A program made the translations under genes and the position numbers. A DNA stretch of 64,000 nucleotides from Alphaproteobacteria bacterium 46_93_T64. GTDB lineage: Bacteria > Pseudomonadota > Alphaproteobacteria > Sneathiellales > Sneathiellaceae. Under the pieces are notes generated by a model that worked only from the letters and a program-made list of their open reading frames with translations, was not told the origin of the DNA and searched no databases. Every line of letters begins with the position of its first letter. Position 1 is the first letter of the stretch. The DNA lies in the NCBI GenBank assembly GCA_002163135.1, contig MAAN01000041.1:219635-283634 (forward strand), given 5' to 3'. This document shows, in pieces, positions 1 through 64,000 of the stretch.

Positions 1-237
1 GCCTCCAAGCCACAACAAATTGATTTTATAGGCAATCAAGCCGGTGGTCGTGTCTTTCTATTCTTAAACACAGATGATTTCTGGCGAGATTACGATCAGA
101 TGGTTGAGAAAGGCATAAAGTTTATCCGGCCGCCAAAAGAACAAGACTATGGGACCGTGGCCGTATTCGAAGACCTTTACGGCAATCAGTGGGACTTACT
201 TCAATTGAAAGACGAGCACCCTCTAGCTCATAGATGA
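1..237 (+). CDS. VOC (glyoxalase/bleomycin-resistance) family protein, C-terminal part
   Basis: The reading frame is open from the first base and ends at a TGA at 235-237, leaving 78 residues; the start lies outside the window. The pattern of a dioxygenase-like metal-site fold is visible: a segment ending in GRVFLFLNTDDF, a helix (YDQMVEKGIKFI), the PPKEQDYGTVAVFEDLYGN turn and the terminal WDLLQL strand. This closing pattern (GxxAVFxDPxGNxWdL) is typical of single-domain VOC proteins, in which the Glu before DxxGN is normally a metal ligand (here FED). The substrate cannot be told. The gene is followed by 127 bases before the next gene on the same strand. Confidence 0.7.
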   Translation, partial: ASKPQQIDFIGNQAGGRVFLFLNTDDFWRDYDQMVEKGIKFIRPPKEQDYGTVAVFEDLYGNQWDLLQLKDEHPLAHR

Positions 238-364
238 TCCCGCATCATTTCAAACAATCTTAGATCTTCTTTTCTGATAGCGGAAAACCTTCCCGATCAA
301 TAACAATACGACTAAAATAAATCAAATTTGACAGCACACCACAGGCTCTTTGAAGGAATAACGA

Positions 365-1000
365 ATGATCGATTTATATACGTGGACCACACCGAATGGC
401 CGAAAAATTTCTATTTTGCTGGAGGAATTGGGTCTGGAATATTCAGTGCATTCCATCAACATTACAGAAGGGGAACAAAATACAGAAGAGTTCCTCAAGA
501 TAAGTCCTAACAACAAAATACCGGCGATTGTTGATCATGACACAGGCATAACTTTGATGGAATCCGGTGCGATCATGCTCTATTTAGCCGAAAAATCGGG
601 CAAATTTTTGCCGACAAGCGTTAAAGAGCGTTGGGAAGTTACAGAATGGCTTATGTGGCAAATGGGCGGTTTAGGTCCAATGCTTGGCCAAGTGCATCAT
701 TTCACCAAATTCAACCCCGGTAAGGCTCCATATGCGCAGGACCGGTATTTGACCGAAGCCATGCGGATCTACGACGTTCTGGATAAACGGTTAGAAGGGC
801 AGAATTATATTGTGGGCAATGAATACAGCATCGCCGATATGGCAATCTGGCCTTGGGTGTCTCGTTTCGAATGGCAGACTATTGATTTGGACAAATTCCC
901 AAATGTGAAACGCTGGTATAAATCAATTGCGGCACGCCCTGCGGTTCAAAAAGGGTATCATGTTCCGAAATTTACTCAGGATATTCCTGTCCCTGCGTAA
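365..1000 (+). CDS. yfcG: Glutathione S-transferase, YfcG/nu-class-like disulfide-bond oxidoreductase
   Basis: A 211-residue protein with the two-domain GST layout: a thioredoxin-like N-domain (about 1-80) and an all-helical C-domain (about 87-205). The opening TWTTPNGRKISILLEE and the SPNNKIPAIVDHD segment with its cis-Pro match the YfcG type, whose members act as glutathione-dependent disulfide reductases with a Thr/Asn-based active site. ESGAIMLYLAEKSG is the glutathione gamma-Glu binding segment. YIVGNEYSIADMAIWPW is the N-capping box of the C-domain. The ATG at 365 follows an AAGGA ribosome site about ten bases upstream. The family assignment is firm; the in vivo substrate is not known. 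Confidence 0.85.
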   Translation: MIDLYTWTTPNGRKISILLEELGLEYSVHSINITEGEQNTEEFLKISPNNKIPAIVDHDTGITLMESGAIMLYLAEKSGKFLPTSVKERWEVTEWLMWQMGGLGPMLGQVHHFTKFNPGKAPYAQDRYLTEAMRIYDVLDKRLEGQNYIVGNEYSIADMAIWPWVSRFEWQTIDLDKFPNVKRWYKSIAARPAVQKGYHVPKFTQDIPVPA

Positions 1001-1005
1001 TTTAT

Positions 1006-1040
1006 ATGGCATCGTGTTCAGGCGTTAAACACGATGCCAT
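1006..1040. terminator. Perfect 13-bp stem-loop between convergent genes, likely bidirectional terminator
   Basis: ATGGCATCGTGTT (1006-1018) and its exact complement AACACGATGCCAT (1028-1040) flank a nine-base loop. It sits five bases after the GST stop codon and 22 bases from the end of the convergent FAH-family gene. There is no strong T-run on either side, only AT-rich flanks, so the terminator role rests on position and stem strength. Confidence 0.6.
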
Positions 1041-1061
1041 TAATCTCCTGAAGATACGCGG

Positions 1062-1760
1062 TCATATGACAGCAACCTTGAAGTTATCGAAACCATCTAT
1101 TTTGCACACCATCACATCGCCTTTTTCAACGGCAGCAACACCAGCGGGCGTCCCTGAAAAAACCAGATCTCCGGCGGCCAATTCGTAGTATTCCGAAAGG
1201 TAAGCGATCATTTCAGGAATTTTCCAGATTAGCTGATTAAGATCTCCTGTTTGTCGAACTTTATCGTTCACAGACAATTCAATTCTACCAGTTGAGGGGT
1301 GGCCTATTTCGGATGCCTGAACAATTGGTCCCATAGGCGCAGAATGCTCAAACGCTTTTCCTATCTCCCAGGGACGTCCCATCTTCTTCATCTCTCCCTG
1401 AAGATCTCGGCGTGTCATATCCAATCCGAGCGCATAGCCGTAAACGTGAGCTAGCGCGTCTTCAATCGCGATATTAGTGCCGCCGGCTTTGAGGGCCACA
1501 ACCAATTCTATTTCATGGTGCACATCGCTTGTTTTCGCCGGATAAGGAAATGTTCCTGAAAAATCGAGGTTATCTGGATTTTTTTGAAAAAAGAAAGGAG
1601 GCTCACGATCTGGATCATGGCCCATTTCAATTGCATGGGCAGCATAGTTACGCCCAATACAATATACTCTTCGTACTGGAAAAAGCTGTTCTGCGCCTTT
1701 AATAGGCGCGCCAACAATTGCAGGTGGCGTAACGACATATTCACTTGCAATAGGACTCAT
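1062..1760 (-). CDS. Fumarylacetoacetate hydrolase (FAH) family protein, fumarylpyruvate-hydrolase-like
   Basis: 232 residues, the usual length for small FAH-fold hydrolases that cleave C-C bonds of acylpyruvates (or decarboxylate oxaloacetate) with a divalent metal. VYCIGRNYAAHAIEMG near residue 32 is the family entry motif. FFFQKNPDN and the HHEIELVVAL segment carry the metal-binding acidic residues, GLDMTRRDLQ supplies the third metal ligand (Asp), and LVFSGTPAGV is the closing motif. Start context is the ATG at 1760. It is separated from hmuV by about 100 bases and is not obviously part of the haem operon. Similar proteins are annotated as NagK or YcgM; the sequence does not decide between these. 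Confidence 0.8.
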   Translation of the reverse strand: MSPIASEYVVTPPAIVGAPIKGAEQLFPVRRVYCIGRNYAAHAIEMGHDPDREPPFFFQKNPDNLDFSGTFPYPAKTSDVHHEIELVVALKAGGTNIAIEDALAHVYGYALGLDMTRRDLQGEMKKMGRPWEIGKAFEHSAPMGPIVQASEIGHPSTGRIELSVNDKVRQTGDLNQLIWKIPEMIAYLSEYYELAAGDLVFSGTPAGVAAVEKGDVMVCKIDGFDNFKVAVI

Positions 1761-1859
1761 GATCGTTCCTCTTGTATCTCTCGATATTAAGGACTGAGTG
1801 TAAGATCAATAACTGCAATTTTCTATGTAAATGAGGCTGCGAAATTGAAACAATGTCGT

Positions 1860-2600
1860 TCAAAGCATAACTTGCGATCTATTTATGTCGTACAGTGCAC
1901 TTATTGTATCAACATTAATAACATCGTCACTGGGACCCGCGGCGAAAGTTCGTCCAGTATCTAGGAGCAGTGCTTTATCAGTCATGCGCTTGGCCAGCTG
2001 TAAATCGTGTAGGATGACGACGACTGCATAATTCTTTTGTGACACTAGAGTTCTACAAATATCAAACAGCATGAACTGATGTTTTAAATCGAGTGCGGAG
2101 GTGGGTTCGTCCAAAAACAAGACACAATCTTGCTGATCCCAGAGCTGTGCGAGAATACGGGCCATGTGGACACGTTGTTGTTCTCCGCCGGATAAAGTTG
2201 AAATTAGTCGTTTTTCAAGATGAGAAACTTCAGTTAATCGCATTGCTTCGCGTGCAATCTCAACGTCCCGCTCTTTCTGTCCAAAACCGGAGAATTGTCC
2301 ACGCCCCATGGCCGCTACTTCCAACGTTGTGAAAGGGAAGTTTATCGAGACACTTTGTGTAAGGACTGCACGTTTGGAGGCAAGGTCTGTCAAACTGTAG
2401 GATGCAAATGTTTTTCCCATTAAAAAAACATCCCCCTTCGTTGGTTTTTCATACCCTGAAAGACATTTCATAAGTGTAGATTTTCCGGCTCCGTTCGGGC
2501 CCAGAATTGCAAAGATTTCTCCTGATTTAATTTCTAGCGATACACGGTCGAGGATCGTTTTTCCGTGAATAGAAAAGTTTAGATTATCTGCCTTTAACAT
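1860..2600 (-). CDS. hmuV: Haem ABC transporter ATP-binding protein HmuV
   Basis: A 246-residue ABC ATPase that would power haem import across the inner membrane together with HmuU. Walker A is GPNGAGKST (around residue 34-42), the signature is LSGGEQQR, Walker B is VLFLDEPTSALD and the switch His is in ILHDLQLA. These features and the FecCD-type permease two bases upstream place it in the haem/cobalamin/siderophore subfamily. It is the last gene of the minus-strand haem operon. Length and motifs are complete. Confidence 0.92.
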   Translation of the reverse strand: MLKADNLNFSIHGKTILDRVSLEIKSGEIFAILGPNGAGKSTLMKCLSGYEKPTKGDVFLMGKTFASYSLTDLASKRAVLTQSVSINFPFTTLEVAAMGRGQFSGFGQKERDVEIAREAMRLTEVSHLEKRLISTLSGGEQQRVHMARILAQLWDQQDCVLFLDEPTSALDLKHQFMLFDICRTLVSQKNYAVVVILHDLQLAKRMTDKALLLDTGRTFAAGPSDDVINVDTISALYDINRSQVML

Positions 2601-2602
2601 TT

Positions 2603-3646
2603 CTAGTTACCGTTGCTATTCTGTTTGATTAGAAGCCAGAGAAAAAAAGGACCACCGACAAGGCTGGTCAAGACGCCAACCGGCATCTCTGATGGTGCAA
2701 CTATGGTTCGTGCGATAGTGTCAGCAAACAGGAGCAACGCGGCCCCAAGAAGCGCAGATGCAGGTATCAGCAACTTATGATCAGCGCCAAAAAGAAGTCT
2801 TATCAGATGCGGAACAACAAGACCTATAAATCCAATGATACCGCTGACCGCAACCGCGGCACCGACACACAATGCAGACGTCAAAATGATGGTCCGTTTC
2901 AACTTATGTGTATCGACACCAATGTAGGCGGCGTTTTCCTCGCCGAGTAATAACACATTTAGCTCACGGGCTTTTTTTGTTAAAAACCACATGCTTGGAA
3001 GAATTATGGATAAGCACACGAGCACGGGCTCCCACATGGCGCCGCCCAAGCTACCCATGGTCCAAAAAGTCAAAGCTCTTAATTGTTGATCGTCACTGAT
3101 GAAGGTAAGAAATCCAGTTCCAGCGAATGTCAGGGCATTAATAGCGATACCAGCAAGTAACATGTGGGTAACGGAGAAAACACCGGTTAGGCGTGACATG
3201 CGCAAAATAACAAGGCTTGTAATCATACCACCCACAAAGGCCGCGATCCCTAGGCTATAGAGACCCAAAAAGCCGTATGCGGGTCCTATTACGACGATCA
3301 TGCATGACACGGCAAGTGCGGCGCCACCTGTTATTCCAATTAGGCCTGGATCAGCTAGTGGATTTCTGAATAATCCCTGCATTGCAGCGCCTGATATTCC
3401 AAGCGCGGCGCCAACGACAACAGCTAACAAGACACGAGGCAAGCGAATGGAAAGCAAGATCATTTGGTCAAACTCAGATAGGTCGAAAAACAATATATCC
3501 GGTAAACTAATGGAAATTGCGCCGATAGAAGTTGCAATGAGAACGATTAGAGAAAGGATAAGTGAAAGACAAACTAGAATAACAAAAGGGTTTTGCTCTC
3601 TTTGCCATAGAAGGCTAAACCGACGCCACTTAACTGTTCTAATCAT
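2603..3646 (-). CDS. hmuU: Haem ABC transporter permease HmuU (FecCD family)
   Basis: A 347-residue inner-membrane permease with about ten hydrophobic segments. Family marks include LRLPRVLLAVVVGAALGISGAAMQGLFRNPLADPGLIG after the first helices and the late GIIGFIGLVVPHLIRLLFG coupling region, both characteristic of FecCD/BtuC permeases. The start overlaps the end of hmuT by eight bases and the gene is followed by hmuV after two bases, indicating translational coupling. It forms the membrane channel of the HmuTUV importer that moves haem from the periplasm to the cytoplasm. Confidence 0.92.
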   Translation of the reverse strand: MIRTVKWRRFSLLWQREQNPFVILVCLSLILSLIVLIATSIGAISISLPDILFFDLSEFDQMILLSIRLPRVLLAVVVGAALGISGAAMQGLFRNPLADPGLIGITGGAALAVSCMIVVIGPAYGFLGLYSLGIAAFVGGMITSLVILRMSRLTGVFSVTHMLLAGIAINALTFAGTGFLTFISDDQQLRALTFWTMGSLGGAMWEPVLVCLSIILPSMWFLTKKARELNVLLLGEENAAYIGVDTHKLKRTIILTSALCVGAAVAVSGIIGFIGLVVPHLIRLLFGADHKLLIPASALLGAALLLFADTIARTIVAPSEMPVGVLTSLVGGPFFLWLLIKQNSNGN

Positions 3647-4484
3647 CAGCGTTCAGCCGTTTATTAAGCTCTAACGCCGCTGCTGCAGATCGCGGGCCAA
3701 ACCCGAGTAACAAAAGCCCATCCATATCAATTACATTTCCGGACTTAGCAGCAGGAGTGAGGGCAAGGCCGGGTAATTTGAAGAGAGCTTCATTGCCGCC
3801 AATTTGTTTTAAAGTCCGGCTCGTAATTAGTATGAATTCAGGAGAAAACTTTACAACCGCTTCGGGAGACAGAGGTTTGTATCCAGTATATGCGTTAGCT
3901 ACATTTATTCCGCCTGCAATTTCAATAATACTATTTGCTGATGTCTCGCTCCCTGCGGCCATTGGGGTTGAACTTCCATGGCTCATTATGAACAATACTT
4001 TTGGTTTGTTTGTTTGCACCGAAGTTGTTGCTTTAAGTTGCTCAAGCGACGCATCAAATTTTCCAACAAGTGTTTTTGCCGCCGCATTTACATTGAGTAT
4101 TTTACCAAGTGTTAAAATATTTTCGCGCGTATCCTTCATCGATTTTGCTGATTTTAAGCGGTTTATCTGCACGCCAGTTGACGAAATCTGCTTTATGACG
4201 GAAGGAGGACCTGCATCTTCTGTCGCGATGATTAAGTCCGGCTTTAGTGATAAAACCCCCTCTACGGATAGGGCTCTTTGGTACCCTGTTTTAGGGAGGC
4301 TGGCGGCGGATGGCGGAAAATAGCTGGTCGTATCACTTCCAACAAGCCTGTAACCAAGCCCTAGGGCATATATGGTTTCTGTAAGAGCGCCGCCAATTGA
4401 CACAATTCGGCGATCCGGCTGGTGGGCATGGCTGACATTAATGGATAAAATCAGAAATATTGTAGTGAGGATAAATTTCATCAT
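3639..4484 (-). CDS. hmuT: Periplasmic haem-binding protein HmuT
   Basis: 281 residues with a clear signal peptide (hydrophobic stretch in residues 4-18, likely cleavage after NVSHA). The mature protein begins RRIVSIGGALTETIYALG, the usual opening of cluster A-III (BtuF/HmuT) binding proteins, with SLKPDLIIAT and the C-terminal GFGPRSAAAAL segment typical of HmuT. It should receive haem from the outer-membrane receptor and deliver it to HmuU. The start overlaps the exbD stop (ATGA arrangement) and the end overlaps hmuU. Confidence 0.9.
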   Translation of the reverse strand: MMKFILTTIFLILSINVSHAHQPDRRIVSIGGALTETIYALGLGYRLVGSDTTSYFPPSAASLPKTGYQRALSVEGVLSLKPDLIIATEDAGPPSVIKQISSTGVQINRLKSAKSMKDTRENILTLGKILNVNAAAKTLVGKFDASLEQLKATTSVQTNKPKVLFIMSHGSSTPMAAGSETSANSIIEIAGGINVANAYTGYKPLSPEAVVKFSPEFILITSRTLKQIGGNEALFKLPGLALTPAAKSGNVIDMDGLLLLGFGPRSAAAALELNKRLNADD

Positions 4485-4906
4485 TTTGTCTCTTGTTGCA
4501 TCAAAATATTTGCGGCTTTGATGCCCTTGGATTGAAGGAATGTGAGGACATTCAACAGTCGTTCTATGGAGGCAGATTTATCTCCTGCTACGACAAGTTT
4601 GGGATCCGGTTTCGTACGCAGTGTCTGTAAAAGATCTGACTTGAGTTGCTGAAGGGTGGAAAATTTCCTGCCATCAATAGCATAGCCCTCAGCCCGTATT
4701 TCAAGCATGATATGCTTTTGCGGCGTAGGAAGAGTGGTTTCCTCGCTGACATTTTTAGGGAGCGTCAGATCCAGAGATCTGTACGAGGCTCCCGCCGATA
4801 GAATGAAGAAAACCAGTAGGATGAACAATATGTCCAACAAAGATGTTAGATCTGGAATTGACGAGATTTCCGACTCGTCAGATCCATTGCCATCTAACGT
4901 GATCAT
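4481..4906 (-). CDS. exbD: Biopolymer transport protein ExbD, operon-encoded
   Basis: 141 residues with the ExbD/TolR layout: a short cytoplasmic N-terminus, a single membrane helix (about 20-40) containing the proton-pathway Asp in IPDLTSLLDILFILLVFF, and a periplasmic domain. With ExbB it makes the proton-driven motor that energises TonB. The gene overlaps exbB by four bases upstream and hmuT downstream, so it belongs to the haem operon and probably serves HmuR specifically. Confidence 0.88.
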   Translation of the reverse strand: MITLDGNGSDESEISSIPDLTSLLDILFILLVFFILSAGASYRSLDLTLPKNVSEETTLPTPQKHIMLEIRAEGYAIDGRKFSTLQQLKSDLLQTLRTKPDPKLVVAGDKSASIERLLNVLTFLQSKGIKAANILMQQETK

Positions 4907-5487
4907 GATGCAACCCGATTTGGCGACCTGATATTTTCAAGGTTGTTGTTTTCGAAATATTCCAGATCAAAATTAATCGATTGTGCGTTTAAAGATGAAA
5001 GCGTGCTGCCTAATACCTTGTTTCGCCAAGCGGTTAAAAAACTGGACACAATCACGGCCGGAAGGGCAATCATCAAACCAATAGCGGTGGTGAGCAATGC
5101 TTCCCATAACCCGTCAGCAATCATATTCGGTGTGACAGGGTTTGTTGTAACTGCGATTACTCGAAATGCTTCGATTATGCCGAGAATAGTTCCCAATAAA
5201 CCACATAAAGGGGCAAGGGCCGCGATTAATCGTAGCATAACCAGACCTCGATCATAAGGCGCTCTAGCTTTTCCAAGCTCCAGAGTTACGATCTCATCAC
5301 GCAGATTTCTCGGCTGATGTTTGTGAGACCATAATATGGCGGATATATCTTTGAGGAGTTGCCCATTGTTAAAGCTCGTGGTTAGGATAAATGCCACCCG
5401 TTCCAAAATGATCATTGTCGCCAAAATGGAGCAACCCAGTAATGGCCACCCCATAATGCCAAGTTTATAAAAAGTCTCAGGCAGCAT
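4903..5487 (-). CDS. exbB: ExbB-like MotA/TolQ/ExbB proton channel protein
   Basis: 194 residues with an N-terminal membrane helix (about 8-30) and two further helices after residue 85. RLIAALAPLCGLLGTILGIIEAF and the later LWEALLTTAIGLMIALPAVI are the signature stretches of the MotA/TolQ/ExbB family; the Thr in LLTTAIG lies in the proton pathway. It is slightly shorter than Escherichia coli ExbB. The start overlaps hmuS by 11 bases and the end overlaps exbD, so all three are probably translated from one message. Confidence 0.87.
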   Translation of the reverse strand: MLPETFYKLGIMGWPLLGCSILATMIILERVAFILTTSFNNGQLLKDISAILWSHKHQPRNLRDEIVTLELGKARAPYDRGLVMLRLIAALAPLCGLLGTILGIIEAFRVIAVTTNPVTPNMIADGLWEALLTTAIGLMIALPAVIVSSFLTAWRNKVLGSTLSSLNAQSINFDLEYFENNNLENIRSPNRVAS

Positions 5488-6547
5488 CTGAAAGTTTCTT
5501 CGCTGGAAGACTGTTTACAATTTCACGCCAAAGCTCCAATTCAGGGTCGCCTGGTTTACGTTTCCCAAATAATGTAGCGATGATCTCCCCGTGTTTATCA
5601 AATAGCTCAACGGCCGTAACAGTGCCGTCCTCAGTCGGTTTTTTAGTAACCCAGACCCGGGCAATATCGTCTTCATTTAGATGCAGATTGAACATTGGAT
5701 CGAGCACATTGAACCAGTTATCAAAATCTACGAGTTTTTTAACTGTGCCCGTATGTATTTGAATGCAGCCCCGGTTGCCAACGAAGACCATGATTTCACA
5801 GTCTTTATCCCGTGCAGCTTTCATCACATCACGTACAGATGTTAGTGGCACTTCGTAAGCAAAATCCTCGCCTATTTTTCGAAAACCCTGTTCTCGTCCA
5901 ACACCATATTTTTTAAGCATTGGAAAAAATGCATGCGTGTCTTTTAAATTTTCCCAAGAGGAGCGGAACCCTGCCCAGTCAATTTCAGTATCAGGCTGAT
6001 CGCTTTGTGCTGCTGCGTATTGCTCGATTTCAAGTGGAGAAGTTTGATCGTCTGATTTGAAGTTTTCCACCAACGCTACATATGCGTCGTCTATGGATTT
6101 ATTGGTCATATATATCTTGTGGATTGCAGTTCCTGATTTATCGAAAAACTGAATACTTTTTCTTGGGCCAGTCTTTGTGTTTTCACTTACCGCAAAACAA
6201 TGGGCCCAATGCATCATGAACAGTCTTAAATCAATATCTGGATTTACGAAAAGACCTGTTTTCATTTTTCCATGGGTATAAAATTGCGCGTTGTTGTAAA
6301 TACCCTTGCGCTCATGAACGCAAGATTGATTGCGCGTAAGAGCCATAACTTCACCGAGAAGATGTATCTCTGCCAAAATTTCCTGAGGCTTTTTGTTCAG
6401 GCGTAGAACGCCCTCGCCCATTTGACAGGCTAAAAGTTCGACCTCAGATACGCCCAGAATTTCAGCGGCATTTCTAATGCGCAATTCCGGGTTTTGATCT
6501 TTCAGTTTGTTGTATTTTGCCTTTAGTTCTGTGAATGTCGATTGCAT
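5477..6547 (-). CDS. hmuS: Haem-degrading/haem-trafficking factor HmuS (HemS/ChuS family)
   Basis: About 356 residues from the ATG at 6547, which lies one base after the tonB stop (TGAAATG) with GAGAG upstream; an in-frame start further upstream would run back through tonB and is less likely. It has the duplicated HemS fold: N-half with RIRNAAEILGVSEVELLACQ and C-half with a matching HFM-type arrangement. The segment QFYTHGKMKTGLFVNPDIDLRLF contains a conserved haem-contact region. HemS/HmuS proteins bind cytoplasmic haem and in some species open the ring. It would handle haem delivered by HmuTUV. Confidence 0.9.
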   Translation of the reverse strand: MQSTFTELKAKYNKLKDQNPELRIRNAAEILGVSEVELLACQMGEGVLRLNKKPQEILAEIHLLGEVMALTRNQSCVHERKGIYNNAQFYTHGKMKTGLFVNPDIDLRLFMMHWAHCFAVSENTKTGPRKSIQFFDKSGTAIHKIYMTNKSIDDAYVALVENFKSDDQTSPLEIEQYAAAQSDQPDTEIDWAGFRSSWENLKDTHAFFPMLKKYGVGREQGFRKIGEDFAYEVPLTSVRDVMKAARDKDCEIMVFVGNRGCIQIHTGTVKKLVDFDNWFNVLDPMFNLHLNEDDIARVWVTKKPTEDGTVTAVELFDKHGEIIATLFGKRKPGDPELELWREIVNSLPAKKLSDAA

Positions 6548-6548
6548 T

Positions 6549-7349
6549 TCATTCTCTCTTTCTATTAATGACAAAGCGTACGGGTACGCGAACCCAACTT
6601 TTGATTTTTTGACCATTGCGAACCAATGGTTCGAATTCCCATTTTTTTACGGCTGAAAGCGCAGCTTTATCCAGAAGTCGATGTCCGGAAGAGTGTTCGA
6701 TTTTCAACGATTGCGGTTGACCACTGGGTAAAATCAAAGCCGCAAGGGTCACCACACCTTGTTGTCCGAGTTCAAACGCACGCCGTGGATAACGCGGGGC
6801 TGTCCGTTTTCGGTAATTTGCTTTGTGAATTACCGTTGAAGCGTCTTTTCCTTTGTCGGCTGCAATTGGATTTGCCGTAGCTACAGATTGAGTTCGAACC
6901 TTTGGAGGTGCTACTTGTTTGGCAACCTGCTTGACTGGCTTTTGAATTGTTTTTGGAAGTTCCTTAACAGGATTTGGTAAAATTGGTTTGTGTGAGATTA
7001 AGCGCGGGGTGGGAATTGTTCGAGAGGATTCAGCCAGCGTCTTAGGTTTCGGGGCTATTATTTTCTCAGGCGCGTTTTCTACTGCAATTATCTTAGAAGC
7101 AACCGGTTCTGGTGCCTGCACGGTTTTAGGTTGGGGTTTTATTGGAGCGATAGGGGGGATTGTTGGTTCGACAACAGGGGCTGCAATCGACAAGATCGTC
7201 ACCTTGATGCGCTCGACTGTGGGGAATTCAATAACTTTTGACGACATATTGAAATATGTCAGCGCATAGATATTGGCCATTAACGACAGAGCGAGTAGCC
7301 CGCTCCATCGTACAAAATTTACAATATCTATGCTGAGGGTTCTTACCAT
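6549..7349 (-). CDS. tonB: TonB energy transducer, operon-encoded
   Basis: 266 residues: an N-terminal membrane anchor (about 13-33), a long Pro/Lys-rich periplasm-spanning linker (about 60-170, with many KP, PKP and APK steps) and a C-terminal TonB domain beginning RYPRRAFELGQQGVVTL and ending WVRVPVRFVINRKRE. The C-domain contacts the TonB box of HmuR. The start overlaps the end of hmuR by seven bases and hmuS follows after one base. A private TonB within a haem operon is known in several alphaproteobacteria. Confidence 0.9.
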   Translation of the reverse strand: MVRTLSIDIVNFVRWSGLLALSLMANIYALTYFNMSSKVIEFPTVERIKVTILSIAAPVVEPTIPPIAPIKPQPKTVQAPEPVASKIIAVENAPEKIIAPKPKTLAESSRTIPTPRLISHKPILPNPVKELPKTIQKPVKQVAKQVAPPKVRTQSVATANPIAADKGKDASTVIHKANYRKRTAPRYPRRAFELGQQGVVTLAALILPSGQPQSLKIEHSSGHRLLDKAALSAVKKWEFEPLVRNGQKIKSWVRVPVRFVINRKRE

Positions 7350-9376
7350 TTATAAGACACTTTGGCAGCAAAGTTACGACCTTCTTCGGGCAGGGAGGCA
7401 AAACGTTTGCTGTAGCGTTTGTCAAAGATATTTTCGATTCCAAAATCTAGTGTTAGATTTTGCAGGGTGCCGTCGGACGGTGCATATCGATAGTAAAGAT
7501 CATGCACACTGTATCCACTGCTTGCCAGGTCGCCAGAGCTAACTTTGTCGTTTTTATCAACCAATTTGGCACGCCACCCGACAACCGATGAAATTTCGGT
7601 GATGTCGTAACTGATGTCGGACGTGAAAGTGAGCGGAACATTGTTTGAAAGATATTCGCCGGTATCTCCATTTTCGGCTTCCGTGTAGGACGCACCAAAT
7701 TTCGCTGTGATCGGTTGGAAGCTATATTCTGCTTCAACTTCCCAGCCCCATAACTTGGCTTGATCAATATTAGAATTATCAGTAGTGCCGCCAAAGACAT
7801 CGACCTCTTGTGTTATGAAATCCTTTCCTCGGCTCATATGTAATGCACCCTTTAACCGAAGCTTGTCCGTATCGCTGGCCAAGCCGTTAAAACGGATGCC
7901 TGAACCGATCTCCAAAGTGGTAACTGTCTCTGGTTTCAGGTCAGGGTTCGGGATGAAGAAGTTATCCGGAACGGGTCCGCCACCTGGGAAATGAAGGCCC
8001 GATGGATAAAGCTCAGTCATGTTTGGTGCGCGAAATGCTTGCGCTAAACTCCCGAAGAAAACAAGATTTTCATTGGGGTTATAACTAAGGGCGAGCTTGG
8101 GTGAAATTGCACTCTCATTTTGACTATTTCCTGCTTCGTCATCACTTCTATAACTATCGAAACGCGCGGCTGGAATTATCAGGAATTTCCCGATACCGGT
8201 ATCAAGTGTGATTTCATCTTGTATATAGGCGCCCATACTCAGTGCTTCTGCATTTGGGACGCCGGGACGTGTGCCATCACCAGTTGACGTGCTAGTACCG
8301 ATTTGCTTGTCTTGATAAATCTCTAAACCGTAAGAAACGGTTTGCGAATGTGATCCAGAATATTCAAACTTACTTTGATTGTCGGCGGTAAATCCGAGTG
8401 TAGTGAGCTCTCGAACTTGAACGCGCCCAAGGTTAGATCCGGTTATGTCTTCCTCTTCAACGCTGGTATTATTTGCATAGGCATGTAGTTTTAAGTTTAA
8501 CCAATCATTGTCTGGATTTTCGTAAATATATTTGGCGCTTATCTGCTGGTCGCTAACTACCTTTTCTAAAAGAGGATTGGATGATGAAATAGATCCGGCG
8601 CCGTTATTGGGTTCTTGCCCATCATTGTTGCTACCTTTGTACTGAAATTTGACAGTGTGCCAGTCAGCAGCAGTTACCCCAGCTTTTAAAAGTGTGGAAA
8701 TGAGATTGTCTTCTGTTGCCAACTCGTCCCCACTGCCTACTCGGATATCACCGGAAGATCGGAAACTAATACTGGCAAGTACATCAAGGTTATCAGCGCG
8801 ACCATATGATGTGATCGTTGAGGATAATTCCTCGTTTGCGCTTCTGTAACCCGCAGATATTGTCGTCCCAAAACTTTCACCGGGCTTCAGAATGTCCGAT
8901 GCGTCTTTAGTCTCGAACGCGACAACTCCGCCAATGCCGCCGCCTCCATAGATGGCGGACGCTGCCCCTTTAACGATTTCGACTCTTTTCAGTAAAGCCG
9001 GGTCAATAAAAATGCGCCCGTCATGGACAGATTCAAAATTTTGGCGCCTTCCATCAATCAGCGTAATGATTGATTCAGCGTCAAATCCTCGAATAGCAAT
9101 TGTTTGCCCATTTCGGCGAGGGCCGTTCACTACATCGACGCCGGGCACCATTTTCAATAAATCATCTATATCGCTTGAAAGCGCTGTGCCGGGAGCTTCC
9201 GGATCAATAGTTGAGACCATTCCTGGGACATCAAACGTGGATTGTGCGCTTCGTGTCGCGTAAACAGTGATGGCGTCAAGTGTGGAGGACGCGTCTGTTT
9301 CTTCTGCAGAAACAGGCGTTAAAAGCGTCGTTGAAAGAAGCGCAGCCGCAAACGGCACGCAAGACATAATTCGCAT
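7343..9376 (-). CDS. hmuR: TonB-dependent outer-membrane haem/haemoglobin receptor HmuR
   Basis: 677 residues with a signal peptide (cleavage likely after PVSA), a TonB-box-like DAITVYATR, a plug domain (about 50-160, with QTIAIRGFDAESIITLIDGRR and GGIGGVVAFETKD) and a 22-strand barrel ending in aromatic KVSYKW, the usual outer-membrane insertion signal. FRAPNMTELYPSG and NPDLKPETVTTLEIG are the FRAP and NPNL boxes found in haem and haemoglobin receptors. The first large gene of the operon, 84 bases after hemP. The exact ligand (haem, haemoglobin or other haem protein) is not decided by sequence. Confidence 0.92.
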   Translation of the reverse strand: MRIMSCVPFAAALLSTTLLTPVSAEETDASSTLDAITVYATRSAQSTFDVPGMVSTIDPEAPGTALSSDIDDLLKMVPGVDVVNGPRRNGQTIAIRGFDAESIITLIDGRRQNFESVHDGRIFIDPALLKRVEIVKGAASAIYGGGGIGGVVAFETKDASDILKPGESFGTTISAGYRSANEELSSTITSYGRADNLDVLASISFRSSGDIRVGSGDELATEDNLISTLLKAGVTAADWHTVKFQYKGSNNDGQEPNNGAGSISSSNPLLEKVVSDQQISAKYIYENPDNDWLNLKLHAYANNTSVEEEDITGSNLGRVQVRELTTLGFTADNQSKFEYSGSHSQTVSYGLEIYQDKQIGTSTSTGDGTRPGVPNAEALSMGAYIQDEITLDTGIGKFLIIPAARFDSYRSDDEAGNSQNESAISPKLALSYNPNENLVFFGSLAQAFRAPNMTELYPSGLHFPGGGPVPDNFFIPNPDLKPETVTTLEIGSGIRFNGLASDTDKLRLKGALHMSRGKDFITQEVDVFGGTTDNSNIDQAKLWGWEVEAEYSFQPITAKFGASYTEAENGDTGEYLSNNVPLTFTSDISYDITEISSVVGWRAKLVDKNDKVSSGDLASSGYSVHDLYYRYAPSDGTLQNLTLDFGIENIFDKRYSKRFASLPEEGRNFAAKVSYKW

Positions 9377-9460
9377 GGTAATCCCTATATTTAAGAACTA
9401 GAGGCGATTGCTTGCTGCCTTGCTATCCGTATTGGAATGGCTGAGTGGCTTGCTACTAAC

Positions 9461-9637
9461 CTATTTTGTTAAGATCAACTTTCCGTTTCCGGTTAATCGA
9501 AGTTTGTATTCAAAACCGTTATGCAAAATGGACAATTCCCGGCAATTTGAAAACATTTCATCACTGTCGATTTTATTATCAATTATCGATAATTGACGGC
9601 TGTTTTCTACGTTGGGTTTGTCTTGGCGAACGGTCAT
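9461..9637 (-). CDS. hemP: Small haem-uptake protein HemP/HmuP
   Basis: A 58-residue protein whose C-terminus, RELSILHNGFEYKLRLTGNG followed by KLILTK, is the hallmark of the HemP/HmuP family. These small proteins lie just upstream of haem receptor genes and in rhizobia act as co-activators of hmuR expression. The ATG at 9637 is used here; an in-frame TTG at 9649 would add four residues. The gene lies between the Fur/Irr-like box and hmuR and is likely co-transcribed with the operon. Confidence 0.85.
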   Translation of the reverse strand: MTVRQDKPNVENSRQLSIIDNKIDSDEMFSNCRELSILHNGFEYKLRLTGNGKLILTK

Positions 9638-9677
9638 AAGAATACTCAATATTAAAGATCAAGGGCAGGAGCCATTG

Positions 9678-9706
9678 TTGCTTTTAAGAATGATTATCAA
9701 AAGCAA
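9678..9706. promoter_or_regulatory. Putative Fur/Irr-type iron box with 8-bp inverted repeat upstream of hemP-hmu operon
   Basis: TTGCTTTT (9678-9685) and its exact complement AAAAGCAA (9699-9706) flank AAGAATGATTATC. The centre read on the minus strand contains TGATAATCATT, 11 consecutive matches to the core of the classic Fur box. It lies about 40 bases upstream of the hemP start, where an iron-responsive repressor would act. Whether Fur, Irr or RirA binds it cannot be told. Confidence 0.6.
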
Positions 9707-10019
9707 TGGATTGAGTCAACTCGATTATGATTTTTAGGTCGTAGAAGAGTTTTTTTCGTTATTTTATCTACAAACAAATACATTAACATTAGGAGATGAA
9801 TAGAATCAGGATAATTGTCCGCCACCAACACGCAGATGTTCATAGGTGTTGCCGTCTAACGGTTATGCTGTTTCTTAAAGAATTGATGGGATAACGGACT
9901 TATAGATGAAAGCCGATTTGTCCGTTGATCCACTTTCTAAAAAAGCTACAACTGCGGTTGCTTGGTGAAATTGAAAGTCTTATGGTATGATATGATGAAG
10001 TAATATAAGGAGTACGAAG
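9707..10019. other. Divergent intergenic region between the haem operon and the binding-protein/kinase pair
   Basis: No coding frame with family resemblance is seen. The left edge carries the operator region of the haem operon. The right edge carries the AAGGAG ribosome site (about 10007-10012) of the next gene and a plausible promoter. A short imperfect stem (CACC near 9821 with GGTG near 9852) has no clear role. Confidence 0.5.
9962..9991 (+). promoter_or_regulatory. Candidate sigma-70-type promoter for the binding-protein/kinase operon
   Basis: TTGGTG (9962-9967) and TATGAT (9986-9991) are 18 bases apart, with the start codon at 10020 and AAGGAG in between. The pattern was found by eye in AT-rich DNA, so confidence is limited. 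Confidence 0.35.
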
Positions 10020-10973
10020 ATGAGAGTATTTCTTTCCACAATATTGGTCATATTTACAATTTTGTTTTTGACAGGTTGTGACGAAACAGAACCAAGCAAA
10101 AGCGATAACGTTACAAAGCCTAAGAGTGACGTTAAAATTGCGTTGGTAATGAAAACCCTGACTAACCCGTTCTTCATAACCATGGAACAGGGCGCTCGAA
10201 AAGCTGCGAAAGAACTTGGTATCACACTGGTGGTTAAGGCTGCAGCCCAAGAAACTTCGACCACTCAACAAATAAGTATTGTAGATCGCCTCGTGCGTGA
10301 AAAGCAGGTTCAAGCCATTGTGATCGCGCCCGCAAATTCGATTAAGCTAATCCCTTCTCTAAAAAAGGCCCAAGATCAGGGAATTTATGTAATCAATCTG
10401 GACAATCCTCTTGATCCGGCATTTTCAAAAAAGGCCAACTTGAAAGATGTCCCTTTTATCAGTGTGGACAATAAACGAAGTGCTTATTTGTCAGCAAAAT
10501 ACGTCGCTGACAGTATTACAGCTCCTACTGAGGTTGGGATACTGGAAGGTATAAGAGAAGCTACCAATGCAAACGACAGGAAAGAAGGAGCGTTAATGGC
10601 ATTTGGAGAAAATAAAAATACGACTGTCGTTGCTTCGGAAACTGCGCATTGGAAAATTGATGAAGGTTATGAAGTTACAAGAAAGATGTTTGCCAGCCAT
10701 CCCAATATAACTTTGTTGTTTTGTGCAAACGATATGATGGCATTGGGAGCAATTGAGTATTTGAAAGAGACCAACCGCAAATCCGTTAAAGTGGCAGCTT
10801 TCGATGCTATAGATGATGCCCGTGTCGCTATAAAAGAGGGGTGGATGGATGTCACTATCGACCAACAACCGGCTGAGCAAGGATATCAAGGTGTAATAAT
10901 AGCCATGAAGGCAATCAAGAAGCAAAATCTCCCTGAAACAATTATGCTTGATGGCTTGGTTATTTCGAAATAA
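10020..10973 (+). CDS. Sugar-type periplasmic binding lipoprotein (RbsB-like, Peripla_BP_4), probable sensor partner
   Basis: 317 residues with a lipoprotein signal: hydrophobic residues 3-16 and lipobox LTGC with the acylated Cys at 20. The mature part has the ribose-binding-protein fold: VKIALVMKTLTNPFFITMEQGARKAA, then the VQAIVIAPANS turn, a mid-protein PFISVDNKRSAYLSAKYV and FCANDMMALGAIEYLKE. No permease or ATPase lies nearby; 14 bases after its stop begins a hybrid sensor kinase with a periplasmic domain. The arrangement suggests that the loaded binding protein signals to the kinase, as LuxP does to LuxQ. The ligand is unknown. Confidence 0.8.
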   Translation: MRVFLSTILVIFTILFLTGCDETEPSKSDNVTKPKSDVKIALVMKTLTNPFFITMEQGARKAAKELGITLVVKAAAQETSTTQQISIVDRLVREKQVQAIVIAPANSIKLIPSLKKAQDQGIYVINLDNPLDPAFSKKANLKDVPFISVDNKRSAYLSAKYVADSITAPTEVGILEGIREATNANDRKEGALMAFGENKNTTVVASETAHWKIDEGYEVTRKMFASHPNITLLFCANDMMALGAIEYLKETNRKSVKVAAFDAIDDARVAIKEGWMDVTIDQQPAEQGYQGVIIAMKAIKKQNLPETIMLDGLVISK

Positions 10974-10987
10974 CGGAACGTGAGTTT

Positions 10988-13900
10988 ATGAATTTCAGTG
11001 TTTTCGCGTCAGGTATTGCGAGGAAGTTTTTTGTATATCTAATGCTTTTAAGCATTCTTCCGCTGATCTTTATCGGAATAACTTCCTATCAATTATCCAC
11101 AACAGCAATTAAACAGCAGGCAATCAGCTATGCACAGGAATCTGTCAATCATAAGCGAGATATTCTTGATTTACATTTGGAGCAAATCGAAAACCTGATC
11201 TCTGATGTTTCCGGTGTCGAAGAGATTGTTAATGCGGTGTCGCTGGAAACCAAATCTGTGGACACCTACACTAGACTGGCAACCAAGGCCCGCATTGGAT
11301 ATATATTAAATGGTTATCTTAGTCTGGACGGGTTACTTTCCATCGACATCTATACCCTTGATGGCGGGCATTATCATGTCGGTGAAACTCTAGCGGATGG
11401 AAAAGTGCGCGAAGACATTAAGTCGCGATTATTAACGGAAACTCTCGATAGCGGTAAATTCATTTATTGGCCGGGGGTCGAAGATAGTATCAATTCCCGA
11501 ACTGATAACTCAAAAGTAATAACGGCAATTAACCTCTTTACGGAGGTAAATCTGAAAACACTTGAGCAGGAACCTATTGGTCTGCTTGTCTCCAACTACA
11601 GTATCGAAAGCTTTAGTAATGCGCTGGTCCCTACAGCTGCTGAAGACAAATCCTATTTTGTTGTTATTGATAAACGAAATCGAATTATCCATCATCCTGA
11701 TAAAAACCTGATCGGTGAACAGCTGGCGTCAGGGGTGCTGGACAAAGTAAATAATGCCAAAGTTCAAACAAGCGCTTCTGTCGATGGACAAGAGGTGGTG
11801 ATAAATAGTGCGAAATTTGTCCGTAATGGTTGGCAGATTGTGCGCTTTGAGCCACTGGAAGCGATGGCAAGACCCGCGGTAAATATTGGTATCATAACAC
11901 TGGCAATATTGGCTGTGTGCTTGTTGGTTATAAGTTTTACGGCATATAGGTTCTCTCGTAATGTTGTCGTTCCAATCCGGACTGTCACAGCGTCATTCAA
12001 AGCGTTTGGAAAAGGAAAACTTGATCCGAAAAAGCCTATTCCAGTAACTGGTAAAGATGAAATTTATGAATTGGCGAAATGGTATAATACATTCCTTAAC
12101 GTGGTTGCCCAACAGAGAGAAGCCCAAACCGCGTTGGCAGAAAGCGAGACTCGTTTCAGGGATTTTGCAGAAGTATCTTCAGATTGGCTTTGGGAAACTG
12201 ATGAAAACAACAACATAAGCTTCGTATCGAATCGAATTTTTGACTCTATAAATATAGACCGAGATGCAATTATTGGGCGTTCTCGAATAACTGTACTGGA
12301 AAATGCAAGTAGTGGTTTAGCAAAGAACCTGAGAGAAAAGCACCTTGACGATTTGAATGCTCACAGGTCATTTCGTCTAGTCTATCCAATTACCGATAAA
12401 GTCGGGATAACACATACTGTGCAATCCCACGGTAAACCTTTTTATGATATTTCAGGCCAGTTTCTTGGGTACCGCGGAACAGCGACCAATATTTCAAAAG
12501 AAGTTGAAGCTGAAAAAGCTCTTATTGAGCTAAATACAACACTTGAAAAGAGAGTGCTGGCGCGTACTTCCGATTTGCAATTGGAAAATGAAAGGGCGGA
12601 GCGTCTGGTTGCTGCAATTGATACCCTCTCCGAAGGGGTTTCAATCTATGACAATGAAGATCGAATATTATTTTTTAACAAGAAATTTGCTGAAGTAAAT
12701 CAAGCCGATCCCGAAATGATACAGCGTGGTGATAAATTTGAAGATCATTTGAGATCAATAGTAACCAAAGGTCTTGTCCTGGAAGCTGTCGGTAATGAAG
12801 AGGAATGGCTTGAACAAAGAATGCGATTGCATCAAAACCCTAAGGGCAGTTTTGAACAGGCTAGGAAGAACGGTGTTTGGCTTCTTCTTCATGAACAACG
12901 CTTGCCTGATGGTGGGTCAGCAATCCTATCAGCAGATATTACCCAGCAAAAACGACTAGAAGAGCAAGTCAGGAGGGCACAAAAAATGGAGGCTGTCGGC
13001 CAGCTGACCGGCGGTATCGCACATGATTTCAATAATATTCTTGGAATAATTCAAGGTAACCTTGAGCTACTCAGTGACCTATCTTCGAATGATCTTTCAT
13101 TGAAGTTTATTGAGAATGCTCAGCGAGGGATTGACCGTGGTGCGGATATTACTCGAAAGCTTTTAGGATTTTCCCGTAAAGACGCTCGCAAAATAAAAAC
13201 AGTGCAAGTCAATGGAACAGTTCAAAATCTTGAAGCACTAATTGCAAGGTCTCTTACTGCGTACATAATGGTGGAAACACGACTTAGTGAAGATTTATGG
13301 TCCATAGCAATCGATACAGGTGACTTTGAAGATGCGGTGCTCAATCTCTCCCTGAACGCGCGAGACGCGATGCCAGAGGGCGGTACTTTGAGAATTGAAA
13401 CACAAAATAAAGTACTAGATGCAGATTATGTACTGCGTAACCCCGAAAGCCGGTCAGGCGAATTTGTAATGGTATCCATAAGCGATACAGGGGTGGGGAT
13501 AGGGGATGCAATTAGGCACAGGGTTTTCGAGCCATTCTTTACGACCAAAGAGCAGGGGAAGGGAACGGGGCTTGGCCTTAGTATGGTCTACGGATTTATG
13601 CAAAGATCCAACGGGCACCTGAATATCTATTCTGAGCCAGGACTAGGAACTACAATCCATATGTTTTTTCCGCGTAAAGTTGAAAAAGCAGCCGTCATTG
13701 TAAAAACATTGGACCAAAAATCAGTATTACCTAAAGGAACTGAAACAATTCTTGTCGTGGATGACGAGACGGAACTAGGTGATATCGCCGCCCGTCACCT
13801 TGGTAGTTTGGGGTATAAGACATTGAGCGCCGCGAGTGGGGCTATGGCCTTGCAGTTGATCAAACAACATGATGATATTGATCTGGTATTTAGCGATGTG

Positions 13901-14152
13901 GTCATGCCTGGAGAGTTGGACGGGTATCAATTGGCGTCTATGGCACATGCCCATAAACCATCCCTCAAATTCCTGCTTACAAGTGGATTTACCAAGGCCG
14001 CGCAAAAATCACTGGAGGGTGTTGATGAATTTCAAGCAGCCTTGATTAGTGATGTACTGAGTAAACCGTATAACAAATCGGAATTGGCGAAAGCTATACG
14101 AGGAAATCTAGATCGTGTTTTTCCCTCTAATATTCGTGAGACAGAAGATTAA
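10988..14152 (+). CDS. Hybrid sensor histidine kinase (sensory periplasmic domain-HAMP-PAS-PAS-HisKA-HATPase-REC)
   Basis: 1054 residues. Membrane helices at about 13-35 and 300-325 enclose a roughly 265-residue periplasmic sensory domain of double-Cache appearance. HAMP follows (about 325-380), then PAS (about 390-510), a coiled coil, and a second PAS (about 540-655). HisKA carries the phospho-accepting His679 in [12 protein letters not shown]. HATPase follows ([34 protein letters not shown]). The C-terminal receiver domain (about 915-1040) has Asp970 in [11 protein letters not shown] and Lys in SKPYNK. No DNA-binding regulator lies next to it, so the output passes to an unlinked partner or stays in the REC domain. 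Likely co-transcribed with the upstream binding protein. Confidence 0.9.
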
Positions 14153-14202
14153 GTCTATGGAGCAGAGGGGTGTCGTTTGTTTAAGTATACGAATTTGCCT
14201 GA

Positions 14203-14235
14203 TTGGTGAGAACGCAAAGAGTGAGACCTCACCAA
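14203..14235. terminator. Stem-loop between convergent kinase and dmdA-like genes
   Basis: TTGGTGAG (14203-14210) pairs exactly with CTCACCAA (14228-14235) across a 17-base loop, 50 bases after the kinase stop and 46 bases from the end of the convergent gene. It is followed by AAACG rather than a T-run. It is a plausible shared terminator by position only. Confidence 0.4.
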
Positions 14236-14281
14236 AACGAATGAAAACCAATCAAGCAATTGTATCAGATATCCAAGAACG

Positions 14282-15397
14282 CTACTGATCAGCGAATGAG
14301 CCCTGCATGATGAGAGCTTGTCTTTCACCATCAGGTGTTTTGGCAGTTAATACTGTGCCTGCATCCCAATATTTTTTATGTACCATTCCCAGGGCCACAT
14401 TGGTATCGAAGTCTGGGGACCACGCCGCTGATGTGATGTGGCCTGCGAGCTCATCGCGCACATAAAGAGACCAGACGTCAGTACAAGGCATGAGCGCGGG
14501 GCCATCAATAGAAAGACTTCGGATCTGTTGTTGCGGGCCGTTGATGAATTCTTCACGTAATCCGTCAAACCCAAAACAATTCGTTACAATATCCAAATTG
14601 CAGAATTTACCTAAACCACATTCAAACGGGGAATTCTCACTGGTCATATCATTGCCATATGATAACAATCCACCTTCAATGCGTTCTATCAAATTGGGGC
14701 AACCAGCCCGAACGTTCAAATCGGCTCCAGCTTCCATTAAATCATTAAAGAGTTGAGCACCGTTTGAAAACCCTTGTAGATAAATTTCAAACCCTCCCTG
14801 ACGGGAATATCCTGAACGCCCAACATACAGTGTTTGTTCACGCCATTTATATGGAGCGAATTTGAAAAAACCAAGTTGGGTAATTTCGGGCCCGAAAATT
14901 CGGGCGGCCAGTTCATCTGATTTTGGGCCCTGAATAGCGAGTGGGTGCACATCTGGCTCAAATATTTTGGCGTTATATTGTGAGCCTTGGGCAAGACCCT
15001 TGATCCAGAAAATCAAATCGCTGTCTGCGATTGAAATCCAAAAGCGATCGTCTGCTAATTTCAAGAGGACAGGATCGTTGATCATTCCCCCGGTTTCATC
15101 AACAACGGGAATGTACCGGCATTGCCCAATTTTCATGGTTGCTAGGTTTCGTGGCGTTAATCTTTGAACGAGAGTAGCAGCATCAGGGCCAATGATTTCA
15201 ATTTGTCTCTCGCAGGAAACATCCCAGATTTGAACGTCACGTTTTAGATGATGATAATCGTCCTCGACACTCTCAAAGGAAGTTGGAAGAAGCATACGAT
15301 TATAAACGGTGTAAGACTTTACACCGGATTCGACAATCTGATCCGTAAAAGGAGTGCGCCGCAATCGACGTGAGACAGATAAGATTGGAAGGCCCAT
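14282..15397 (-). CDS. dmdA: Aminomethyltransferase (GcvT) family protein, dimethylsulfoniopropionate demethylase DmdA-like
   Basis: 371 residues of the GcvT fold. From memory, the order and spelling of several segments follow DmdA rather than glycine-cleavage GcvT: RRLRRTPFTDQI, SYTVYNRMLLPTSFESVEDDY, WDVSCERQIEIIG, INDPVLLKLADDRFWIS, DSDLIFWIKG, SGYSRQGGFEIYL, DLNVRAGCPNLIERIEGG, LLSYGNDMT and the late GHITSAAWSPDF. DmdA moves a methyl group from DMSP to tetrahydrofolate, giving methylmercaptopropionate. No dmdB, dmdC or dmdD lies here. The gene stands alone with about 316 bases of upstream DNA. If not DmdA itself, it is a close relative acting on another methylated substrate. Confidence 0.75.
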   Translation of the reverse strand: MGLPILSVSRRLRRTPFTDQIVESGVKSYTVYNRMLLPTSFESVEDDYHHLKRDVQIWDVSCERQIEIIGPDAATLVQRLTPRNLATMKIGQCRYIPVVDETGGMINDPVLLKLADDRFWISIADSDLIFWIKGLAQGSQYNAKIFEPDVHPLAIQGPKSDELAARIFGPEITQLGFFKFAPYKWREQTLYVGRSGYSRQGGFEIYLQGFSNGAQLFNDLMEAGADLNVRAGCPNLIERIEGGLLSYGNDMTSENSPFECGLGKFCNLDIVTNCFGFDGLREEFINGPQQQIRSLSIDGPALMPCTDVWSLYVRDELAGHITSAAWSPDFDTNVALGMVHKKYWDAGTVLTAKTPDGERQALIMQGSFADQ

Positions 15398-15713
15398 AGA
15401 ATTCTCCTTTTAATAATCTCTCATTCTTGGCCTTTCAGTTTTCATTCGGCTGTCTCAAAAACGACTAAAAATTGCCAAATAAACGAGTGCATAACTCATG
15501 CTTCCGTATTGACGAAGAGAACGAAAATGCGGGAGTTTAAGTCGTCAGGATTTATCCAGAGATTTTTCAGTTTCCAGTATGTTGCTGAAAATATATTTTA
15601 CACCTAACGGCGTCTAATCAATCGAAACCATTTTATGAAATGTCGTGTTGAAGCGCACTCTGCAGCTCTTCAACTTAAGAGACTAGTGGTGCTTACTTTT
15701 AAACCGTTTGTCT
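15398..15713. other. Intergenic region upstream of dmdA-like gene and downstream of iolB
   Basis: No coding frame is recognised. GTTGAAG (15647-15653) pairs with CTTCAAC (15668-15674) and could end the iolB message on the minus strand, although no T-run follows. The rest presumably holds the dmdA promoter; no convincing box was found. Confidence 0.4.
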
Positions 15714-16526
15714 TTATGGAAAAGGCTTAGTAACGATCCAATCATGTGCTGGATCATTATTGAAATGCCACTTTCTTATTGGGCCCGCCATGACGTTTAA
15801 ATAATACAGATCGTAGCCATGGGGCACACCAACAGGGTGATACCCTTTTGGTACCATAACGACATCTCCATCCTCTACTGCCATTGTCTCGTCGATGCTG
15901 CGATCATCCGTGTATACCCGCTGAAAGGCGAAACCTTGTGAAGGGTTCAGTCGATGGTAATATGTCTCTTCCAGATTGGATTCTACCGGTAGGTTGTCAG
16001 TGTCGTGCTTGTGTGGTGGATAGCTTGACCAGTTTCCACTTGGTGTGATGACTTCAACTACAAGCAGGCTATCAGCGGGCTCATTCTCAGGGAGAATGTT
16101 GCAGACGTGACGGATATTTGCGCCATTCCCGCGGGTTTCTTTATCCATTTTTTTGGGTGTAATCACGCGGGGTTCAAGTCCACCAATCCCGGGAGCGCTG
16201 CAGAGCGCAAGAGTTAGATCAGTTTTTGCTGTCACTAAAATTTTTCTATCGATAGGCACATATACAGCATGTGGAGCAGTTCCATCAAAAACCGATTTCC
16301 TTGTGCCGATGTCGTTGAAAGATATATCTCCAACTGTCACATCAGCAGTTCCGGTGACCATCACGATGCATGTTTCTCGATCATGCGAATGTCTGGAAAT
16401 GCTATCTCCAGTCTTCAGTTTAAACAGCTCAAAGCCGACATGATCCCACCCAGCGGATTGCGGGGTGACAGAATGAACACGACCTTCAGAATTGGGGACT
16501 TCAGGTTTTACCAGTAAACTGCTCAT
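15714..16526 (-). CDS. iolB: 5-deoxy-glucuronate isomerase IolB
   Basis: 270 residues of the bicupin IolB family, which converts 5-deoxy-D-glucuronate to 5-dehydro-2-deoxy-D-gluconate in inositol degradation. The diagnostic C-terminal half is present: NWSSYPPHKHDTDN, LEETYYHRLNPSQGFAFQRVYTD, EDGDVVMVPKGYHPVGVPHG and YLNVMAGPIRKWHFNNDP; its His and Glu residues form the metal site. It is the last gene of a minus-strand operon, 13 bases after iolC. The enzymes before it in the inositol route (IolG, IolE, IolD) are not in the window. Confidence 0.93.
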   Translation of the reverse strand: MSSLLVKPEVPNSEGRVHSVTPQSAGWDHVGFELFKLKTGDSISRHSHDRETCIVMVTGTADVTVGDISFNDIGTRKSVFDGTAPHAVYVPIDRKILVTAKTDLTLALCSAPGIGGLEPRVITPKKMDKETRGNGANIRHVCNILPENEPADSLLVVEVITPSGNWSSYPPHKHDTDNLPVESNLEETYYHRLNPSQGFAFQRVYTDDRSIDETMAVEDGDVVMVPKGYHPVGVPHGYDLYYLNVMAGPIRKWHFNNDPAHDWIVTKPFP

Positions 16527-16539
16527 ATTTAATTCCTAC

Positions 16540-18450
16540 TCACACTACGTTTTGGAAACTGCGCCATTTTTCAAGAAGTGTTCGATAGTTACGCCCGACA
16601 ATTGCCGCGGCTTCAGCATCTGAAATTTTGTCAGCGAACCATTGTTCAGCGGCTTCATAAAAGACACTTCGACCGACAGCAAAGCCCTTGCATATTTTTG
16701 CCTTGGAACCTAAGGCAAAATCATCAGCTAGTTGATCAAGAGGTGCGTTAAGTCCGAGCATGACGATTCCCCTACAATACGGGTCGTACTCGTCGATTAA
16801 CATTTCCAGGCGAGCCCAATCTTGTTCTGATTTGGCGGGTTTCAGTTTCCACCAATCTGGAAATACGCCATGGTTATAAATTTCTGAAATAGCAAGAGTT
16901 GTGGCTTCGGCATCGTCCATCCCATTGGACGGTGGAATAACCTCTAGAAGGAGTTCGTGATTTGTCACAAGGCAGGCTTCATAAAGGCTCTTTATTGTCT
17001 CAAGCTGCGTGGATTTCATTTCGTCATCATCATTTGGATGGTAACTGACAAGGCATTTTACAATATGGCTTTCGGGCCAATCACGTAATGTCGCGACGAT
17101 GTTGCTACCCGCTTCGAATTGAAGAGGGCGTGACCCTGGAAGTTCCACGGGGCGTGCAACCCAATAATTACCATCACTAAGTGCTGCTAACGTATCAAAT
17201 CCATATTTGTCGTCAACAAGTACCCCAAGACCAGTGTTGGTATCAGATGCATTGCGAGCACCTTCTGCAATGATCTGCTTAAAGCGAGTTATATCGGCAG
17301 TCGTTTTGTTTGTCCCAGGCAGAAGGTCTTCAAATTGTTGCCTATGATCAAAGGCAATAGCGCATACATCGGGCCACTCTTTTTTACGGTTTGTTGCCCG
17401 GTGAATATGGGCAAGGCGTTTGTCGTTTCTAAGACGCGTTTCAGAGCTTCCATTCTTTAGGAAATCTTGCAGTTCCGTCCAGCTTGGAATAGCAGGTGAA
17501 CATCCATGGCGAGAGACAACAATGGCACCAGACGCATTTCCAAATTGACAACAAGTTTCCCAAGATTCTCCACGTATCCAGCCTCGCAGAAACCCGCTCA
17601 TAAAACCGTCGCCAGCACCCAATGTATTGTAAACTTCTACCTCACGGCCTTTGATCCATATTCCATCATCAAGGGCATCTGGAATATGGTCTGGAAACAC
17701 AACACATCCCATAGGACCGCGTTTTACAACAATGGCGGCGGTCGCATTCAGATTGCGGAGCGCTTTAACCGCATCAATAGTTTTCGTTGTGCCGCCAGCC
17801 GCATGAATTTCTTCTTCTGTGCCTACAATCAGGTCACAATCCGGAATAATGGATTGGATATGTTTCGTGACACTATCAGATTCCACAAACCGATTTTCCC
17901 CGTCCCCATGAGAGGTTAGTCCCCATGCGACAGGTCGAAAATCAATATCAAATATTATCTTGGTGTCTGTTTCACGGGCATACTTAATTGCCATGCGGCT
18001 AGCCGCCTCAACACCGGGTTGGGAGAAGTGCGTCCCAGTTAGAACGATGGCTTTTGCTGATTGAATGTAATTGCGGTCGATATGTTCAGCCTCAATCGCC
18101 ATATCTGCACAATTTTCTCGATAGAATATATGCGGGAAGGTTTGAAGGTCTCGAATGCCTAGAATAACTAATGCGGTTAAGCGTTCTTCATCTGTAGATA
18201 CATGGGAGACATCGACACCCTCATCAATCAATTGCTGGCGAATAAATCGGCCCATTTGTTCATTGCCGACACGGGTAATAAGTCCGCTTTTTAATCCCAG
18301 TCGGGAAGCCCCGACAGCAATGTTTGTTGCGCAACCACCAATGTATTTTGCAAATGACTGCATGTCTTCTAATCGGCCGCCCACTTGTTCACCGTAAAGG
18401 TCAACACTTGAGCGTCCAATGCAAATCACATCTAAGGGGCGGTTTTCCAT
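16540..18450 (-). CDS. iolC: Fused 5-dehydro-2-deoxygluconokinase (IolC) with C-terminal DUF2090 domain (predicted aldolase)
   Basis: 636 residues. The N-half (about 1-325) is a PfkB-family kinase: GRSSVDLYGEQVGGRLEDM, a YIGGCATNIAVGASRLG motif, FDIDFRPVAWG and the catalytic YNTLGAGDGFMSGFLRG. The C-half (about 340-630) is a DUF2090 domain with AIAFDHRQQFEDL, GVLVDDKYG, EVIPP and RGIVMLGLNAP, annotated in relatives as 5-dehydro-2-deoxyphosphogluconate aldolase (IolJ-like). One polypeptide could phosphorylate and then cleave the sugar acid to DHAP and malonate semialdehyde. The fusion is widespread in proteobacteria. It lies between rpiR and iolB. Confidence 0.92.
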   Translation of the reverse strand: MENRPLDVICIGRSSVDLYGEQVGGRLEDMQSFAKYIGGCATNIAVGASRLGLKSGLITRVGNEQMGRFIRQQLIDEGVDVSHVSTDEERLTALVILGIRDLQTFPHIFYRENCADMAIEAEHIDRNYIQSAKAIVLTGTHFSQPGVEAASRMAIKYARETDTKIIFDIDFRPVAWGLTSHGDGENRFVESDSVTKHIQSIIPDCDLIVGTEEEIHAAGGTTKTIDAVKALRNLNATAAIVVKRGPMGCVVFPDHIPDALDDGIWIKGREVEVYNTLGAGDGFMSGFLRGWIRGESWETCCQFGNASGAIVVSRHGCSPAIPSWTELQDFLKNGSSETRLRNDKRLAHIHRATNRKKEWPDVCAIAFDHRQQFEDLLPGTNKTTADITRFKQIIAEGARNASDTNTGLGVLVDDKYGFDTLAALSDGNYWVARPVELPGSRPLQFEAGSNIVATLRDWPESHIVKCLVSYHPNDDDEMKSTQLETIKSLYEACLVTNHELLLEVIPPSNGMDDAEATTLAISEIYNHGVFPDWWKLKPAKSEQDWARLEMLIDEYDPYCRGIVMLGLNAPLDQLADDFALGSKAKICKGFAVGRSVFYEAAEQWFADKISDAEAAAIVGRNYRTLLEKWRSFQNVV

Positions 18451-18465
18451 GGTTCAATGATCCTG

Positions 18466-19320
18466 TTAACTAGTTTGCTCGTTCTCTAGCAGTTGGCCGA
18501 TGCCAACGACCAAGCATTGAGCAAGACAAATTGGGGCGACGAGGGTACGGAACGCTTGGTCGCGTCCGTCCTGAATTTCAAAACTTACGGTGCTTCTTGA
18601 GGCGAGAGGACTAAGAGGGCTGTCAGTAATGGAGACAATTTTATGCCCTTTTTCGGACTGTAGAGCGACCATTTCGGCGACAACCGGTGTATATGGAGTG
18701 AAGCTAACAGCGAGAACAGCATCTTCTGGTCCAACCCGGTTCATTTGATGTTGCAGCATGCCGCTAGCACCATCTGCTAGCATGCAAGAGATATCTAACT
18801 GTGAAAGCGCATAATGCAGGTAATGGATAACAGCTGAAGCCCTGCGATGGCCAAGCAAATGGACATGTCTGGCGTTTTTAAGAATTTCGACGGCTTGGTT
18901 CAGCTTTGCTACGGGCGTGTTGAGCTTTAACTGTTCCAGCGATTCAATGCCGGTGTGTGTGAAGTTATCAAGAACAGATGCGACACCATCACGTCCTTCG
19001 TCATTTTGAAGCGAATGGATTCGTTCCCGATAACTTGAATTGTTTTCAACCAAGCGAGTTCGGAACACTTGTTGCATATCCGAGAAACCATCAAAACCAA
19101 AGGCTTTTGCAAAACGAACAATAGTAGAGGGTTGTACGTCAGCTTTCTCAGCAACTGTGGTTACAGTCTCGAGTGCCAATGTGTCAGAATTATCCAATGC
19201 GAATCGACCAAACTTCTTCAACTGGCGAGACAGACTTTCGTATTCTGCCGCTATTGACGAGGTGAGTTCACTATATGTGTCCGGTGCGATTTCCATGCGT
19301 CTCTCAAACTTCTTTTCCAT
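18466..19320 (-). CDS. MurR/RpiR-family transcriptional regulator of the iol genes
   Basis: About 284 residues from the ATG at 19320, which has a GAAAGAAGA-like ribosome site; an in-frame TTG at 19401 would add 27 residues but runs into the promoter region. The N-terminal RpiR helix-turn-helix (about 25-95) includes VTTVAEKADVQPSTIVRFAKAFGFDGFSDMQQ. The C-terminal SIS domain (about 120-265) binds a sugar phosphate, with the ARHVHLLGHRRAS and SITDSPLSPLA segments. It is the first gene of the rpiR-iolC-iolB operon and diverges from the transport operon, so it probably represses one or both. The inducer is likely a phosphorylated intermediate made by IolC. Confidence 0.88.
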   Translation of the reverse strand: MEKKFERRMEIAPDTYSELTSSIAAEYESLSRQLKKFGRFALDNSDTLALETVTTVAEKADVQPSTIVRFAKAFGFDGFSDMQQVFRTRLVENNSSYRERIHSLQNDEGRDGVASVLDNFTHTGIESLEQLKLNTPVAKLNQAVEILKNARHVHLLGHRRASAVIHYLHYALSQLDISCMLADGASGMLQHQMNRVGPEDAVLAVSFTPYTPVVAEMVALQSEKGHKIVSITDSPLSPLASRSTVSFEIQDGRDQAFRTLVAPICLAQCLVVGIGQLLENEQTS

Positions 19321-19422
19321 CTTTATGCTGTCTTCTTTCAAGTAATTAGGTGTCGTTTGTAAAATGCGACAGAACCACTGAGTTGTCGACAGCGTAGTCA
19401 ATATGAACAGATTTTTTTATTG

Positions 19423-19452
19423 TTGACAAGAATAAAAATTTCCATTTATTCT
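19423..19452. promoter_or_regulatory. Putative operator: perfect inverted repeat overlapping a promoter-like TTGACA
   Basis: AGAATAAA (19429-19436) and TTTATTCT (19445-19452) are exact complements separated by eight bases. A consensus -35 box TTGACA (19423-19428) abuts the left arm, and the right arm falls where a -10 box would lie. The site sits between the divergent rpiR and dehydrogenase genes, so the RpiR-type regulator is the natural candidate to bind it. Confidence 0.6.
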
Positions 19453-19493
19453 AAAAATAGAAAAAACAGTTCATTTCTCTAAGGGGGCGAAGA

Positions 19494-20396
19494 ATGGGAC
19501 TCAAAATTGGTTTCATCGGTGTTGGTATGATGGGGCATGGTATGGCCAAAAACCTTTTGGAAAAGGGGTATGACGTCGTCGGAATGGCACATAAAAATCG
19601 TGCAGGCTTAGACGACCTTATTGAGCGGGGTGCAACGGAAGCTGCTACTCCCAAAGATATTGCGGCTGCATCTGATGTTGTTATTCTTTGCGTTACTGGC
19701 TCGTCACAAGTTGAAAATATTGTTTACGGAGACAATGGTCTTTTAGCAGGCGTTGAACGCGGAATGACCGTTCTGGACTGTTCAACAGGTGAGGCTGATG
19801 TTGTCGAAAAAGTAGGCTCGGATCTAGAAAAACTGGGCGTGGATATGGCGGATGCGCCTCTTGCACGCACACCGGTAGAGGCAGAAGCGGGCAAACTTAA
19901 CACTATGGTTGGGGCTTCCGCTGAAGTGTTTGCTAAAGTTGAGCCGATCTTGAAGACTTTTTGCGAGAACATTTTCCACATGGGTCCTTTGGGATCCGGT
20001 TCTCGAATGAAACTCATAAATAATTTAATCACTATGGGGCAGGCAACGCTCATTGCAGAAGCTTTGTGCGCATGTCAGGCAACCGGTGTTGATCTACAGC
20101 GCTTCCGTGATGTTATAAGCGCCGGCGGCGGTAATAGCGGAATCTTTCAGATGATAGTGCCCGCCATTTTGGATGAAGGTTCGTTTGATGGCATGAAGTT
20201 CAGCATTGCCAACGCGACAAAAGATCTTCGCTATTTGAATAATATGCTGGCGAACGCCGGGATTTCTACCCCCATGGCGGCCCTTACACACAACGCTTTC
20301 GTACATGCCGGAAATAATGGTTTTTCCGACAGTCTAGTCGGGGCATTGGTCGCTGATCAAGCCGCGATGAATAAAGTCGATATTGGAAAATGCTGA
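19494..20396 (+). CDS. NAD(P)-dependent beta-hydroxyacid dehydrogenase (3-hydroxyisobutyrate dehydrogenase family)
   Basis: 300 residues. The Rossmann entry KIGFIGVGMMGHGMAKNLLE is followed by VILCVTGSSQVE, the substrate-binding DAPLARTPVEAEAGKL (family DAPVSGG position, here varied) and the catalytic-Lys segment GPLGSGSRMKLINNL. Members oxidise or reduce beta-hydroxyacids such as 3-hydroxyisobutyrate, tartronate semialdehyde or 3-hydroxypropionate. As the first gene of the Liv-type operon and divergent from iolC, it could act on the imported substrate or on malonate semialdehyde released by the IolC/DUF2090 enzyme. The altered DAPLART motif means the substrate should not be assumed. Confidence 0.82.
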   Translation: MGLKIGFIGVGMMGHGMAKNLLEKGYDVVGMAHKNRAGLDDLIERGATEAATPKDIAAASDVVILCVTGSSQVENIVYGDNGLLAGVERGMTVLDCSTGEADVVEKVGSDLEKLGVDMADAPLARTPVEAEAGKLNTMVGASAEVFAKVEPILKTFCENIFHMGPLGSGSRMKLINNLITMGQATLIAEALCACQATGVDLQRFRDVISAGGGNSGIFQMIVPAILDEGSFDGMKFSIANATKDLRYLNNMLANAGISTPMAALTHNAFVHAGNNGFSDSLVGALVADQAAMNKVDIGKC

Positions 20397-20486
20397 TGTC
20401 GCACCCGGTTCTTGGGAGGATCCGGGATTGCTAAATTTGTAAGCAATAAAAATGAAGTCACTAAATAACAGGATAAGGAGAGGAAA

Positions 20487-21749
20487 ATGGTTAGTAAAAA
20501 TTTCACAAAGACCACTCGAGTTCTTGCCGCTGGGATGGCATTTGCTGCGATAACTGCGGGTAGTGCCGTTGCGGCTGAACCCTTAATCATCGGATTAACT
20601 TCAGATGCGAGTGGCCAATATGCAAATAGTGGTGCTTCTGATCGCCGCGGGATGCAGATGGCGATCGCTGAATTTAACGCCAAAGGCGGTGTTCTGGGCC
20701 GTGAAATCAAAATAGTCCACATTGATACAGAAACAACACCCGCGACGGGTTCACGCGTAGCTGAGCGGATGATTTCAAGAGAAAACGTTGGCTTTATGAT
20801 CGGTGCTGTAAGTTCCGGTGTTGCGAATGCTATTTCTCAGGTTGCCCAGAAATATGGTGTGGTTTACTTGAACACGAACTCAAGCTCGCCGACTGAGTCC
20901 GGCAAGAACTGTCATCGTGTAAAATTTGTTTGGGATGGTAACGGCAAGAATTTTGCTCAGGCAGCAGTGAAAAATGCGATTTCCAGCTATGGTAAAGATT
21001 GGCTTCTCCTGACAAACGACTATGTCTGGGGACACAATACATCCAAAGCTACTCGTCAATTAGCGGTCTCTCACGGTGCTAAAATTATTGATGAAATTAT
21101 GGTTCCTCAAGGAACGCGTGATTTCAGTGCAACTTTGCTTAAAGTGCAGCAAAAAAATCCAAAAGTAATTGCTGCCGCTGTGGGTGGTGACGACTTGAAA
21201 GCATTACGCCAACAAGTTGGACAGTTGGACATGGGAGCAAAATACGCATGGATCAATAACCAGCAAGACTGGCCGGATGTCTACGGTCTTCCTATGAAAA
21301 ATCTGTTCGGTGTTTTCGGTACTACTTGGTATTACAAGCTAGACCTTCCGGGCGTAGATGATTTTGTAAAGCGTTACCAAGCCATGTATCCAGATACGAA
21401 AATTCGTGTGCCAGGAAACGTATTCTATAATGGATATTGGGCAACACGCTCACTATTGGAAGCAATTGAAACAGCGGGTACAACCAATAACCACGCTGTA
21501 ATCAAGCAACTCGAAAAATTGCGCATTCCTGCGGCTACTCGTATGCAACATGACGATGCGTATATGGATGCTAAAACGCACCAAATGCAGCAAACAGTCT
21601 ATCTTGCAACGGCGAATACTGGCAGCAATGACAAAGACGATATGTTCAGAATTCTGTCCAATTCGTCTCCAGAGAAAGTCGCGGATATGGCGGCTCAATC
21701 AACATGTAACTTGGAATCTTTCGCGGACACACCTGTTGTGACTCGATAA
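20487..21749 (+). CDS. Liv-type ABC transporter substrate-binding protein (Peripla_BP_6)
   Basis: 420 residues with a signal peptide (cleavage likely after GSAVAA, about residue 30) and the type-I branched-chain-amino-acid-type binding fold: PLIIGLTSDASGQYANSGAS, EFNAKGGVLGREIKIVHIDTET, SGVANAISQVAQKYGVVYLNTNSSS and NDYVWGHNTSKATRQ. Such proteins also bind amides, aromatic acids and sugar-like compounds. AAGGAG lies just before the ATG. It is followed by a strong hairpin before the permease genes. The context suggests a polyol- or sugar-acid-like ligand, but this is inference. Confidence 0.88.
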   Translation: MVSKNFTKTTRVLAAGMAFAAITAGSAVAAEPLIIGLTSDASGQYANSGASDRRGMQMAIAEFNAKGGVLGREIKIVHIDTETTPATGSRVAERMISRENVGFMIGAVSSGVANAISQVAQKYGVVYLNTNSSSPTESGKNCHRVKFVWDGNGKNFAQAAVKNAISSYGKDWLLLTNDYVWGHNTSKATRQLAVSHGAKIIDEIMVPQGTRDFSATLLKVQQKNPKVIAAAVGGDDLKALRQQVGQLDMGAKYAWINNQQDWPDVYGLPMKNLFGVFGTTWYYKLDLPGVDDFVKRYQAMYPDTKIRVPGNVFYNGYWATRSLLEAIETAGTTNNHAVIKQLEKLRIPAATRMQHDDAYMDAKTHQMQQTVYLATANTGSNDKDDMFRILSNSSPEKVADMAAQSTCNLESFADTPVVTR

Positions 21750-21762
21750 AGATCTCTGCCTG

Positions 21763-21795
21763 CCCTGTCCACTGGCTTAACTGTCGTGGGCAGGG
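21763..21795 (+). promoter_or_regulatory. Stem-loop between binding-protein and permease genes
   Basis: CCCTGTCCAC (21763-21772) pairs with GTGGGCAGGG (21786-21795) over ten positions with one G-T pair and a 13-base loop. It lies 14 bases after the binding-protein stop and before livH. A hairpin here commonly protects the upstream message or partly stops transcription, giving more binding protein than permease. Confidence 0.5.
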
Positions 21796-21852
21796 TTCCC
21801 ATTTAGACGTTTGTATCTTGTAATCTCTAATATTGGTTAAGTGTTTATCTTC

Positions 21853-22782
21853 ATGGATATTATCTTAAATCTCCTACCCCACATCATAAACGGACTGGCG
21901 CTGGGACTCTTGTTTGCCCTGATTGCCCTCGGTTTTATGCTCATTGTTGGTGTTATGGAATTGATTAATCTAGCGCACGGCTCCTTGTTTGCCTTAGGCG
22001 CCTATATTGCCATGACACTGATCGATCCTAATATCGCAGGTTGGGGCAGTTTTGGTGTCTGGTATATGGAGTTGTCACTTACTCTTCGATATGTGATCGG
22101 CCTTGCACTCGCACCAGCATTCGTTGCCATTGTTGGGATGGGTCTCGAAATTTGTATGAGGCGGACCTATGGGAAAAAAGCTGAATATGGCTTGCTTCTA
22201 ACATTTGGTGCTGCACTGGTTATTGAAGAGAGTATTCGTATTATTTGGGGCTCTTCCGAGCAATTTTTGCCGGTACCTGAAATGGTTAGTGGCGCCTTTA
22301 TCGCTGGCGGAATGATTTATTCAAATTATCGTTTTTTCGCAGCCGGTTTCGGTATTTTTATGATTGCTCTAGTCTGGCTGTTTCTTGAAAAAACACCTTA
22401 TGGTTCGATTATTAAAGCCGGTGCGCATGATAGCGAAATGGTCCGCGCACTTGGCGTAAATCTTACTGTTCTTAGATTGATGGTATTTGGTTTAGGGGCC
22501 TCTCTCTCTGCTGTTGCCGGCGTCATTCTAACTCCAATATGGGGGTTGCGACCTCATGTAGGTGTAGACGTCGTGATCCCAGCTTTTTTAATTATTGTAC
22601 TTGGCGGCATAGGCAGTTTTTGGGGAGCCGTGGTGGCGGGTATTCTTGTGGGGCTAGTAGTTGGTATTTTTGGCGCCTACGCATCTGAATGGTCTTTAAT
22701 GTCTATGTATATACTTCTGATTATCGTCATTACTTTCCGTACGCGTGGCTTGTTCGGTAAAAAAAGTGCGTTGGAGAATTGA
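21853..22782 (+). CDS. Liv-type ABC transporter permease (LivH family)
   Basis: About 309 residues from the ATG at 21853 (a GTG at 21841 would add four). Roughly eight membrane helices; the family marks are IINGLALGLLFALIALGFML near the start, GVMELINLAHGSLFALGAYIA, and late GLGASLSAVAGVILTPIWG and VLGGIGSFWGAVVAGILVG. It forms half of the membrane channel with the following gene, which starts two bases after its stop. No strong ribosome site precedes either start. Confidence 0.88.
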   Translation: MDIILNLLPHIINGLALGLLFALIALGFMLIVGVMELINLAHGSLFALGAYIAMTLIDPNIAGWGSFGVWYMELSLTLRYVIGLALAPAFVAIVGMGLEICMRRTYGKKAEYGLLLTFGAALVIEESIRIIWGSSEQFLPVPEMVSGAFIAGGMIYSNYRFFAAGFGIFMIALVWLFLEKTPYGSIIKAGAHDSEMVRALGVNLTVLRLMVFGLGASLSAVAGVILTPIWGLRPHVGVDVVIPAFLIIVLGGIGSFWGAVVAGILVGLVVGIFGAYASEWSLMSMYILLIIVITFRTRGLFGKKSALEN

Positions 22783-22783
22783 T

Positions 22784-23812
22784 ATGAATAACGCACTTGC
22801 AAAACCAACACCGATAATTACAAAGCCGATGATTGCCTTATTTGTTATGTTGGGTACTTTTCCGCTCTGGGGTGAGGCCGTAGGTCTATATCACTATCTA
22901 GGCGTGGAAATTGTAATCTGGATAATTTACGCACTTGGTTTCAATCTTCTGCTTGGATACACAGGGCTTCCCTCTTTTGGCCACGGAGCATATTTTGGAG
23001 TCGGTGCCTATGCGTATGGACTTGTCCAACTTGGCCTAATTGAAAGTGTTTGGGCTGGTGTTTTAGTAGCGGTAATTGCAGGCGCTGTGGCAGCCGGAAT
23101 TGTCGCCTGCTTCCTGTCACATCGGCGCGGCATCTATTATGCTTTGATGACGATCGCATTTGGCCAAGTCTTCTGGTTTATTGCGATGAAATGGCACACA
23201 GTTACCGGCGGCGAGGATGGTTTGTTAAACATTTACCGCGGGACTTTATCATTTGGCGTTTTCGATGTCAGTCTAAGGGACAATGTTCCTCTATTCTACT
23301 TTGTGTTTGCTGTTCTTATTATTGTCGTCATTTGTCTATGGCGCCTCGTCCATTCTCCCTTTGGTAAGGCATTGCAAGCAATTCGAATGAACGAAATGCG
23401 GGCAGGGTTTGTTGGATATAATGTCTGGCTCATTAAATGGACAGTCTTCATGTTATCAGGTGCGATTGCGGGTTTGGCTGGTGGATTGTTTGCCATAACA
23501 CAGGAAAGCGCCTATCCGGATGTGATGGGGCTTCACGCTTCTGGTTACATTGTAATGCTGACATTAATCGGTGGTGGCTTCGTAAGCTTCTGGGGGCCGG
23601 TTATTGGCGCGATCGTATTCTTCGTCGCACGAGACTTGTTGGGATCTATCACAGAAACATGGCTTCTTTGGTACGGGCTGATGTTTATGGCCGTCATTTT
23701 ATTTAAGCCAGAAGGTATTGCCGGAATTTGGCAGGATCTGTCGAAAAAGTTATCACGCAATCAAAAGCAGAATGCGCCCGTCGTAAGCCAGCATGTAAAA
23801 GCAGGAGAGTAG
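22784..23812 (+). CDS. Liv-type ABC transporter permease (LivM family)
   Basis: 342 residues from the ATG at 22784, preceded by TTGGAG. The LivM signature is LGFNLLLGYTGLPSFGHGAYFGVGAYA after the second helix, with MNEMRAGFVGYNVWLIKW (coupling helix) and LTLIGGGFVSFWGPVIGAIVF near the end. It pairs with the preceding LivH-type permease. The next gene, an ATPase, starts five bases after its stop. Confidence 0.88.
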   Translation: MNNALAKPTPIITKPMIALFVMLGTFPLWGEAVGLYHYLGVEIVIWIIYALGFNLLLGYTGLPSFGHGAYFGVGAYAYGLVQLGLIESVWAGVLVAVIAGAVAAGIVACFLSHRRGIYYALMTIAFGQVFWFIAMKWHTVTGGEDGLLNIYRGTLSFGVFDVSLRDNVPLFYFVFAVLIIVVICLWRLVHSPFGKALQAIRMNEMRAGFVGYNVWLIKWTVFMLSGAIAGLAGGLFAITQESAYPDVMGLHASGYIVMLTLIGGGFVSFWGPVIGAIVFFVARDLLGSITETWLLWYGLMFMAVILFKPEGIAGIWQDLSKKLSRNQKQNAPVVSQHVKAGE

Positions 23813-23816
23813 GCAA

Positions 23817-24560
23817 ATGGCATTATTTGAAGCTACTCACCTTCACAAGCGATTTGGCGACCAAGTTGTTCTGGAAGATGTAACTCTGTCGTTCGAAAAA
23901 GGACAATTGAGCGGCATTATGGGACCGAATGGTGCGGGTAAATCAACATGTTTTAATGTTCTGACGGGGCACTACAAACCAAACAGCGGAACGGTAACGT
24001 TTGAAGGCCGCGATATAACCGGACTTTCTCCGCGCCTCATTGCCGGCATGGGGATTGCACGTTCTTTTCAGATAATGAACCTGTTTGATGAATTTAGCGT
24101 CCTTGAAAACATACTCGTTGCTGTCCCTCAATCTATAAAACGAAGCTTTAATCCATTTCACGATATTTGCGGAAATAGTGAAGCGATTGATAAAGCCGAG
24201 AGTATCCTTGCGCGAGTTGGTTTAAAGGGTAAAGAAAACTTAATTGCGTCCAGCCTGCCATACGGCGAGCGGCGCGCCCTTGAAATAGCTGTCGCTCTTG
24301 CATCAGATCCAAAACTTCTTTTCCTGGACGAGCCGACACAAGGGCTTGGTGCTGATGGCACAGCGTTGCTTGCTGATTTGATCTCTGAGTTGAAACGAGA
24401 CTATTCCATAGTAATTATTGAACATAATATGGATTTTCTTTTTAGTCTTGCTGATACAATTTCCGTTATTCATTGGGGGCAGGTGATTACAACAGGCAGC
24501 CCAGATGAACTCCGAGAAAATGAATGGGTGAAAGCCTCCAGTTTGGGAGAGGTGGCCTGA
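23817..24560 (+). CDS. Liv-type ABC transporter ATP-binding protein (LivG family)
   Basis: 247 residues with Walker A GPNGAGKST, the LivG-type GIARSFQIMNLFDEFSVLENILVA Q-loop region, the signature position SLPYGERRALEIAVAL (LPYG in place of LSGG, as usual in this subfamily), Walker B LLFLDEPTQGLG and the switch His in IIEHNMDFLF. The stop overlaps the start of the next ATPase (TGATG). It hydrolyses ATP for the importer together with LivF. Confidence 0.9.
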   Translation: MALFEATHLHKRFGDQVVLEDVTLSFEKGQLSGIMGPNGAGKSTCFNVLTGHYKPNSGTVTFEGRDITGLSPRLIAGMGIARSFQIMNLFDEFSVLENILVAVPQSIKRSFNPFHDICGNSEAIDKAESILARVGLKGKENLIASSLPYGERRALEIAVALASDPKLLFLDEPTQGLGADGTALLADLISELKRDYSIVIIEHNMDFLFSLADTISVIHWGQVITTGSPDELRENEWVKASSLGEVA

Positions 24561-25255
24561 TGCTGAATATAACGAATATTGAGACTTTTTATGGAGAAAC
24601 ACAGGCGATTTTTGATGCCTCATTAACAGTGGGGGCGGGAGAGGTCGTTGCTTTGCTGGGGCCAAATGGTGCGGGAAAAACAACGACCTTACGCTCAATC
24701 CTTGGATTGTCGCCAGCGAGAAGGGGGAAGATTGAATTTGATGGAAAAGATGTCACTCATTCGCAAACTCATGAAATTTCCCGCGCTGGTGTCGGTTGGG
24801 TGCCTGATGATCGAAGAATTTTTCCTACACTAAAGGTTAGTAAAAATCTAGCGCTTGGAAAAAAGAAAACCCGCTTTCGAGAATGGTCTGAAGGCGAGAT
24901 GTTTGAAATTTTTTCCGCACTTGAATATCTGATGGATCGCGATTGTGAGAACCTGTCGGGCGGGGAGATGCAAATGGTAGCGATTGCTCGTGCACTGCTT
25001 GGATCTCCCGGTCTCGTTTTGTTTGACGAACCCTCTCAGGGTTTGGCACCAAAAATTGTTCAGGATGTCATGAAGACAATTACTCGTCTGAAATCAGAGG
25101 GTATTTCAGTATTGGTAGTGGAACAAAATGCTGTGAGTGCGCTTGAGGTGAGTGATCGGGTCTACATTATGAACCATGGGCGTATCATTCATGAAGGACC
25201 AGCTCGCGATTTGCTGGACGATAGCAACAAACGCAAACAGTTGCTGGGAGTATAA
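24560..25255 (+). CDS. Liv-type ABC transporter ATP-binding protein (LivF family)
   Basis: 231 residues from the ATG at 24560, whose first base is the last base of the preceding stop codon. Walker A GPNGAGKTT, the LivF-type VGWVPDDRRIFPTLKVSKNLALG, signature NLSGGEMQMVAIARAL, Walker B LVLFDEPSQGLAP and switch His replaced by Gln in VVEQNAVSAL, which is normal for LivF. Complete in length. It forms a heterodimer with LivG. Confidence 0.9.
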   Translation: MLNITNIETFYGETQAIFDASLTVGAGEVVALLGPNGAGKTTTLRSILGLSPARRGKIEFDGKDVTHSQTHEISRAGVGWVPDDRRIFPTLKVSKNLALGKKKTRFREWSEGEMFEIFSALEYLMDRDCENLSGGEMQMVAIARALLGSPGLVLFDEPSQGLAPKIVQDVMKTITRLKSEGISVLVVEQNAVSALEVSDRVYIMNHGRIIHEGPARDLLDDSNKRKQLLGV

Positions 25256-25257
25256 TC

Positions 25258-25875
25258 ATGACGACACCAATGTTAGACGTTAGAGGATTGAAGAAGGTCT
25301 ATTCACAAGGTCTCATCCAAAAGAGAGAAACCTTTAGGCTGGAAGCTGACTTTACCATCAAGAAACCGCAGATCGTAGGTGTTATGGGCCCGAATGGATC
25401 CGGTAAAACCACTTTGTTTGAATTAATTACTGGGAGCAACCGGCCAACTTCCGGGACCGTAATGTGTGCTGGACAAGATATACATAACGTCAAATATCGA
25501 AGCCGTGATCGATTGGCTATTCATTACCATCAATCATATCAAGTCAGGCATTTTTCGAAAACAAAACCGTCCTTCTTGCTTGAAAAACCGATTTCGGATT
25601 ACCCTATGATCCATTTGTTCGATGAACCTCAATTCAATACACAAGACGGGTATATTGGATTTATGTTGGATTTCTTTAAAAGGCTGCGGGCAGAAAGCCG
25701 GCTGGTGTTTTTGTGCGTTCATCCAAATGAGCCTTTTCACGTGAAAATCATGAGAGAAATTTGCGATCGTTATATATTCGTCCAAAAAGGGGCTGTACGC
25801 CACGCCGATACATATGATGCACTGTTAGATGATATAGATGTTAAAGATTATCTTGGTGCCTTGGCACGCTATTGA
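25258..25875 (+). CDS. Shortened ABC-ATPase-like protein lacking the LSGGQ signature
   Basis: 205 residues, against about 230-250 for Liv ATPases. Walker A (GPNGSGKTT, about residues 44-52) and a Q-loop-like HYHQSYQVRHF are present, as are Walker B (MIHLFDEP) and a possible switch His (CVHPNEPFH). The helical subdomain that should hold LSGGQ is almost wholly missing: only about 30 residues separate the Q-loop from Walker B. The D-loop also departs from consensus (QFNTQDG). It begins three bases after livF and is followed by SDR genes in one apparent operon. It cannot form a normal ATP sandwich on both faces; it may be a regulatory subunit or a degenerate paralogue that is still maintained. 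Confidence 0.75.
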   Translation: MTTPMLDVRGLKKVYSQGLIQKRETFRLEADFTIKKPQIVGVMGPNGSGKTTLFELITGSNRPTSGTVMCAGQDIHNVKYRSRDRLAIHYHQSYQVRHFSKTKPSFLLEKPISDYPMIHLFDEPQFNTQDGYIGFMLDFFKRLRAESRLVFLCVHPNEPFHVKIMREICDRYIFVQKGAVRHADTYDALLDDIDVKDYLGALARY

Positions 25876-25891
25876 TACGGAGTTTGAATGA

Positions 25892-26635
25892 ATGACGTCG
25901 CTTGAAAACAAAATTGCTGTTGTAACTGGGGCTGCAGGCGTGCTGGGAGAAGCCGTTGTTCGCCGGTTTGTGGCGCAAGGTATAAAAGTGGTGATGAGCG
26001 ATATAAACGGCTCACATTTATCAGACCTTCATTCTGAACTTGGCGACGCCACTATGCCCTTGGTTTTTGATGTAAGTGACGATAACGCGGCTTCCAAAGC
26101 GTGTGAGAAGATCCGCGAAAATTGGGGAGCGCCAGATATACTGGTAAATAATGCAGGTATTCTGTCAAACAATAAGGTGGCAGAAACCAGTGTGGAGGAA
26201 TGGCGCCGTGTCATGTCGATTAATCTCGATGGTGCGTTCTATATGTCTCGTGAGCTACTGCCCGCGATGAAAAGCAAAAAGTGGGGGCGAATTATAAATA
26301 TCTGCTCACTGGCTGCAAAAACTGGCGGAATAACAGCTGGTACTGCATACACAACATCAAAAGGCGGTATGACGGCTCTGACATTCTCATTGGCAAGAGA
26401 AGCCGCAGCTGACGGAGTGACCGTAAATGGGATCTCTCCCGCTTATATAAATACACCGATGGTAATGGAGCAGCTCTCTGAAGCGCAACGTCAGGAACTC
26501 TTGAATTCGATACCAGTTAAGCGCTTCTGTGAAGGTGATGAAGTGGCTCATGTCGTCTCTTTCCTCACGTCTCCAATGTCGGGGTTTATCACAGGTGAAG
26601 TGATCGACATCAACGGCGGCCTACATCTAGATTAA
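25892..26635 (+). CDS. SDR-family NAD(P)-dependent oxidoreductase
   Basis: 247 residues of classical short-chain dehydrogenase. Nucleotide-binding TGAAGVLGEAVV (TGxxxGxG type), the NNAG strand motif (LVNNAGILSNN), catalytic Ser in NICSLAAKTGG and the YTTSKGG active site (YxxxK) are all visible, as is the GFITGEVIDINGG ending. Closest in look to FabG/glucose-dehydrogenase-type SDRs; the substrate is unknown. It follows the shortened ABC ATPase by 16 bases and probably oxidises the imported polyol or sugar acid. Confidence 0.87.
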   Translation: MTSLENKIAVVTGAAGVLGEAVVRRFVAQGIKVVMSDINGSHLSDLHSELGDATMPLVFDVSDDNAASKACEKIRENWGAPDILVNNAGILSNNKVAETSVEEWRRVMSINLDGAFYMSRELLPAMKSKKWGRIINICSLAAKTGGITAGTAYTTSKGGMTALTFSLAREAAADGVTVNGISPAYINTPMVMEQLSEAQRQELLNSIPVKRFCEGDEVAHVVSFLTSPMSGFITGEVIDINGGLHLD

Positions 26636-26650
26636 GAAAGAAGACTAATT

Positions 26651-27466
26651 ATGAATGAGCATATTACTCCGAAAATTGATTTCAAAACTGAACTCGCAGG
26701 CTTATTCGATCTTAGTGGACAAGTGGCCTATTTACCTGGCGGTTATGGTGGTATTGGGGAAGCTATTGCGTGGGGGCTCGCGAGTGCCGGTGCATCTGTT
26801 GTCATAGGTGGCCGAAGTGTTGAAAAAGCATCTGCACTTGCGGAGCAACTTAACAGTTCGGGTTTTCAGGCTAAAGGCATTGCTGTTGATGTTAAATCGG
26901 TTGGCGAAATTCACGATTCAGTAGATGCCGTAGTCGATCATTTTGGCAAAATTGATATTCTAATGAACTGCGTTGGTATTCAAATCGAACAGCCATTGTT
27001 AGAGGTAACAGAAGAAGCCTTTGATGAGGTTTATGAAGTAAATCTGAAAGCTTCAATGTTCTTGGCCCAAGCAGTCGCAAAACATCAGGTAGCCGCGGGA
27101 AACGGCGGCAAACAAGTTCATCTATTGTCTGTCAGATCTCAACTGGGTCTGCGTGATCGCGGGTATTCTGCTTACTGCAGCACCAAAGGTGGCCAGGTTA
27201 TGATGATTAAGCAGCATGCAATGGAACTCGCGCCCTCTGGGATCACTGTAAACGGAGTTGCACCCACATTTGTTTATACTGAAATGATCCGCCACGTGAT
27301 GGAAAACGATGAATTTAGGCAGGGGTTACTGGATCGCATTCCACTTGGCCGGATAGCGGATCCTAAAGATATTGTTGGTCCTGCAACTTTCTTCTGTTCG
27401 CCAGCTTCAGGTTTTGTTACGGGTCAGATTATGTATGTGGATGGCGGCATTACTTCCAGTCAGTAG
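26651..27466 (+). CDS. SDR-family oxidoreductase
   Basis: 271 residues. The cofactor loop is LPGGYGGIGEAIA, NNAG is replaced by NCVG (MNCVGIQIEQ), and the active site is intact (LSVRSQLG with Ser and YCSTKGG with YxxxK). The ending GFVTGQIMYVDGG is classical. It has a 20-residue N-terminal extension before the Rossmann fold, as in gluconate 5-dehydrogenase-like SDRs. It is 15 bases downstream of another SDR, and the two could act in sequence on the same substrate. Confidence 0.85.
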   Translation: MNEHITPKIDFKTELAGLFDLSGQVAYLPGGYGGIGEAIAWGLASAGASVVIGGRSVEKASALAEQLNSSGFQAKGIAVDVKSVGEIHDSVDAVVDHFGKIDILMNCVGIQIEQPLLEVTEEAFDEVYEVNLKASMFLAQAVAKHQVAAGNGGKQVHLLSVRSQLGLRDRGYSAYCSTKGGQVMMIKQHAMELAPSGITVNGVAPTFVYTEMIRHVMENDEFRQGLLDRIPLGRIADPKDIVGPATFFCSPASGFVTGQIMYVDGGITSSQ

Positions 27467-27476
27467 GAGTTTAAGT

Positions 27477-27752
27477 ATGATAGAAATTACTAAACTCAAA
27501 CAAGAGTTTCACGAAAGAGGGTACAGCTTCGATATATTTGAAGACGTCCCGGGGCAGCGCTGGATGGGGTTCATCCATTCAGTGGATGAAATTGTTGTGC
27601 CTCTAGAGGGGAATGTTACGATTAATGTGAACGGCGTCGAATATAAAACTTCAGTTGGGGATGAGGTGTTTATTCCGGCGCATACAGTTCATGACGTAAT
27701 CACCAGTAATGAAGCCGGAAGCCGATGGGCCTACGGTTATAAGAATATGTGA
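27477..27752 (+). CDS. Small cupin-domain protein
   Basis: 91 residues from the ATG at 27477, which has AGGAG nine bases upstream; longer in-frame starts lie inside the preceding gene. A single cupin barrel: VDEIVVPLEGNVTINVNGVEYKTSVGDEVFIPAHTVHDV. The first cupin motif lacks the usual His pair (VDEIVVPLEG), while the second keeps one His (AHTVHDV), so metal binding may be incomplete. It is the last gene of the Liv/SDR operon. The function is not known; it may be an isomerase or a binding protein. Confidence 0.75.
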   Translation: MIEITKLKQEFHERGYSFDIFEDVPGQRWMGFIHSVDEIVVPLEGNVTINVNGVEYKTSVGDEVFIPAHTVHDVITSNEAGSRWAYGYKNM

Positions 27753-27813
27753 CTGGCGTTAGGGTATAGGACTACAAGTTTTCTGCATATGATTGATAAA
27801 AAATGGACCGCTA

Positions 27814-28566
27814 TTATTGAGCCTGTATCTTAAATTTTGATATTAGCCCCTCAGTTTTCATTTCTTGCAGCACTTTGCTCAATTGGGGTGCCAAGGTAGC
27901 ATTCTTATTGTGAAGCCAAGCATGGACAGAGATCTCTTCTATAACGCCGACTTTAGTTATTTCTTTCTGTCGAAACGACCTGTCCGTCATCAGAATTTCA
28001 TCGATGTTACTTTCACCGCCAATGAAGACATCTGACCGCTTTAATAATAATCGTTTTAGGCCGGCGACATTGCTATTTACTTCAGAAGTTCTATCTGCCT
28101 CAACATAATGTGGGAGTTTGGATGTAATAAGTTTGATGCCACGCAAATAATCAACATGTATGTCTTTCCCCTTTAAACTCTGCCACCCATCAATGACCAA
28201 CCCTTTGCGAGCTGAGTATGCAGAAAATCGAGTTACAAAACTCGGCTCCTGTACCTTGACCAAATTTGAATGCAACTCTCCATAGCTAGAAACGCGGGAT
28301 ATCTCTCCGTCGGTTTTGCCCGCATCAGATAAAACGCTGGAGCGTTTTGCTGGAACTCCCATGTACCGAAATTTGTATCCAAGTCGCTTAAATGCCTCTG
28401 TATAGATTAGGTCCAGCCATCTACCGTAAAAGCCATTTTTTTGAGAATCACTGCCACCTAACACGATTTCTTTTTTCTCTGCGAGCGACTGGCTTTCAGC
28501 TTCCATTGGCGCCGTCACAGACAGAAGCAAGACAAGAAGCACTCCCCATATTCGAACCGCTGCCAT
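27814..28566 (-). CDS. Orphan extracellular solute-binding protein, family 3-like
   Basis: 250 residues with a signal peptide (hydrophobic 5-18, cleavage near MEAES). The pattern EIVLGGSDSQKNGFYGRWLDLIYTEAFKRLGYKFRYMGVPAKRSSVLSD is that of PBPb/SBP_bac_3-like proteins often annotated as ABC-type amino-acid binding proteins. No permease or ATPase gene adjoins it. It ends 61 bases from the convergent cupin gene. Proteins of this sort may act as sensors, or feed an unlinked transporter. The ligand is unknown. Confidence 0.7.
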   Translation of the reverse strand: MAAVRIWGVLLVLLLSVTAPMEAESQSLAEKKEIVLGGSDSQKNGFYGRWLDLIYTEAFKRLGYKFRYMGVPAKRSSVLSDAGKTDGEISRVSSYGELHSNLVKVQEPSFVTRFSAYSARKGLVIDGWQSLKGKDIHVDYLRGIKLITSKLPHYVEADRTSEVNSNVAGLKRLLLKRSDVFIGGESNIDEILMTDRSFRQKEITKVGVIEEISVHAWLHNKNATLAPQLSKVLQEMKTEGLISKFKIQAQ

Positions 28567-28971
28567 GCTATACCCACCGAGCTAATGCTTGTTGATATTG
28601 TAATCTACACACTAATAAGTCTGCGGGAATTAGTACATATTAATTGAATGATTTTAATGTATCGGCGCGAGATTTTGATTGAACACCAGTGTGAAACAAT
28701 AGCCACAGGCATAGGTGTTAGCTTCAGCCTCGTTTGACAGAGGCTGAGAGGAGCTGTTATTGCAACCGCTTAACAGGCTTACTGTTGACTCAATGCGGAC
28801 ATCTGCTCCATTGTATTCCTGTTGTTGATATTAGTGTAAATGTATAAACTGTTTCTCGATATGTGCCTAAAGCTTACACAGAGTATCAGTTCAATATGAT
28901 CTGAAGCCTGTATTAAAGACTAAATAGTTATCGCGTAGCTGGCAGAGGCAACACTCTAACCCTGAGGTTTA
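28567..28971. other. Divergent intergenic region between two orphan binding-protein genes, with stem-loops
   Basis: About 405 bases without a recognisable gene. TCAGCCTC (28724-28731) pairs exactly with GAGGCTGA (28740-28747) across eight bases, and just before it AACACC (28682-28687) pairs with GGTGTT (28714-28719). No T-run follows. The DNA presumably holds both promoters; the hairpin could be part of a small RNA or an untranslated leader. Confidence 0.4.
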
Positions 28972-29796
28972 ATGACTAAAATAGTCCTTTCGTTACTTAC
29001 TTATATTTTTTCGTTTTCTATCGCATTTTCGGCGGAGAAAGTGGAAATCTATACATATGACGTCCTGCCACCATTGGCTTTTAAAAATAGCCAGGGGAAA
29101 CTGACTGGTGTTTATGTTGAAATAATAAAAACAGCCGTATCTAGGATGCCGAACTATGACGTCAAATTTAATGTCGTTCCTTGGTCAAGAGCAAAAGAAG
29201 AAACTAAATCAGGAAAAGCTTTCGCCATTCTTCCACCCTATTTTCATGCGCATGACTGGCTAACAGATGCAGAGCCTAAACGCCCCTATATTTGGCCGTA
29301 TTCGCTTCCTTTATTTACACAATATGATGTGGTGATTTGCAACCAAGAAGCGCTCTATAAACCACGGGTAAATTTCCCCTATGATTATCAGGGGTTGAGG
29401 TTTGTTATGTGGCGCGGAGATGGTCGTGCAGGTTCAAAATTTGACGAATTGGTGGCAGATAACAAAATCAAAGTACAATTGGTAAAGGATGTAAAAAGTA
29501 CAATTCCCTTTTTATTGAAAAGAAGAGCTGATTGTACGATTGCATCTAAACTGCCTTTTGCATGGTACGTTAAGCAGTTGAAGAAAACAGGTGAGTATCA
29601 AAAATATGATACAGGTGTGATTTTGGAAGAAGCCGAGATTATTTCCAGTAATGAAGGGTATTTAGGTTATACTGACGTCGATGCCGAAAAGAATTTTCCT
29701 TACAAAAAGGATTTTTCAATCAAATTTGATATTGAAATATATAGGCTGAAAAAAAGTGGAAAAATTCAAGAAATTGTTAGTAAGTTCGTCGATTAG
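28972..29796 (+). CDS. Orphan extracellular solute-binding protein, family 3-like
   Basis: 274 residues; signal peptide with hydrophobic residues 5-19 and likely cleavage after FSIAFSA. The mature part opens VEIYTYDVLPPLAFKNSQGKLTGVYVEIIKTAV, a standard SBP_bac_3 beginning, and VPWSRAKEETKSGKAFAIL is also typical. No transport genes adjoin it. It runs divergently from a similar but clearly distinct binding protein. A sensory or accessory role is possible; the ligand is unknown. Confidence 0.72.
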   Translation: MTKIVLSLLTYIFSFSIAFSAEKVEIYTYDVLPPLAFKNSQGKLTGVYVEIIKTAVSRMPNYDVKFNVVPWSRAKEETKSGKAFAILPPYFHAHDWLTDAEPKRPYIWPYSLPLFTQYDVVICNQEALYKPRVNFPYDYQGLRFVMWRGDGRAGSKFDELVADNKIKVQLVKDVKSTIPFLLKRRADCTIASKLPFAWYVKQLKKTGEYQKYDTGVILEEAEIISSNEGYLGYTDVDAEKNFPYKKDFSIKFDIEIYRLKKSGKIQEIVSKFVD

Positions 29797-29811
29797 CGCA
29801 GGCTTATCAAA

Positions 29812-31086
29812 CTATTCTTCTTTGCTGATTTTAGTCGTCTTATAATTTTTTATCCGTTCTGCCTCTAACCTTGTAACAGCCTTATCAATATCTCCGGACT
29901 GAAGAAAACTTGAAAAAATGCGTATGCTGGGGCCCGACATCTCTTTGATAACATCTCTGTCAAAGTATTGGGTTATTCCTTCAGCCTTAAGTAATGTATC
30001 AACGCCTTTTTGTACAAAATGATTGTCACTGATTTCTGCATTTATATTTGGTGGAATAGTGCCAAGATGTTTGTTCAACATCCCCTGAATGTCCGCTCTT
30101 CCCATAAAAGCGATAAACTTTTCCGCCAAAGTCTCGTTTTGTGTGTTTTTCGGAATAACAAATACATCCGTTGGGGCTTCTTCTGAAACAGGTATGTTGT
30201 TAGCCATAAGGGGAAAGCGAAAGAAATCAATATCTTCAACTATGACGCTGGAGAACTTGTTTGTGACGAAATTTCCCATTAGCAGCATGCCCCCCTTATT
30301 TCTGTAGAGTAGCGGCAGAACTTCTGTCCAATTGTACAAATTCGCATCTGTAGTGAAATACTGTTTATCAACAAGGGATTTCCAGACTTCGAATACTTTT
30401 CTCACCTGAGGCGATGTATAGGATGTGTTCCCAGCCAGAAGATTTTTATGAAATTTAAAGCCGTTTATTCTCAAATCGAGGTAATCGAACCATGCGGCAG
30501 CCGTCCAATGATTTTTTGTCCCTATTGTGATCGGTGTAATGCCGTGAGATTTCAGTAGTTGGCACAAAATGAGGAACTCTTGCCAAGTTTCAGGAGGGGA
30601 GATAGAAAGTTTATCAAACAAGGATCTCCGATAGTAGAAACCCCATTGATAGTAGGATGTCGGAACGGCGTAGATGCTTTCCTTAAACGTTACAGCTTTT
30701 TTCGCGGCGTTTGTAAATTGTAGATCCCAACCTTCTTCTGACCAGATTCGATCAATTGGAAGGATATAACCTTCCCTGATGTATGAATATAGCCGCTCTC
30801 CACCTTGCCAATAGAGGACATCAAGACCCCTCTTTGATTTCAGCCAATCAGGAAATTTTTCTTTGTAGTCGGTAACCAGCGTCATAGTATAGTGAATACG
30901 CGTGTCAGGGTTTTCACCTGCAAATATTTTTGCGACCCGATCATATGCGGAACGCTGTTGTCCGCCCGTAATTCCAATGCCAACATTGAGTGTTTTCTGG
31001 GCTGCGTAAGAAATGTCAAAAGAGGCAAACATCAATATGCCAATTAGTATAACAATTATCTTTTCGTTAGCTTTTCTTATCCACAT
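29812..31086 (-). CDS. Orphan ABC-type sugar-binding protein (SBP_bac_1 family)
   Basis: 424 residues with a signal peptide (hydrophobic 9-22, cleavage after ISYAA). The layout is that of maltose-type family 1 binding proteins: YDRVAKIFAGENPDTRIHYTM, LKSKRGLDVLYWQGGERLYSYI, YAVPTSYYQWGFYYRRSLFDKL, PPETWQEFLILCQLLKSHGITPI and GGMLLMGNFVTN. Complete, but without permease or ATPase genes beside it. It ends 16 bases from the convergent family-3-like binding protein. Three unrelated orphan binding proteins thus lie together here. Confidence 0.82.
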   Translation of the reverse strand: MWIRKANEKIIVILIGILMFASFDISYAAQKTLNVGIGITGGQQRSAYDRVAKIFAGENPDTRIHYTMTLVTDYKEKFPDWLKSKRGLDVLYWQGGERLYSYIREGYILPIDRIWSEEGWDLQFTNAAKKAVTFKESIYAVPTSYYQWGFYYRRSLFDKLSISPPETWQEFLILCQLLKSHGITPITIGTKNHWTAAAWFDYLDLRINGFKFHKNLLAGNTSYTSPQVRKVFEVWKSLVDKQYFTTDANLYNWTEVLPLLYRNKGGMLLMGNFVTNKFSSVIVEDIDFFRFPLMANNIPVSEEAPTDVFVIPKNTQNETLAEKFIAFMGRADIQGMLNKHLGTIPPNINAEISDNHFVQKGVDTLLKAEGITQYFDRDVIKEMSGPSIRIFSSFLQSGDIDKAVTRLEAERIKNYKTTKISKEE

Positions 31087-31191
31087 CTAGATGGAACCTC
31101 ACAAGGCATTGTACGCGCATAGCGCCTTCTTAATTCAAAATGGAATGATGTTCAATAATGTCAACCTCAGGTGGCCAGCTGCGGAAATTAA

Positions 31192-31587
31192 CTATTTACG
31201 CCAGTCGGGAATTTTGATGTCCCCAATTTCTCCGGGTGAGTACATTTCTATCATTTCCAAATCATCTGAACAGGCCATCAGTTCATGATGACAACCTTCT
31301 GGCATATATTGGCAATCGCCGGCTTCGAGTTTGGTAACGCCCACACCCTTAAAATCAAACTCGATCCAGCCTTTTAGAATATAAGTCCAATGAAACGGGA
31401 CATTATGTGCGTGATGCCCGGTACCACCGGTGAATGCCTTTTTTGCACGGATGACTTGAGCGTAGTGTCCGCCATTTGTCGCATTTCCAAGTTCCAAATC
31501 GCGATATTCAAAGTATTCCCGAAATCCTTGTTCCCATATCGCATTTTTGGCTTTGTGATGGACATACCCTGTAGAATGTTTTGTCAT
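31192..31587 (-). CDS. Cupin-domain protein
   Basis: 131 residues with an intact single-cupin metal site: GTGHHAHNVPFHWTYILKGWIEF (His cluster and Glu-type motif 1) and EAGDCQYMPEGCHHELMACSDDLEMIEMYSP (motif 2 with His). The N-terminus has GYVHHKAKNAIWEQGFREYFEYRDLELG. Enzyme or binding function cannot be assigned. It follows the SDR gene upstream (31630-32415) by 42 bases on the same strand and is probably co-transcribed with it. Confidence 0.75.
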   Translation of the reverse strand: MTKHSTGYVHHKAKNAIWEQGFREYFEYRDLELGNATNGGHYAQVIRAKKAFTGGTGHHAHNVPFHWTYILKGWIEFDFKGVGVTKLEAGDCQYMPEGCHHELMACSDDLEMIEMYSPGEIGDIKIPDWRK

Positions 31588-31629
31588 TTATTTTTATTTC
31601 TCTCCAATACTGATATTGAGTGATGGTAT

Positions 31630-32415
31630 TTACGTAAAACTACCGTTATTGGCGCCATGGCCTCCGTCAACTGTGACCACTGTACCGCTCATGTATGCTG
31701 CACGATCCGATGCCATGAAAGTCACAACTTCCGCACATTCCTTTACCGACGCGGCGCGGCCAAGAGGTAGTTTAGACAAGTAGGTTTGCCACTGGTCAGA
31801 ATTTCCAAATTCAGCCTCGGCCCGGGTGCGCATCAGACCAACCAACCGTTCAGTTTCTACTGCGCCAGGACTGACAGACAAAACACGAATACCATCATTC
31901 AGACTTCGACTGCCCAGCGTTTTGGTGAAGGCATTGAGAGCGGAGTTACCGGTTGTGCCCGCAATATAATCTGCGTCAGTGCGATCAGCAGCAAGCCCGG
32001 TTACATTTATGATTACGCCATGTCCTCGCTCCTTCATCGCTGCATAGAAAGTCCGGCACATGTTGATGTAACCAAAAACCTTCAGATCCCAAGCCTCTCG
32101 CCATCGAGCTTCTCCAACGGCTTCAAGGGTGCCCGCTGGAATTGCGCCGGCATTATTAATTAGAATGTCGGGAACGCCTGCTGTCGTAATCAATTCACTG
32201 ACGGCATTGTTTTTGCTCAAATCTTTGTCATGGAGTTCAACCCTCACACTGAAATTGTCTACGATCTCTGAAGCAGTTGCCTCAAGATCTTTGCGGGTTC
32301 GTGAAACTAAATGAAGATTGCAGCCTTCCGCCGCCATTGACATAGCAACACCCTTTCCGATCCCCTTTGACGCCCCGGTAATCAGTACGGATTTGTTCCT
32401 TAAGTTTAGATCCAT
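31630..32415 (-). CDS. Atypical SDR-family oxidoreductase (YxxxK lysine missing)
   Basis: 261 residues. The cofactor loop ITGASKGIGKGVA and LINNAGAIPAG are normal, and the Ser region is NVTGLAADRTD. The active-site Tyr is present in ADYIAGTTGNSALNAFTK, but the residue four places later is Thr, not the Lys of YxxxK. The end (YMSGTVVTVDGGHG) is classical. A YIAG-type subgroup of SDRs shares this feature, so it is probably a natural variant rather than damage. It is the first gene of a two-gene operon with a cupin protein. Confidence 0.83.
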   Translation of the reverse strand: MDLNLRNKSVLITGASKGIGKGVAMSMAAEGCNLHLVSRTRKDLEATASEIVDNFSVRVELHDKDLSKNNAVSELITTAGVPDILINNAGAIPAGTLEAVGEARWREAWDLKVFGYINMCRTFYAAMKERGHGVIINVTGLAADRTDADYIAGTTGNSALNAFTKTLGSRSLNDGIRVLSVSPGAVETERLVGLMRTRAEAEFGNSDQWQTYLSKLPLGRAASVKECAEVVTFMASDRAAYMSGTVVTVDGGHGANNGSFT

Positions 32416-32760
32416 TTTTCAATCCTTCTATTGGTGCAGGTATTAAATAAGAGCAACTAGTGGCATTGTTCCTGAACAAAAATATTGTTTCGACTTACGT
32501 TTTCACAGAACACTTAGCAGAGAAATTGTCAGCCGTGCCATCTTTGATGAATACATAAAAATTCATTGGAGAATTTAAATTCCTCAAGATTAACAATTGT
32601 TTTCATTGGCGCGCGATGGCGAAGTTATAAAATTCAACTTCGCTAGACTTTACACACAACACTGCAGATATAGTCACATTTATTTTTGTTGAGAGCGTAA
32701 AGGTTGCTATTTTGTTCTCCGCATGTTTCACTTTGGTATATTGAACTGGAGGGCTGAAAT
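32416..32760. other. Divergent intergenic region between SDR and PNPOx-like genes
   Basis: About 345 bases, AT-rich and without a gene. Two perfect palindromes are visible: GAATTTAAATTC (32571-32582) and AACAATTGTT (32592-32601), ten bases apart. They are plausible regulator sites, although such sequences arise easily in AT-rich DNA. Confidence 0.4.
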
Positions 32761-33312
32761 ATGGGAAAAACGAATAAGCTAAGTGAAACGAACCAAAAAT
32801 TCATTGAAGCTCAACAGATGTTTTTTGTCGCCACGGCGGGACGCGGTGGGCATGTAAATGTTTCTCCAAAGGGAATGGATACGCTCCGCATTATGAGCGA
32901 CAACAGAATTATATGGCTTAATCTAACCGGAAGTGGCAACGAAACAGCGGCACATCTTGTGGACGTGAACCGCATGACATTGATGTTTTGTGCTTTTGAA
33001 GGTGAGGCTCTCATTCTCCGTGTCTATGGACAGGCCAAAATTATTCATCCGCGAGATCCTGATTGGACGTCAATCCTGAGCGAGTTTCCTGAGATCGCCG
33101 GAAGTCGACAAATTTTTGATTTGACCATTGATCTCGTTCAATCCTCATGTGGTACAGGTGTTCCTGTTATGGATTTTGTTCAAAGCCGCGGTGAAGAAGA
33201 ACTTGTTCCATATTTCGAAAATATGGGACAAGAAGGCGTGAAGAAATTCTGGCGCAGAAAAAATGTACTGAGCATCGATGATAAACCAACGAGAATTTTT
33301 GACGATAATTAG
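32761..33312 (+). CDS. Pyridoxamine 5'-phosphate oxidase-like FMN-binding protein
   Basis: 183 residues of the PNPOx-like split-barrel fold: FIEAQQMFFVATAGRGGHVNVSPKGMDTLRIMSDNRIIWLNLTGSGNETAAHLVD is the usual flavin-binding half, followed by MTLMFCAFEGEALILRVYGQAKII. The C-terminal QSSCGTGVPVMDF and the last helices match a widespread group of about 180-residue proteins whose substrate is unknown. It stands alone, with the GlxA-type regulator convergent downstream. Confidence 0.8.
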   Translation: MGKTNKLSETNQKFIEAQQMFFVATAGRGGHVNVSPKGMDTLRIMSDNRIIWLNLTGSGNETAAHLVDVNRMTLMFCAFEGEALILRVYGQAKIIHPRDPDWTSILSEFPEIAGSRQIFDLTIDLVQSSCGTGVPVMDFVQSRGEEELVPYFENMGQEGVKKFWRRKNVLSIDDKPTRIFDDN

Positions 33313-33399
33313 ATTTCTGATGAGAACGACGTGCTGCCCAGAGGCCGATTTTCAACACCGTAGCCAGCTGAAATTAGACTACTGAGAATATGCGTAATT

Positions 33400-34371
33400 T
33401 TATTGTTTGAAGCGTGCCGAACTTGGGTTTTGGCCAAATGTGCTCTGATAGGTACGGGAAAAGTGACTGGCACTGGAGAAACCGCAGGCGAAAGCAATCT
33501 CGGTAATCGTTAAAGGTGAGCTGCGGAGTAGATCATGCGCACGCTGTAATCGGATGGATTTGTAATGGACGGAAAATCCTTTTCCCAGCTGCTGAGAAAA
33601 TAGCCGGTCGAGCTGGCGGGTTGATAAATTCACGTGCGCGGCGACGGACCTGCGATCAAGTGGTTCTGAAATATTGTGCTCCATTAGCTCCAAAGCTGTA
33701 ATCAATTCACGTCGGTGAACACCGTATCGTTCAGTGAGAGAGCTGCGTTGCGGCCCACTTGCTGGGCGGATTTCGTTATGCAACAGCCAATCTGAAACTT
33801 GAGTGGCGAAATCTGTGCCGCAGCGTTCGGTAATGAGCGCATGCATCATGTCGAGGGAGGCAATACCCCCAGCACAGGTCACCCTGTCGCGGTCAAAGAT
33901 ATAAAGCGAGCGCGTTAACAGGAGATCCGGATATGCTTCCGCGAGTATGGGAGCATGCTCCCAGTGGATTGTCATATGGCGGCCGTTCATCACGCCGGCA
34001 TGAGCAAGAATAAAGGGGCCACCAGAAATTCCGCCAAGGCGAATGCCGTGCTTTGCAAGTTTGCGTAACCAAGCAAAGGTTGCGATGTCCTCAAAACTGG
34101 CTGGATCGCCACCAGCGCAGACGAATAATATATCCAGTTTTGGTTGATTACCTATTTTTACAGTGTTCGGTATCGTGGCCCCGCAAGTTGCCGTAGCCAA
34201 CTGACCATCCGGAGTAATATGTACCCAATCAAAAAGATTTTGTTTCGCTAATTGATTTGCAGCACGCAATGGCTCTATGGCAGAGGCGTAAGACATAAGC
34301 GCAAATCCGGGGATGAGTAAAAATCCGATGGTCTGAACTTTGTGATCTATGTTTAATTTAGTAGAATTCAT
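33400..34371 (-). CDS. GlxA-type AraC-family regulator (DJ-1/PfpI domain + AraC HTH), GbdR-like
   Basis: About 323 residues from the ATG at 34371; an in-frame TTG at 34407 would add 12. The N-domain (about 15-185) is a class-I glutaminase-like sensor without an evident catalytic Cys (GGISGGPFILAHAG at the nucleophile elbow). The C-domain (about 215-320) has the double helix-turn-helix of AraC regulators: LDRRSVAAHVNLSTRQLDRLF and LTITEIAFACGFSSASHFSRTY. Relatives GbdR and CdhR respond to glycine betaine, dimethylglycine or carnitine. It diverges from soxB, which it probably activates. Confidence 0.85.
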   Translation of the reverse strand: MNSTKLNIDHKVQTIGFLLIPGFALMSYASAIEPLRAANQLAKQNLFDWVHITPDGQLATATCGATIPNTVKIGNQPKLDILFVCAGGDPASFEDIATFAWLRKLAKHGIRLGGISGGPFILAHAGVMNGRHMTIHWEHAPILAEAYPDLLLTRSLYIFDRDRVTCAGGIASLDMMHALITERCGTDFATQVSDWLLHNEIRPASGPQRSSLTERYGVHRRELITALELMEHNISEPLDRRSVAAHVNLSTRQLDRLFSQQLGKGFSVHYKSIRLQRAHDLLRSSPLTITEIAFACGFSSASHFSRTYQSTFGQNPSSARFKQ

Positions 34372-34472
34372 GGCTCTATAATACAAATTTATGTCCCTAT
34401 TATGCAATCCCTTATCATTTGTTCCTGTCAGACTAGGGAGATAAAATTACGGAGATAGGGGAGCTTGCGCCG

Positions 34473-35723
34473 GTGAAATATTCAGTTTTCTCATTGATGA
34501 AGAATGCCTTGTCTGGCCACAAGCACTGGGGACGTGCATGGCGAGACCCAGAACCTAAGCCCAATTATGATGTTGTCATTATTGGTGGTGGCGGTCATGG
34601 GCTTGCGACAGCTTATTATCTGGCTAAGCAGCACGGCATTAACAATGTGGCTGTATTGGAAAAAGGATGGATTGGGTCTGGCAATGTTGGCCGTAATACA
34701 ACGATCATTCGTTCAAACTATCAGCTTAACGGCAATGAGCCATTTTACGAATGGTCGATGAAGCTTTGGGAAAATCTGGAGCAGGATATGAACTTCAACG
34801 CAATGGTATCCCAGCGCGGTGTGATCAACCTGTACCATTCTGAAACCCAACGTGATGATTACGCGCGACGAGGGAACGCCATGCGTCTCCACGGTGTTGA
34901 TGCCGAGTTGCTTGACCGTGAACAGCTGCGGAAAAAGCTTCCTTATCTGGATTATGAAAATGCCCGGTTTCCAATCCAAGGCGGACTGATGCAGCAGCGC
35001 GGCGGTACGGTGCGTCATGATGGTGTGGCTTGGGGGTTCGCGCGTGGTGCAGATGCATGCGGTGTCGACATTATTCAGAACTGTGAAGTGAAGGGTTTCA
35101 AAATAGAAAATGGCACAGTCCTCGGCATAGAAACTTCAAGAGGTTATATTGGTGCTAAAAAAGTTGGTATGGCTGTTGCCGGGCATGCAAGTCAGGTAGC
35201 GTCAATGGCGGGGATGAAATTACCCATCGAGAGCCATGTGCTGCAGGCATTCGTGTCCGAAGGCATAAAACCGTATTTAGACAATGTGGTTACTTTTGGC
35301 GCGGGTCATTTCTATGTTTCTCAGTCGGACAAGGGCGGGTTGGTCTTTGGCGGTGATATTGACGGATATAACAGTTATGCACAACGCGGTAATCTGCCCA
35401 TGGTCGAACATGTTATCGAGGCCGGTGTTGCAATGATACCAGGCCTCAGCCGGATTAAAGTTCTGCGCTCTTGGGGCGGCATCATGGATATGTCTATGGA
35501 TGGGTCTCCCATAATCGACAAAACTCATATTAATGGTCTCTATCTGAATTGCGGATGGTGCTATGGCGGTTTTAAGGCGACACCAGCTTCTGGCTGGTGT
35601 TTTGCCCATACCATTGCGACGGATTCGCCGCATGATTTGAGTGCAGCATACCGATTGGATAGATTTAAGTCAGGCAACATGCTTGATGAAAAAGGGATGG
35701 GCGCCACGCCTAATCTTCACTGA
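34473..35723 (+). CDS. soxB: Sarcosine oxidase beta subunit family (SoxB/MgdA-like)
   Basis: 416 residues starting at a GTG (34473) with GGGGAG nine bases upstream. It is an FAD-dependent DAO-fold oxidoreductase: YDVVIIGGGGHGLATAYYLAK is the dinucleotide-binding motif, GNVGRNTTIIRSNY is typical of SoxB, and TVRHDGVAWGFARGA holds the His that carries FMN covalently in heterotetrameric sarcosine oxidase. NCGWCYGGFKATPASGW is the C-terminal FAD contact. It would oxidise an N-methyl amino acid to the amine and formaldehyde or methylene-THF. N-methylglutamate dehydrogenase subunits are homologous, so the substrate is open. Confidence 0.88.
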   Translation: MKYSVFSLMKNALSGHKHWGRAWRDPEPKPNYDVVIIGGGGHGLATAYYLAKQHGINNVAVLEKGWIGSGNVGRNTTIIRSNYQLNGNEPFYEWSMKLWENLEQDMNFNAMVSQRGVINLYHSETQRDDYARRGNAMRLHGVDAELLDREQLRKKLPYLDYENARFPIQGGLMQQRGGTVRHDGVAWGFARGADACGVDIIQNCEVKGFKIENGTVLGIETSRGYIGAKKVGMAVAGHASQVASMAGMKLPIESHVLQAFVSEGIKPYLDNVVTFGAGHFYVSQSDKGGLVFGGDIDGYNSYAQRGNLPMVEHVIEAGVAMIPGLSRIKVLRSWGGIMDMSMDGSPIIDKTHINGLYLNCGWCYGGFKATPASGWCFAHTIATDSPHDLSAAYRLDRFKSGNMLDEKGMGATPNLH

Positions 35724-35737
35724 GGGAGTAGAAAATT

Positions 35738-36091
35738 ATGTCCATTCATTGTCCTTACTGTGGCGTTCGTCCAATCGAAGAATTTTCTATGCGCGGAGAT
35801 GCAACTACGATGCGTCCCGGTACCAGTGATCCTGCCAATATGGATATGAAACTGGAGGCTGAGTGGCATGATTATGTTTATCTGCGTGATAACCCCAAAG
35901 GCAAATTTGAAGAGTACTGGCACCATGTCGGCGGCTGTCGGGTTTGGTTGGTCGTCACGCGCAATACCATTACGCATGAAATCTATTCCGTTGTAATTGC
36001 CAGTGAGCATTCTATATCCAAGCAGCTTTCCCATGCCGTCGATCTGAAAATGACTAAAGACGCGCCTACAAAAGAAGGACCGTCATCATGA
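35738..36091 (+). CDS. soxD: Sarcosine oxidase delta subunit family (SoxD)
   Basis: 117 residues. The N-terminal CPYCGVRPIEEF carries two of the zinc ligands, followed by the EAEWHDYVYLRDNPKGKFEEYWHHVGGCRVWLVVTRNT segment, where a His and a Cys complete the site in known SoxD proteins. It binds structural zinc in the four-subunit complex. The gene begins 14 bases after soxB and overlaps the next gene by four bases (ATGA). Confidence 0.9.
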   Translation: MSIHCPYCGVRPIEEFSMRGDATTMRPGTSDPANMDMKLEAEWHDYVYLRDNPKGKFEEYWHHVGGCRVWLVVTRNTITHEIYSVVIASEHSISKQLSHAVDLKMTKDAPTKEGPSS

Positions 36092-39000
36092 GCGGATTTC
36101 GTCTTTCTTCAGGTGGTCTTATCGACCGTAATAAGCCTATTCAATTTACCTTTGATGGTAAGACATATTCAGGTTTTGAGGGCGACGTATTGGCGTCAGC
36201 CTTGATTGCCAATGGTGTCAATCTGATGGGCCGTAGCTTCAAATATCATCGGCCTCGCGGGCCGGTTACTGCAGGATCGTCGGAGCCTAACGCCTTGGTC
36301 GAAATAGGGGAGGGTGGCCGCAAAGAGCCGAATGTACGGGCAACAATGGCGGAGGTGTCAAGCGGCCTTGTTGCCAAGAGCCAAAACCGTTGGCCTTCGC
36401 TGGATTATGATATTGGTGCAATCAACCAAATACTATCACCCTTTTTGGTCGCCGGCTTTTATTACAAAACTTTTATGTGGCCAAAGAGTTTTTGGGAAAA
36501 GATATATGAGCCATTGATCCGTAAGGCGGCTGGATTAGGCTCGGCCACCTATAAGGCGGATCCGGATCGATATGAAAAAGCGTATGACACTTGCGATCTC
36601 TTAGTCATTGGCTCAGGCCCTGCAGGATTGATGGCGGCCTTGGTCGCTGCTCGGTCCGGCGCACGCGTTATTATAGCTGATGAAGGTGCCATTCTCGGCG
36701 GATCATTGCTTTACGAAGATGAGATGATCTCGGGCAAATCAGCACGTAACTGGCTCTCGGAGGCCGTTGCTGAGCTCTCATCAATGGATGAGGTGCGTGT
36801 TTTGCCGAGGACGACCGTGTTTGGCTGGTACGATGGCAACATATTTGGGGCTCATGAGCGCGTGCAGAAGCATGTCGCCAATCCGTCCCTTTTTAAGCCG
36901 GTAGAACGCACATGGCGGATAAATGCAAAGCGTGCTGTGTTGGCGTCTGGAGCCGAAGAAAGGCCCCTTGTTTTTGGTGGCAATGACAGACCCGGTGTCA
37001 TGTTGGCATCAGCGATACGTACATACCTTGCCCGATTTGCGGTGTCGCCGGGCAAGCGGGCTGTCGTTTTCACTAATAACTCATCAGGTTACGAAGCTGC
37101 ACGGGCGTTGATTGCGAAGGGTGTGGATGTCGCAGCCGTGCTGGACAGTCGGCTTGAGATCTCTGATCCTGACCTAGGTGAAGTGCCGGTTATTAGGGGT
37201 GCGGTCATCACTGATGTCAAAGGGGGCAAGGAAATTACCTCTGTTGAATATTCTGCGGGAAAAGGCAGCCAGCGCATCAACTGTGATTTTGTCGCCATGT
37301 CTGGCGGCTGGAATCCGATTGTACATCTGGCGTGTCATCGCGGAAAAAAACCGGTATGGAGCGAGGATATAGCTGCTTTTGTATCTCCAGATGTCGGAGA
37401 GGGATTGGTAGCGGTTGGCGCAGCTGCGGGCAAATTCTTGTTGTCTGAATGCTTAGCCGATGGCGCTGAAAAAGGCCTTGCTGCTGTGCAGAGTTTAGGA
37501 TTTGAAGTCGCCATTAATGACGTGCCAAATGTGAGCAGTAATCAAACATTCAGTATCTCGCCGCTGTGGAGCGTGGCCCAATCGACTGGCAAAGCATTTG
37601 TCGATTTTCAGAATGATGTCACGGTAAATGATGTGCCTCTGGCAGCCCGCGAAGGGTATACGGATGTTGAACTAACCAAGCGATATACCACACTCGGCAT
37701 GGCCACAGATCAGGGCAAATTGTCGAACATTAATGGTCTGGCAATTTTGGCCGAAGCAACGGGTAAAAGTATTTCGGATGTGGGTACCACCACGTATCGA
37801 CCAAATTATTCACCTGTGAGTTTTGGAGCGTTGTCCGGACCTTTCCGCGGTCATCATTTTCAGCCTTCGCGCCTAACACCAACTCACCAATGGGCAAAAG
37901 AACATACGGCGGTATTTGTTGAAACCGGTTTATGGTATCGGCCAATGTGGTTTACCCGGCAGGGAGATGCGACTTGGCAAGACAGCATGATCCGCGAAGT
38001 GAAAAACACCCGTGAAAATGTTGGTGTGTGTGACGTGTCGACCTTGGGTAAGATAGACGTGCAGGGACCAGATGCCGCTGAATTTATGAACCGCCTGTAT
38101 TGCAACGGTTGGAAAAAGCTACCTGTTGGGCGGGCTCGCTACGGCTTGATGTTGCGTGAAGATGGCCTTGTTTATGACGATGGGACATCAAGTCGTTTAT
38201 CTGATGATCATTATTTCATGACGACGACAACGGCAAAAGCGGCCGGAGTGCTGTCTCACATGGAGTTTTGTCTTCAGGCATTATGGCCAGAATTGGATGT
38301 TCAATGTGTTTCCGTAACCGAACAATGGGCTCAGCTGGCTGTGGCTGGACCACAAGCGCGAAGTACAATGCAAAAGATTGTTGCGGACGATATTTCTGAT
38401 GATGCATTTCCTTATATGGGGGCACGTGAAGTAACTCTTGAATGCGGTATCAAAGCACGACTTTTCCGTATTTCCTTTTCTGGGGAACTTGCGTACGAGC
38501 TTTCCGTTCCCGCTGATTTCGGTGACTTGATCATACGGCTGATTATGAATGCTGGAGCAGAATTTGGCATTATGCCATATGGTACAGAAGCTCTGAAAGT
38601 CATGCGCATCGAAAAAGGACATGTTGCAGGGGGTGAGCTTAATGGAACGACCACAGCATATGATTTAGGTCTTGGTAAAATGATGTCGACCAAGAAAGAT
38701 TATATCGGTCGCGTCATGGCGACCCGAGAGGCCTTTCACGAGCCGAACCGCTGGAATGTGGTTGGTCTTTTGCCTCTCAATAAGACTGAAGAAATCTTAC
38801 CGGGAGCTCATATCTTAAATATTGGGGATGAGCCTTCGATGAAAAACGACCAAGGTTACATTACTTCAAGCACCTATTCTCCTATGGCCGAACAGTGGAT
38901 TGCGTTGGCCTTGGTTAATAATGGTCGAAAACGATATGACGAAGTTGTGCAGGTATGGGATGATCTTCGGAAAAATTATGTACATGCCACGATTTGTGAT

Positions 39001-39687
39001 CCGGTTTTTTATGACAAAGAGCACCTCAAACTGCACGCAACAACTTTGAGTGTTGCCAAGGAAGCTTTGCCAACACTGGAGATGAAGCGCATGTCGCCGC
39101 TCGACAGTAAGATTCAGAACGGTCGGTTTGGTATGGAAACTGGTGAGGATGCTGGAGTGTCGCTGTCCATTCGTCATCCAATGTCGATCGTAATGATTAT
39201 TGCCCGAAATGGAAAATCGAGTGCCGTTTCCGAGCTGATGGAAAAGAGTTATGGCGTGACCTGTCCGCTGCCAGGGCGATCAGCAACAGGCCGTAACGTA
39301 ACCATTCACTGGACAGGAGCGGAGCAATGGATTGTCACATCCAATGATCTTGAAGAAGGTGATCTATATGAGCAACTCGCTAGATCGCTGGAGGGGCTTG
39401 CCTCAATAACCGATCAAAGTCACGGCCGTCTCACGCTCTCTGTCACCGGTATCCACGCGCGTAATGTTCTGTCAAAGGGCACGTCGGTGGATTTGCACCC
39501 GCGTGTCTTTGGAACAGGACACTGCGCTGTCACCCAAATGGCCCATGTTGGCGTACATGTTGCCTGTACTGGAACGAACGAATTTGAACTGTTGCTGTTC
39601 AGGGGATTTGCTGAAAGTTTCTGGGAATGGCTCACTGAAATGTCGGAGGAGTTTGGCTATGAAGTAAAGGGCGCGCAGGTAGATTAA
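36088..39687 (+). CDS. soxA: Natural fusion of sarcosine oxidase alpha and gamma subunits (SoxA-SoxG)
   Basis: 1199 residues. Residues about 1-983 are the alpha subunit: a ferredoxin-like Fer2_4 N-domain (QFTFDGKTYSGFEGDVLASAL), a pyridine-nucleotide-binding domain (LLVIGSGPAGLMAALVAARSG), and a C-terminal GcvT/THF-binding domain (VGVCDVSTLGKIDVQGPDA, then YGTEALKVMRIEKGHVAGG). Residues about 984-1199 are a gamma subunit (SIRHPMSIVMIIARNG, TIHWTGAEQWIVTS, SHGRLTLSVTG, VHVACTGTNEFELLLFRGFAESFWEWL). In the usual operon soxG is a separate gene after soxA; here no stop intervenes. The fusion should fix the alpha:gamma ratio at one. Confidence 0.9.
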   Translation: MSGFRLSSGGLIDRNKPIQFTFDGKTYSGFEGDVLASALIANGVNLMGRSFKYHRPRGPVTAGSSEPNALVEIGEGGRKEPNVRATMAEVSSGLVAKSQNRWPSLDYDIGAINQILSPFLVAGFYYKTFMWPKSFWEKIYEPLIRKAAGLGSATYKADPDRYEKAYDTCDLLVIGSGPAGLMAALVAARSGARVIIADEGAILGGSLLYEDEMISGKSARNWLSEAVAELSSMDEVRVLPRTTVFGWYDGNIFGAHERVQKHVANPSLFKPVERTWRINAKRAVLASGAEERPLVFGGNDRPGVMLASAIRTYLARFAVSPGKRAVVFTNNSSGYEAARALIAKGVDVAAVLDSRLEISDPDLGEVPVIRGAVITDVKGGKEITSVEYSAGKGSQRINCDFVAMSGGWNPIVHLACHRGKKPVWSEDIAAFVSPDVGEGLVAVGAAAGKFLLSECLADGAEKGLAAVQSLGFEVAINDVPNVSSNQTFSISPLWSVAQSTGKAFVDFQNDVTVNDVPLAAREGYTDVELTKRYTTLGMATDQGKLSNINGLAILAEATGKSISDVGTTTYRPNYSPVSFGALSGPFRGHHFQPSRLTPTHQWAKEHTAVFVETGLWYRPMWFTRQGDATWQDSMIREVKNTRENVGVCDVSTLGKIDVQGPDAAEFMNRLYCNGWKKLPVGRARYGLMLREDGLVYDDGTSSRLSDDHYFMTTTTAKAAGVLSHMEFCLQALWPELDVQCVSVTEQWAQLAVAGPQARSTMQKIVADDISDDAFPYMGAREVTLECGIKARLFRISFSGELAYELSVPADFGDLIIRLIMNAGAEFGIMPYGTEALKVMRIEKGHVAGGELNGTTTAYDLGLGKMMSTKKDYIGRVMATREAFHEPNRWNVVGLLPLNKTEEILPGAHILNIGDEPSMKNDQGYITSSTYSPMAEQWIALALVNNGRKRYDEVVQVWDDLRKNYVHATICDPVFYDKEHLKLHATTLSVAKEALPTLEMKRMSPLDSKIQNGRFGMETGEDAGVSLSIRHPMSIVMIIARNGKSSAVSELMEKSYGVTCPLPGRSATGRNVTIHWTGAEQWIVTSNDLEEGDLYEQLARSLEGLASITDQSHGRLTLSVTGIHARNVLSKGTSVDLHPRVFGTGHCAVTQMAHVGVHVACTGTNEFELLLFRGFAESFWEWLTEMSEEFGYEVKGAQVD

Positions 39688-39708
39688 CCGAACCGTTCAT
39701 ATTCTGTT

Positions 39709-40623
39709 TTACGGCCGTTGTTCGGGGATTTCCTTTACGCCGATCTGTTCCACAAGAACTGGCATTTTATCAAGAACGTGTTCACGAAATGCGGCAGCGA
39801 CGGGGCTTCGGGTGACGCCGCGACGTTCAATCAATCCGACAACGCGTTCTACACTTGTATCTTCAAGTTCAAGGGCTGCTAACCCAGCGAGCAGATGAGT
39901 GGTTGCCAAGGCGGGTAATAGTGTAATGCCTAGGCCTGATTTAGTCATCGCGAGCAGGGAGGTCACATTCCTTACTGTAAGGGACGCCTTGTCGGCCAAT
40001 TCTTGATATTGTGGTGACGTGATTTTGTCTGATGCTCCATTCAGGATCAAAATTTCATTTTCCAAATCAGACCATCTAACGGCTCTCTCAAGTTTTGAAA
40101 GAGCCGATGCTGTGCTGCATATGACCTTGAACTGATCGCGAAATAGGGGCTCAAATGTGACCAATGTATCCTTTATCGGTTGGCCAGCAATACCAATATC
40201 AGCTTGCCCGGTTTCCAGCATTAAACGAACAGCACGGCTGTCGATATCAAGTAATTCCATGACCACATTGGGGCGATTTTTTATGAATCCCGGAAACAAT
40301 GAAGGGATTAGATTGGCTGCAACTGATGGCACACAAGCCAAAGTCAAATGGCCAATCTTGTTTTTTGCATATGCGTGGATTGTTGCGATGGCTTTGTCGT
40401 AATTGCTTACCTGCATTCGTCCAGTTTGTAACACGAATTCCCCTAACGCCGTAAGATTGTTTTTACGGTCGCTTTCAAATAGCTGCCCGCCAATCTCTTC
40501 TTCCAATTGTTTAAGCGTCATGGAGATAGCAGAGGCCGTTCTGCATATTTGTTCTGATGCTTCCTTGATGTTGCCTAACTCTGCAACAGTCACAAAAACC
40601 CGAAGTGCTTCCAACTTAATCAA
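39709..40623 (-). CDS. LysR-family transcriptional regulator
   Basis: 304 residues with the N-terminal winged helix-turn-helix (about 1-60: LEALRVFVTVAELGNIKEASEQICRTASAISMTLKQLEEEIGGQLFES) and a LysR substrate-binding domain (about 88-290). It diverges from the aldehyde-dehydrogenase operon with 96 bases between, a standard LysR arrangement, so it probably controls that operon. Its end faces the soxA-soxG gene with only 21 bases between. The inducer is unknown. Confidence 0.88.
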   Translation of the reverse strand: MIKLEALRVFVTVAELGNIKEASEQICRTASAISMTLKQLEEEIGGQLFESDRKNNLTALGEFVLQTGRMQVSNYDKAIATIHAYAKNKIGHLTLACVPSVAANLIPSLFPGFIKNRPNVVMELLDIDSRAVRLMLETGQADIGIAGQPIKDTLVTFEPLFRDQFKVICSTASALSKLERAVRWSDLENEILILNGASDKITSPQYQELADKASLTVRNVTSLLAMTKSGLGITLLPALATTHLLAGLAALELEDTSVERVVGLIERRGVTRSPVAAAFREHVLDKMPVLVEQIGVKEIPEQRP

Positions 40624-40719
40624 ATCATCACCATTTCAATTATTTTGAAACTTATAGCAAATATTTCTGTTTGATTGAAGTAAAGAATTGATAGATTTTG
40701 TTCTCAACAGGAGATTTAT

Positions 40720-42171
40720 ATGAGCAAATCATTCAAAAACCTTATCGCCAATGACTGGCTTTCAGGTGCAGATTCAATAGAAAACCGAAACCCATCGGAC
40801 GTTAGCGATGTTATCGGGGAATATGCCCAAGCAAACGTTGAGCAACTCGAGATAGCAGTGTCGGCTGCCCGTAACGCGTTGCCTGCCTGCCGAAATATGG
40901 GAATTGAAGCGCGCCAAGTTGCGTTGGATATGATCGGCCGAGAAATGATGGCACGCTCGGAAGAGCTTGGAAGACTTCTTAGCCGTGAAGAAGGGAAGCC
41001 GCTGGCTGAAGGTAAAGGTGAAGTTTATCGGGCAGGGCAATTCTTTACTTACTATGCAGCAGAAGTGCTACGCCAGTTAGGCGAGAATGCAGATTCCGTA
41101 CGACCAGATATTGAAATTGACGTACGCCGCGAGCCAATGGGCGTTGTGGCCGTAATTTCACCCTGGAATTTTCCAACAGCAACGGCAAGTTGGAAAATTG
41201 CTCCGGCTCTAGCGTATGGCAATGCTGTAATTTGGAAGCCGGCAAACCAGACACCTGCTTCTGCATGGGCATTGGCAGAAATTATTTCGCGCGCTGGATT
41301 GCCAGATGGGGCATTTCAACTTGTTATGGGTCCGGGTTCAATCATTGGCAATGGTTTGGCGGGACACCGTGGAGTGGATGCTGTTACGTTTACGGGCTCC
41401 TATGCTGTTGGCCGTCAGGTAGCTGCAGCCGCTGCGCCGAACCTGACCAAATACCAATTGGAACTTGGCTCAAAGAATGCTCTGGTCGTGATGGAAGATG
41501 CGAATATTGATATGGCGGTTGCAGCCGCCATGGCTGGTGGTTACTCCAGCACCGGGCAGAAATGCACGGCTTCTTCTAGGTTACTGGTGCATAGTGACGT
41601 GCATGATGTTTTTGTTGAAAAGCTGGCAGATACATTAAATAAAATCAAAGTTGGCCATGCATTGAAAGAGGGTACCCAGATGGGTCCCGTTGTTAGTGCA
41701 GGGCAATTAAAATCCAATCTTGACTGGATGGACCGGGCACGCGAACATAGGGTTAATATCATAACAGGTGGGGAGCAGCTCAGTTTGGCAGAAGAGGGAT
41801 ACTACATGTCTCCGGCACTGCTAACCGAGACAAGCAATGATATGGATTTCAATCGTGAGGAAATGTTCGCCCCGATTGCTGCAGTACAACGCATCAGTTC
41901 TTATGAAGAAGGTTTGGCAATCACTAACGATACTGAATACGGATTGGTGGCAGGTATCTTTACCCAGTCGATTGCGCGTGCTACGCATTTTCGCAGGAAT
42001 GTAGAAACCGGTTGTGTAACGGTCAATCTCCCAACGGCAGGTACTGATTACCATGTACCATTCGGAGGCCGGAAGAATTCAAGTTCTGGCCCTCGCGAGC
42101 AAGGGCGCGGCGCAGCTGAGTTCTACACGCAGATCAAAACAGCCTATATATATGCAGGTGAACCGGAGTAA
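40720..42171 (+). CDS. NAD(P)-dependent aldehyde dehydrogenase, ketoglutarate-semialdehyde-dehydrogenase-like
   Basis: 483 residues. VAVISPWNFPTATASWKIAPALAYGNAVIWKPANQTP is the family cofactor region, FTGSYAVGRQVA follows, and the catalytic Cys is in STGQKCTASSR. The general base motif reads LELGSKN instead of the common LELGGKN, keeping the Glu. The late stretch VETGCVTVNLPTAGTDYHVPFGGRKNSSSGPREQGR is characteristic of 2,5-dioxovalerate (alpha-ketoglutaric semialdehyde) dehydrogenases used in hydroxyproline, arabinose and sugar-acid routes. First gene of an operon with M19, an unknown protein, a DUF3726-like protein and an Ldh-type reductase, six bases before the next gene. Confidence 0.85.
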   Translation: MSKSFKNLIANDWLSGADSIENRNPSDVSDVIGEYAQANVEQLEIAVSAARNALPACRNMGIEARQVALDMIGREMMARSEELGRLLSREEGKPLAEGKGEVYRAGQFFTYYAAEVLRQLGENADSVRPDIEIDVRREPMGVVAVISPWNFPTATASWKIAPALAYGNAVIWKPANQTPASAWALAEIISRAGLPDGAFQLVMGPGSIIGNGLAGHRGVDAVTFTGSYAVGRQVAAAAAPNLTKYQLELGSKNALVVMEDANIDMAVAAAMAGGYSSTGQKCTASSRLLVHSDVHDVFVEKLADTLNKIKVGHALKEGTQMGPVVSAGQLKSNLDWMDRAREHRVNIITGGEQLSLAEEGYYMSPALLTETSNDMDFNREEMFAPIAAVQRISSYEEGLAITNDTEYGLVAGIFTQSIARATHFRRNVETGCVTVNLPTAGTDYHVPFGGRKNSSSGPREQGRGAAEFYTQIKTAYIYAGEPE

Positions 42172-42176
42172 TCTTT

Positions 42177-43166
42177 ATGTCGGAAGCCCCCATTATTGAT
42201 TGTTTGCAGTATACAAACTGGTCAGAAAAAATATTTCGTGAAATGCAGGCAGGTGGCGTTCATGGCGTTCATGTAACGATTGCCTATCATGAAACCTTTC
42301 GCGAAATGGTGCTTAACCTTGAACAGTGGAACCGGTGGTTTGAACAATATCCGGATCTAATTTTTTTGGGAAAAAACGGAAACGATATTCGCCGTGCACA
42401 GGCTGAAAACCGGACAGCAATCTTTTTTGGGTTTCAAAACCCATCACCTATCGAAGACGATTTGGGTTTAATTGAAATATGTCACACGCTTGGTGTGCGT
42501 TTCATGCAGCTTACCTACAACAATCAGTCTTTACTCGCCACGGGTTGTTATGAGGAAGTGGATACAGGGGTTACCCGTTTTGGACGGCAAGTAATTGCAG
42601 AAATGAATAGGGTCGGACTAGTGGTTGATATGAGCCATTCAGGTGATCTCTCAACACTGCAAGCTATAGAAATTTCCGAGCGCCCCATCGCCATTACTCA
42701 CGCCAATCCATCAGATTGGCATCCAGCGTTGCGAAATAAATCTGATGAGGTCATCAAGGCGCTGACACAATCGGGCGGGATGATGGGGTTCTCTCTATAC
42801 CCCCATCACCTTAAAGGCAAATCAGCTTGCTCGCTTAATGACTTCTGCCAAATGATCGCACATGCCGCAGATCGCTATGGAGTTGAACATTTTGGTATCG
42901 GTTCAGACCTTTGCCAGGATCAGCCAGACGAGATTGTCACATGGATGCGCAATGGACGCTGGTCAAAGAAATTAGACTACGGTGAGGGATCAGCTGCTGC
43001 TGCTGGTTTTCCACCAGAACTTGGATGGTTTGACAATAATGGGCATTTTTCCAACATCAGTCATGGGTTGGGAGATGTAGGCTTTTCAAGTGATGAAGTA
43101 TCCGCGATTATGGGGGGGAATTGGCTGCGTTTTTATGAACAGTCCTTTGAACCGGAGGTGAAATGA
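42177..43166 (+). CDS. Atypical peptidase M19 (renal-dipeptidase-like) protein of betaine-catabolism type
   Basis: 329 residues of the M19 amidohydrolase fold. The usual N-terminal metal motif DGHND is absent: the protein opens IIDCLQYTNWSEKIFREMQAGG. Later elements remain: FGFQNPSPIEDD, VRFMQLTYNNQSLLATGCYE, VVDMSHSGDLSTLQAIE, ITHANPSDWHPALRNKSDE, HFGIGSDL. As I recall, the M19-like protein beside the dimethylglycine genes of Pseudomonas has the same altered opening, so this is a betaine-linked subfamily. It may hydrolyse an amide or lactam rather than a dipeptide. It overlaps the next gene by four bases. Confidence 0.78.
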   Translation: MSEAPIIDCLQYTNWSEKIFREMQAGGVHGVHVTIAYHETFREMVLNLEQWNRWFEQYPDLIFLGKNGNDIRRAQAENRTAIFFGFQNPSPIEDDLGLIEICHTLGVRFMQLTYNNQSLLATGCYEEVDTGVTRFGRQVIAEMNRVGLVVDMSHSGDLSTLQAIEISERPIAITHANPSDWHPALRNKSDEVIKALTQSGGMMGFSLYPHHLKGKSACSLNDFCQMIAHAADRYGVEHFGIGSDLCQDQPDEIVTWMRNGRWSKKLDYGEGSAAAAGFPPELGWFDNNGHFSNISHGLGDVGFSSDEVSAIMGGNWLRFYEQSFEPEVK

Positions 43167-44866
43167 CACTTGCAGATTTACCGCAGGAACAAACCCACCT
43201 AAAGGCATCGTTAAGATCTCCGGATGAGGTCATGAACCTCACGCGTATGGGATCAGCGTTTCCAACCCGTCTGAGCTTCATGCGCGTTCTTGTCCGCCGA
43301 CTTAGCAATGAAAATGCAGAAGTCACTCGCCCAGTATGGGAAATGGATGAAGATGGTTATGGCAGCGCGGTTTACTCCGTTCAGCTTGGCGGGAAAATCT
43401 ACAGCCTTGTCGCCTTTTCTACGCCTTTGGATCCTGAACGCCGCACGGATCGGGTCATAGCGGAAGCTTGGGATGCCAGTTTTACTCTATTTGATGGCGT
43501 GCCCAATCGACAGGACCTTGATAGACTTGAAGCACAAGCCCCCAAACAAGAGGCCGGCAGGTTTGAAGCCAGTGAGTTGGTGCTTAGCAGGGCGAATAAA
43601 TCAGTACGGCTTTTTGAACATGTAGTTGATTGTCTGTCAAAAGGAGAACAGCCAGATACAGATATGATTGGATCCATTGGCTATCTGATGCGGACGACGG
43701 CCGTATACGGCAACGGCAAGTTCGGGTTTTCTGATCGTGTTCAGATAGCGGATCGCACGGCATTAGCAGGCCCATTCCAAGCAGAAATGTTGACCGTCTG
43801 GCTGATCCGCGGGTTTACACATGACCTCGTTGAACATATTGCTGAGGCGCGTAATCCCCAAAAATTTGTCCCGCTTGCCAAAGAGGTGAAGAGGACCCTC
43901 GGAATTGGAAATTCCACTGGCTTGGGCATGGCGCCTTTCCTGATCAAACATAATATATTACTCAATAACTGGATGAAGGCCCGTGAAACGGCTCTTGCGC
44001 GTGTTCGTGCCATTGGCTCCAGCGATACGTCCATAATTAACCAGGTTCGAGAATTATTGACGAGGGCGCTTCTTCATGTAGACCAATGGAACGTCGACGA
44101 TCAGCGCCAGATGAACCGTATCGAAGTTTTACGCACCGATCTTGTCGAAGTTGACTATTTGATAACGCCGAGTTGGCTTGAATTGCCAAATCCTTGGGAC
44201 CGACTGATTACTATTTCTGCCAAATGGTCAATCGAATGTCAGGAACTAATTGTCGCACTGGTGCTTGAACCCCATGGTGAACTGATCGACGACCTGAGCG
44301 ATCGCATGGCCGACAATGAGGGACAAAGGCTTGTTCCCTCAATGGCGCTTCAGGAATTATTACAACTGTTGGAACAAAATTATCAATGGGCACTTGATGT
44401 GGACTTTGAGCATCCGGAGGCCACGACATTTTTCTGGTATACTTCAGAGGAAAAACTGGAGCCGCGCTTAGGTATTCGATTAGAAGAACTCGGGGCTGAC
44501 TTGGAGTTGCCTCTGGACATTGCCCGTCAGGCTAAAGCATTTCATCAAGATCTTTCCAGTAATGACCCGCATCAAACAATCGCAATGTTTTTGTTAGCCC
44601 ATCCTCAACACCGCCACATTGCCCGAAGGGTGCAGACGTCAGAACATCATCCATATTCAGAAATCAAGAACAACTTGATCGGTGCGGATTGCATGCCACT
44701 TGATATTCTGAGATGCAAATTATCTTTCTTTGGCGCGGCGAAATGTGACCCCAAATCAAATCTCTGGACCCGGATTAATATGTATCAGGGTGCACCTTTG
44801 TTCGAAGATATTGGGAACACGAATACAGATAACTGGTGGCTTCCTATACAGGAAACAGCGAGATGA
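43163..44866 (+). CDS. Conserved-looking protein of unknown function, 567 residues
   Basis: I do not recognise a named domain. The ATG overlaps the M19 stop (ATGA) and the stop overlaps the next start (ATGA), so it is tightly coupled to both neighbours. No signal peptide or membrane helix is evident, so it is probably cytoplasmic. A beta-rich N-part (about 30-100, including YGSAVYSVQLGGKIYSLVAFSTPLD) is followed by a mostly helical body with GKFGFSDRVQIADRT, GIGNSTGLGMAPFLIKH and a Trp/His-containing stretch near residue 340. The motif-like GNSTGLGMAPF may bind a phosphate or cofactor. The context argues for an enzyme or subunit acting on an N-methylated compound. Confidence 0.8.
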   Translation: MTLADLPQEQTHLKASLRSPDEVMNLTRMGSAFPTRLSFMRVLVRRLSNENAEVTRPVWEMDEDGYGSAVYSVQLGGKIYSLVAFSTPLDPERRTDRVIAEAWDASFTLFDGVPNRQDLDRLEAQAPKQEAGRFEASELVLSRANKSVRLFEHVVDCLSKGEQPDTDMIGSIGYLMRTTAVYGNGKFGFSDRVQIADRTALAGPFQAEMLTVWLIRGFTHDLVEHIAEARNPQKFVPLAKEVKRTLGIGNSTGLGMAPFLIKHNILLNNWMKARETALARVRAIGSSDTSIINQVRELLTRALLHVDQWNVDDQRQMNRIEVLRTDLVEVDYLITPSWLELPNPWDRLITISAKWSIECQELIVALVLEPHGELIDDLSDRMADNEGQRLVPSMALQELLQLLEQNYQWALDVDFEHPEATTFFWYTSEEKLEPRLGIRLEELGADLELPLDIARQAKAFHQDLSSNDPHQTIAMFLLAHPQHRHIARRVQTSEHHPYSEIKNNLIGADCMPLDILRCKLSFFGAAKCDPKSNLWTRINMYQGAPLFEDIGNTNTDNWWLPIQETAR

Positions 44867-45495
44867 GAGTATCCTTGTATGAGATAGCAACTACTTTGCG
44901 AAAGGCCAGTATAGGTTCTGGGCTGCCTGTTGGTTTGGCCGATGATATTGGCGAAGCAGCGAAGTGGCTAGCCGTTCGCGAGTGTGACTGTGTAGATCCT
45001 GTACTGACAGCCATTGTTGCTGGCATGAGCACAGTTGAAATGCATGTAAGCGATGAGGGCACTTTGGTGTTTCCTGACGCGCGTATCGCAGTTTGCGGTC
45101 CTTCAGTAATTGACCTACTTGTTGGTGAAGCACGCTATAATGAAGCTTATTTGATCAACGCAGATTCAGCGTTACTAATGATTGGCATTGCTGGCGTCGT
45201 CGCAGAGCATCACGGTATGGAGTTTCAATTTTGTTTTTCAAATGGTGCAAAAGCACAGGTGACGGCAGATGAGTTGGTAACACAGGGCGAGATGCCTTCC
45301 TCTAACTGCGATATTGCTCTCACTTGTCGAAAAACTGATGTTACTCAATCAAAACCTTCCATACCAATACAGGGTGTGAAAGTAGCTATTGAGGCTTGGC
45401 GACAAGCTGAAAATCTCGCAGCTAAAACTTATGTTCCAGAAAGCAAGAAATCCAGAACTGGCGGCGCCGGTGCTGGTCTCACTGATAATGATTAA
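44863..45495 (+). CDS. DUF3726-like protein
   Basis: 210 residues from the ATG at 44863, which overlaps the preceding stop. The opening VSLYEIATTLRKASIGSGLPVGLADDIGEAAKWLAV matches, from memory, the start of DUF3726 proteins, which occur in alphaproteobacteria next to Ldh-family reductases. CGPSVIDLLVG and AHSS-like segments are not diagnostic of a catalytic family. The tail (residues about 190-210) is polar and Gly-rich and likely disordered. Its coupling to the 567-residue protein suggests the two form a complex. Function unknown. Confidence 0.7.
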   Translation: MRVSLYEIATTLRKASIGSGLPVGLADDIGEAAKWLAVRECDCVDPVLTAIVAGMSTVEMHVSDEGTLVFPDARIAVCGPSVIDLLVGEARYNEAYLINADSALLMIGIAGVVAEHHGMEFQFCFSNGAKAQVTADELVTQGEMPSSNCDIALTCRKTDVTQSKPSIPIQGVKVAIEAWRQAENLAAKTYVPESKKSRTGGAGAGLTDND

Positions 45496-45516
45496 AACAT
45501 AGAAACGGGTAAAATT

Positions 45517-46527
45517 ATGTCTGACATTCATATGACTTTGGAAGAAGTTGGAGAGATTGCCCAGGCAGCTCTCGAAGGAGCTGGAGCCAGCGCCCAAAAT
45601 GCGGCATCAGTTGCCCGCTCGACAATGAAGGCTGAGCGTGACGGTATTCGTAGTCATGGTCTGCTATATGTCCCTATCTATGCCGAACATGTTGCTTGCG
45701 GGAAAGTCGATGGAATGGCTAAACCGGTTGTTGAACGTTCAAGGCCAGGGGCAATTCGCGTCGACGCTGCCTCTGGTTTTGCCCATCCGGCAATTGATGC
45801 GGGATGGCAGGCACTGAGTGAGGCTGCGCGGGAAAATGGTGTCGCCGCCATGACCATTTATAATTCCTATAATTGCGGCGTTCTCGGTCATCATGCTGAA
45901 CGTTTGGCGCAGGATGGTTTGCTGGGCCTTTGTTTTACGCATGCACCAGCTTCGATTGCACCAGCTGGTGGCAGAAAACCTGTGGTCGGCACCAACCCAT
46001 TTTCAATAGCTGTCCCGGACGGCAATGGCGATGCGCTTATCGTCATTGATCAATCAGCAAGTGTTATCGCCAAATCTGAAATTTTACTGCGGTCACGAAC
46101 TGGAATTCCGATTGAACCAAATTGGGCATTGGATCCTGATGGTAATCCAACTACAGATGCCAAGATCGCGTTAAAAGGGTCCATGGCCCCTTCTGGCGGG
46201 TATAAAGGATTCGGTATTGGGTTATTGGTGGAGATTATGGCGGCATGTCTGTCGGGATCTGTCTTGAGCAAAGATGCGAGCCCTTTTTCCGGCACAGCCG
46301 GAGGGCCACCGAAAACCGGTCAGTGCTTTATGGCTTTTGACACTTCAGCTTTTACCGGCTCTACTTTCTCGCAACAAGTTTTAGATCTTGCAGGTGCAAT
46401 TACTGATCAGGATGGATGCCGCCTACCAGGCTCTCGCCGACAGGATAACCGGAAAACTATTGAGCGTGAGGGTGTAAGTCTAGATGCAGAGCTCCATGAC
46501 CGTATCCGCCAGTATATTAAAAATTAG
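45517..46527 (+). CDS. Ldh/DpkA-family NAD(P)-dependent oxidoreductase
   Basis: 336 residues of the malate/L-lactate dehydrogenase (Ldh_2) family. The family marks are ERDGIRSHGLLYVPIYAEHV, with catalytic His in SHG, then AGWQALSEAARENGVAAMTIYNSYNCGVLGHHAERLA, GTNPFSIAVPDG and the MAPSGGYKGFGIGLLVEIMAA end. Members include delta1-piperideine-2-carboxylate/delta1-pyrroline-2-carboxylate reductase (DpkA), ureidoglycolate and 2,3-diketogulonate reductases. An imine reductase of the DpkA type would fit a route for a cyclic N-methylated amino acid. Begins 21 bases after the DUF3726-like gene. Confidence 0.83.
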   Translation: MSDIHMTLEEVGEIAQAALEGAGASAQNAASVARSTMKAERDGIRSHGLLYVPIYAEHVACGKVDGMAKPVVERSRPGAIRVDAASGFAHPAIDAGWQALSEAARENGVAAMTIYNSYNCGVLGHHAERLAQDGLLGLCFTHAPASIAPAGGRKPVVGTNPFSIAVPDGNGDALIVIDQSASVIAKSEILLRSRTGIPIEPNWALDPDGNPTTDAKIALKGSMAPSGGYKGFGIGLLVEIMAACLSGSVLSKDASPFSGTAGGPPKTGQCFMAFDTSAFTGSTFSQQVLDLAGAITDQDGCRLPGSRRQDNRKTIEREGVSLDAELHDRIRQYIKN

Positions 46528-46542
46528 TTCAATTTAATTGAA
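46528..46542. promoter_or_regulatory. Perfect 15-base palindrome after the Ldh gene, candidate operator
   Basis: TTCAATTTAATTGAA begins at the base after the Ldh stop codon and lies about 120 bases before the betaine-binding-protein start. Both halves match exactly around a central T. It may be an operator for the transport genes or a chance AT-rich palindrome. Confidence 0.4.
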
Positions 46543-46610
46543 TTAAACATAAATAGTTTCGATTTGCCTGAAGTTTATGTTTCGCTCATTCTAATTTCCA
46601 GCAGAGTATC

Positions 46611-46643
46611 AATGGGCCGCTGCGAAATTGGGACGGGCCCATT
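46611..46643 (+). promoter_or_regulatory. Leader stem-loop upstream of the betaine-binding-protein gene
   Basis: AATGGGCC (46611-46618) pairs exactly with GGCCCATT (46636-46643) across a 17-base loop, ending only a few bases before the TGGGAG ribosome site of the start at 46661. Its GC-rich stem stands out from AT-rich surroundings and could influence translation start or message stability. Confidence 0.45.
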
Positions 46644-46660
46644 ACAATGGGAGACTATTA

Positions 46661-47674
46661 ATGAAAAAAATTAGAAATTTAGCATTGGGAGCTATTACAT
46701 CAATCGGATTGATTGCTGCCGCTTCAATGCCAGCGGCTGCCGCGACTGAATGCGGTACCAGTGACAAAATTACGATTGCTGAAATGACCTGGTTGTCTGC
46801 CAGTTCACTTGCCTACATTACCGGTGCAATTCTGGAAGACGGCTATGGATGCAATGTTGAAATTGTGCCCGGCGATACCGTGCCAACAGCAACCTCCATG
46901 TTGACTAAAGGTAAGCCTCATATTGCGCCAGAATTGTGGGTTTCTACCGCGAGTACAATTTGGGATAAAATGATCGCAAAGGGCAATGTGTATAAAGCCA
47001 GCGACATTTTTGCCAGCGGTGGTGAAGAAGGCTGGTGGATTCCTGATTATGTTGCCAAAGCTAATCCAGATCTGAAGTCAATCACTGATCTAAAGGCAAA
47101 TGCTAAACTGTTCGCGGACATTTCAGATCTTGAAAAAGGCCGCTTGTACGGATGCCCTCCTGGTTGGGGCTGTGAGATTATCACGAATAATCTCTTCAAG
47201 GCGCTCGGCCTTGATGAAACATTCGAATTGTTTTCACCAGGTTCCGGTGCAAATCTGAAAGCATCTTTTGCTCGTCAGGTAACCCGCAAAAAACCAATTG
47301 TTGGTTATTATTGGGGACCAACAGATGTTATCGGTAAGTACAATCTTGTGAAGCTTGATATGCCTAAGCATGATGCAGAGAAATTCAAATGCCTAACCGA
47401 TAAAAATTGTCTCAATCCTGAAGTCACTGGCTGGGCCGTAGGTGAAGTTGCTGTCGCTGTTGTTACCGAAATGAAAACAAAGGCGCCAAATGTTGCCGAA
47501 TTTTTGTCAAAATTACAGGTTCCAAACGCAGAAATCAGCACCGTGTTGGCTTGGGGTGATGACAACAAGGCTTCCCCCGAAGAGGTCGCTACGTATTTTC
47601 TGAAAAATTACGCATCAATCTGGACAAAATGGGTTCCTGAAGATGTGGCTGCCAAAGTCAAAGCATCGCTTTGA
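46661..47674 (+). CDS. Glycine-betaine/proline-type ABC transporter substrate-binding protein (OpuAC/ProX family)
   Basis: 337 residues from the ATG at 46661 with TGGGAG upstream. Signal peptide (hydrophobic 9-25, cleavage after MPAAAA). The mature fold is OpuAC: KITIAEMTWLSASSLAYITGAILEDGYGCNVEIVPGDTVPTATSMLTKGKPHIAPELW, with Trp and Tyr residues likely forming the aromatic cage for a quaternary ammonium or sulfonium ligand. Several Cys pairs (for example CPPGWGCE and CLTDKNC) suggest disulfides. It heads a three-gene importer. The ligand could be a betaine, DMSP or a cyclic betaine; the cluster favours the compound degraded by the enzymes upstream. Confidence 0.87.
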   Translation: MKKIRNLALGAITSIGLIAAASMPAAAATECGTSDKITIAEMTWLSASSLAYITGAILEDGYGCNVEIVPGDTVPTATSMLTKGKPHIAPELWVSTASTIWDKMIAKGNVYKASDIFASGGEEGWWIPDYVAKANPDLKSITDLKANAKLFADISDLEKGRLYGCPPGWGCEIITNNLFKALGLDETFELFSPGSGANLKASFARQVTRKKPIVGYYWGPTDVIGKYNLVKLDMPKHDAEKFKCLTDKNCLNPEVTGWAVGEVAVAVVTEMKTKAPNVAEFLSKLQVPNAEISTVLAWGDDNKASPEEVATYFLKNYASIWTKWVPEDVAAKVKASL

Positions 47675-47685
47675 TTAATTTACTC

Positions 47686-47748
47686 CATGGCTTGTTTTAG
47701 TCCTTCAAGCCATGTCAGGAACGGATGAATTTCGTTATCCGTTCCTGA
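47686..47748 (+). promoter_or_regulatory. Two abutting perfect stem-loops between binding-protein and permease genes
   Basis: CATGGCTTG (47686-47694) pairs exactly with CAAGCCATG (47706-47714), and TCAGGAACGGAT (47715-47726) pairs exactly with ATCCGTTCCTGA (47737-47748). The two stems touch, and the second is followed by an AT-rich stretch ending TTTTA. They probably protect the binding-protein message or act as a leaky terminator that lowers permease and ATPase expression. Confidence 0.65.
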
Positions 47749-47829
47749 ATATATATTTTATACAAAAAAGCGAGCCTGAGATTTCTATCGTTGGGTTTCT
47801 AATAGCATCGTTGCAGATGGAGTTCAGGC

Positions 47830-48702
47830 ATGGCAGAAAACTTCCCCAAATTATTTGATACACGTTCTTTTCGTATCAATATGGATGATGGTTTTAACTG
47901 GATTGTTGCCAGTTATGGCGAAGCCATGGAGATCATGTTCCTCCCAATCCTCAAAGCGCTAATCGCCATGGAAAAGTTTCTTCAATGGCTGCCTTGGTAT
48001 ATTGTGCTGGCGGTTCTGGTTGCCTTGACGTATCTAGCCTGCCGCAGTTGGAAAGCCGCATTAAGTACAGGCGTGATGATGTTCTTGATCGGTGTTATTG
48101 GGATTTGGGACCCGGCAATGGCGACGATAGCCTTGATGATTACCTCTACGCTATTGGCCATTCTGATCGGCATACCGGTGGGCGTTCTTATGTCACGCTC
48201 CAACACCATGCAATCGATCACGTTACCAATTCTTGACATTATGCAGACCATGCCCATCTTCGTATATCTTATACCCTTTGTTATGATTTTTGGACCGGGC
48301 AAAATTCCAGCATTGTTGGCCACTATCGTATTTGCAATTCCTCCTGTGATCCGTCTGACCAACCTCGGAATTCGCCAAGTTGATGCAGAAGTGATTGAAG
48401 GTGTAACCGCCTTCGGTGCAACCACCAGACAAAGACTGATAACGGCGCAAATTCCACTCGCAATGCCAACCATAATGGCTGGTATAAATCAAACCACTAT
48501 GATGGCGCTTTCAATGGTTGTGATTGCCTCAATGATTGGAGCCGGTGGATTGGGGTATCAGGTACTTCAGGGTATCCAGAGGTTAGAAGTCAGTCGCGGA
48601 CTTCTGGCGGGGCTTGGCATTGTGTTTCTTGCCATTATTTTTGATCGCATTGCTCAGGCCTATGGTCGCCGCATGCAGCAACACCTCAATATCGGGGAGT
48701 AA
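47830..48702 (+). CDS. Glycine-betaine/proline-type ABC transporter permease (ProW family)
   Basis: 290 residues with about six membrane helices after a roughly 45-residue amphipathic N-part. The ProW signature is in LLAILIGIPVGVLMSRSN, PILDIMQTMPIFVYLIPFVMIFGPGKIPALLATIVFAIPPVIRLTNLGIRQVD, the EGVTAFGATTRQRLITAQIPLAMPTIMAGINQTTM coupling region and SMIGAGGLGYQVLQG. It starts 155 bases after the binding-protein gene, beyond two hairpins, and is followed by the ATPase after four bases. Confidence 0.9.
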   Translation: MAENFPKLFDTRSFRINMDDGFNWIVASYGEAMEIMFLPILKALIAMEKFLQWLPWYIVLAVLVALTYLACRSWKAALSTGVMMFLIGVIGIWDPAMATIALMITSTLLAILIGIPVGVLMSRSNTMQSITLPILDIMQTMPIFVYLIPFVMIFGPGKIPALLATIVFAIPPVIRLTNLGIRQVDAEVIEGVTAFGATTRQRLITAQIPLAMPTIMAGINQTTMMALSMVVIASMIGAGGLGYQVLQGIQRLEVSRGLLAGLGIVFLAIIFDRIAQAYGRRMQQHLNIGE

Positions 48703-48706
48703 TCCA

Positions 48707-49885
48707 ATGGCAAACAACCCTATCAAAATCAAAGTTGAAAACATCTATAAAGTTTTTGGCTCCGATCCTGCCGCAGTAATGGAATCTGTTAAAGCAGGGA
48801 TCAGCAAGAGTGAACTGCTGGAAAAAAATGGTCATGTTATTGGTGTGCGCGATGTCAGCTTGGATATTCCTGCGGGTAAAACCTTTGTGATTATGGGGTT
48901 GTCAGGTTCAGGCAAGTCTACACTCATCCGTCATTTCAATCGACTAATAGATCCAACTGCTGGACGTATTCTGGTTGATGGCGAAAACGTTATGGATATG
49001 TCTGAAGCAGAGCTTCGTGATTTCAGGCGCCATAAGATTTCAATGGTGTTTCAGCGATTTGCCTTGCTCCCGCATAAAACCGTTCTTGAAAATGTTGTTT
49101 ACGGCCTCCTTATCTCGGGCATGACCAAAGCTGAGGCGATTGAAAAGGGCATGCAACAGATCGACCTTGTTGGGTTAAGTGGTTTTGAGCATCGTTACCC
49201 AAACCAGCTTTCAGGCGGCATGCAACAGCGGGTTGGCTTGGCGCGTGCATTGGCAACAGATGCTGAAATTCTGTTGATGGACGAGGCTTTCAGTGCCCTT
49301 GATCCGCTCATACGAAACGACATGCAGGACCAGCTTAAGGAGCTACAATCGCGTTTGCAAAAAACCATTGTCTTTATTACCCACGATCTTGATGAAGCCC
49401 TGCGCATTGGCGATAATATTGCCATCTTGAAAGATGGTGAGTTGCGGCAGGTTGGAACAGCATCGGATATTTTGCTCAACCCGGCAGATGATTACATTGA
49501 ACGTTTCGTCCGTGATGTGAACCGAGCAAGAATTGTTACAGTTGGATTCGTTGCAGAGGCAGCAGCCAGCCTTCCTTTAAGTGACGTTTCAGAAAGTCGT
49601 TGTGTGAGTTTACTGAAAGACAATTCGGCTATAATCGTAACAAAAGATGGTCAGGCTAAGAAGATTATCAACCGTGACACACTCGCCCGAAATGGCTTTC
49701 AGGGCCTTATGTCAAATGGGACAGAGTTACAGGATCTGATCTGTATCAATCAGGATGCCACTTTGGAGGAAAGCTTCTCCTTGTTAGGAAGCAGCAATGG
49801 TATTGCCGTCGTCACCGACAACAAAACCCACCCGGTTGGTGTTATTACATCAGAAGCTGTGCTAAATGCCATGGCAGGGAAGTGA
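48707..49885 (+). CDS. Glycine-betaine/proline-type ABC transporter ATP-binding protein (ProV family)
   Basis: 392 residues from the ATG at 48707; longer starts lie within the permease gene. Walker A GLSGSGKST, the FQRFALLPHKTVLENVVYG Q-loop, signature QLSGGMQQRVGLARAL, Walker B ILLMDEAFSALD and switch His in ITHDLDEAL are all present. The leading IYKVFGSDPAAVMESVKAGISKSELLEKNG is the ProV-type insert. The C-terminal part (about 290-392) looks like CBS domains that sense ionic strength in ProV/OpuAA proteins. Confidence 0.92.
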   Translation: MANNPIKIKVENIYKVFGSDPAAVMESVKAGISKSELLEKNGHVIGVRDVSLDIPAGKTFVIMGLSGSGKSTLIRHFNRLIDPTAGRILVDGENVMDMSEAELRDFRRHKISMVFQRFALLPHKTVLENVVYGLLISGMTKAEAIEKGMQQIDLVGLSGFEHRYPNQLSGGMQQRVGLARALATDAEILLMDEAFSALDPLIRNDMQDQLKELQSRLQKTIVFITHDLDEALRIGDNIAILKDGELRQVGTASDILLNPADDYIERFVRDVNRARIVTVGFVAEAAASLPLSDVSESRCVSLLKDNSAIIVTKDGQAKKIINRDTLARNGFQGLMSNGTELQDLICINQDATLEESFSLLGSSNGIAVVTDNKTHPVGVITSEAVLNAMAGK

Positions 49886-49994
49886 CGCGAAAATATGTAA
49901 CGTCGCGGATTTGTGTTGTTCCATCCGACATCGTCTACTTTAATATTGCCGCTCAGTAGTCGACATCAGTGCGGGGCCTTTGAATATTGAAAAT

Positions 49995-50987
49995 CTAGAG
50001 TGAAAACCGTTTTCTATATTGGCCTGGGCTAACCCCGAAATGATTGCGAAAATGGTAGCGCAGACCTTCGACAGTCGGCACGCCAACGGCTTGGGCAATG
50101 TCATCGATGGAGGCTTGTGATGTTTCCAGAAGCGTGCGCGCCCGCATTAGTCTTTCCTGAATGATCCAGCGCCCCACCGGCATTCCAGTGAGTGTCGTGA
50201 ATTTTCTCTGAAAGGAACGAGTGCTCATGCCAGACAGGTTGGCCAGAGAAGATACGCTGTGAACCTTGTCGAGGTTTGACCTAATATGAACCAGCGTCGA
50301 GGATAGCCGGTGGGCCTCGTTCTCATCGGGCACAGGTTGTTCAATATATTGTGTTTGTCCACCCTGTCGATGCGCGTGCATAACCAAACGACGAGCGACT
50401 GAATTTGCAATTCGTGCACCGTAGTCTTTCCTGACGATATGCAGACACAAATCTATGCCTGCGGAACTACCAGCCGAAGTCATGATATCCTCGTCATCTA
50501 CATAAAGGCTATCTGGTTCTACAATGGCCTCCGGATACCTTGCGTCAAAATCGTGCACATACTTCCAATGTGTCGTAACCTTGCGCCCGGCAAGCAACCC
50601 AGCTGCCGCCAGAACATATATGCCAGAACAGATCGACACGATGCGTGTTCCTCTCTCATGCGCTGCCTGCAAGGCGCGGCACATAGATAAAGGAACGGCT
50701 TCATCTTTCCCCCGCCAACCCGGGACAACAATGATCTCAGCATCCTCAAGATCTTTCTCTGAACCCGACGCAGAAAACTCTAATCCACCCGCGGCCTGCA
50801 GAGGCCCATTCTCCAACGCGACCGATTGGAATGTGTACCACGCGCCCTCGATCTCAGGTCGGTGCAATCCAAAAATTTCTGCCACGATGCCAAACTCGAA
50901 GACACATAACCCGTTGTAAACTAGGGCGACGACTTTCTTGTGAGCTGCCTTATCTGTATTGGAAGATCGCTTTGGCATGTTTTCCAT
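49995..50987 (-). CDS. GlxA-type AraC-family regulator (FtrA-like)
   Basis: About 330 residues; the ATG at 50987 is used, with a GTG at 50999 and an ATG at 50978 as alternatives (the last has AGGA eight bases upstream). The N-domain (about 15-185) is DJ-1/PfpI-like: VVALVYNGLCVFEFGIVAEIFGL and RIVSICSGIYVLAAAGLLAGRKVTTHWKY, which contains a Cys at the nucleophile elbow. The C-domain is an AraC double HTH (SSLANLSGMSTRSFQRKF, ASIDDIAQAVGVPTVEGLRYHF). It closes the methylamine island on the right, convergent with the ATPase gene. FtrA-type relatives have varied targets. Confidence 0.85.
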   Translation of the reverse strand: MENMPKRSSNTDKAAHKKVVALVYNGLCVFEFGIVAEIFGLHRPEIEGAWYTFQSVALENGPLQAAGGLEFSASGSEKDLEDAEIIVVPGWRGKDEAVPLSMCRALQAAHERGTRIVSICSGIYVLAAAGLLAGRKVTTHWKYVHDFDARYPEAIVEPDSLYVDDEDIMTSAGSSAGIDLCLHIVRKDYGARIANSVARRLVMHAHRQGGQTQYIEQPVPDENEAHRLSSTLVHIRSNLDKVHSVSSLANLSGMSTRSFQRKFTTLTGMPVGRWIIQERLMRARTLLETSQASIDDIAQAVGVPTVEGLRYHFRNHFGVSPGQYRKRFSL

Positions 50988-51077
50988 CCTATTTGGCACT
51001 CCCCCATATAGCGGAATGTAAGTGGTGGCAATATATAGACGTTAGTTGAATTTTTACAATTATCAATTGGAGCTACC

Positions 51078-51467
51078 ATGAACCAGATAAACGAACTATC
51101 AGAAGCCATTTCGGTCTACCTAGACGCCATTTACTATTGTGATGTCGATAGATTGAACGAAATATTTCATGATAAATCGAGTCTGTTCGACGCTGATGAG
51201 GGAGAAATATTTGTTGATCCAATCGCCAGCTTTAAGGCAGATGTTGGACAGCGCCCCGCACCGGCAGGCATTAACCAGGCAAGACGGGATGAGGTCATTT
51301 CTATCGATTGGCTAAGCGACCTTAGCACGGTCGTTAAGCTGCGATTACAATCTCATGACAACGTGTTTGTTGACCATCTTTCATTCGTCAAAGGGCTCGA
51401 CGGTTGGAAAATCGTATGCAAAATCTGGCATTTGGAGGGAAAATCTGAAGTCGTGATCCTGAAATAG
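51078..51467 (+). CDS. NTF2-like (SnoaL/lumazine-binding-like) protein
   Basis: 129 residues of the cone-shaped NTF2-like fold: an N-terminal helix pair LSEAISVYLDAIYYCDVDRLNEIFHDKSSLFDAD, then the strand-rich VISIDWLSDLSTVVKLRLQSHDNVFVDHLSFVKGLDGWKIVCKIWHLE. The closing GWKIVCKIWH pattern is common to the Lumazine_bd_2 group. The gene diverges from the FtrA-like regulator with 90 bases between, so it may be its target. No catalytic function can be assigned. Confidence 0.72.
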   Translation: MNQINELSEAISVYLDAIYYCDVDRLNEIFHDKSSLFDADEGEIFVDPIASFKADVGQRPAPAGINQARRDEVISIDWLSDLSTVVKLRLQSHDNVFVDHLSFVKGLDGWKIVCKIWHLEGKSEVVILK

Positions 51468-51805
51468 ACCTACCGGACACCCAGCTGCTATAGGTTTTCG
51501 CCTGCTCTGGCAAACCTGGTATCGGTTGGGTGGCGCCTTAAAGAAAATGGTAGTCGGCACACCGGCGTAATAATTTCTGGGGCACTGCAACACCAATAGT
51601 TTTCGTGTCTTATCAACCGAAAACGTATTAGATTCGTTCTCGATGTAATTCCACCGCGTGCAACGCAATACACCGACCTTTACGTTAGATTAACCGTACA
51701 TGTTAGTTGTTTGTTAGAATATTACTAATATTACTGTTGATTGACCTGTTTTGTTTTTTTTCCTGCCTAAGGAGTTAAAGCAACACAATTCAAGAGGAGG
51801 GATAT
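51468..51805. other. Long upstream region of the adhesin gene, with direct repeats
   Basis: About 338 bases without a gene. AATATTACT occurs twice in tandem (51718-51726 and 51727-51735), and GTTAG occurs three times in the 40 bases before it. A strong AGGAGG ribosome site precedes the adhesin start. The AT-rich, repeated stretch may hold regulator sites for the adhesin; nothing more definite is seen. Confidence 0.4.
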
Positions 51806-54800
51806 ATGGTGGACCGCAATGGTGACGCACTAACTTCTGATGAACAATATCTTGCAAATAGCGGGGTATCTCCTACTCGCAAATCTCTTGCAGATAGAGT
51901 AAACGAACATAACCAGCAAAAAGCCGCCAGTGAAGAGGATCTTTCCCGTGGCAACATCCACAATGGTAGCCAAACAAGCTATGAGGGAATTGTGGAAACT
52001 GAGGTTTCTGAAAGCTCTTTCTCAGCCCCAACTCAGGAACAAATATTTACTCATAATGAGAGTGACGCATTTCAAAACTCGGAGAGGTCCAAGGTTGAAT
52101 TCGAAAACCAAACTGACAGCTCTTTAGAGATAAACCCTTTTGCTTTGACTGCTGATGCAGAAAATCAATTCGGAAATTATTCTCAGTATAATAATGAACA
52201 AAACCAAAGCCAAACCGAAGGGCTTTTAAGCGATACAGAGTTCGACAACCCTCTATTATCAGAGAAACAAGAACCTCAAAATACCCAACTATACAATGCT
52301 GCGCCAAATTCGGTCACCTTAAACACAAACTCAATCGGCGAAGACGCCGCCATTGGCGATGTGGTGGGCACGGTCACCGCAGTCGATCCTGAAAGCGGAA
52401 CGCTCTCTTACAGCCTTTCCGATGATGCTAGCGGCCTGTTCACCATTGATGCGTCAACTGGCGAGATCAAGGTAGCGACAGGGTTGGATTTTGAAACTGC
52501 AACATCACATTCGGTCACTGTTGATGTCTCCGATGGTACCAACATTACGCAAGAAATTTTTAACCTCAATGTAGGCGATGTGGATGAAGCTGCGCATTCA
52601 GTAGCCCTTGATACAAACTCAATCGATGAAGGTGCCTCAGTTGGGGATGTAGTAGGGACGGTATCCGCCACGGACCCGGAAAGCGGAACGCTTTCCTATT
52701 CTCTGTCAGATAATGCCGGTGGCCTGTTTAACATTGATGCCAATACGGGTGAGATCAAGGTGGCCGCCGGACTTGATTTTGAAACCTCAACAAGTCACAC
52801 AGTAACGGTGGATGTGTCGGATGGCACCAACGTTACACAAGAAACATTTACCCTCAATGTCGGCGACGTGGATGAAGCCGCGCATTCTGTAGCCCTTGAT
52901 ACCAACTCAATCGATGAAGATGCCTCGGTCGGAGATGTAGTGGGGACGGTATCAGCTACGGATCCGGAAAGTGGAACGCTCTCCTATTCTCTGTCAGATA
53001 ACGCCGGCGGACTATTTACCATTGATGCCAATACGGGTGAGATCAAAGTGGCAAGCGGCCTCGATTTTGAAACTGCAACCAGTCATTCAGTAACGGTGGA
53101 TGTGTCGGACGGCACCAACATTACGCAAGAAACTTTTAACCTCAATGTAGGCGATGTGGATGAAGCTGCGCATTCAGTAGTAATGGATACCAATTCAATC
53201 GATGAAGGTGCCTCCGTCGGAGATGTAGTAGGAACCGTAACAGCCACGGATCCTGAAAGTGGCACCCTTTCCTATTCGCTATCCGATAATGCAGGTGGTC
53301 TATTTACCATTGATACCAATACAGGTGAGATCAAGGTAGCGGGCGGACTTGATTTTGAATCCTCAACAAGTCACACGGTAACGGTGGATGTGTCGGATGG
53401 CACCAACGTTACGCAAGAAACTTTTAACCTCAATGTAGGCGATGTGGATGAAGCTGCGCATTCAGTAGCCCTTGATACCAACTCAATCGATGAAGATGCC
53501 TCCGTCGGTGATGTAGTGGGGACGGTATCAGCTACGGACCCGGAGAGTGGCGCCCTTTCCTATTCTCTGTCAGATAATGCCGGTGGCCTGTTTACAATTG
53601 ATGCCAATACGGGTGAGATCAAAGTGGCCGCCGGATTGGATTTTGAAACAGCAACCAGTCATTCAGTAACTGTTGACGTCTCGGACGGCACCAATGTTAC
53701 GCAAGAAACTTTTACCCTTAATGTGGGCGACGTGGATGAAGCAGCCCACTCTGTAGCTCTGGATACAAGTTCGATTGACGAAGACGCGGCCATTGGCGAT
53801 GTAGTGGGAACCGTATCAGCCACTGACCCTGAGAGTGGCACCCTTTCTTATTCCTTGTCAGATAATGCCGGTGGTCTGTTTACCATTGACGCCAATACAG
53901 GTGAGATCAAGGTGGCGGCCGGACTGGATTTTGAAACCGCAACAAGTCACTCGGTAACTGTTGACGTGTCAGACGGCACCAACATTACGCAAGAAACATT
54001 TGCCCTTAATGTCGGCGATGTGGATGAAGCTGCGCATTCTGTAGCCCTAGATACCAACTCAATCGATGAAGACGCCTCAGTTGGGGATGTGGTGGGGACG
54101 GTCTCTGCGACAGATCCTGAAAGTGGGACGCTCTCTTACAGCCTCTCTGATGATGCCAGTGGTCTGTTCACCATTGATGCATCAACTGGTGAGATCAAAG
54201 TCGCTGGCGGCCTCGATTTTGAAACAGAAACCAGTCATTCGGTCACAGTTGATGTCTCCGATGGAATCAACGTTACTCAGGAAACTTTTACCCTTAATGT
54301 TGGCGATGTGGACGAAGCGATGCATTCAGTAGTCCTTGATGATAGCAACATCGGGGAAGGCGCGGCCATTGGCGATGTGGTGGGCACGGTTTCTGCTACA
54401 GATCCGGAAAGTGGCACGCTCGCTTACAGCTTCTCTGATGATGCCAGTGGCCTGTTCACCATTGATGCCATTACTGGTGAGATCACGGTGGCAGCCGGAT
54501 TGGATTTTGAAACCTCAACTTCACATTCGGTAACTGTAGACGTATCAGACGGTACCAACGTTATACAGCAATCCTTCAACATCTCTGTGGGCGATGTGGA
54601 TGAAGCAGCGCATTCTGTGGCGTTGGATACCAGTTCAATCGATGAAGATGCCTCCGTCGGGGATGTGGTAGGGACCGTCTCGGCTACGGATCCGGAAAGT
54701 GGAACCCTTTCCTATTCTCTGTCAGACAATGCAGGTGGTCTATTTACCATCGATGCCAATACCGGTGAGATCAAAGTGGCAAACGGCCTCGATTTTGAAA

Positions 54801-57037
54801 CTGCAACCTCTCACTCGGTAACTGTAGACGTGTCGGACGGCACTAATGTCACGCAGCAAACTTTCAACATATCTGTAGATGACAATGGCGCTCCGGTTAT
54901 ACAAGGCTCAGGAAATGTTATTGAACTGGATAATATTGGTGAAACCGTGAATCTTAGCAATATGAATGTCTTTCCTGAACTTAATGATTCAAACAACCTT
55001 GAGGCAACAGTTGGTACCGAAACTTTCGAAGACATGGTGTTTGATGCAGAAAACGTTGTGATCAATTACCAATCCGATTTAACTATAACTTTTCAGGGTG
55101 AAATAGCAGGTTACAAAAATTCCATTGGAGCTTATCAAATAAACGAAGATGGCAGCGTGAGTGCTGCACAACTCTTATGGGGGGATGCGTCAGACGGAAA
55201 ACTTGTAGCCGGAACGTCCACCGCCACATATGAGGATATTGAGGCAGGTTCAACTCTTGGCTTTTTTGTTATTTCCGACGGGTTCGATTTGCTTCCCGAT
55301 GACGCTACGAGCGGCGATGGCAATACAATTTCGGAAACCGGAACATGGATGTTTGTAAGTCCGGGTTTCGATCAAAACAGCCAAAACCCTGATGATCATA
55401 TTTACAATATAAATGAAGATGCTGGCTCCCCGATGCTGATTTATGTTGAAGCCGATGGAACCATTCATACTCAATCTGGTGATATTTTTCACTCCACCAA
55501 TCAGGAAGAGTTTAATCCCGATACGGATGCTAACTTTAAAGAACATTTCGTCGCTGGCGTTGACGCAGACAATGGTATCTTAAACTTCGGTTTTGAAGAT
55601 AAGCTTGATGGGGGAGATCATGATTTCAATGATGGCATGTTTAGTGTTGAAATTGACGTCCGAGACCTGGTTGAGGCTCCCAACGCTCTGTTTTCAAAAG
55701 ATAACAATGGTCAATCCTCCTTCCAAATCAGTGACACGGACAACACTGAACTCTCCAGCTTAGTTGTTACAGTGAGTGATACTCAAGTTGGTGACACTCT
55801 TACAATTGGGGGAGCCTATGAAGTAATCGGTAATGAAGTTTTTATGTTGGACGGTACTCCAACAGGTATAGTAGCCAGTATCGTAGAAATTGCGAATGAT
55901 ATAACAGTAACGCTATCGGGTGATGGTGACATCGATCATTATGAAGCCATCATACAAAATTTGAACTTCTCAAATGATGGCTCAAATGGCGAGATGGCCG
56001 GTGCGCGAAATATTTCTGTTGTTGCAACAGATAGCAGCGGTGAAGAATCAATTGCGCTCGAAACCACTCTGACAATCCCACCAGTAGACGGTGCCGCTCA
56101 TTCCATAGTGCTCGATGATAGCAATATCGATGAAGACGCAGCAATTGGTGATGTGGTGGGTACGGTTTCTGCTGTTGACCCTGAAGGAGGCGCCCTCTCT
56201 TTCAGTCTCTCTGATGATGCTAGTGGTTTGTTCACCATTGATGTGACAAATGGTGAGATCAAAGTTGGTGGCGGTCTCGATTTTGAAACAGCGACAAGCC
56301 ACTCGATAACAGTGGACGTCTCTGATGGAACAAATGTTACCCAGCAGACCTTTAATATTGCAGTGGGTGATATAGCTGAAACAGTTGTACCGGTAGACGA
56401 CCCAAGTTTACTTGGTAGTGCGAATGTTCTCGGTACGTCTGGTGATGATAAAGCTGGTTCTGATGGAGATCTCATTGGATCTGATGGTGCCGACGACATT
56501 ATATACGGGCTTCAAGGAGACGATAAACTAGATGGCAAACAAGGTGAAGATATCCTGGTCGGCGGAGAAGGGTCTGACACACTAGAAGGTGGAGATGACG
56601 CAGATAGTTTATTTGGTGGTAGCGGAGATGATGTTTTGTATGGCGACAAAATTTCAGGGTCATCGCCTGATGCTAACGACACCCTAATTGGTGGGGATGG
56701 AGCAGACAAACTATATGGCGGATCAGGTGACGACATATTGTTTGGAGGGGACGGTGATGATGAAGTTTATGGCAATGACGGCTCTGACACTTTCCACTTC
56801 GCAGGCGACGAAGGAAACGACAAATTTTATGGCGGTGATGGCGGTGGATGGTCAGATACCATTGTACTAAGCGATGGCATGCCAACGGGAAGTATCGGCG
56901 ATTGGCTTACACTTGATACAGGCAGCGTTCAATCTTCTTCCAGCGGTGAAGTTTTTCTATCCGACGATGCTTCAGGTACAATTACCATAGATGGCGTAGA
57001 GCTCACTTTCGAAGGCGTGGAAAAGATCGAAGGATAA
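51806..57037 (+). CDS. Large repetitive RTX adhesin with cadherin-like repeats, DUF4114 and Ca-binding repeats
   Basis: 1743 residues, very acidic, no Sec signal, so likely exported by a type I system (none in the window). A polar N-part (1-166) precedes nine near-identical 96-residue cadherin-like repeats (167-1030), each with DVVGTVSATDPESGTLSYSL, GEIKVAAGLDFET and SVTVDVSDGTN. Then come a unique region (about 1035-1180), a DUF4114-like domain (about 1185-1290, with FGFEDKLDGGDHDFNDGMF), a linker, a tenth diverged repeat (1431-1526), and RTX nonapeptides (about 1545-1690, GGSGDDVLYG type). Such proteins hold cells to surfaces or each other and need calcium. The ATG follows AGGAGG. Confidence 0.9.
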   Translation: MVDRNGDALTSDEQYLANSGVSPTRKSLADRVNEHNQQKAASEEDLSRGNIHNGSQTSYEGIVETEVSESSFSAPTQEQIFTHNESDAFQNSERSKVEFENQTDSSLEINPFALTADAENQFGNYSQYNNEQNQSQTEGLLSDTEFDNPLLSEKQEPQNTQLYNAAPNSVTLNTNSIGEDAAIGDVVGTVTAVDPESGTLSYSLSDDASGLFTIDASTGEIKVATGLDFETATSHSVTVDVSDGTNITQEIFNLNVGDVDEAAHSVALDTNSIDEGASVGDVVGTVSATDPESGTLSYSLSDNAGGLFNIDANTGEIKVAAGLDFETSTSHTVTVDVSDGTNVTQETFTLNVGDVDEAAHSVALDTNSIDEDASVGDVVGTVSATDPESGTLSYSLSDNAGGLFTIDANTGEIKVASGLDFETATSHSVTVDVSDGTNITQETFNLNVGDVDEAAHSVVMDTNSIDEGASVGDVVGTVTATDPESGTLSYSLSDNAGGLFTIDTNTGEIKVAGGLDFESSTSHTVTVDVSDGTNVTQETFNLNVGDVDEAAHSVALDTNSIDEDASVGDVVGTVSATDPESGALSYSLSDNAGGLFTIDANTGEIKVAAGLDFETATSHSVTVDVSDGTNVTQETFTLNVGDVDEAAHSVALDTSSIDEDAAIGDVVGTVSATDPESGTLSYSLSDNAGGLFTIDANTGEIKVAAGLDFETATSHSVTVDVSDGTNITQETFALNVGDVDEAAHSVALDTNSIDEDASVGDVVGTVSATDPESGTLSYSLSDDASGLFTIDASTGEIKVAGGLDFETETSHSVTVDVSDGINVTQETFTLNVGDVDEAMHSVVLDDSNIGEGAAIGDVVGTVSATDPESGTLAYSFSDDASGLFTIDAITGEITVAAGLDFETSTSHSVTVDVSDGTNVIQQSFNISVGDVDEAAHSVALDTSSIDEDASVGDVVGTVSATDPESGTLSYSLSDNAGGLFTIDANTGEIKVANGLDFETATSHSVTVDVSDGTNVTQQTFNISVDDNGAPVIQGSGNVIELDNIGETVNLSNMNVFPELNDSNNLEATVGTETFEDMVFDAENVVINYQSDLTITFQGEIAGYKNSIGAYQINEDGSVSAAQLLWGDASDGKLVAGTSTATYEDIEAGSTLGFFVISDGFDLLPDDATSGDGNTISETGTWMFVSPGFDQNSQNPDDHIYNINEDAGSPMLIYVEADGTIHTQSGDIFHSTNQEEFNPDTDANFKEHFVAGVDADNGILNFGFEDKLDGGDHDFNDGMFSVEIDVRDLVEAPNALFSKDNNGQSSFQISDTDNTELSSLVVTVSDTQVGDTLTIGGAYEVIGNEVFMLDGTPTGIVASIVEIANDITVTLSGDGDIDHYEAIIQNLNFSNDGSNGEMAGARNISVVATDSSGEESIALETTLTIPPVDGAAHSIVLDDSNIDEDAAIGDVVGTVSAVDPEGGALSFSLSDDASGLFTIDVTNGEIKVGGGLDFETATSHSITVDVSDGTNVTQQTFNIAVGDIAETVVPVDDPSLLGSANVLGTSGDDKAGSDGDLIGSDGADDIIYGLQGDDKLDGKQGEDILVGGEGSDTLEGGDDADSLFGGSGDDVLYGDKISGSSPDANDTLIGGDGADKLYGGSGDDILFGGDGDDEVYGNDGSDTFHFAGDEGNDKFYGGDGGGWSDTIVLSDGMPTGSIGDWLTLDTGSVQSSSSGEVFLSDDASGTITIDGVELTFEGVEKIEG
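52304..54895 (+). repeat. Nine tandem 288-bp repeats coding for cadherin-like domains
   Basis: Units begin at 52304, 52592, 52880, 53168, 53456, 53744, 54032, 54320 and 54608, all exactly 288 bases, in frame. Protein units are almost identical, and the DNA differs mainly at third codon positions. A tenth, more diverged unit stands apart at 56096-56383. Unit number is likely to vary between strains by recombination, and assembly of this stretch should be treated with care. Confidence 0.9.
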
Positions 57038-57134
57038 TTTCAATATAGAGAACAATCAAATTAGGTGGCTATTGAAGCTTAATTCACAGCGCCCTAGCTA
57101 AGTGAGTACGTGGACATGTAAGAAAGTGCAAATT

Positions 57135-57917
57135 ATGCCGCTCACTCGCTCTATGAAAGTACTTGGCACGATTTTTCTAAGCATATCAATTTGCCAGATA
57201 TTGCTTCCCATAACCTCACTAAAAGCTGAGGAATGCGCGACACCGATTATATCTGGTCCGCCGGCCTGGCCACCTTTTGTGTTTCCAAAGAATGATACAG
57301 GTGAACGCTGGGGTGTAGCGATAGATATCAGTCAGCAGGTCTTCACCTCTATCGGCGCAAAAAACAGCGTGGATACCATAAAGCCGTGGAAAAGAGTTTT
57401 GAGGGATTTAGAGCAAGGAAAAATTGATCTGATTTTTGCTCTCTTGGTGAGTAAAGAACGTAGAGATAAATATATCTACACGGATGCTTGGGCTTATGAC
57501 ACCTATGGTGTTGTCACTCTCAAGGGAAAAGAATTTAAATACTCATCAGTAGAAGATTTACGCAACCATTCAGGAGCGTATTACGCAGATCTTAGAATTC
57601 CAAAACCCCTAAATCAAGTTTTTGAGCAGGGTAAAAACTTTCAGAGTATCAAAGATGTTGCCTCACTTTATAAGGTCTTGCATCAAGGGCGAGTGGATTA
57701 CCTGATTGTTTCGGTTCCTTCGTTTGTTTGGTTTATCCCCGATCAATATAGAAAAAACGATTTTAGCGTCATTAAGGAGTCCCTTGTAACCCTGCCAGTG
57801 TATATGGCCCTTTCACGCAAATCTCCTTGCGCACAATTTATTGATGAAATAAATGTCGAGCTGCGAGCGAGAAAAAAAATTATCGAAGAAATGTTTGAGC
57901 TGAATAATAAAGACTAG
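57135..57917 (+). CDS. Orphan extracellular solute-binding protein, family 3-like
   Basis: About 260 residues from the ATG at 57135 (a GTG at 57102 and an ATG at 57153 are alternatives). A signal peptide ends near TSLKAEE. The mature protein begins CATPIISGPPAWPPFVFPKNDTGERWGVAIDISQQVF, then PWKRVLRDLEQGKIDLIFALLVSKERRDKYIYTDAW, typical of SBP_bac_3 proteins. Two Cys residues (positions near the two ends) may form a disulfide. No transporter genes adjoin it. It follows the adhesin gene by about 100 bases. Confidence 0.72.
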   Translation: MPLTRSMKVLGTIFLSISICQILLPITSLKAEECATPIISGPPAWPPFVFPKNDTGERWGVAIDISQQVFTSIGAKNSVDTIKPWKRVLRDLEQGKIDLIFALLVSKERRDKYIYTDAWAYDTYGVVTLKGKEFKYSSVEDLRNHSGAYYADLRIPKPLNQVFEQGKNFQSIKDVASLYKVLHQGRVDYLIVSVPSFVWFIPDQYRKNDFSVIKESLVTLPVYMALSRKSPCAQFIDEINVELRARKKIIEEMFELNNKD

Positions 57918-58053
57918 CGAAAAATACTCATAATAATGCTCAAAAATCCAATCTCCATAATCCAGCAAAATCTCAACCTTATTCGGCAATTTATATATGT
58001 TCGCAGAAGAAGAACTAAAGCCGGGACGTTACCGCTGTGACGTTTTCAAAGTG

Positions 58054-59259
58054 TTACTGTTTTTGTGAAGCGATTATGTTGCAAAACGGTACCGCAGTTG
58101 CGCCGTGCAAAAAGGTACTTAGGACGATTGTCAGAATGACTACTGAGTAAGCAGTTTCATACCCCTTTGTCCCGAGTGTTCCAATTGCAATTAGGAGATA
58201 TAGAATGGAGGCTATTCCCCTTGGGCCAAACCAGCCGATAAAGAAAACCATTCGTGGCGCAACACCTGATCCGATAAGCGAAATGGCAACCGGAACCATT
58301 CTTATTAATGTTAAACTCGCAATTGAATAAATAACAACGCTTAGCGTGATATGGGAAACAGCAAAAGGTATTGCGGCTAATCCTACTACAAAAAAGATGA
58401 ATAACGAGAGCATTTGCCCCTCAGCTTCACCAAATGATTGAAGACGCTCTCGCACCTCGGTTGAGTCAATGCGTAAAAACAATCCAGCAAAAAACGCTGC
58501 GATGAAACCATTACCATAAAAGAGTTCAGCGAATGCATATGCCATTAATGCCAGTGAAACTGCGGACAAGCTTTGGAATATTTTGTCCATCCAGCCTTTT
58601 GAAACAGCTTTGTCTACTATTTTTCCTCCGACCCAACCTACCGCGCCCCCAATAATTGGACCAAGCGAAAGCTGCAACGTCATAAATTCAAGCCAGTTTC
58701 CTGAGCCGTCCATTGCGCCTCGCCCTACATCCAAGACCGCAATGCAAAGTAAAATCAACGGAAGTACAATTCCATCATTTAAGCCACTTTCAATACTCAC
58801 TGACTCGCGAATTCTCGACGGAACTTTATCGCTTTTTATAACAGCCTGCCCCAACGCTGCATCCGTAGGAGACAGGATCAATGCTATTAAAATAATCAAC
58901 CAGATATTCAAATCAGGAAAAAACAACCACGCAACGATTGACCCGACCCCCATCGTCAGTGGAAGTCCGACAAGAAGTAATCGCGCAGGAATCCCGGATA
59001 AAGTCTGTTTTATTGTCGTAAAACGAATTAGCGAAGCATCTACAAAGAGAATTATAATAAGTGTAATTTCAGAAAGTATTTTGATGACCTCAGCATCAAA
59101 ATGTAATTCAAATAGATTCAATCCAATAGGGCCAATTAGCATCCCTACGCTCACAAAGAACATCGGCCCAGTGACAATAGACTTCTCTGACAATCTTGAA
59201 AAAATACCATATGAAAAAAGCAATAAGGCGCAGATAAATATCATTGGATGATCATGCAT
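58054..59259 (-). CDS. Cation:proton antiporter, CPA1 family
   Basis: 401 residues with about 12 membrane helices and no long cytoplasmic tail. The ion-binding motifs of CPA1 exchangers are present: LILSPTDAALGQAVI (the TDA/PTD helix) and RIRESVSIESGLNDGIVLPLIL (ESGLNDG). FFIGWFGPRGIASILYLLIAI is the late Arg-containing helix that stabilises the fold. It would exchange Na+ or K+ for H+ in pH and salt homeostasis, in keeping with a marine habitat. It stands alone, convergent with the binding-protein gene. Confidence 0.88.
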   Translation of the reverse strand: MHDHPMIFICALLLFSYGIFSRLSEKSIVTGPMFFVSVGMLIGPIGLNLFELHFDAEVIKILSEITLIIILFVDASLIRFTTIKQTLSGIPARLLLVGLPLTMGVGSIVAWLFFPDLNIWLIILIALILSPTDAALGQAVIKSDKVPSRIRESVSIESGLNDGIVLPLILLCIAVLDVGRGAMDGSGNWLEFMTLQLSLGPIIGGAVGWVGGKIVDKAVSKGWMDKIFQSLSAVSLALMAYAFAELFYGNGFIAAFFAGLFLRIDSTEVRERLQSFGEAEGQMLSLFIFFVVGLAAIPFAVSHITLSVVIYSIASLTLIRMVPVAISLIGSGVAPRMVFFIGWFGPRGIASILYLLIAIGTLGTKGYETAYSVVILTIVLSTFLHGATAVPFCNIIASQKQ

Positions 59260-59400
59260 AAACCGCTCCTAATAAACCCTGATTTGATTCTGTTATGAAA
59301 AATTTACCTTATATTTTCTTTGCGTACACTAGTTTATTCTAACGTTTGTCTTTCCTGTGGTTTTATGGCGAACTAGGATCTAATTCAATTTGACGCGATT

Positions 59401-59800
59401 ATACTTGCTGCTGATATCAAAAGTTCCAGAGCAGTGCTCGGGTTGCCCGGAAGTATGCGGATAGCGGGCACCATAGCAAGTACAGGGCCTGTAGCAGCGT
59501 TAGACATATTTACAGTAGGACCAATAGCACCCTTTGCAGGGCCAATTCCAACACGCACAACCATCGACTTATTCAGCCTGACATTGGACGCACTGACACC
59601 GGGTATGAGCGGGTCTTTTGGAGTGCTGGCGGAGGTTTAGTGGATTGGTGTTTTCTGGTGTTTTCGTGCCGATTACCTTGCAGGGCGGTAGCGTCACAGT
59701 TAGGGCCATCCCCTTGCAGGTCGCCCTTCCTCTCTTCGCAGCCGCCCTTTCAGGTCTGGGATTCGTTGGACATCGACGTCGGAGAATGCCGCTTGAATAA
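59401..59800 (+). pseudogene. Decayed VPLPA-CTERM exported protein, frameshifted and lacking a start
   Basis: One frame reads TIDLFSLTLDALTPGMSGSFG and on to a stop at 59638-59640. The next frame continues the same protein with LVFSGVFVPITLQGGSVTVR followed by IPLQVALPLFAAALSGLGFVGHRRRR, a VPLPA-CTERM sorting tail (Pro motif, membrane helix, Arg cluster) whose motif has drifted to IPLQV. The shift falls near 59630-59640. No signal peptide lies upstream. The intact family is exported and processed by an exosortase-like protease. Confidence 0.55.
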
Positions 59801-59957
59801 CGTTGGGTCTCTTTTGTGCCAAAGAACTAAACTGCTGACGCCGTAATATGAGCCTAGCATCTATGTCAGTACGTTACAGATAAACATATCTGTTTGAAGA
59901 GTGCTATCGCCTTTACATAATCCTGCTTGACGCCTCGGCTATATTGATACGACCAGC

Positions 59958-62141
59958 CTAAAGCACGGCAAGTTTGGTCATATCCCGCGCCTTATGTAGT
60001 TTTTTATAGCTTTCAATCAATCTCAGATGTTTATCCAATCCTTCGAGTTTCATACTCGTCTTTGTTAAGCCAGAAAATTTAACATCCCCTGTCACAGATC
60101 CCACCACTTTTTCCATGACTTCAGAGCCGTACATTCTGTTGAGGTTTGGTACATAATCATCGATATCTAATTCATCATCAATTGTAATATCAAGCACCGC
60201 GGCCAATGCCTGATAAAATAAAACACGTTCCACTGTATTATCATTATAGTTTAAGAAGTCGCCGATGATCTCTTTCGCTTCTTCATACTGTTCCAGGACT
60301 AAATAAATCAGTATTTTCAGTTCACCAATATCCAACCTGCCCCAAACCGTATTCTCATCAAATTCTATTCCAATTAAACTTGATATTACCGTGTAATGAT
60401 CCAGTTGCGACTCTTCAAAACGTTCAAGTAAATCTTCAAGCTCTTCATCTGTTAATGAATGGATGTTTAAAATATCTTCCCTGAATATCAGTGCTTTATT
60501 GGTGTTATCCCATATCAAATCCTCTGTTGGATAAACTTCTGAATAACCTGGCACCAAAATCCTGCAAGCAGTGGCACCAAAGTCTTCATAGGTCGCGACA
60601 TAAACCTCTTTTCCAAGGCCTGAGAGGATATTCATCAGACGTTCATTTTCTTCTTCCGTCGTGCCACTAAAATCCCATTCGCAAAACTCATAATCATGTT
60701 TAGCGCTAAAGAATTTCCATGATATGACGCCGGTTGAATCAATAAAATGTTCAACAAAATTACTCGGCTCGGTCACCGCATGGCTATTGAAAGTCGGGGG
60801 TGGCACGTCATTCAGGCCTTCAAAACTGCGTCCCTGCAATAATTCAGTTAGGGAACGTTCCATCGCCACTTCAAAACTTGGATGGGCACCGAAGGACGCA
60901 AAAACGCCCCCTGTTTTCGGGTTCATTAAGGTCACGCACATGACGGGGAACTTACCCCCTAAAGACGCATCCTTAACCAAAACGGCGAAGCCTTTATTTT
61001 CCAGCTCCTCTATCCCTGCCAAAATATGAGGGAATTTTGCTAGGATTTCTTTAGGCACATCGGGTAGAATGATCTCTTCCTCGATAATTTGTCGTTTGAT
61101 TGCGCGTTCAAATATTTCAGATAGGCATTGTACCTTCGCTTCATACAAATTATTGCCTGCACTCATTCCATTGCTAACAAATAGATTCTCGATCAAGTTA
61201 GACGGGAAATAGACCGTTTTCTGATCTGAGTTACGCGTAAAGGGCAAGGCACAAATCCCACGTTCTGCAAGTCCTGAATTTGTATCAATTAAATGAGACG
61301 CCCTTAAGTCGTCATCTGGATTATAGAGTTGCAGGCATCTTTCATCCATCAGTCCCTCTGGTAAAGCATCATCTGTGTCTGCTTTAAACCATTTTTCATT
61401 GGGGTAATGTACAAATTTGCTGTTCGCGATTTCTTCACCAAAATAATAATCATTATAGAAGAAATTACAGCTCATCCGTTCAATATATTCGCCCAAAGCC
61501 GAGCAAAGTGCACTTTCCCTCGTAGCCCCTTTGCCGTTGGTGAAACACATCGGGGACGCAGCTTCGCGGATATGAAGTGACCATACGTTTGGCACAATAT
61601 TACGCCAAGACGCAATTTCAATTTTAATGCCAATATCGGATAGGATAGCTGTCATATTAGCAATTGTTTGTTCCAAAGGAAGGTCTTTGCCCACAATCAT
61701 CGTATTGCCATCGCCCTCATAGGCTTGTAGCAACGACGTATCATTCAAGTCTTCTACAGGGTCAATTTTAAATTCAGGGCTTTGCTGGATGACTTTTTTC
61801 ACAGTGCAGCGATCAGCCGACCTTATAATACCTAACCGATCACGTTCTGAAATGCTGGACGGCAATTCGATTTGAATTTGAAAGGTTTGATTGTATCTGT
61901 TTTCCGGATCGATAATATTATTTTGCGAAACCCGAATATCATCTGTTGGGATATTACGCGACAGACAATAAAGCTTTACAAAATATGCGGCGCAAAGGGC
62001 GGAAGAGGCCAAAAAATAATCAAAAGGACTGGGCGCGGTTCCATTGCCCTTATACCGAATAGGCTGATCGGTCGTTATCGTAAAATCATCAAACTTAGCT
62101 TCAAGCCGAAGGTTGTCCAAGAAATTTACAGTGATTTCCAT
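59958..62141 (-). CDS. ycaO: OsmC-domain/YcaO-domain fusion protein
   Basis: 727 residues. The N-domain (about 1-140) is OsmC-like, with APSPFDYFLASSALCAAYFVKLYC holding the redox Cys. The YcaO domain (about 155-560) follows: GKGATRESALCSALGEYIERMSCNFF and AGNNLYEAKVQCLSEIFERAIKRQII are the ATP-binding stretches of the cyclodehydratase fold. The last about 150 residues are helical. YcaO proteins use ATP to activate backbone amides; Escherichia coli YcaO has been linked to RimO-dependent methylthiolation of ribosomal protein S12. No peptide precursor or partner dehydrogenase is adjacent, so a natural-product role is not supported. Confidence 0.88.
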   Translation of the reverse strand: MEITVNFLDNLRLEAKFDDFTITTDQPIRYKGNGTAPSPFDYFLASSALCAAYFVKLYCLSRNIPTDDIRVSQNNIIDPENRYNQTFQIQIELPSSISERDRLGIIRSADRCTVKKVIQQSPEFKIDPVEDLNDTSLLQAYEGDGNTMIVGKDLPLEQTIANMTAILSDIGIKIEIASWRNIVPNVWSLHIREAASPMCFTNGKGATRESALCSALGEYIERMSCNFFYNDYYFGEEIANSKFVHYPNEKWFKADTDDALPEGLMDERCLQLYNPDDDLRASHLIDTNSGLAERGICALPFTRNSDQKTVYFPSNLIENLFVSNGMSAGNNLYEAKVQCLSEIFERAIKRQIIEEEIILPDVPKEILAKFPHILAGIEELENKGFAVLVKDASLGGKFPVMCVTLMNPKTGGVFASFGAHPSFEVAMERSLTELLQGRSFEGLNDVPPPTFNSHAVTEPSNFVEHFIDSTGVISWKFFSAKHDYEFCEWDFSGTTEEENERLMNILSGLGKEVYVATYEDFGATACRILVPGYSEVYPTEDLIWDNTNKALIFREDILNIHSLTDEELEDLLERFEESQLDHYTVISSLIGIEFDENTVWGRLDIGELKILIYLVLEQYEEAKEIIGDFLNYNDNTVERVLFYQALAAVLDITIDDELDIDDYVPNLNRMYGSEVMEKVVGSVTGDVKFSGLTKTSMKLEGLDKHLRLIESYKKLHKARDMTKLAVL

Positions 62142-62258
62142 TTGCCTAATCTTTCAAGTCTCTAATTGTAACGCCATAAGAACTGGCCTTATACCCCAAG
62201 GGCAGGCTTTGCGCTCCTTATTTATTATGTATGGATTAAACCGTTCATGAAGGAAACG

Positions 62259-62363
62259 TAATTCATTCCCAAGGAAACTTTTAGCTGCGTTCGCATTACG
62301 TTTAGATGACAAATTAAAATCAACCGCTTTGCCATCTTTATCAATGGCGTTATATGTCCGCTG
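62259..62363 (-). mobile_element. IS6-family transposase remnant
   Basis: The minus strand encodes QRTYNAIDKDGKAVDFNLSS, continuing KRNANAAKSFLGNEL, which follows the core of IS6-family DDE transposases around YRAIDKDG...DFLLS..R...AAK.FL. A stop codon lies directly upstream and the sequence after it is unrelated. No terminal repeats were found. Only about 35 codons survive. Confidence 0.65.
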
Positions 62364-62465
62364 TCATACAATTTGAACGAAGAATGGGCCGTTCTTAAGG
62401 TGGACCGGGCTCATCTGCCTATTTATACTGTCCGGCGTATTTACGGTTTTTCAATCGCCGGATTT

Positions 62466-62675
62466 TCATCGTTTTATGTATGACCCTCGTTGCTTTGAAA
62501 TAGCTTGCCCAGGCCCGAAGTAGGCGTTTGCAAGGTTGAGGTTGTTAATGCTCTCATGGTATCGCTGATTGTAACGATCAGCAAAGGCATTGATCTGCGT
62601 TCCCAAGTCTGCCGGAAAGAAGTCGTTCTCCAGCAAGATGCGGTTCTTTAAGGTTTGTCGTCCGCAGTCAGTCAA
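62466..62675 (-). mobile_element. IS3-family transposase (integrase core) C-terminal remnant
   Basis: An open frame of about 69 codons encodes RQTLKNRILLENDFFPADLG and then QINAFADRYNQRYHESINNL plus NLANAYFGPGQAI, the well-known C-terminal part of IS3-type transposases, including the NQRYHESxNNL stretch. The DDE catalytic residues upstream are missing, except that the final Glu-containing helix may be lost as well. A dead fragment about 100 bases from the IS6 remnant. Confidence 0.7.
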
Positions 62676-62855
62676 ATCCAGAAATTTTTTTGAGGGCTGA
62701 AATCATTTCTGTTTTGCTCACTTTACAGACGTTTTTCCCCACAAGTCAGCTTGCGTCCAAAAACGGAAGAAATTAAACGATCCTGATTTGGTCTTTATCT
62801 ATGCCGTAAGGGGGCATCGGGTGCGCCTTTATGAATGTATCTATCTATCTATCCT

Positions 62856-62885
62856 TTGATAGCCCTAGTTATCAGAAAGTATAGT
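62856..62885 (+). promoter_or_regulatory. Candidate promoter for the glutathionyl-hydroquinone reductase gene
   Basis: TTGATA (62856-62861) and TATAGT (62880-62885) are 18 bases apart, 53 bases before the start codon at 62939. A (TATC)4 tract (62838-62853) lies directly upstream. Found by eye; no experiment supports it. Confidence 0.35.
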
Positions 62886-62938
62886 AAAGTCTGAGGCTTC
62901 CATCCTTGCAACTCATCTGATGAAATCGAACACACATC

Positions 62939-63993
62939 ATGACCGATCCAACGTCCCCAACCGTTGACAGCTCTACTGAAGAAGCTCAAGCTAATGCTAC
63001 ATCGCGCAGAGCGAAGGGTGAATTCGTTCGTGGAGTCAGCAAGTTTCGCTTCCATCTGGGCGAAGATCCCTATTTTCCATCAGAACCGGGCCGTTACCAT
63101 CTGTTTGTAGCGCTCAACTGCCCATGGTGCCACCGGGTAACGCTGGCAAGGAACATGCTTGGTCTTGAGAAAAGCATCACAATGGACGTCGTTTTCCCCA
63201 GCCGAACCAACGAAGACGATCCAATCGCGGCGAACCTTTGGGAATTCAACCCGCAGCGCATTGCAACTCTCACGGGCACACCCTTGCCTGAATGTACGGC
63301 TGAGACCGGTACTGGAAAACGCTATCGCCTGGCCAAACAAATTTACGAAGCGGAAGGGTCCGACGAAGCCTCTGTGCCGATACTGTACGACAAGAAAACC
63401 AAACGAATTGTGTCGAACGAAAGTGCAGAGATTATTCGTATGTTGAACAAACAAGCTGTGCAGCTTGGCAGCTCCATGTCAGACGCAGACCGGCCTGATA
63501 TTTACCCACTGGGCGATGACCAAGCCACACTTCGAGCGAAAATTGACGAACTGAACGATCTGATTTATGCCAACATCAACAACGGAGCGTACAAGGCCGG
63601 TTTCTCGTCCAATCAGGACGTGTATGCTGCAGCTTTTTGAACTACTTCAATACTCTTGACGTATTAGAGAAACGTTTAGCCTCTGACAATCGACCTTTTC
63701 TCTCGGGCAATACCTTCACCGAAGCCGACCTGCGCCTCTTCCCAACAATCTACCGTCATGATCCGGTGTATTACATACGCATGAAATTGAACGGTGCCAG
63801 GATACTGGATTACCCACACCTTTGGCGTTGGTTATGTCGCACATACGCTCTGCCGGGTGTGGCGGCAAGTAATTCACTGGTTCATTGCCGTCAAGGCTAC
63901 TTTGGCCGATCTTGGAACAATGTTGTTCCGTTGGGGCCACGCTATCCAATGAGCTACCCGCAGGCATATGAGCACCCAGAGCTAGCGCATTAG
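62939..63993 (+). pseudogene. Glutathionyl-hydroquinone reductase (YqjG/xi-class GST), frameshifted
   Basis: The first 233 codons encode the N-domain with GRYHLFVALNCPWCHRVTLA (catalytic Cys of xi-class GSTs in CPW), NLWEFNP, SVPILYDKKTKRIVSNESAEIIRML (family SNESxxI motif) and LNDLIYANINNGAYKAGF. The frame ends at a TGA (63638-63640) right after YAAAF. The protein continues one frame back with NYFNTLDVLEKRLASDNRPFLSGNTFTEADLRLFPTIYRHDPVYY and the ending to 63993. One missing base near the T5 tract at 63634-63638 explains it. It is either a true pseudogene or a sequencing error. Intact homologues reduce glutathionyl-hydroquinones. Confidence 0.8.
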
Positions 63994-64000
63994 CCGAAAT

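Follow-up and report, generated by a model that had tools for sequence, protein, structure and literature searches.

A probable homarine catabolic locus with N-methylglutamate dehydrogenase-type genes in an alphaproteobacterium

Introduction

In Acinetobacter, the TgnABCDE system opens the N-methylpyridinium carboxylate trigonelline and takes it to a dicarboxylate, with an aldehyde dehydrogenase (ALDH) and a hydrolase among its enzymes. This route uses a luciferase-like monooxygenase, and the known stachydrine route needs a Rieske-type N-demethylase. Homarine is N-methylpicolinate. A conserved homarine pathway through N-methylglutamate dehydrogenase (Mgd) was reported in 2026 (Ferrer-Gonzalez et al., Nat Microbiol 11:1531, as cited in PMC13390433). 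The Mgd enzyme itself is represented by MgdABCD of R. pomeroyi (SPO1585-1588) and of the Rhizobium etli p42e cluster. The homarine genes are reportedly named homABCDER and are said to occur in Rhodobacterales, SAR116 and SAR11. The other literature that we searched did not give the identities of the hom genes.

Here we analyzed a stretch of 64,000 nucleotides (the window) from Alphaproteobacteria bacterium 46_93_T64 (contig MAAN01000041.1). We consider it likely that the genes at about 33.4-49.9 kb serve to catabolize homarine through N-methylglutamate to glutamate and that they most likely represent an operon of the published hom type. Both share the link to Mgd, as far as the pathway is described in the citing article, and the five structural genes plus a regulator reported for the hom set compare with five genes plus a LysR-type regulator here. 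The locus differs in carrying a ProXWV importer and an MgdC-MgdD fusion. The first-pass annotation of this DNA had put forward a candidate new pathway; given the 2026 report, as cited in PMC13390433, the operon is most likely that pathway.

Gene order and its recurrence

The genes for the ALDH, the M19-like protein, the 567-aa protein, the DUF3726 protein and the Ldh_2 reductase form a co-directional run of five in the list of open reading frames (Table 1). ATGA overlaps can be read from the sequence at the M19-like/567-aa junction (43163-43166) and at the 567-aa/DUF3726 junction (44863-44866), in agreement with the coupled operon and the coordinates first described. The mechanical ORF of the DUF3726 gene starts at 44836, and its real ATG lies at 44863. 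Family searches also agreed with the first description of the flanking Sox, LysR and OpuAC/ProWV genes. The LysR-type regulator, found at the same position in homologous operons, is a candidate for the "R" of the hom gene set.

Table 1. Features of the locus and its borders (positions in the window)
Feature	Coordinates	Strand	Remarks
GlxA/AraC-type regulator (DJ-1/PfpI + HTH_18)	33400..34407	-	divergent from mgdA
MgdA / SoxB-type subunit (FAD, DAO family)	34473..35723	+	
MgdB / SoxD-type subunit	35738..36091	+	
MgdC-MgdD fusion, SoxA + SoxG as single 1199-aa chain	36088..39687	+	N-methylglutamate dehydrogenase type
LysR-type regulator	39709..40623	-	divergent from operon
Aldehyde dehydrogenase, KGSADH-like (2-oxoglutarate-semialdehyde-type)	40720..42171	+	below equivalog cut-off
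M19-like hydrolase without first metal motif	42177..43166	+	relative of PDB 2i5g
567-aa protein, no described family	43163..44866	+	
DUF3726 protein, 210 aa	44863..45495	+	
Ldh_2 NAD(P)H-dependent reductase	45517..46527	+	
ProX/OpuAC-type binding protein, betaine-type ABC importer	46661..47674	+	
ProW-type permease	47830..48702	+	
ProV-type ATPase (ABC + CBS)	48701..49885	+	start uncertain; mechanical ORF from 48614
Second GlxA/AraC-type regulator	49995..50999	-	convergent at transporter end; locus membership uncertain

Rhizobia, roseobacters, Pseudomonas, Vibrio and a streamlined 1.4-Mb genome share the gene order LysR–ALDH–M19–567–DUF3726–(Ldh)–betaine-type transporter, and its recurrence across such distant bacteria argues that the arrangement is not due to chance. 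The carriers are Aminobacter, the Roseateles-labelled XES5/Shinella, Mesorhizobium, Phaeobacter, Ruegeria TM1040, Pseudomonas, Vibrio and the 1.4-Mb genome. Their operons usually include Ldh, and the transporter is either a betaine ABC or a BCCT system; in the Pseudomonas variant, ALDH-M19-BCCT is divergent from 567-DUF3726. In Phaeobacter inhibens DSM 17395, the genes lie at PGA1_RS19000-19015, with PGA1_RS19010 encoding the 567-aa protein. The full operon was found in roseobacters and the core trio M19–567–DUF3726 alone in SAR116 contigs, while the trio also occurs in genomes of 1.2-1.3 Mb and 28-31% GC that look SAR11-like. The distribution of the operon or its core trio may overlap with that reported for the hom genes. 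Single-protein scans of viral_contigs and genome_contigs yielded no relatives, so that an alignment-based scan was needed.

Proteins encoded by the five-gene operon

The ALDH matches Aldedh (E 9e-151), with KGSADH-type models scoring best, and stays below the NCBIfam equivalog cut-offs (479.8 vs 770 bits for NF042993, 465 vs 750 for NF052305). The M19-like protein matches Peptidase_M19 (E 4e-73). Its N-terminal HxD metal motif and the bridging Glu are both absent, and the Glu position, presumably matched correctly to the renal dipeptidase numbering, is taken by Gln87, which is invariant in its group and in 2i5g. His154, His175 and Asp244 are likewise invariant in the group. The missing first metal motif, noticed in the first-pass annotation, is common to the relatives including the solved structure 2i5g.

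The Ldh_2 protein matches its Pfam family over the full length (residues 8-330, 302.8 bits, E 4e-90), and its closest solved structure is DpkA, a delta1-piperideine-2-carboxylate reductase (1wtj). It is a member of normal length like DpkA. However, the residues of its Ldh_2 subgroup that align with GSHHFAAL in DpkA are NSYNCGVLG, placing SYNCG instead of SHHF in the active-site region.

The DUF3726 protein (Pfam DUF3726, E 1e-8) had been regarded as a family of unknown kin, which was not borne out. A Foldseek search with its predicted model gave an Ldh_2 match (E 7.7e-5, probability 1.00), the top 27 rows all being Ldh_2, and structure alignment to Ldh_2 reached Z 12.8 (3.4 Å over 181 residues) compared to Z 6.0 for the next family. 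A distant DUF3726 homologue also matches Pfam Ldh_2 (E 7.5e-4); direct profile comparison gave a weak signal over the N-terminus (P 0.003). The 210 residues align to both ends of the Ldh_2 chain of about 340 residues with the middle missing (model 1-190 vs 1-337), and by this fold alignment it is the NAD(P)-binding domain that is absent. DUF3726 therefore has the fold of the DpkA/Ldh_2 family, but without the cofactor domain and with an additional, nearly invariant C-terminal tail, GAGAGLTDND. We found no mention of DUF3726 in our literature search, and its description as a protein of Ldh_2 fold that lacks the NAD(P)-binding domain and carries this tail is new here.

For the 567-aa protein, family-profile searches were empty, as the first reading of the sequence had suggested, and its relatives gave no match beyond chance. 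Searching PDB and Pfam with a profile of the whole family also returned nothing. The AlphaFold2 model is confident (pLDDT 89, pTM 0.90) and shows no recognizable PDB fold: Foldseek found no usable PDB match (best E 0.074; E 0.11 among viral structures), and the best VIA-align hit, GNAT-like Mom at Z 4.8, was too weak to use. Of the two proteins singled out earlier for such structure and profile searches, DUF3726 could thus be placed and the 567-aa protein could not. No cofactor or catalytic motif is recognizable in the latter. In Mesorhizobium, the 567-aa and DUF3726 proteins are joined in one chain (WP_199201047).

Mgd-type neighbours

On tree position and identity, the Sox-type genes are of the Mgd type. 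SoxA groups (100/99) with the R. etli SoxA of the gmaS-mgsABC-purU-folD cluster, apart from sarcosine oxidases linked to glyA and serine ammonia-lyase. MgdA/SoxB is 75% identical to R. etli MgdA compared to 50-51% to the glyA-linked sarcosine oxidase beta subunit, and the GlxA/AraC regulator is 51% identical to the one beside R. etli mgd compared to 27% for a regulator adjacent to a sarcosine oxidase. The R. etli gmaS–mgsABC–mgd cluster is thus closest for all three, alpha, beta and regulator. The locus resembles MgdABCD of R. pomeroyi and R. etli in its B-D-A-G subunit set, the adjacent AraC/GlxA regulator and tree position, but alpha and gamma are fused. No gmaS above the cut-off was found in the host genome, so that Mgd would not be fed by methylamine via the usual route through gamma-glutamylmethylamide. 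In Shinella, XES5, P. piscinae and TM1040, too, Mgd directly adjoins the operon. Speaking against the homarine reading, several genomes with the ALDH-type operon have no Sox of the Mgd clade, only other Sox clades.

Proposed pathway and alternatives

The first-pass annotation had proposed that a cyclic N-methylated osmolyte is degraded to (N-methyl)glutamate. The Mgd type of the Sox genes, DpkA as the closest Ldh_2 structure and the association with betaine-type transporters support this, and we infer homarine as the substrate and N-methylglutamate and glutamate as the end product. ProXWV would import the betaine-like substrate. For ring activation and opening, the best candidates are the 567-aa protein and its partner DUF3726, a role assigned by elimination because no cofactor or catalytic motif is recognizable in the 567-aa protein. 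The KGSADH-like ALDH would then oxidize a C5 aldehyde, the M19-like hydrolase would split off the remaining carbon, with an N-formyl-N-methyl compound as the probable intermediate and formate as the probable product, and the DpkA-type Ldh_2 reductase would convert 2-(methylimino)glutarate to N-methylglutamate, which MgdA-D would demethylate to glutamate. The balance (homarine + 4 H2O → N-methylglutamate + formate + 2[H]) would fit one oxygenation, one ALDH oxidation and one reduction. The order of the steps, the release of formate and the identity of the ring-opening protein are conjectural. We tentatively suggest that the 567-aa and DUF3726 proteins form a new class of ring-opening enzyme, composed of a large subunit of undescribed fold and a dehydrogenase-derived small subunit without cofactor domain, whose C-terminal tail (SRxxGAGAGLTDND) may reach into its partner, and that variants of this pair act on several heterocycles besides homarine.

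The same logic could apply if a different osmolyte of the cyclic N-methylated kind, namely proline betaine, N-methylpipecolate or trigonelline, is converted to N-methylglutamate or a relative, since N-methylproline or pipecolate derivatives would also be compatible with an importer of betaine type and a reductase of DpkA type. We regard this as unlikely: neither a Rieske-type N-demethylase nor a luciferase-like monooxygenase was present among the neighbours tested, and the published link to Mgd, as cited in PMC13390433, is for homarine. Compared to TgnABCDE, which it resembles in the proposed opening to a dicarboxylate and in its ALDH and hydrolase, the locus showed no flavin reductase either, and the larger protein of its candidate ring-opening pair belongs to no described family. 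Pipeline annotations name a sarcosine oxidase and a membrane dipeptidase, in line with an ordinary sarcosine oxidase operon accidentally next to a dipeptide or amino-acid degradation set. This is very improbable. Tree position and identities in the mgs/gmaS-linked Mgd clade led us to reject an ordinary sarcosine oxidase, and the absence of the first dipeptidase metal motif from the M19-like protein a dipeptidase operon. Against an accidental neighbourhood, the Sox adjacency recurs in rhizobia and roseobacters, a statistically weak association in a small genome_contigs sample (2/10 loci with ALDH vs 2/50 others, P = 0.13).

Quite possible, if short of probable, is a more general role of the core trio, e.g., in hydrolysing an N-acyl or cyclic imide intermediate that several pathways share, with ALDH, Ldh and transporter adapting it to different substrates. 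Neighbourhoods were counted in the query's 80 closest loci, 60 of them well flanked, a biased sample that does not give population frequencies. Within this sample of closest relatives, the ALDH was absent from 50 of the 60 well-flanked loci; a betaine-type transporter accompanied nine of the ten loci with ALDH and one of the 50 without, the remaining 49 lacking both. Most of the sampled genomes with an ALDH-less trio have no close ALDH anywhere. Since most sampled relatives of the trio lack ALDH and transporter, the core appears wider than this pathway. The expected tie to betaine-type transporters or Sox genes holds for the full operon, which goes with the transporters, but not for the trio, in whose vicinity ALDH, transporter and Sox are often missing. 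Roseobacter sp. CCS2 is one carrier of the unlinked core genes. In Sinorhizobium, Ensifer and Alloyangia, a distant version (28-30% identity) lies beside IclR, with GABA-transaminase and SSADH genes alongside in some loci, and the 567-aa gene is present twice in some genomes. The 567-aa protein was present in 46 of 315 good-quality sampled alphaproteobacterial genomes, about one in seven. On the other hand, homarine may well be the substrate of the ALDH-linked form, and as several deep branches in the tree of 567-aa proteins hold ALDH-linked members, this form may be the older one. A general role of the trio is compatible with the homarine explanation of the ALDH-linked form.

Significance

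If the homarine assignment is correct, the locus would provide a complete, testable gene set for homarine breakdown. Its Sox-type neighbours are an instance of N-methylglutamate dehydrogenase-type genes annotated as sarcosine oxidases. Two proteins are singled out, one without a recognizable fold and the other a dehydrogenase that has been trimmed and ends in a nearly invariant tail. As the core trio also occurs outside the operon, further breakdown routes, so far undescribed, are to be expected. Among the nitrogen-containing compounds of marine plankton homarine is a major one, and its degradation ties phytoplankton to the cycling of carbon and nitrogen by bacteria.

The operon and its proteins

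The five genes proposed by the first-pass annotation were all found as open reading frames in the window, and the ATGA overlaps that it claimed at the M19-567 and 567-DUF3726 junctions could both be read, because the DUF3726 gene starts at an ATG.

Coordinates of features in the window
Feature	Position	Remark
Sox-type genes	34473-39687	upstream of the operon
Fused MgdC-MgdD (SoxA-SoxG)	36088-39687	1199 aa
ALDH	40720-42171	
M19-like protein	42177-43166	
567-residue protein	43163-44866	ATGA overlap 43163-43166
DUF3726 protein	44863-45495	ATG at 44863; ATGA overlap 44863-44866
Ldh_2 reductase	45517-46527	
GlxA/AraC-type regulator	49995-50999	second of this type; faces end of importer genes
Repeat protein	51806-57037	1743 aa

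The M19-like, DUF3726 and Ldh_2 proteins matched Peptidase_M19, DUF3726 and Ldh_2, respectively (Pfam, NCBIfam), and the ALDH was nearest to 2-oxoglutarate-semialdehyde-type models, with a score below cut-off. Among solved structures, the M19-like protein came closest to 2i5g and the Ldh_2 protein to DpkA (1wtj). The first metal motif, described as missing from the M19-like protein, is absent across the M19-like group, as is the bridging Glu; His154, His175 and Asp244 are retained (positions as matched to renal dipeptidase).

The 567-residue protein was indeed of no recognised family, with nothing in Pfam or NCBIfam and no match in profile searches. Its predicted model (pLDDT 89, pTM 0.90) had no significant match among PDB and viral structures. 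Among the invariant residues of a 50-sequence alignment, Arg, Trp, Asp and Glu are prominent, and none is His or Cys.

The predicted structure of the DUF3726 protein (pLDDT 92, pTM 0.87) matches proteins of the Ldh_2 family: these fill all 27 top Foldseek rows and reach Z 12.8 over 181 residues, versus Z 6.0 for the next family. Its 210 residues align to both ends of the ~340-residue Ldh_2 chain and lack the NAD(P)-binding domain inserted between them. Independently of the model, the small protein of a distant IclR-linked version matches Pfam Ldh_2 (E 7.5e-4), and the DUF3726 profile matched the operon's own Ldh_2 weakly (P 0.003), N-termini in register. Mean column identity was low (26%) save at the extreme C-terminus, where a GAGA...D-x-D tail occurs in 60 of 67 sequences (exactly GAGAGxxDND in 50). 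The tail is retained in small AT-rich genomes; Pseudomonas and Vibrio proteins end early, after GAGA or GAGE.

The repeat protein downstream carries many near-identical, cadherin-like repeats of ~100 residues and, toward its end, GGxGxD-type calcium-binding repeats; by sequence it looks like a secreted adhesin.

Recurrence of the gene order

At least 580 relatives of the 567-residue protein were found in the genome collection; of 385 alphaproteobacterial genomes, 53 had a match (46 of the 315 of good quality). The full order LysR-ALDH-M19-567-DUF3726-Ldh-ProXWV also occurs in Aminobacter, Shinella and an organism labelled Roseateles XES5. Ruegeria TM1040 and Phaeobacter piscinae carry a BCCT transporter inside the operon, Sulfitobacter and P. 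inhibens DSM 17395 lack Ldh from it, and further versions lie on Pseudomonas and Vibrio plasmids and in a 1.41-Mb genome (L186). In Mesorhizobium 131-2-1, the 567-residue and DUF3726 proteins form one chain; therefore, they probably act together.

Two copies of the 567-residue gene were present in some genomes (G214, G311). In Roseobacter sp. CCS2 (L029), L051, L060 and ~30 other Rhodobacterales loci, 567-DUF3726, often with M19, lies in unrelated surroundings, with no ALDH or transporter. A congener of the host (G008, L148) has M19-567-DUF3726-Ldh without ALDH; by eye, the neighbours look to be of threonine dehydratase, aldolase/racemase, aminotransferase and ornithine cyclodeaminase type, possibly a beta-hydroxyaspartate cycle set.

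The Sox-type neighbours

The Sox-type genes are, judged by homology, of the N-methylglutamate dehydrogenase (Mgd) type. In the SoxA tree, the window alpha subunit falls into a fully supported group with operon-linked Shinella proteins and an R. etli protein whose gene lies in a gmaS, mgsABC, purU, folD cluster. Sister to this group is a clade with operon-linked proteins from Phaeobacter, mgs-linked ones from Thioclava and dmm-linked ones from Paracoccus, and both clades exclude the glyA-linked sarcosine oxidases from Methylobacterium and Celeribacter. The beta subunit shares 75% identity with that of R. etli versus 50-51% with sarcosine oxidases, and the adjoining regulator is 51% identical to the R. 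etli mgd-side one versus 27% to the sarcosine oxidase-side one. MgdC and MgdD are a single chain in the window, unlike the separate genes of the rhizobial and roseobacter relatives examined. No gmaS above cut-off was detected in the host genome; therefore, the window Mgd stands outside the usual methylamine route.

Other Sox sets also adjoin the 567-residue gene: a second type in SAR116 (L048, L052), neither Mgd nor glyA-linked sarcosine oxidase, and an unclassified set in a small AT-rich genome (L187). Congeners G008 and G022 (L145, L146), both with the 567-residue gene, carry Sox genes related to this second type elsewhere in the genome. On a Pseudosulfitobacter plasmid (L097), N-formylglutamate deformylase and formimidoylglutamate deiminase genes adjoin Mgd-type Sox genes.

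A possible homarine route

Ferrer-Gonzalez et al. reportedly named a homarine operon homABCDER, said to occur in Rhodobacterales, SAR116 and SAR11. Our five structural genes, LysR regulator and Mgd link agree with this description, and the reported distribution agrees with the presence of the M19-567-DUF3726 core trio on named SAR116 contigs and in small AT-rich genomes. PMC13390433, citing Ferrer-Gonzalez et al., has Mgd participate in homarine catabolism, and homarine uptake by R. pomeroyi is described as fast in PMC12817926.

The element balance is homarine + 4 H2O -> N-methylglutamate + formate + 2[H]. Conjecturally, 567-DUF3726 would open the ring oxygenatively at C5-C6, ALDH would oxidise the C5 aldehyde and the M19-like hydrolase would deformylate; the DpkA-type reductase would then reduce 2-(methylimino)glutarate and Mgd would demethylate. 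This scheme is one consistent possibility, with support from family membership confined to the reduction and demethylation steps.

The core trio outside the operon

Among 60 loci with full flanks, a betaine-type transporter was found in 9 of 10 with ALDH versus 1 of 50 without. Most genomes without a linked ALDH had no close ALDH elsewhere, and the tree of the 567-residue protein contains an ALDH-free clade of 34 roseobacter-type sequences, with ALDH-linked members on several deep branches. Therefore, we conclude that the core trio works beyond the operon, perhaps on other substrates. This wider role is supported by the distant version in Alloyangia, Ensifer and Sinorhizobium meliloti (L012, L013, L014), which has an IclR-type regulator, a polyamine-type ABC transporter and a 567-type protein of 28-30% identity, with GABA-transaminase and SSADH genes nearby in some loci. 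If the analogy with homarine and its product N-methylglutamate holds, GABA would be the product from a ring lacking the 2-carboxylate.
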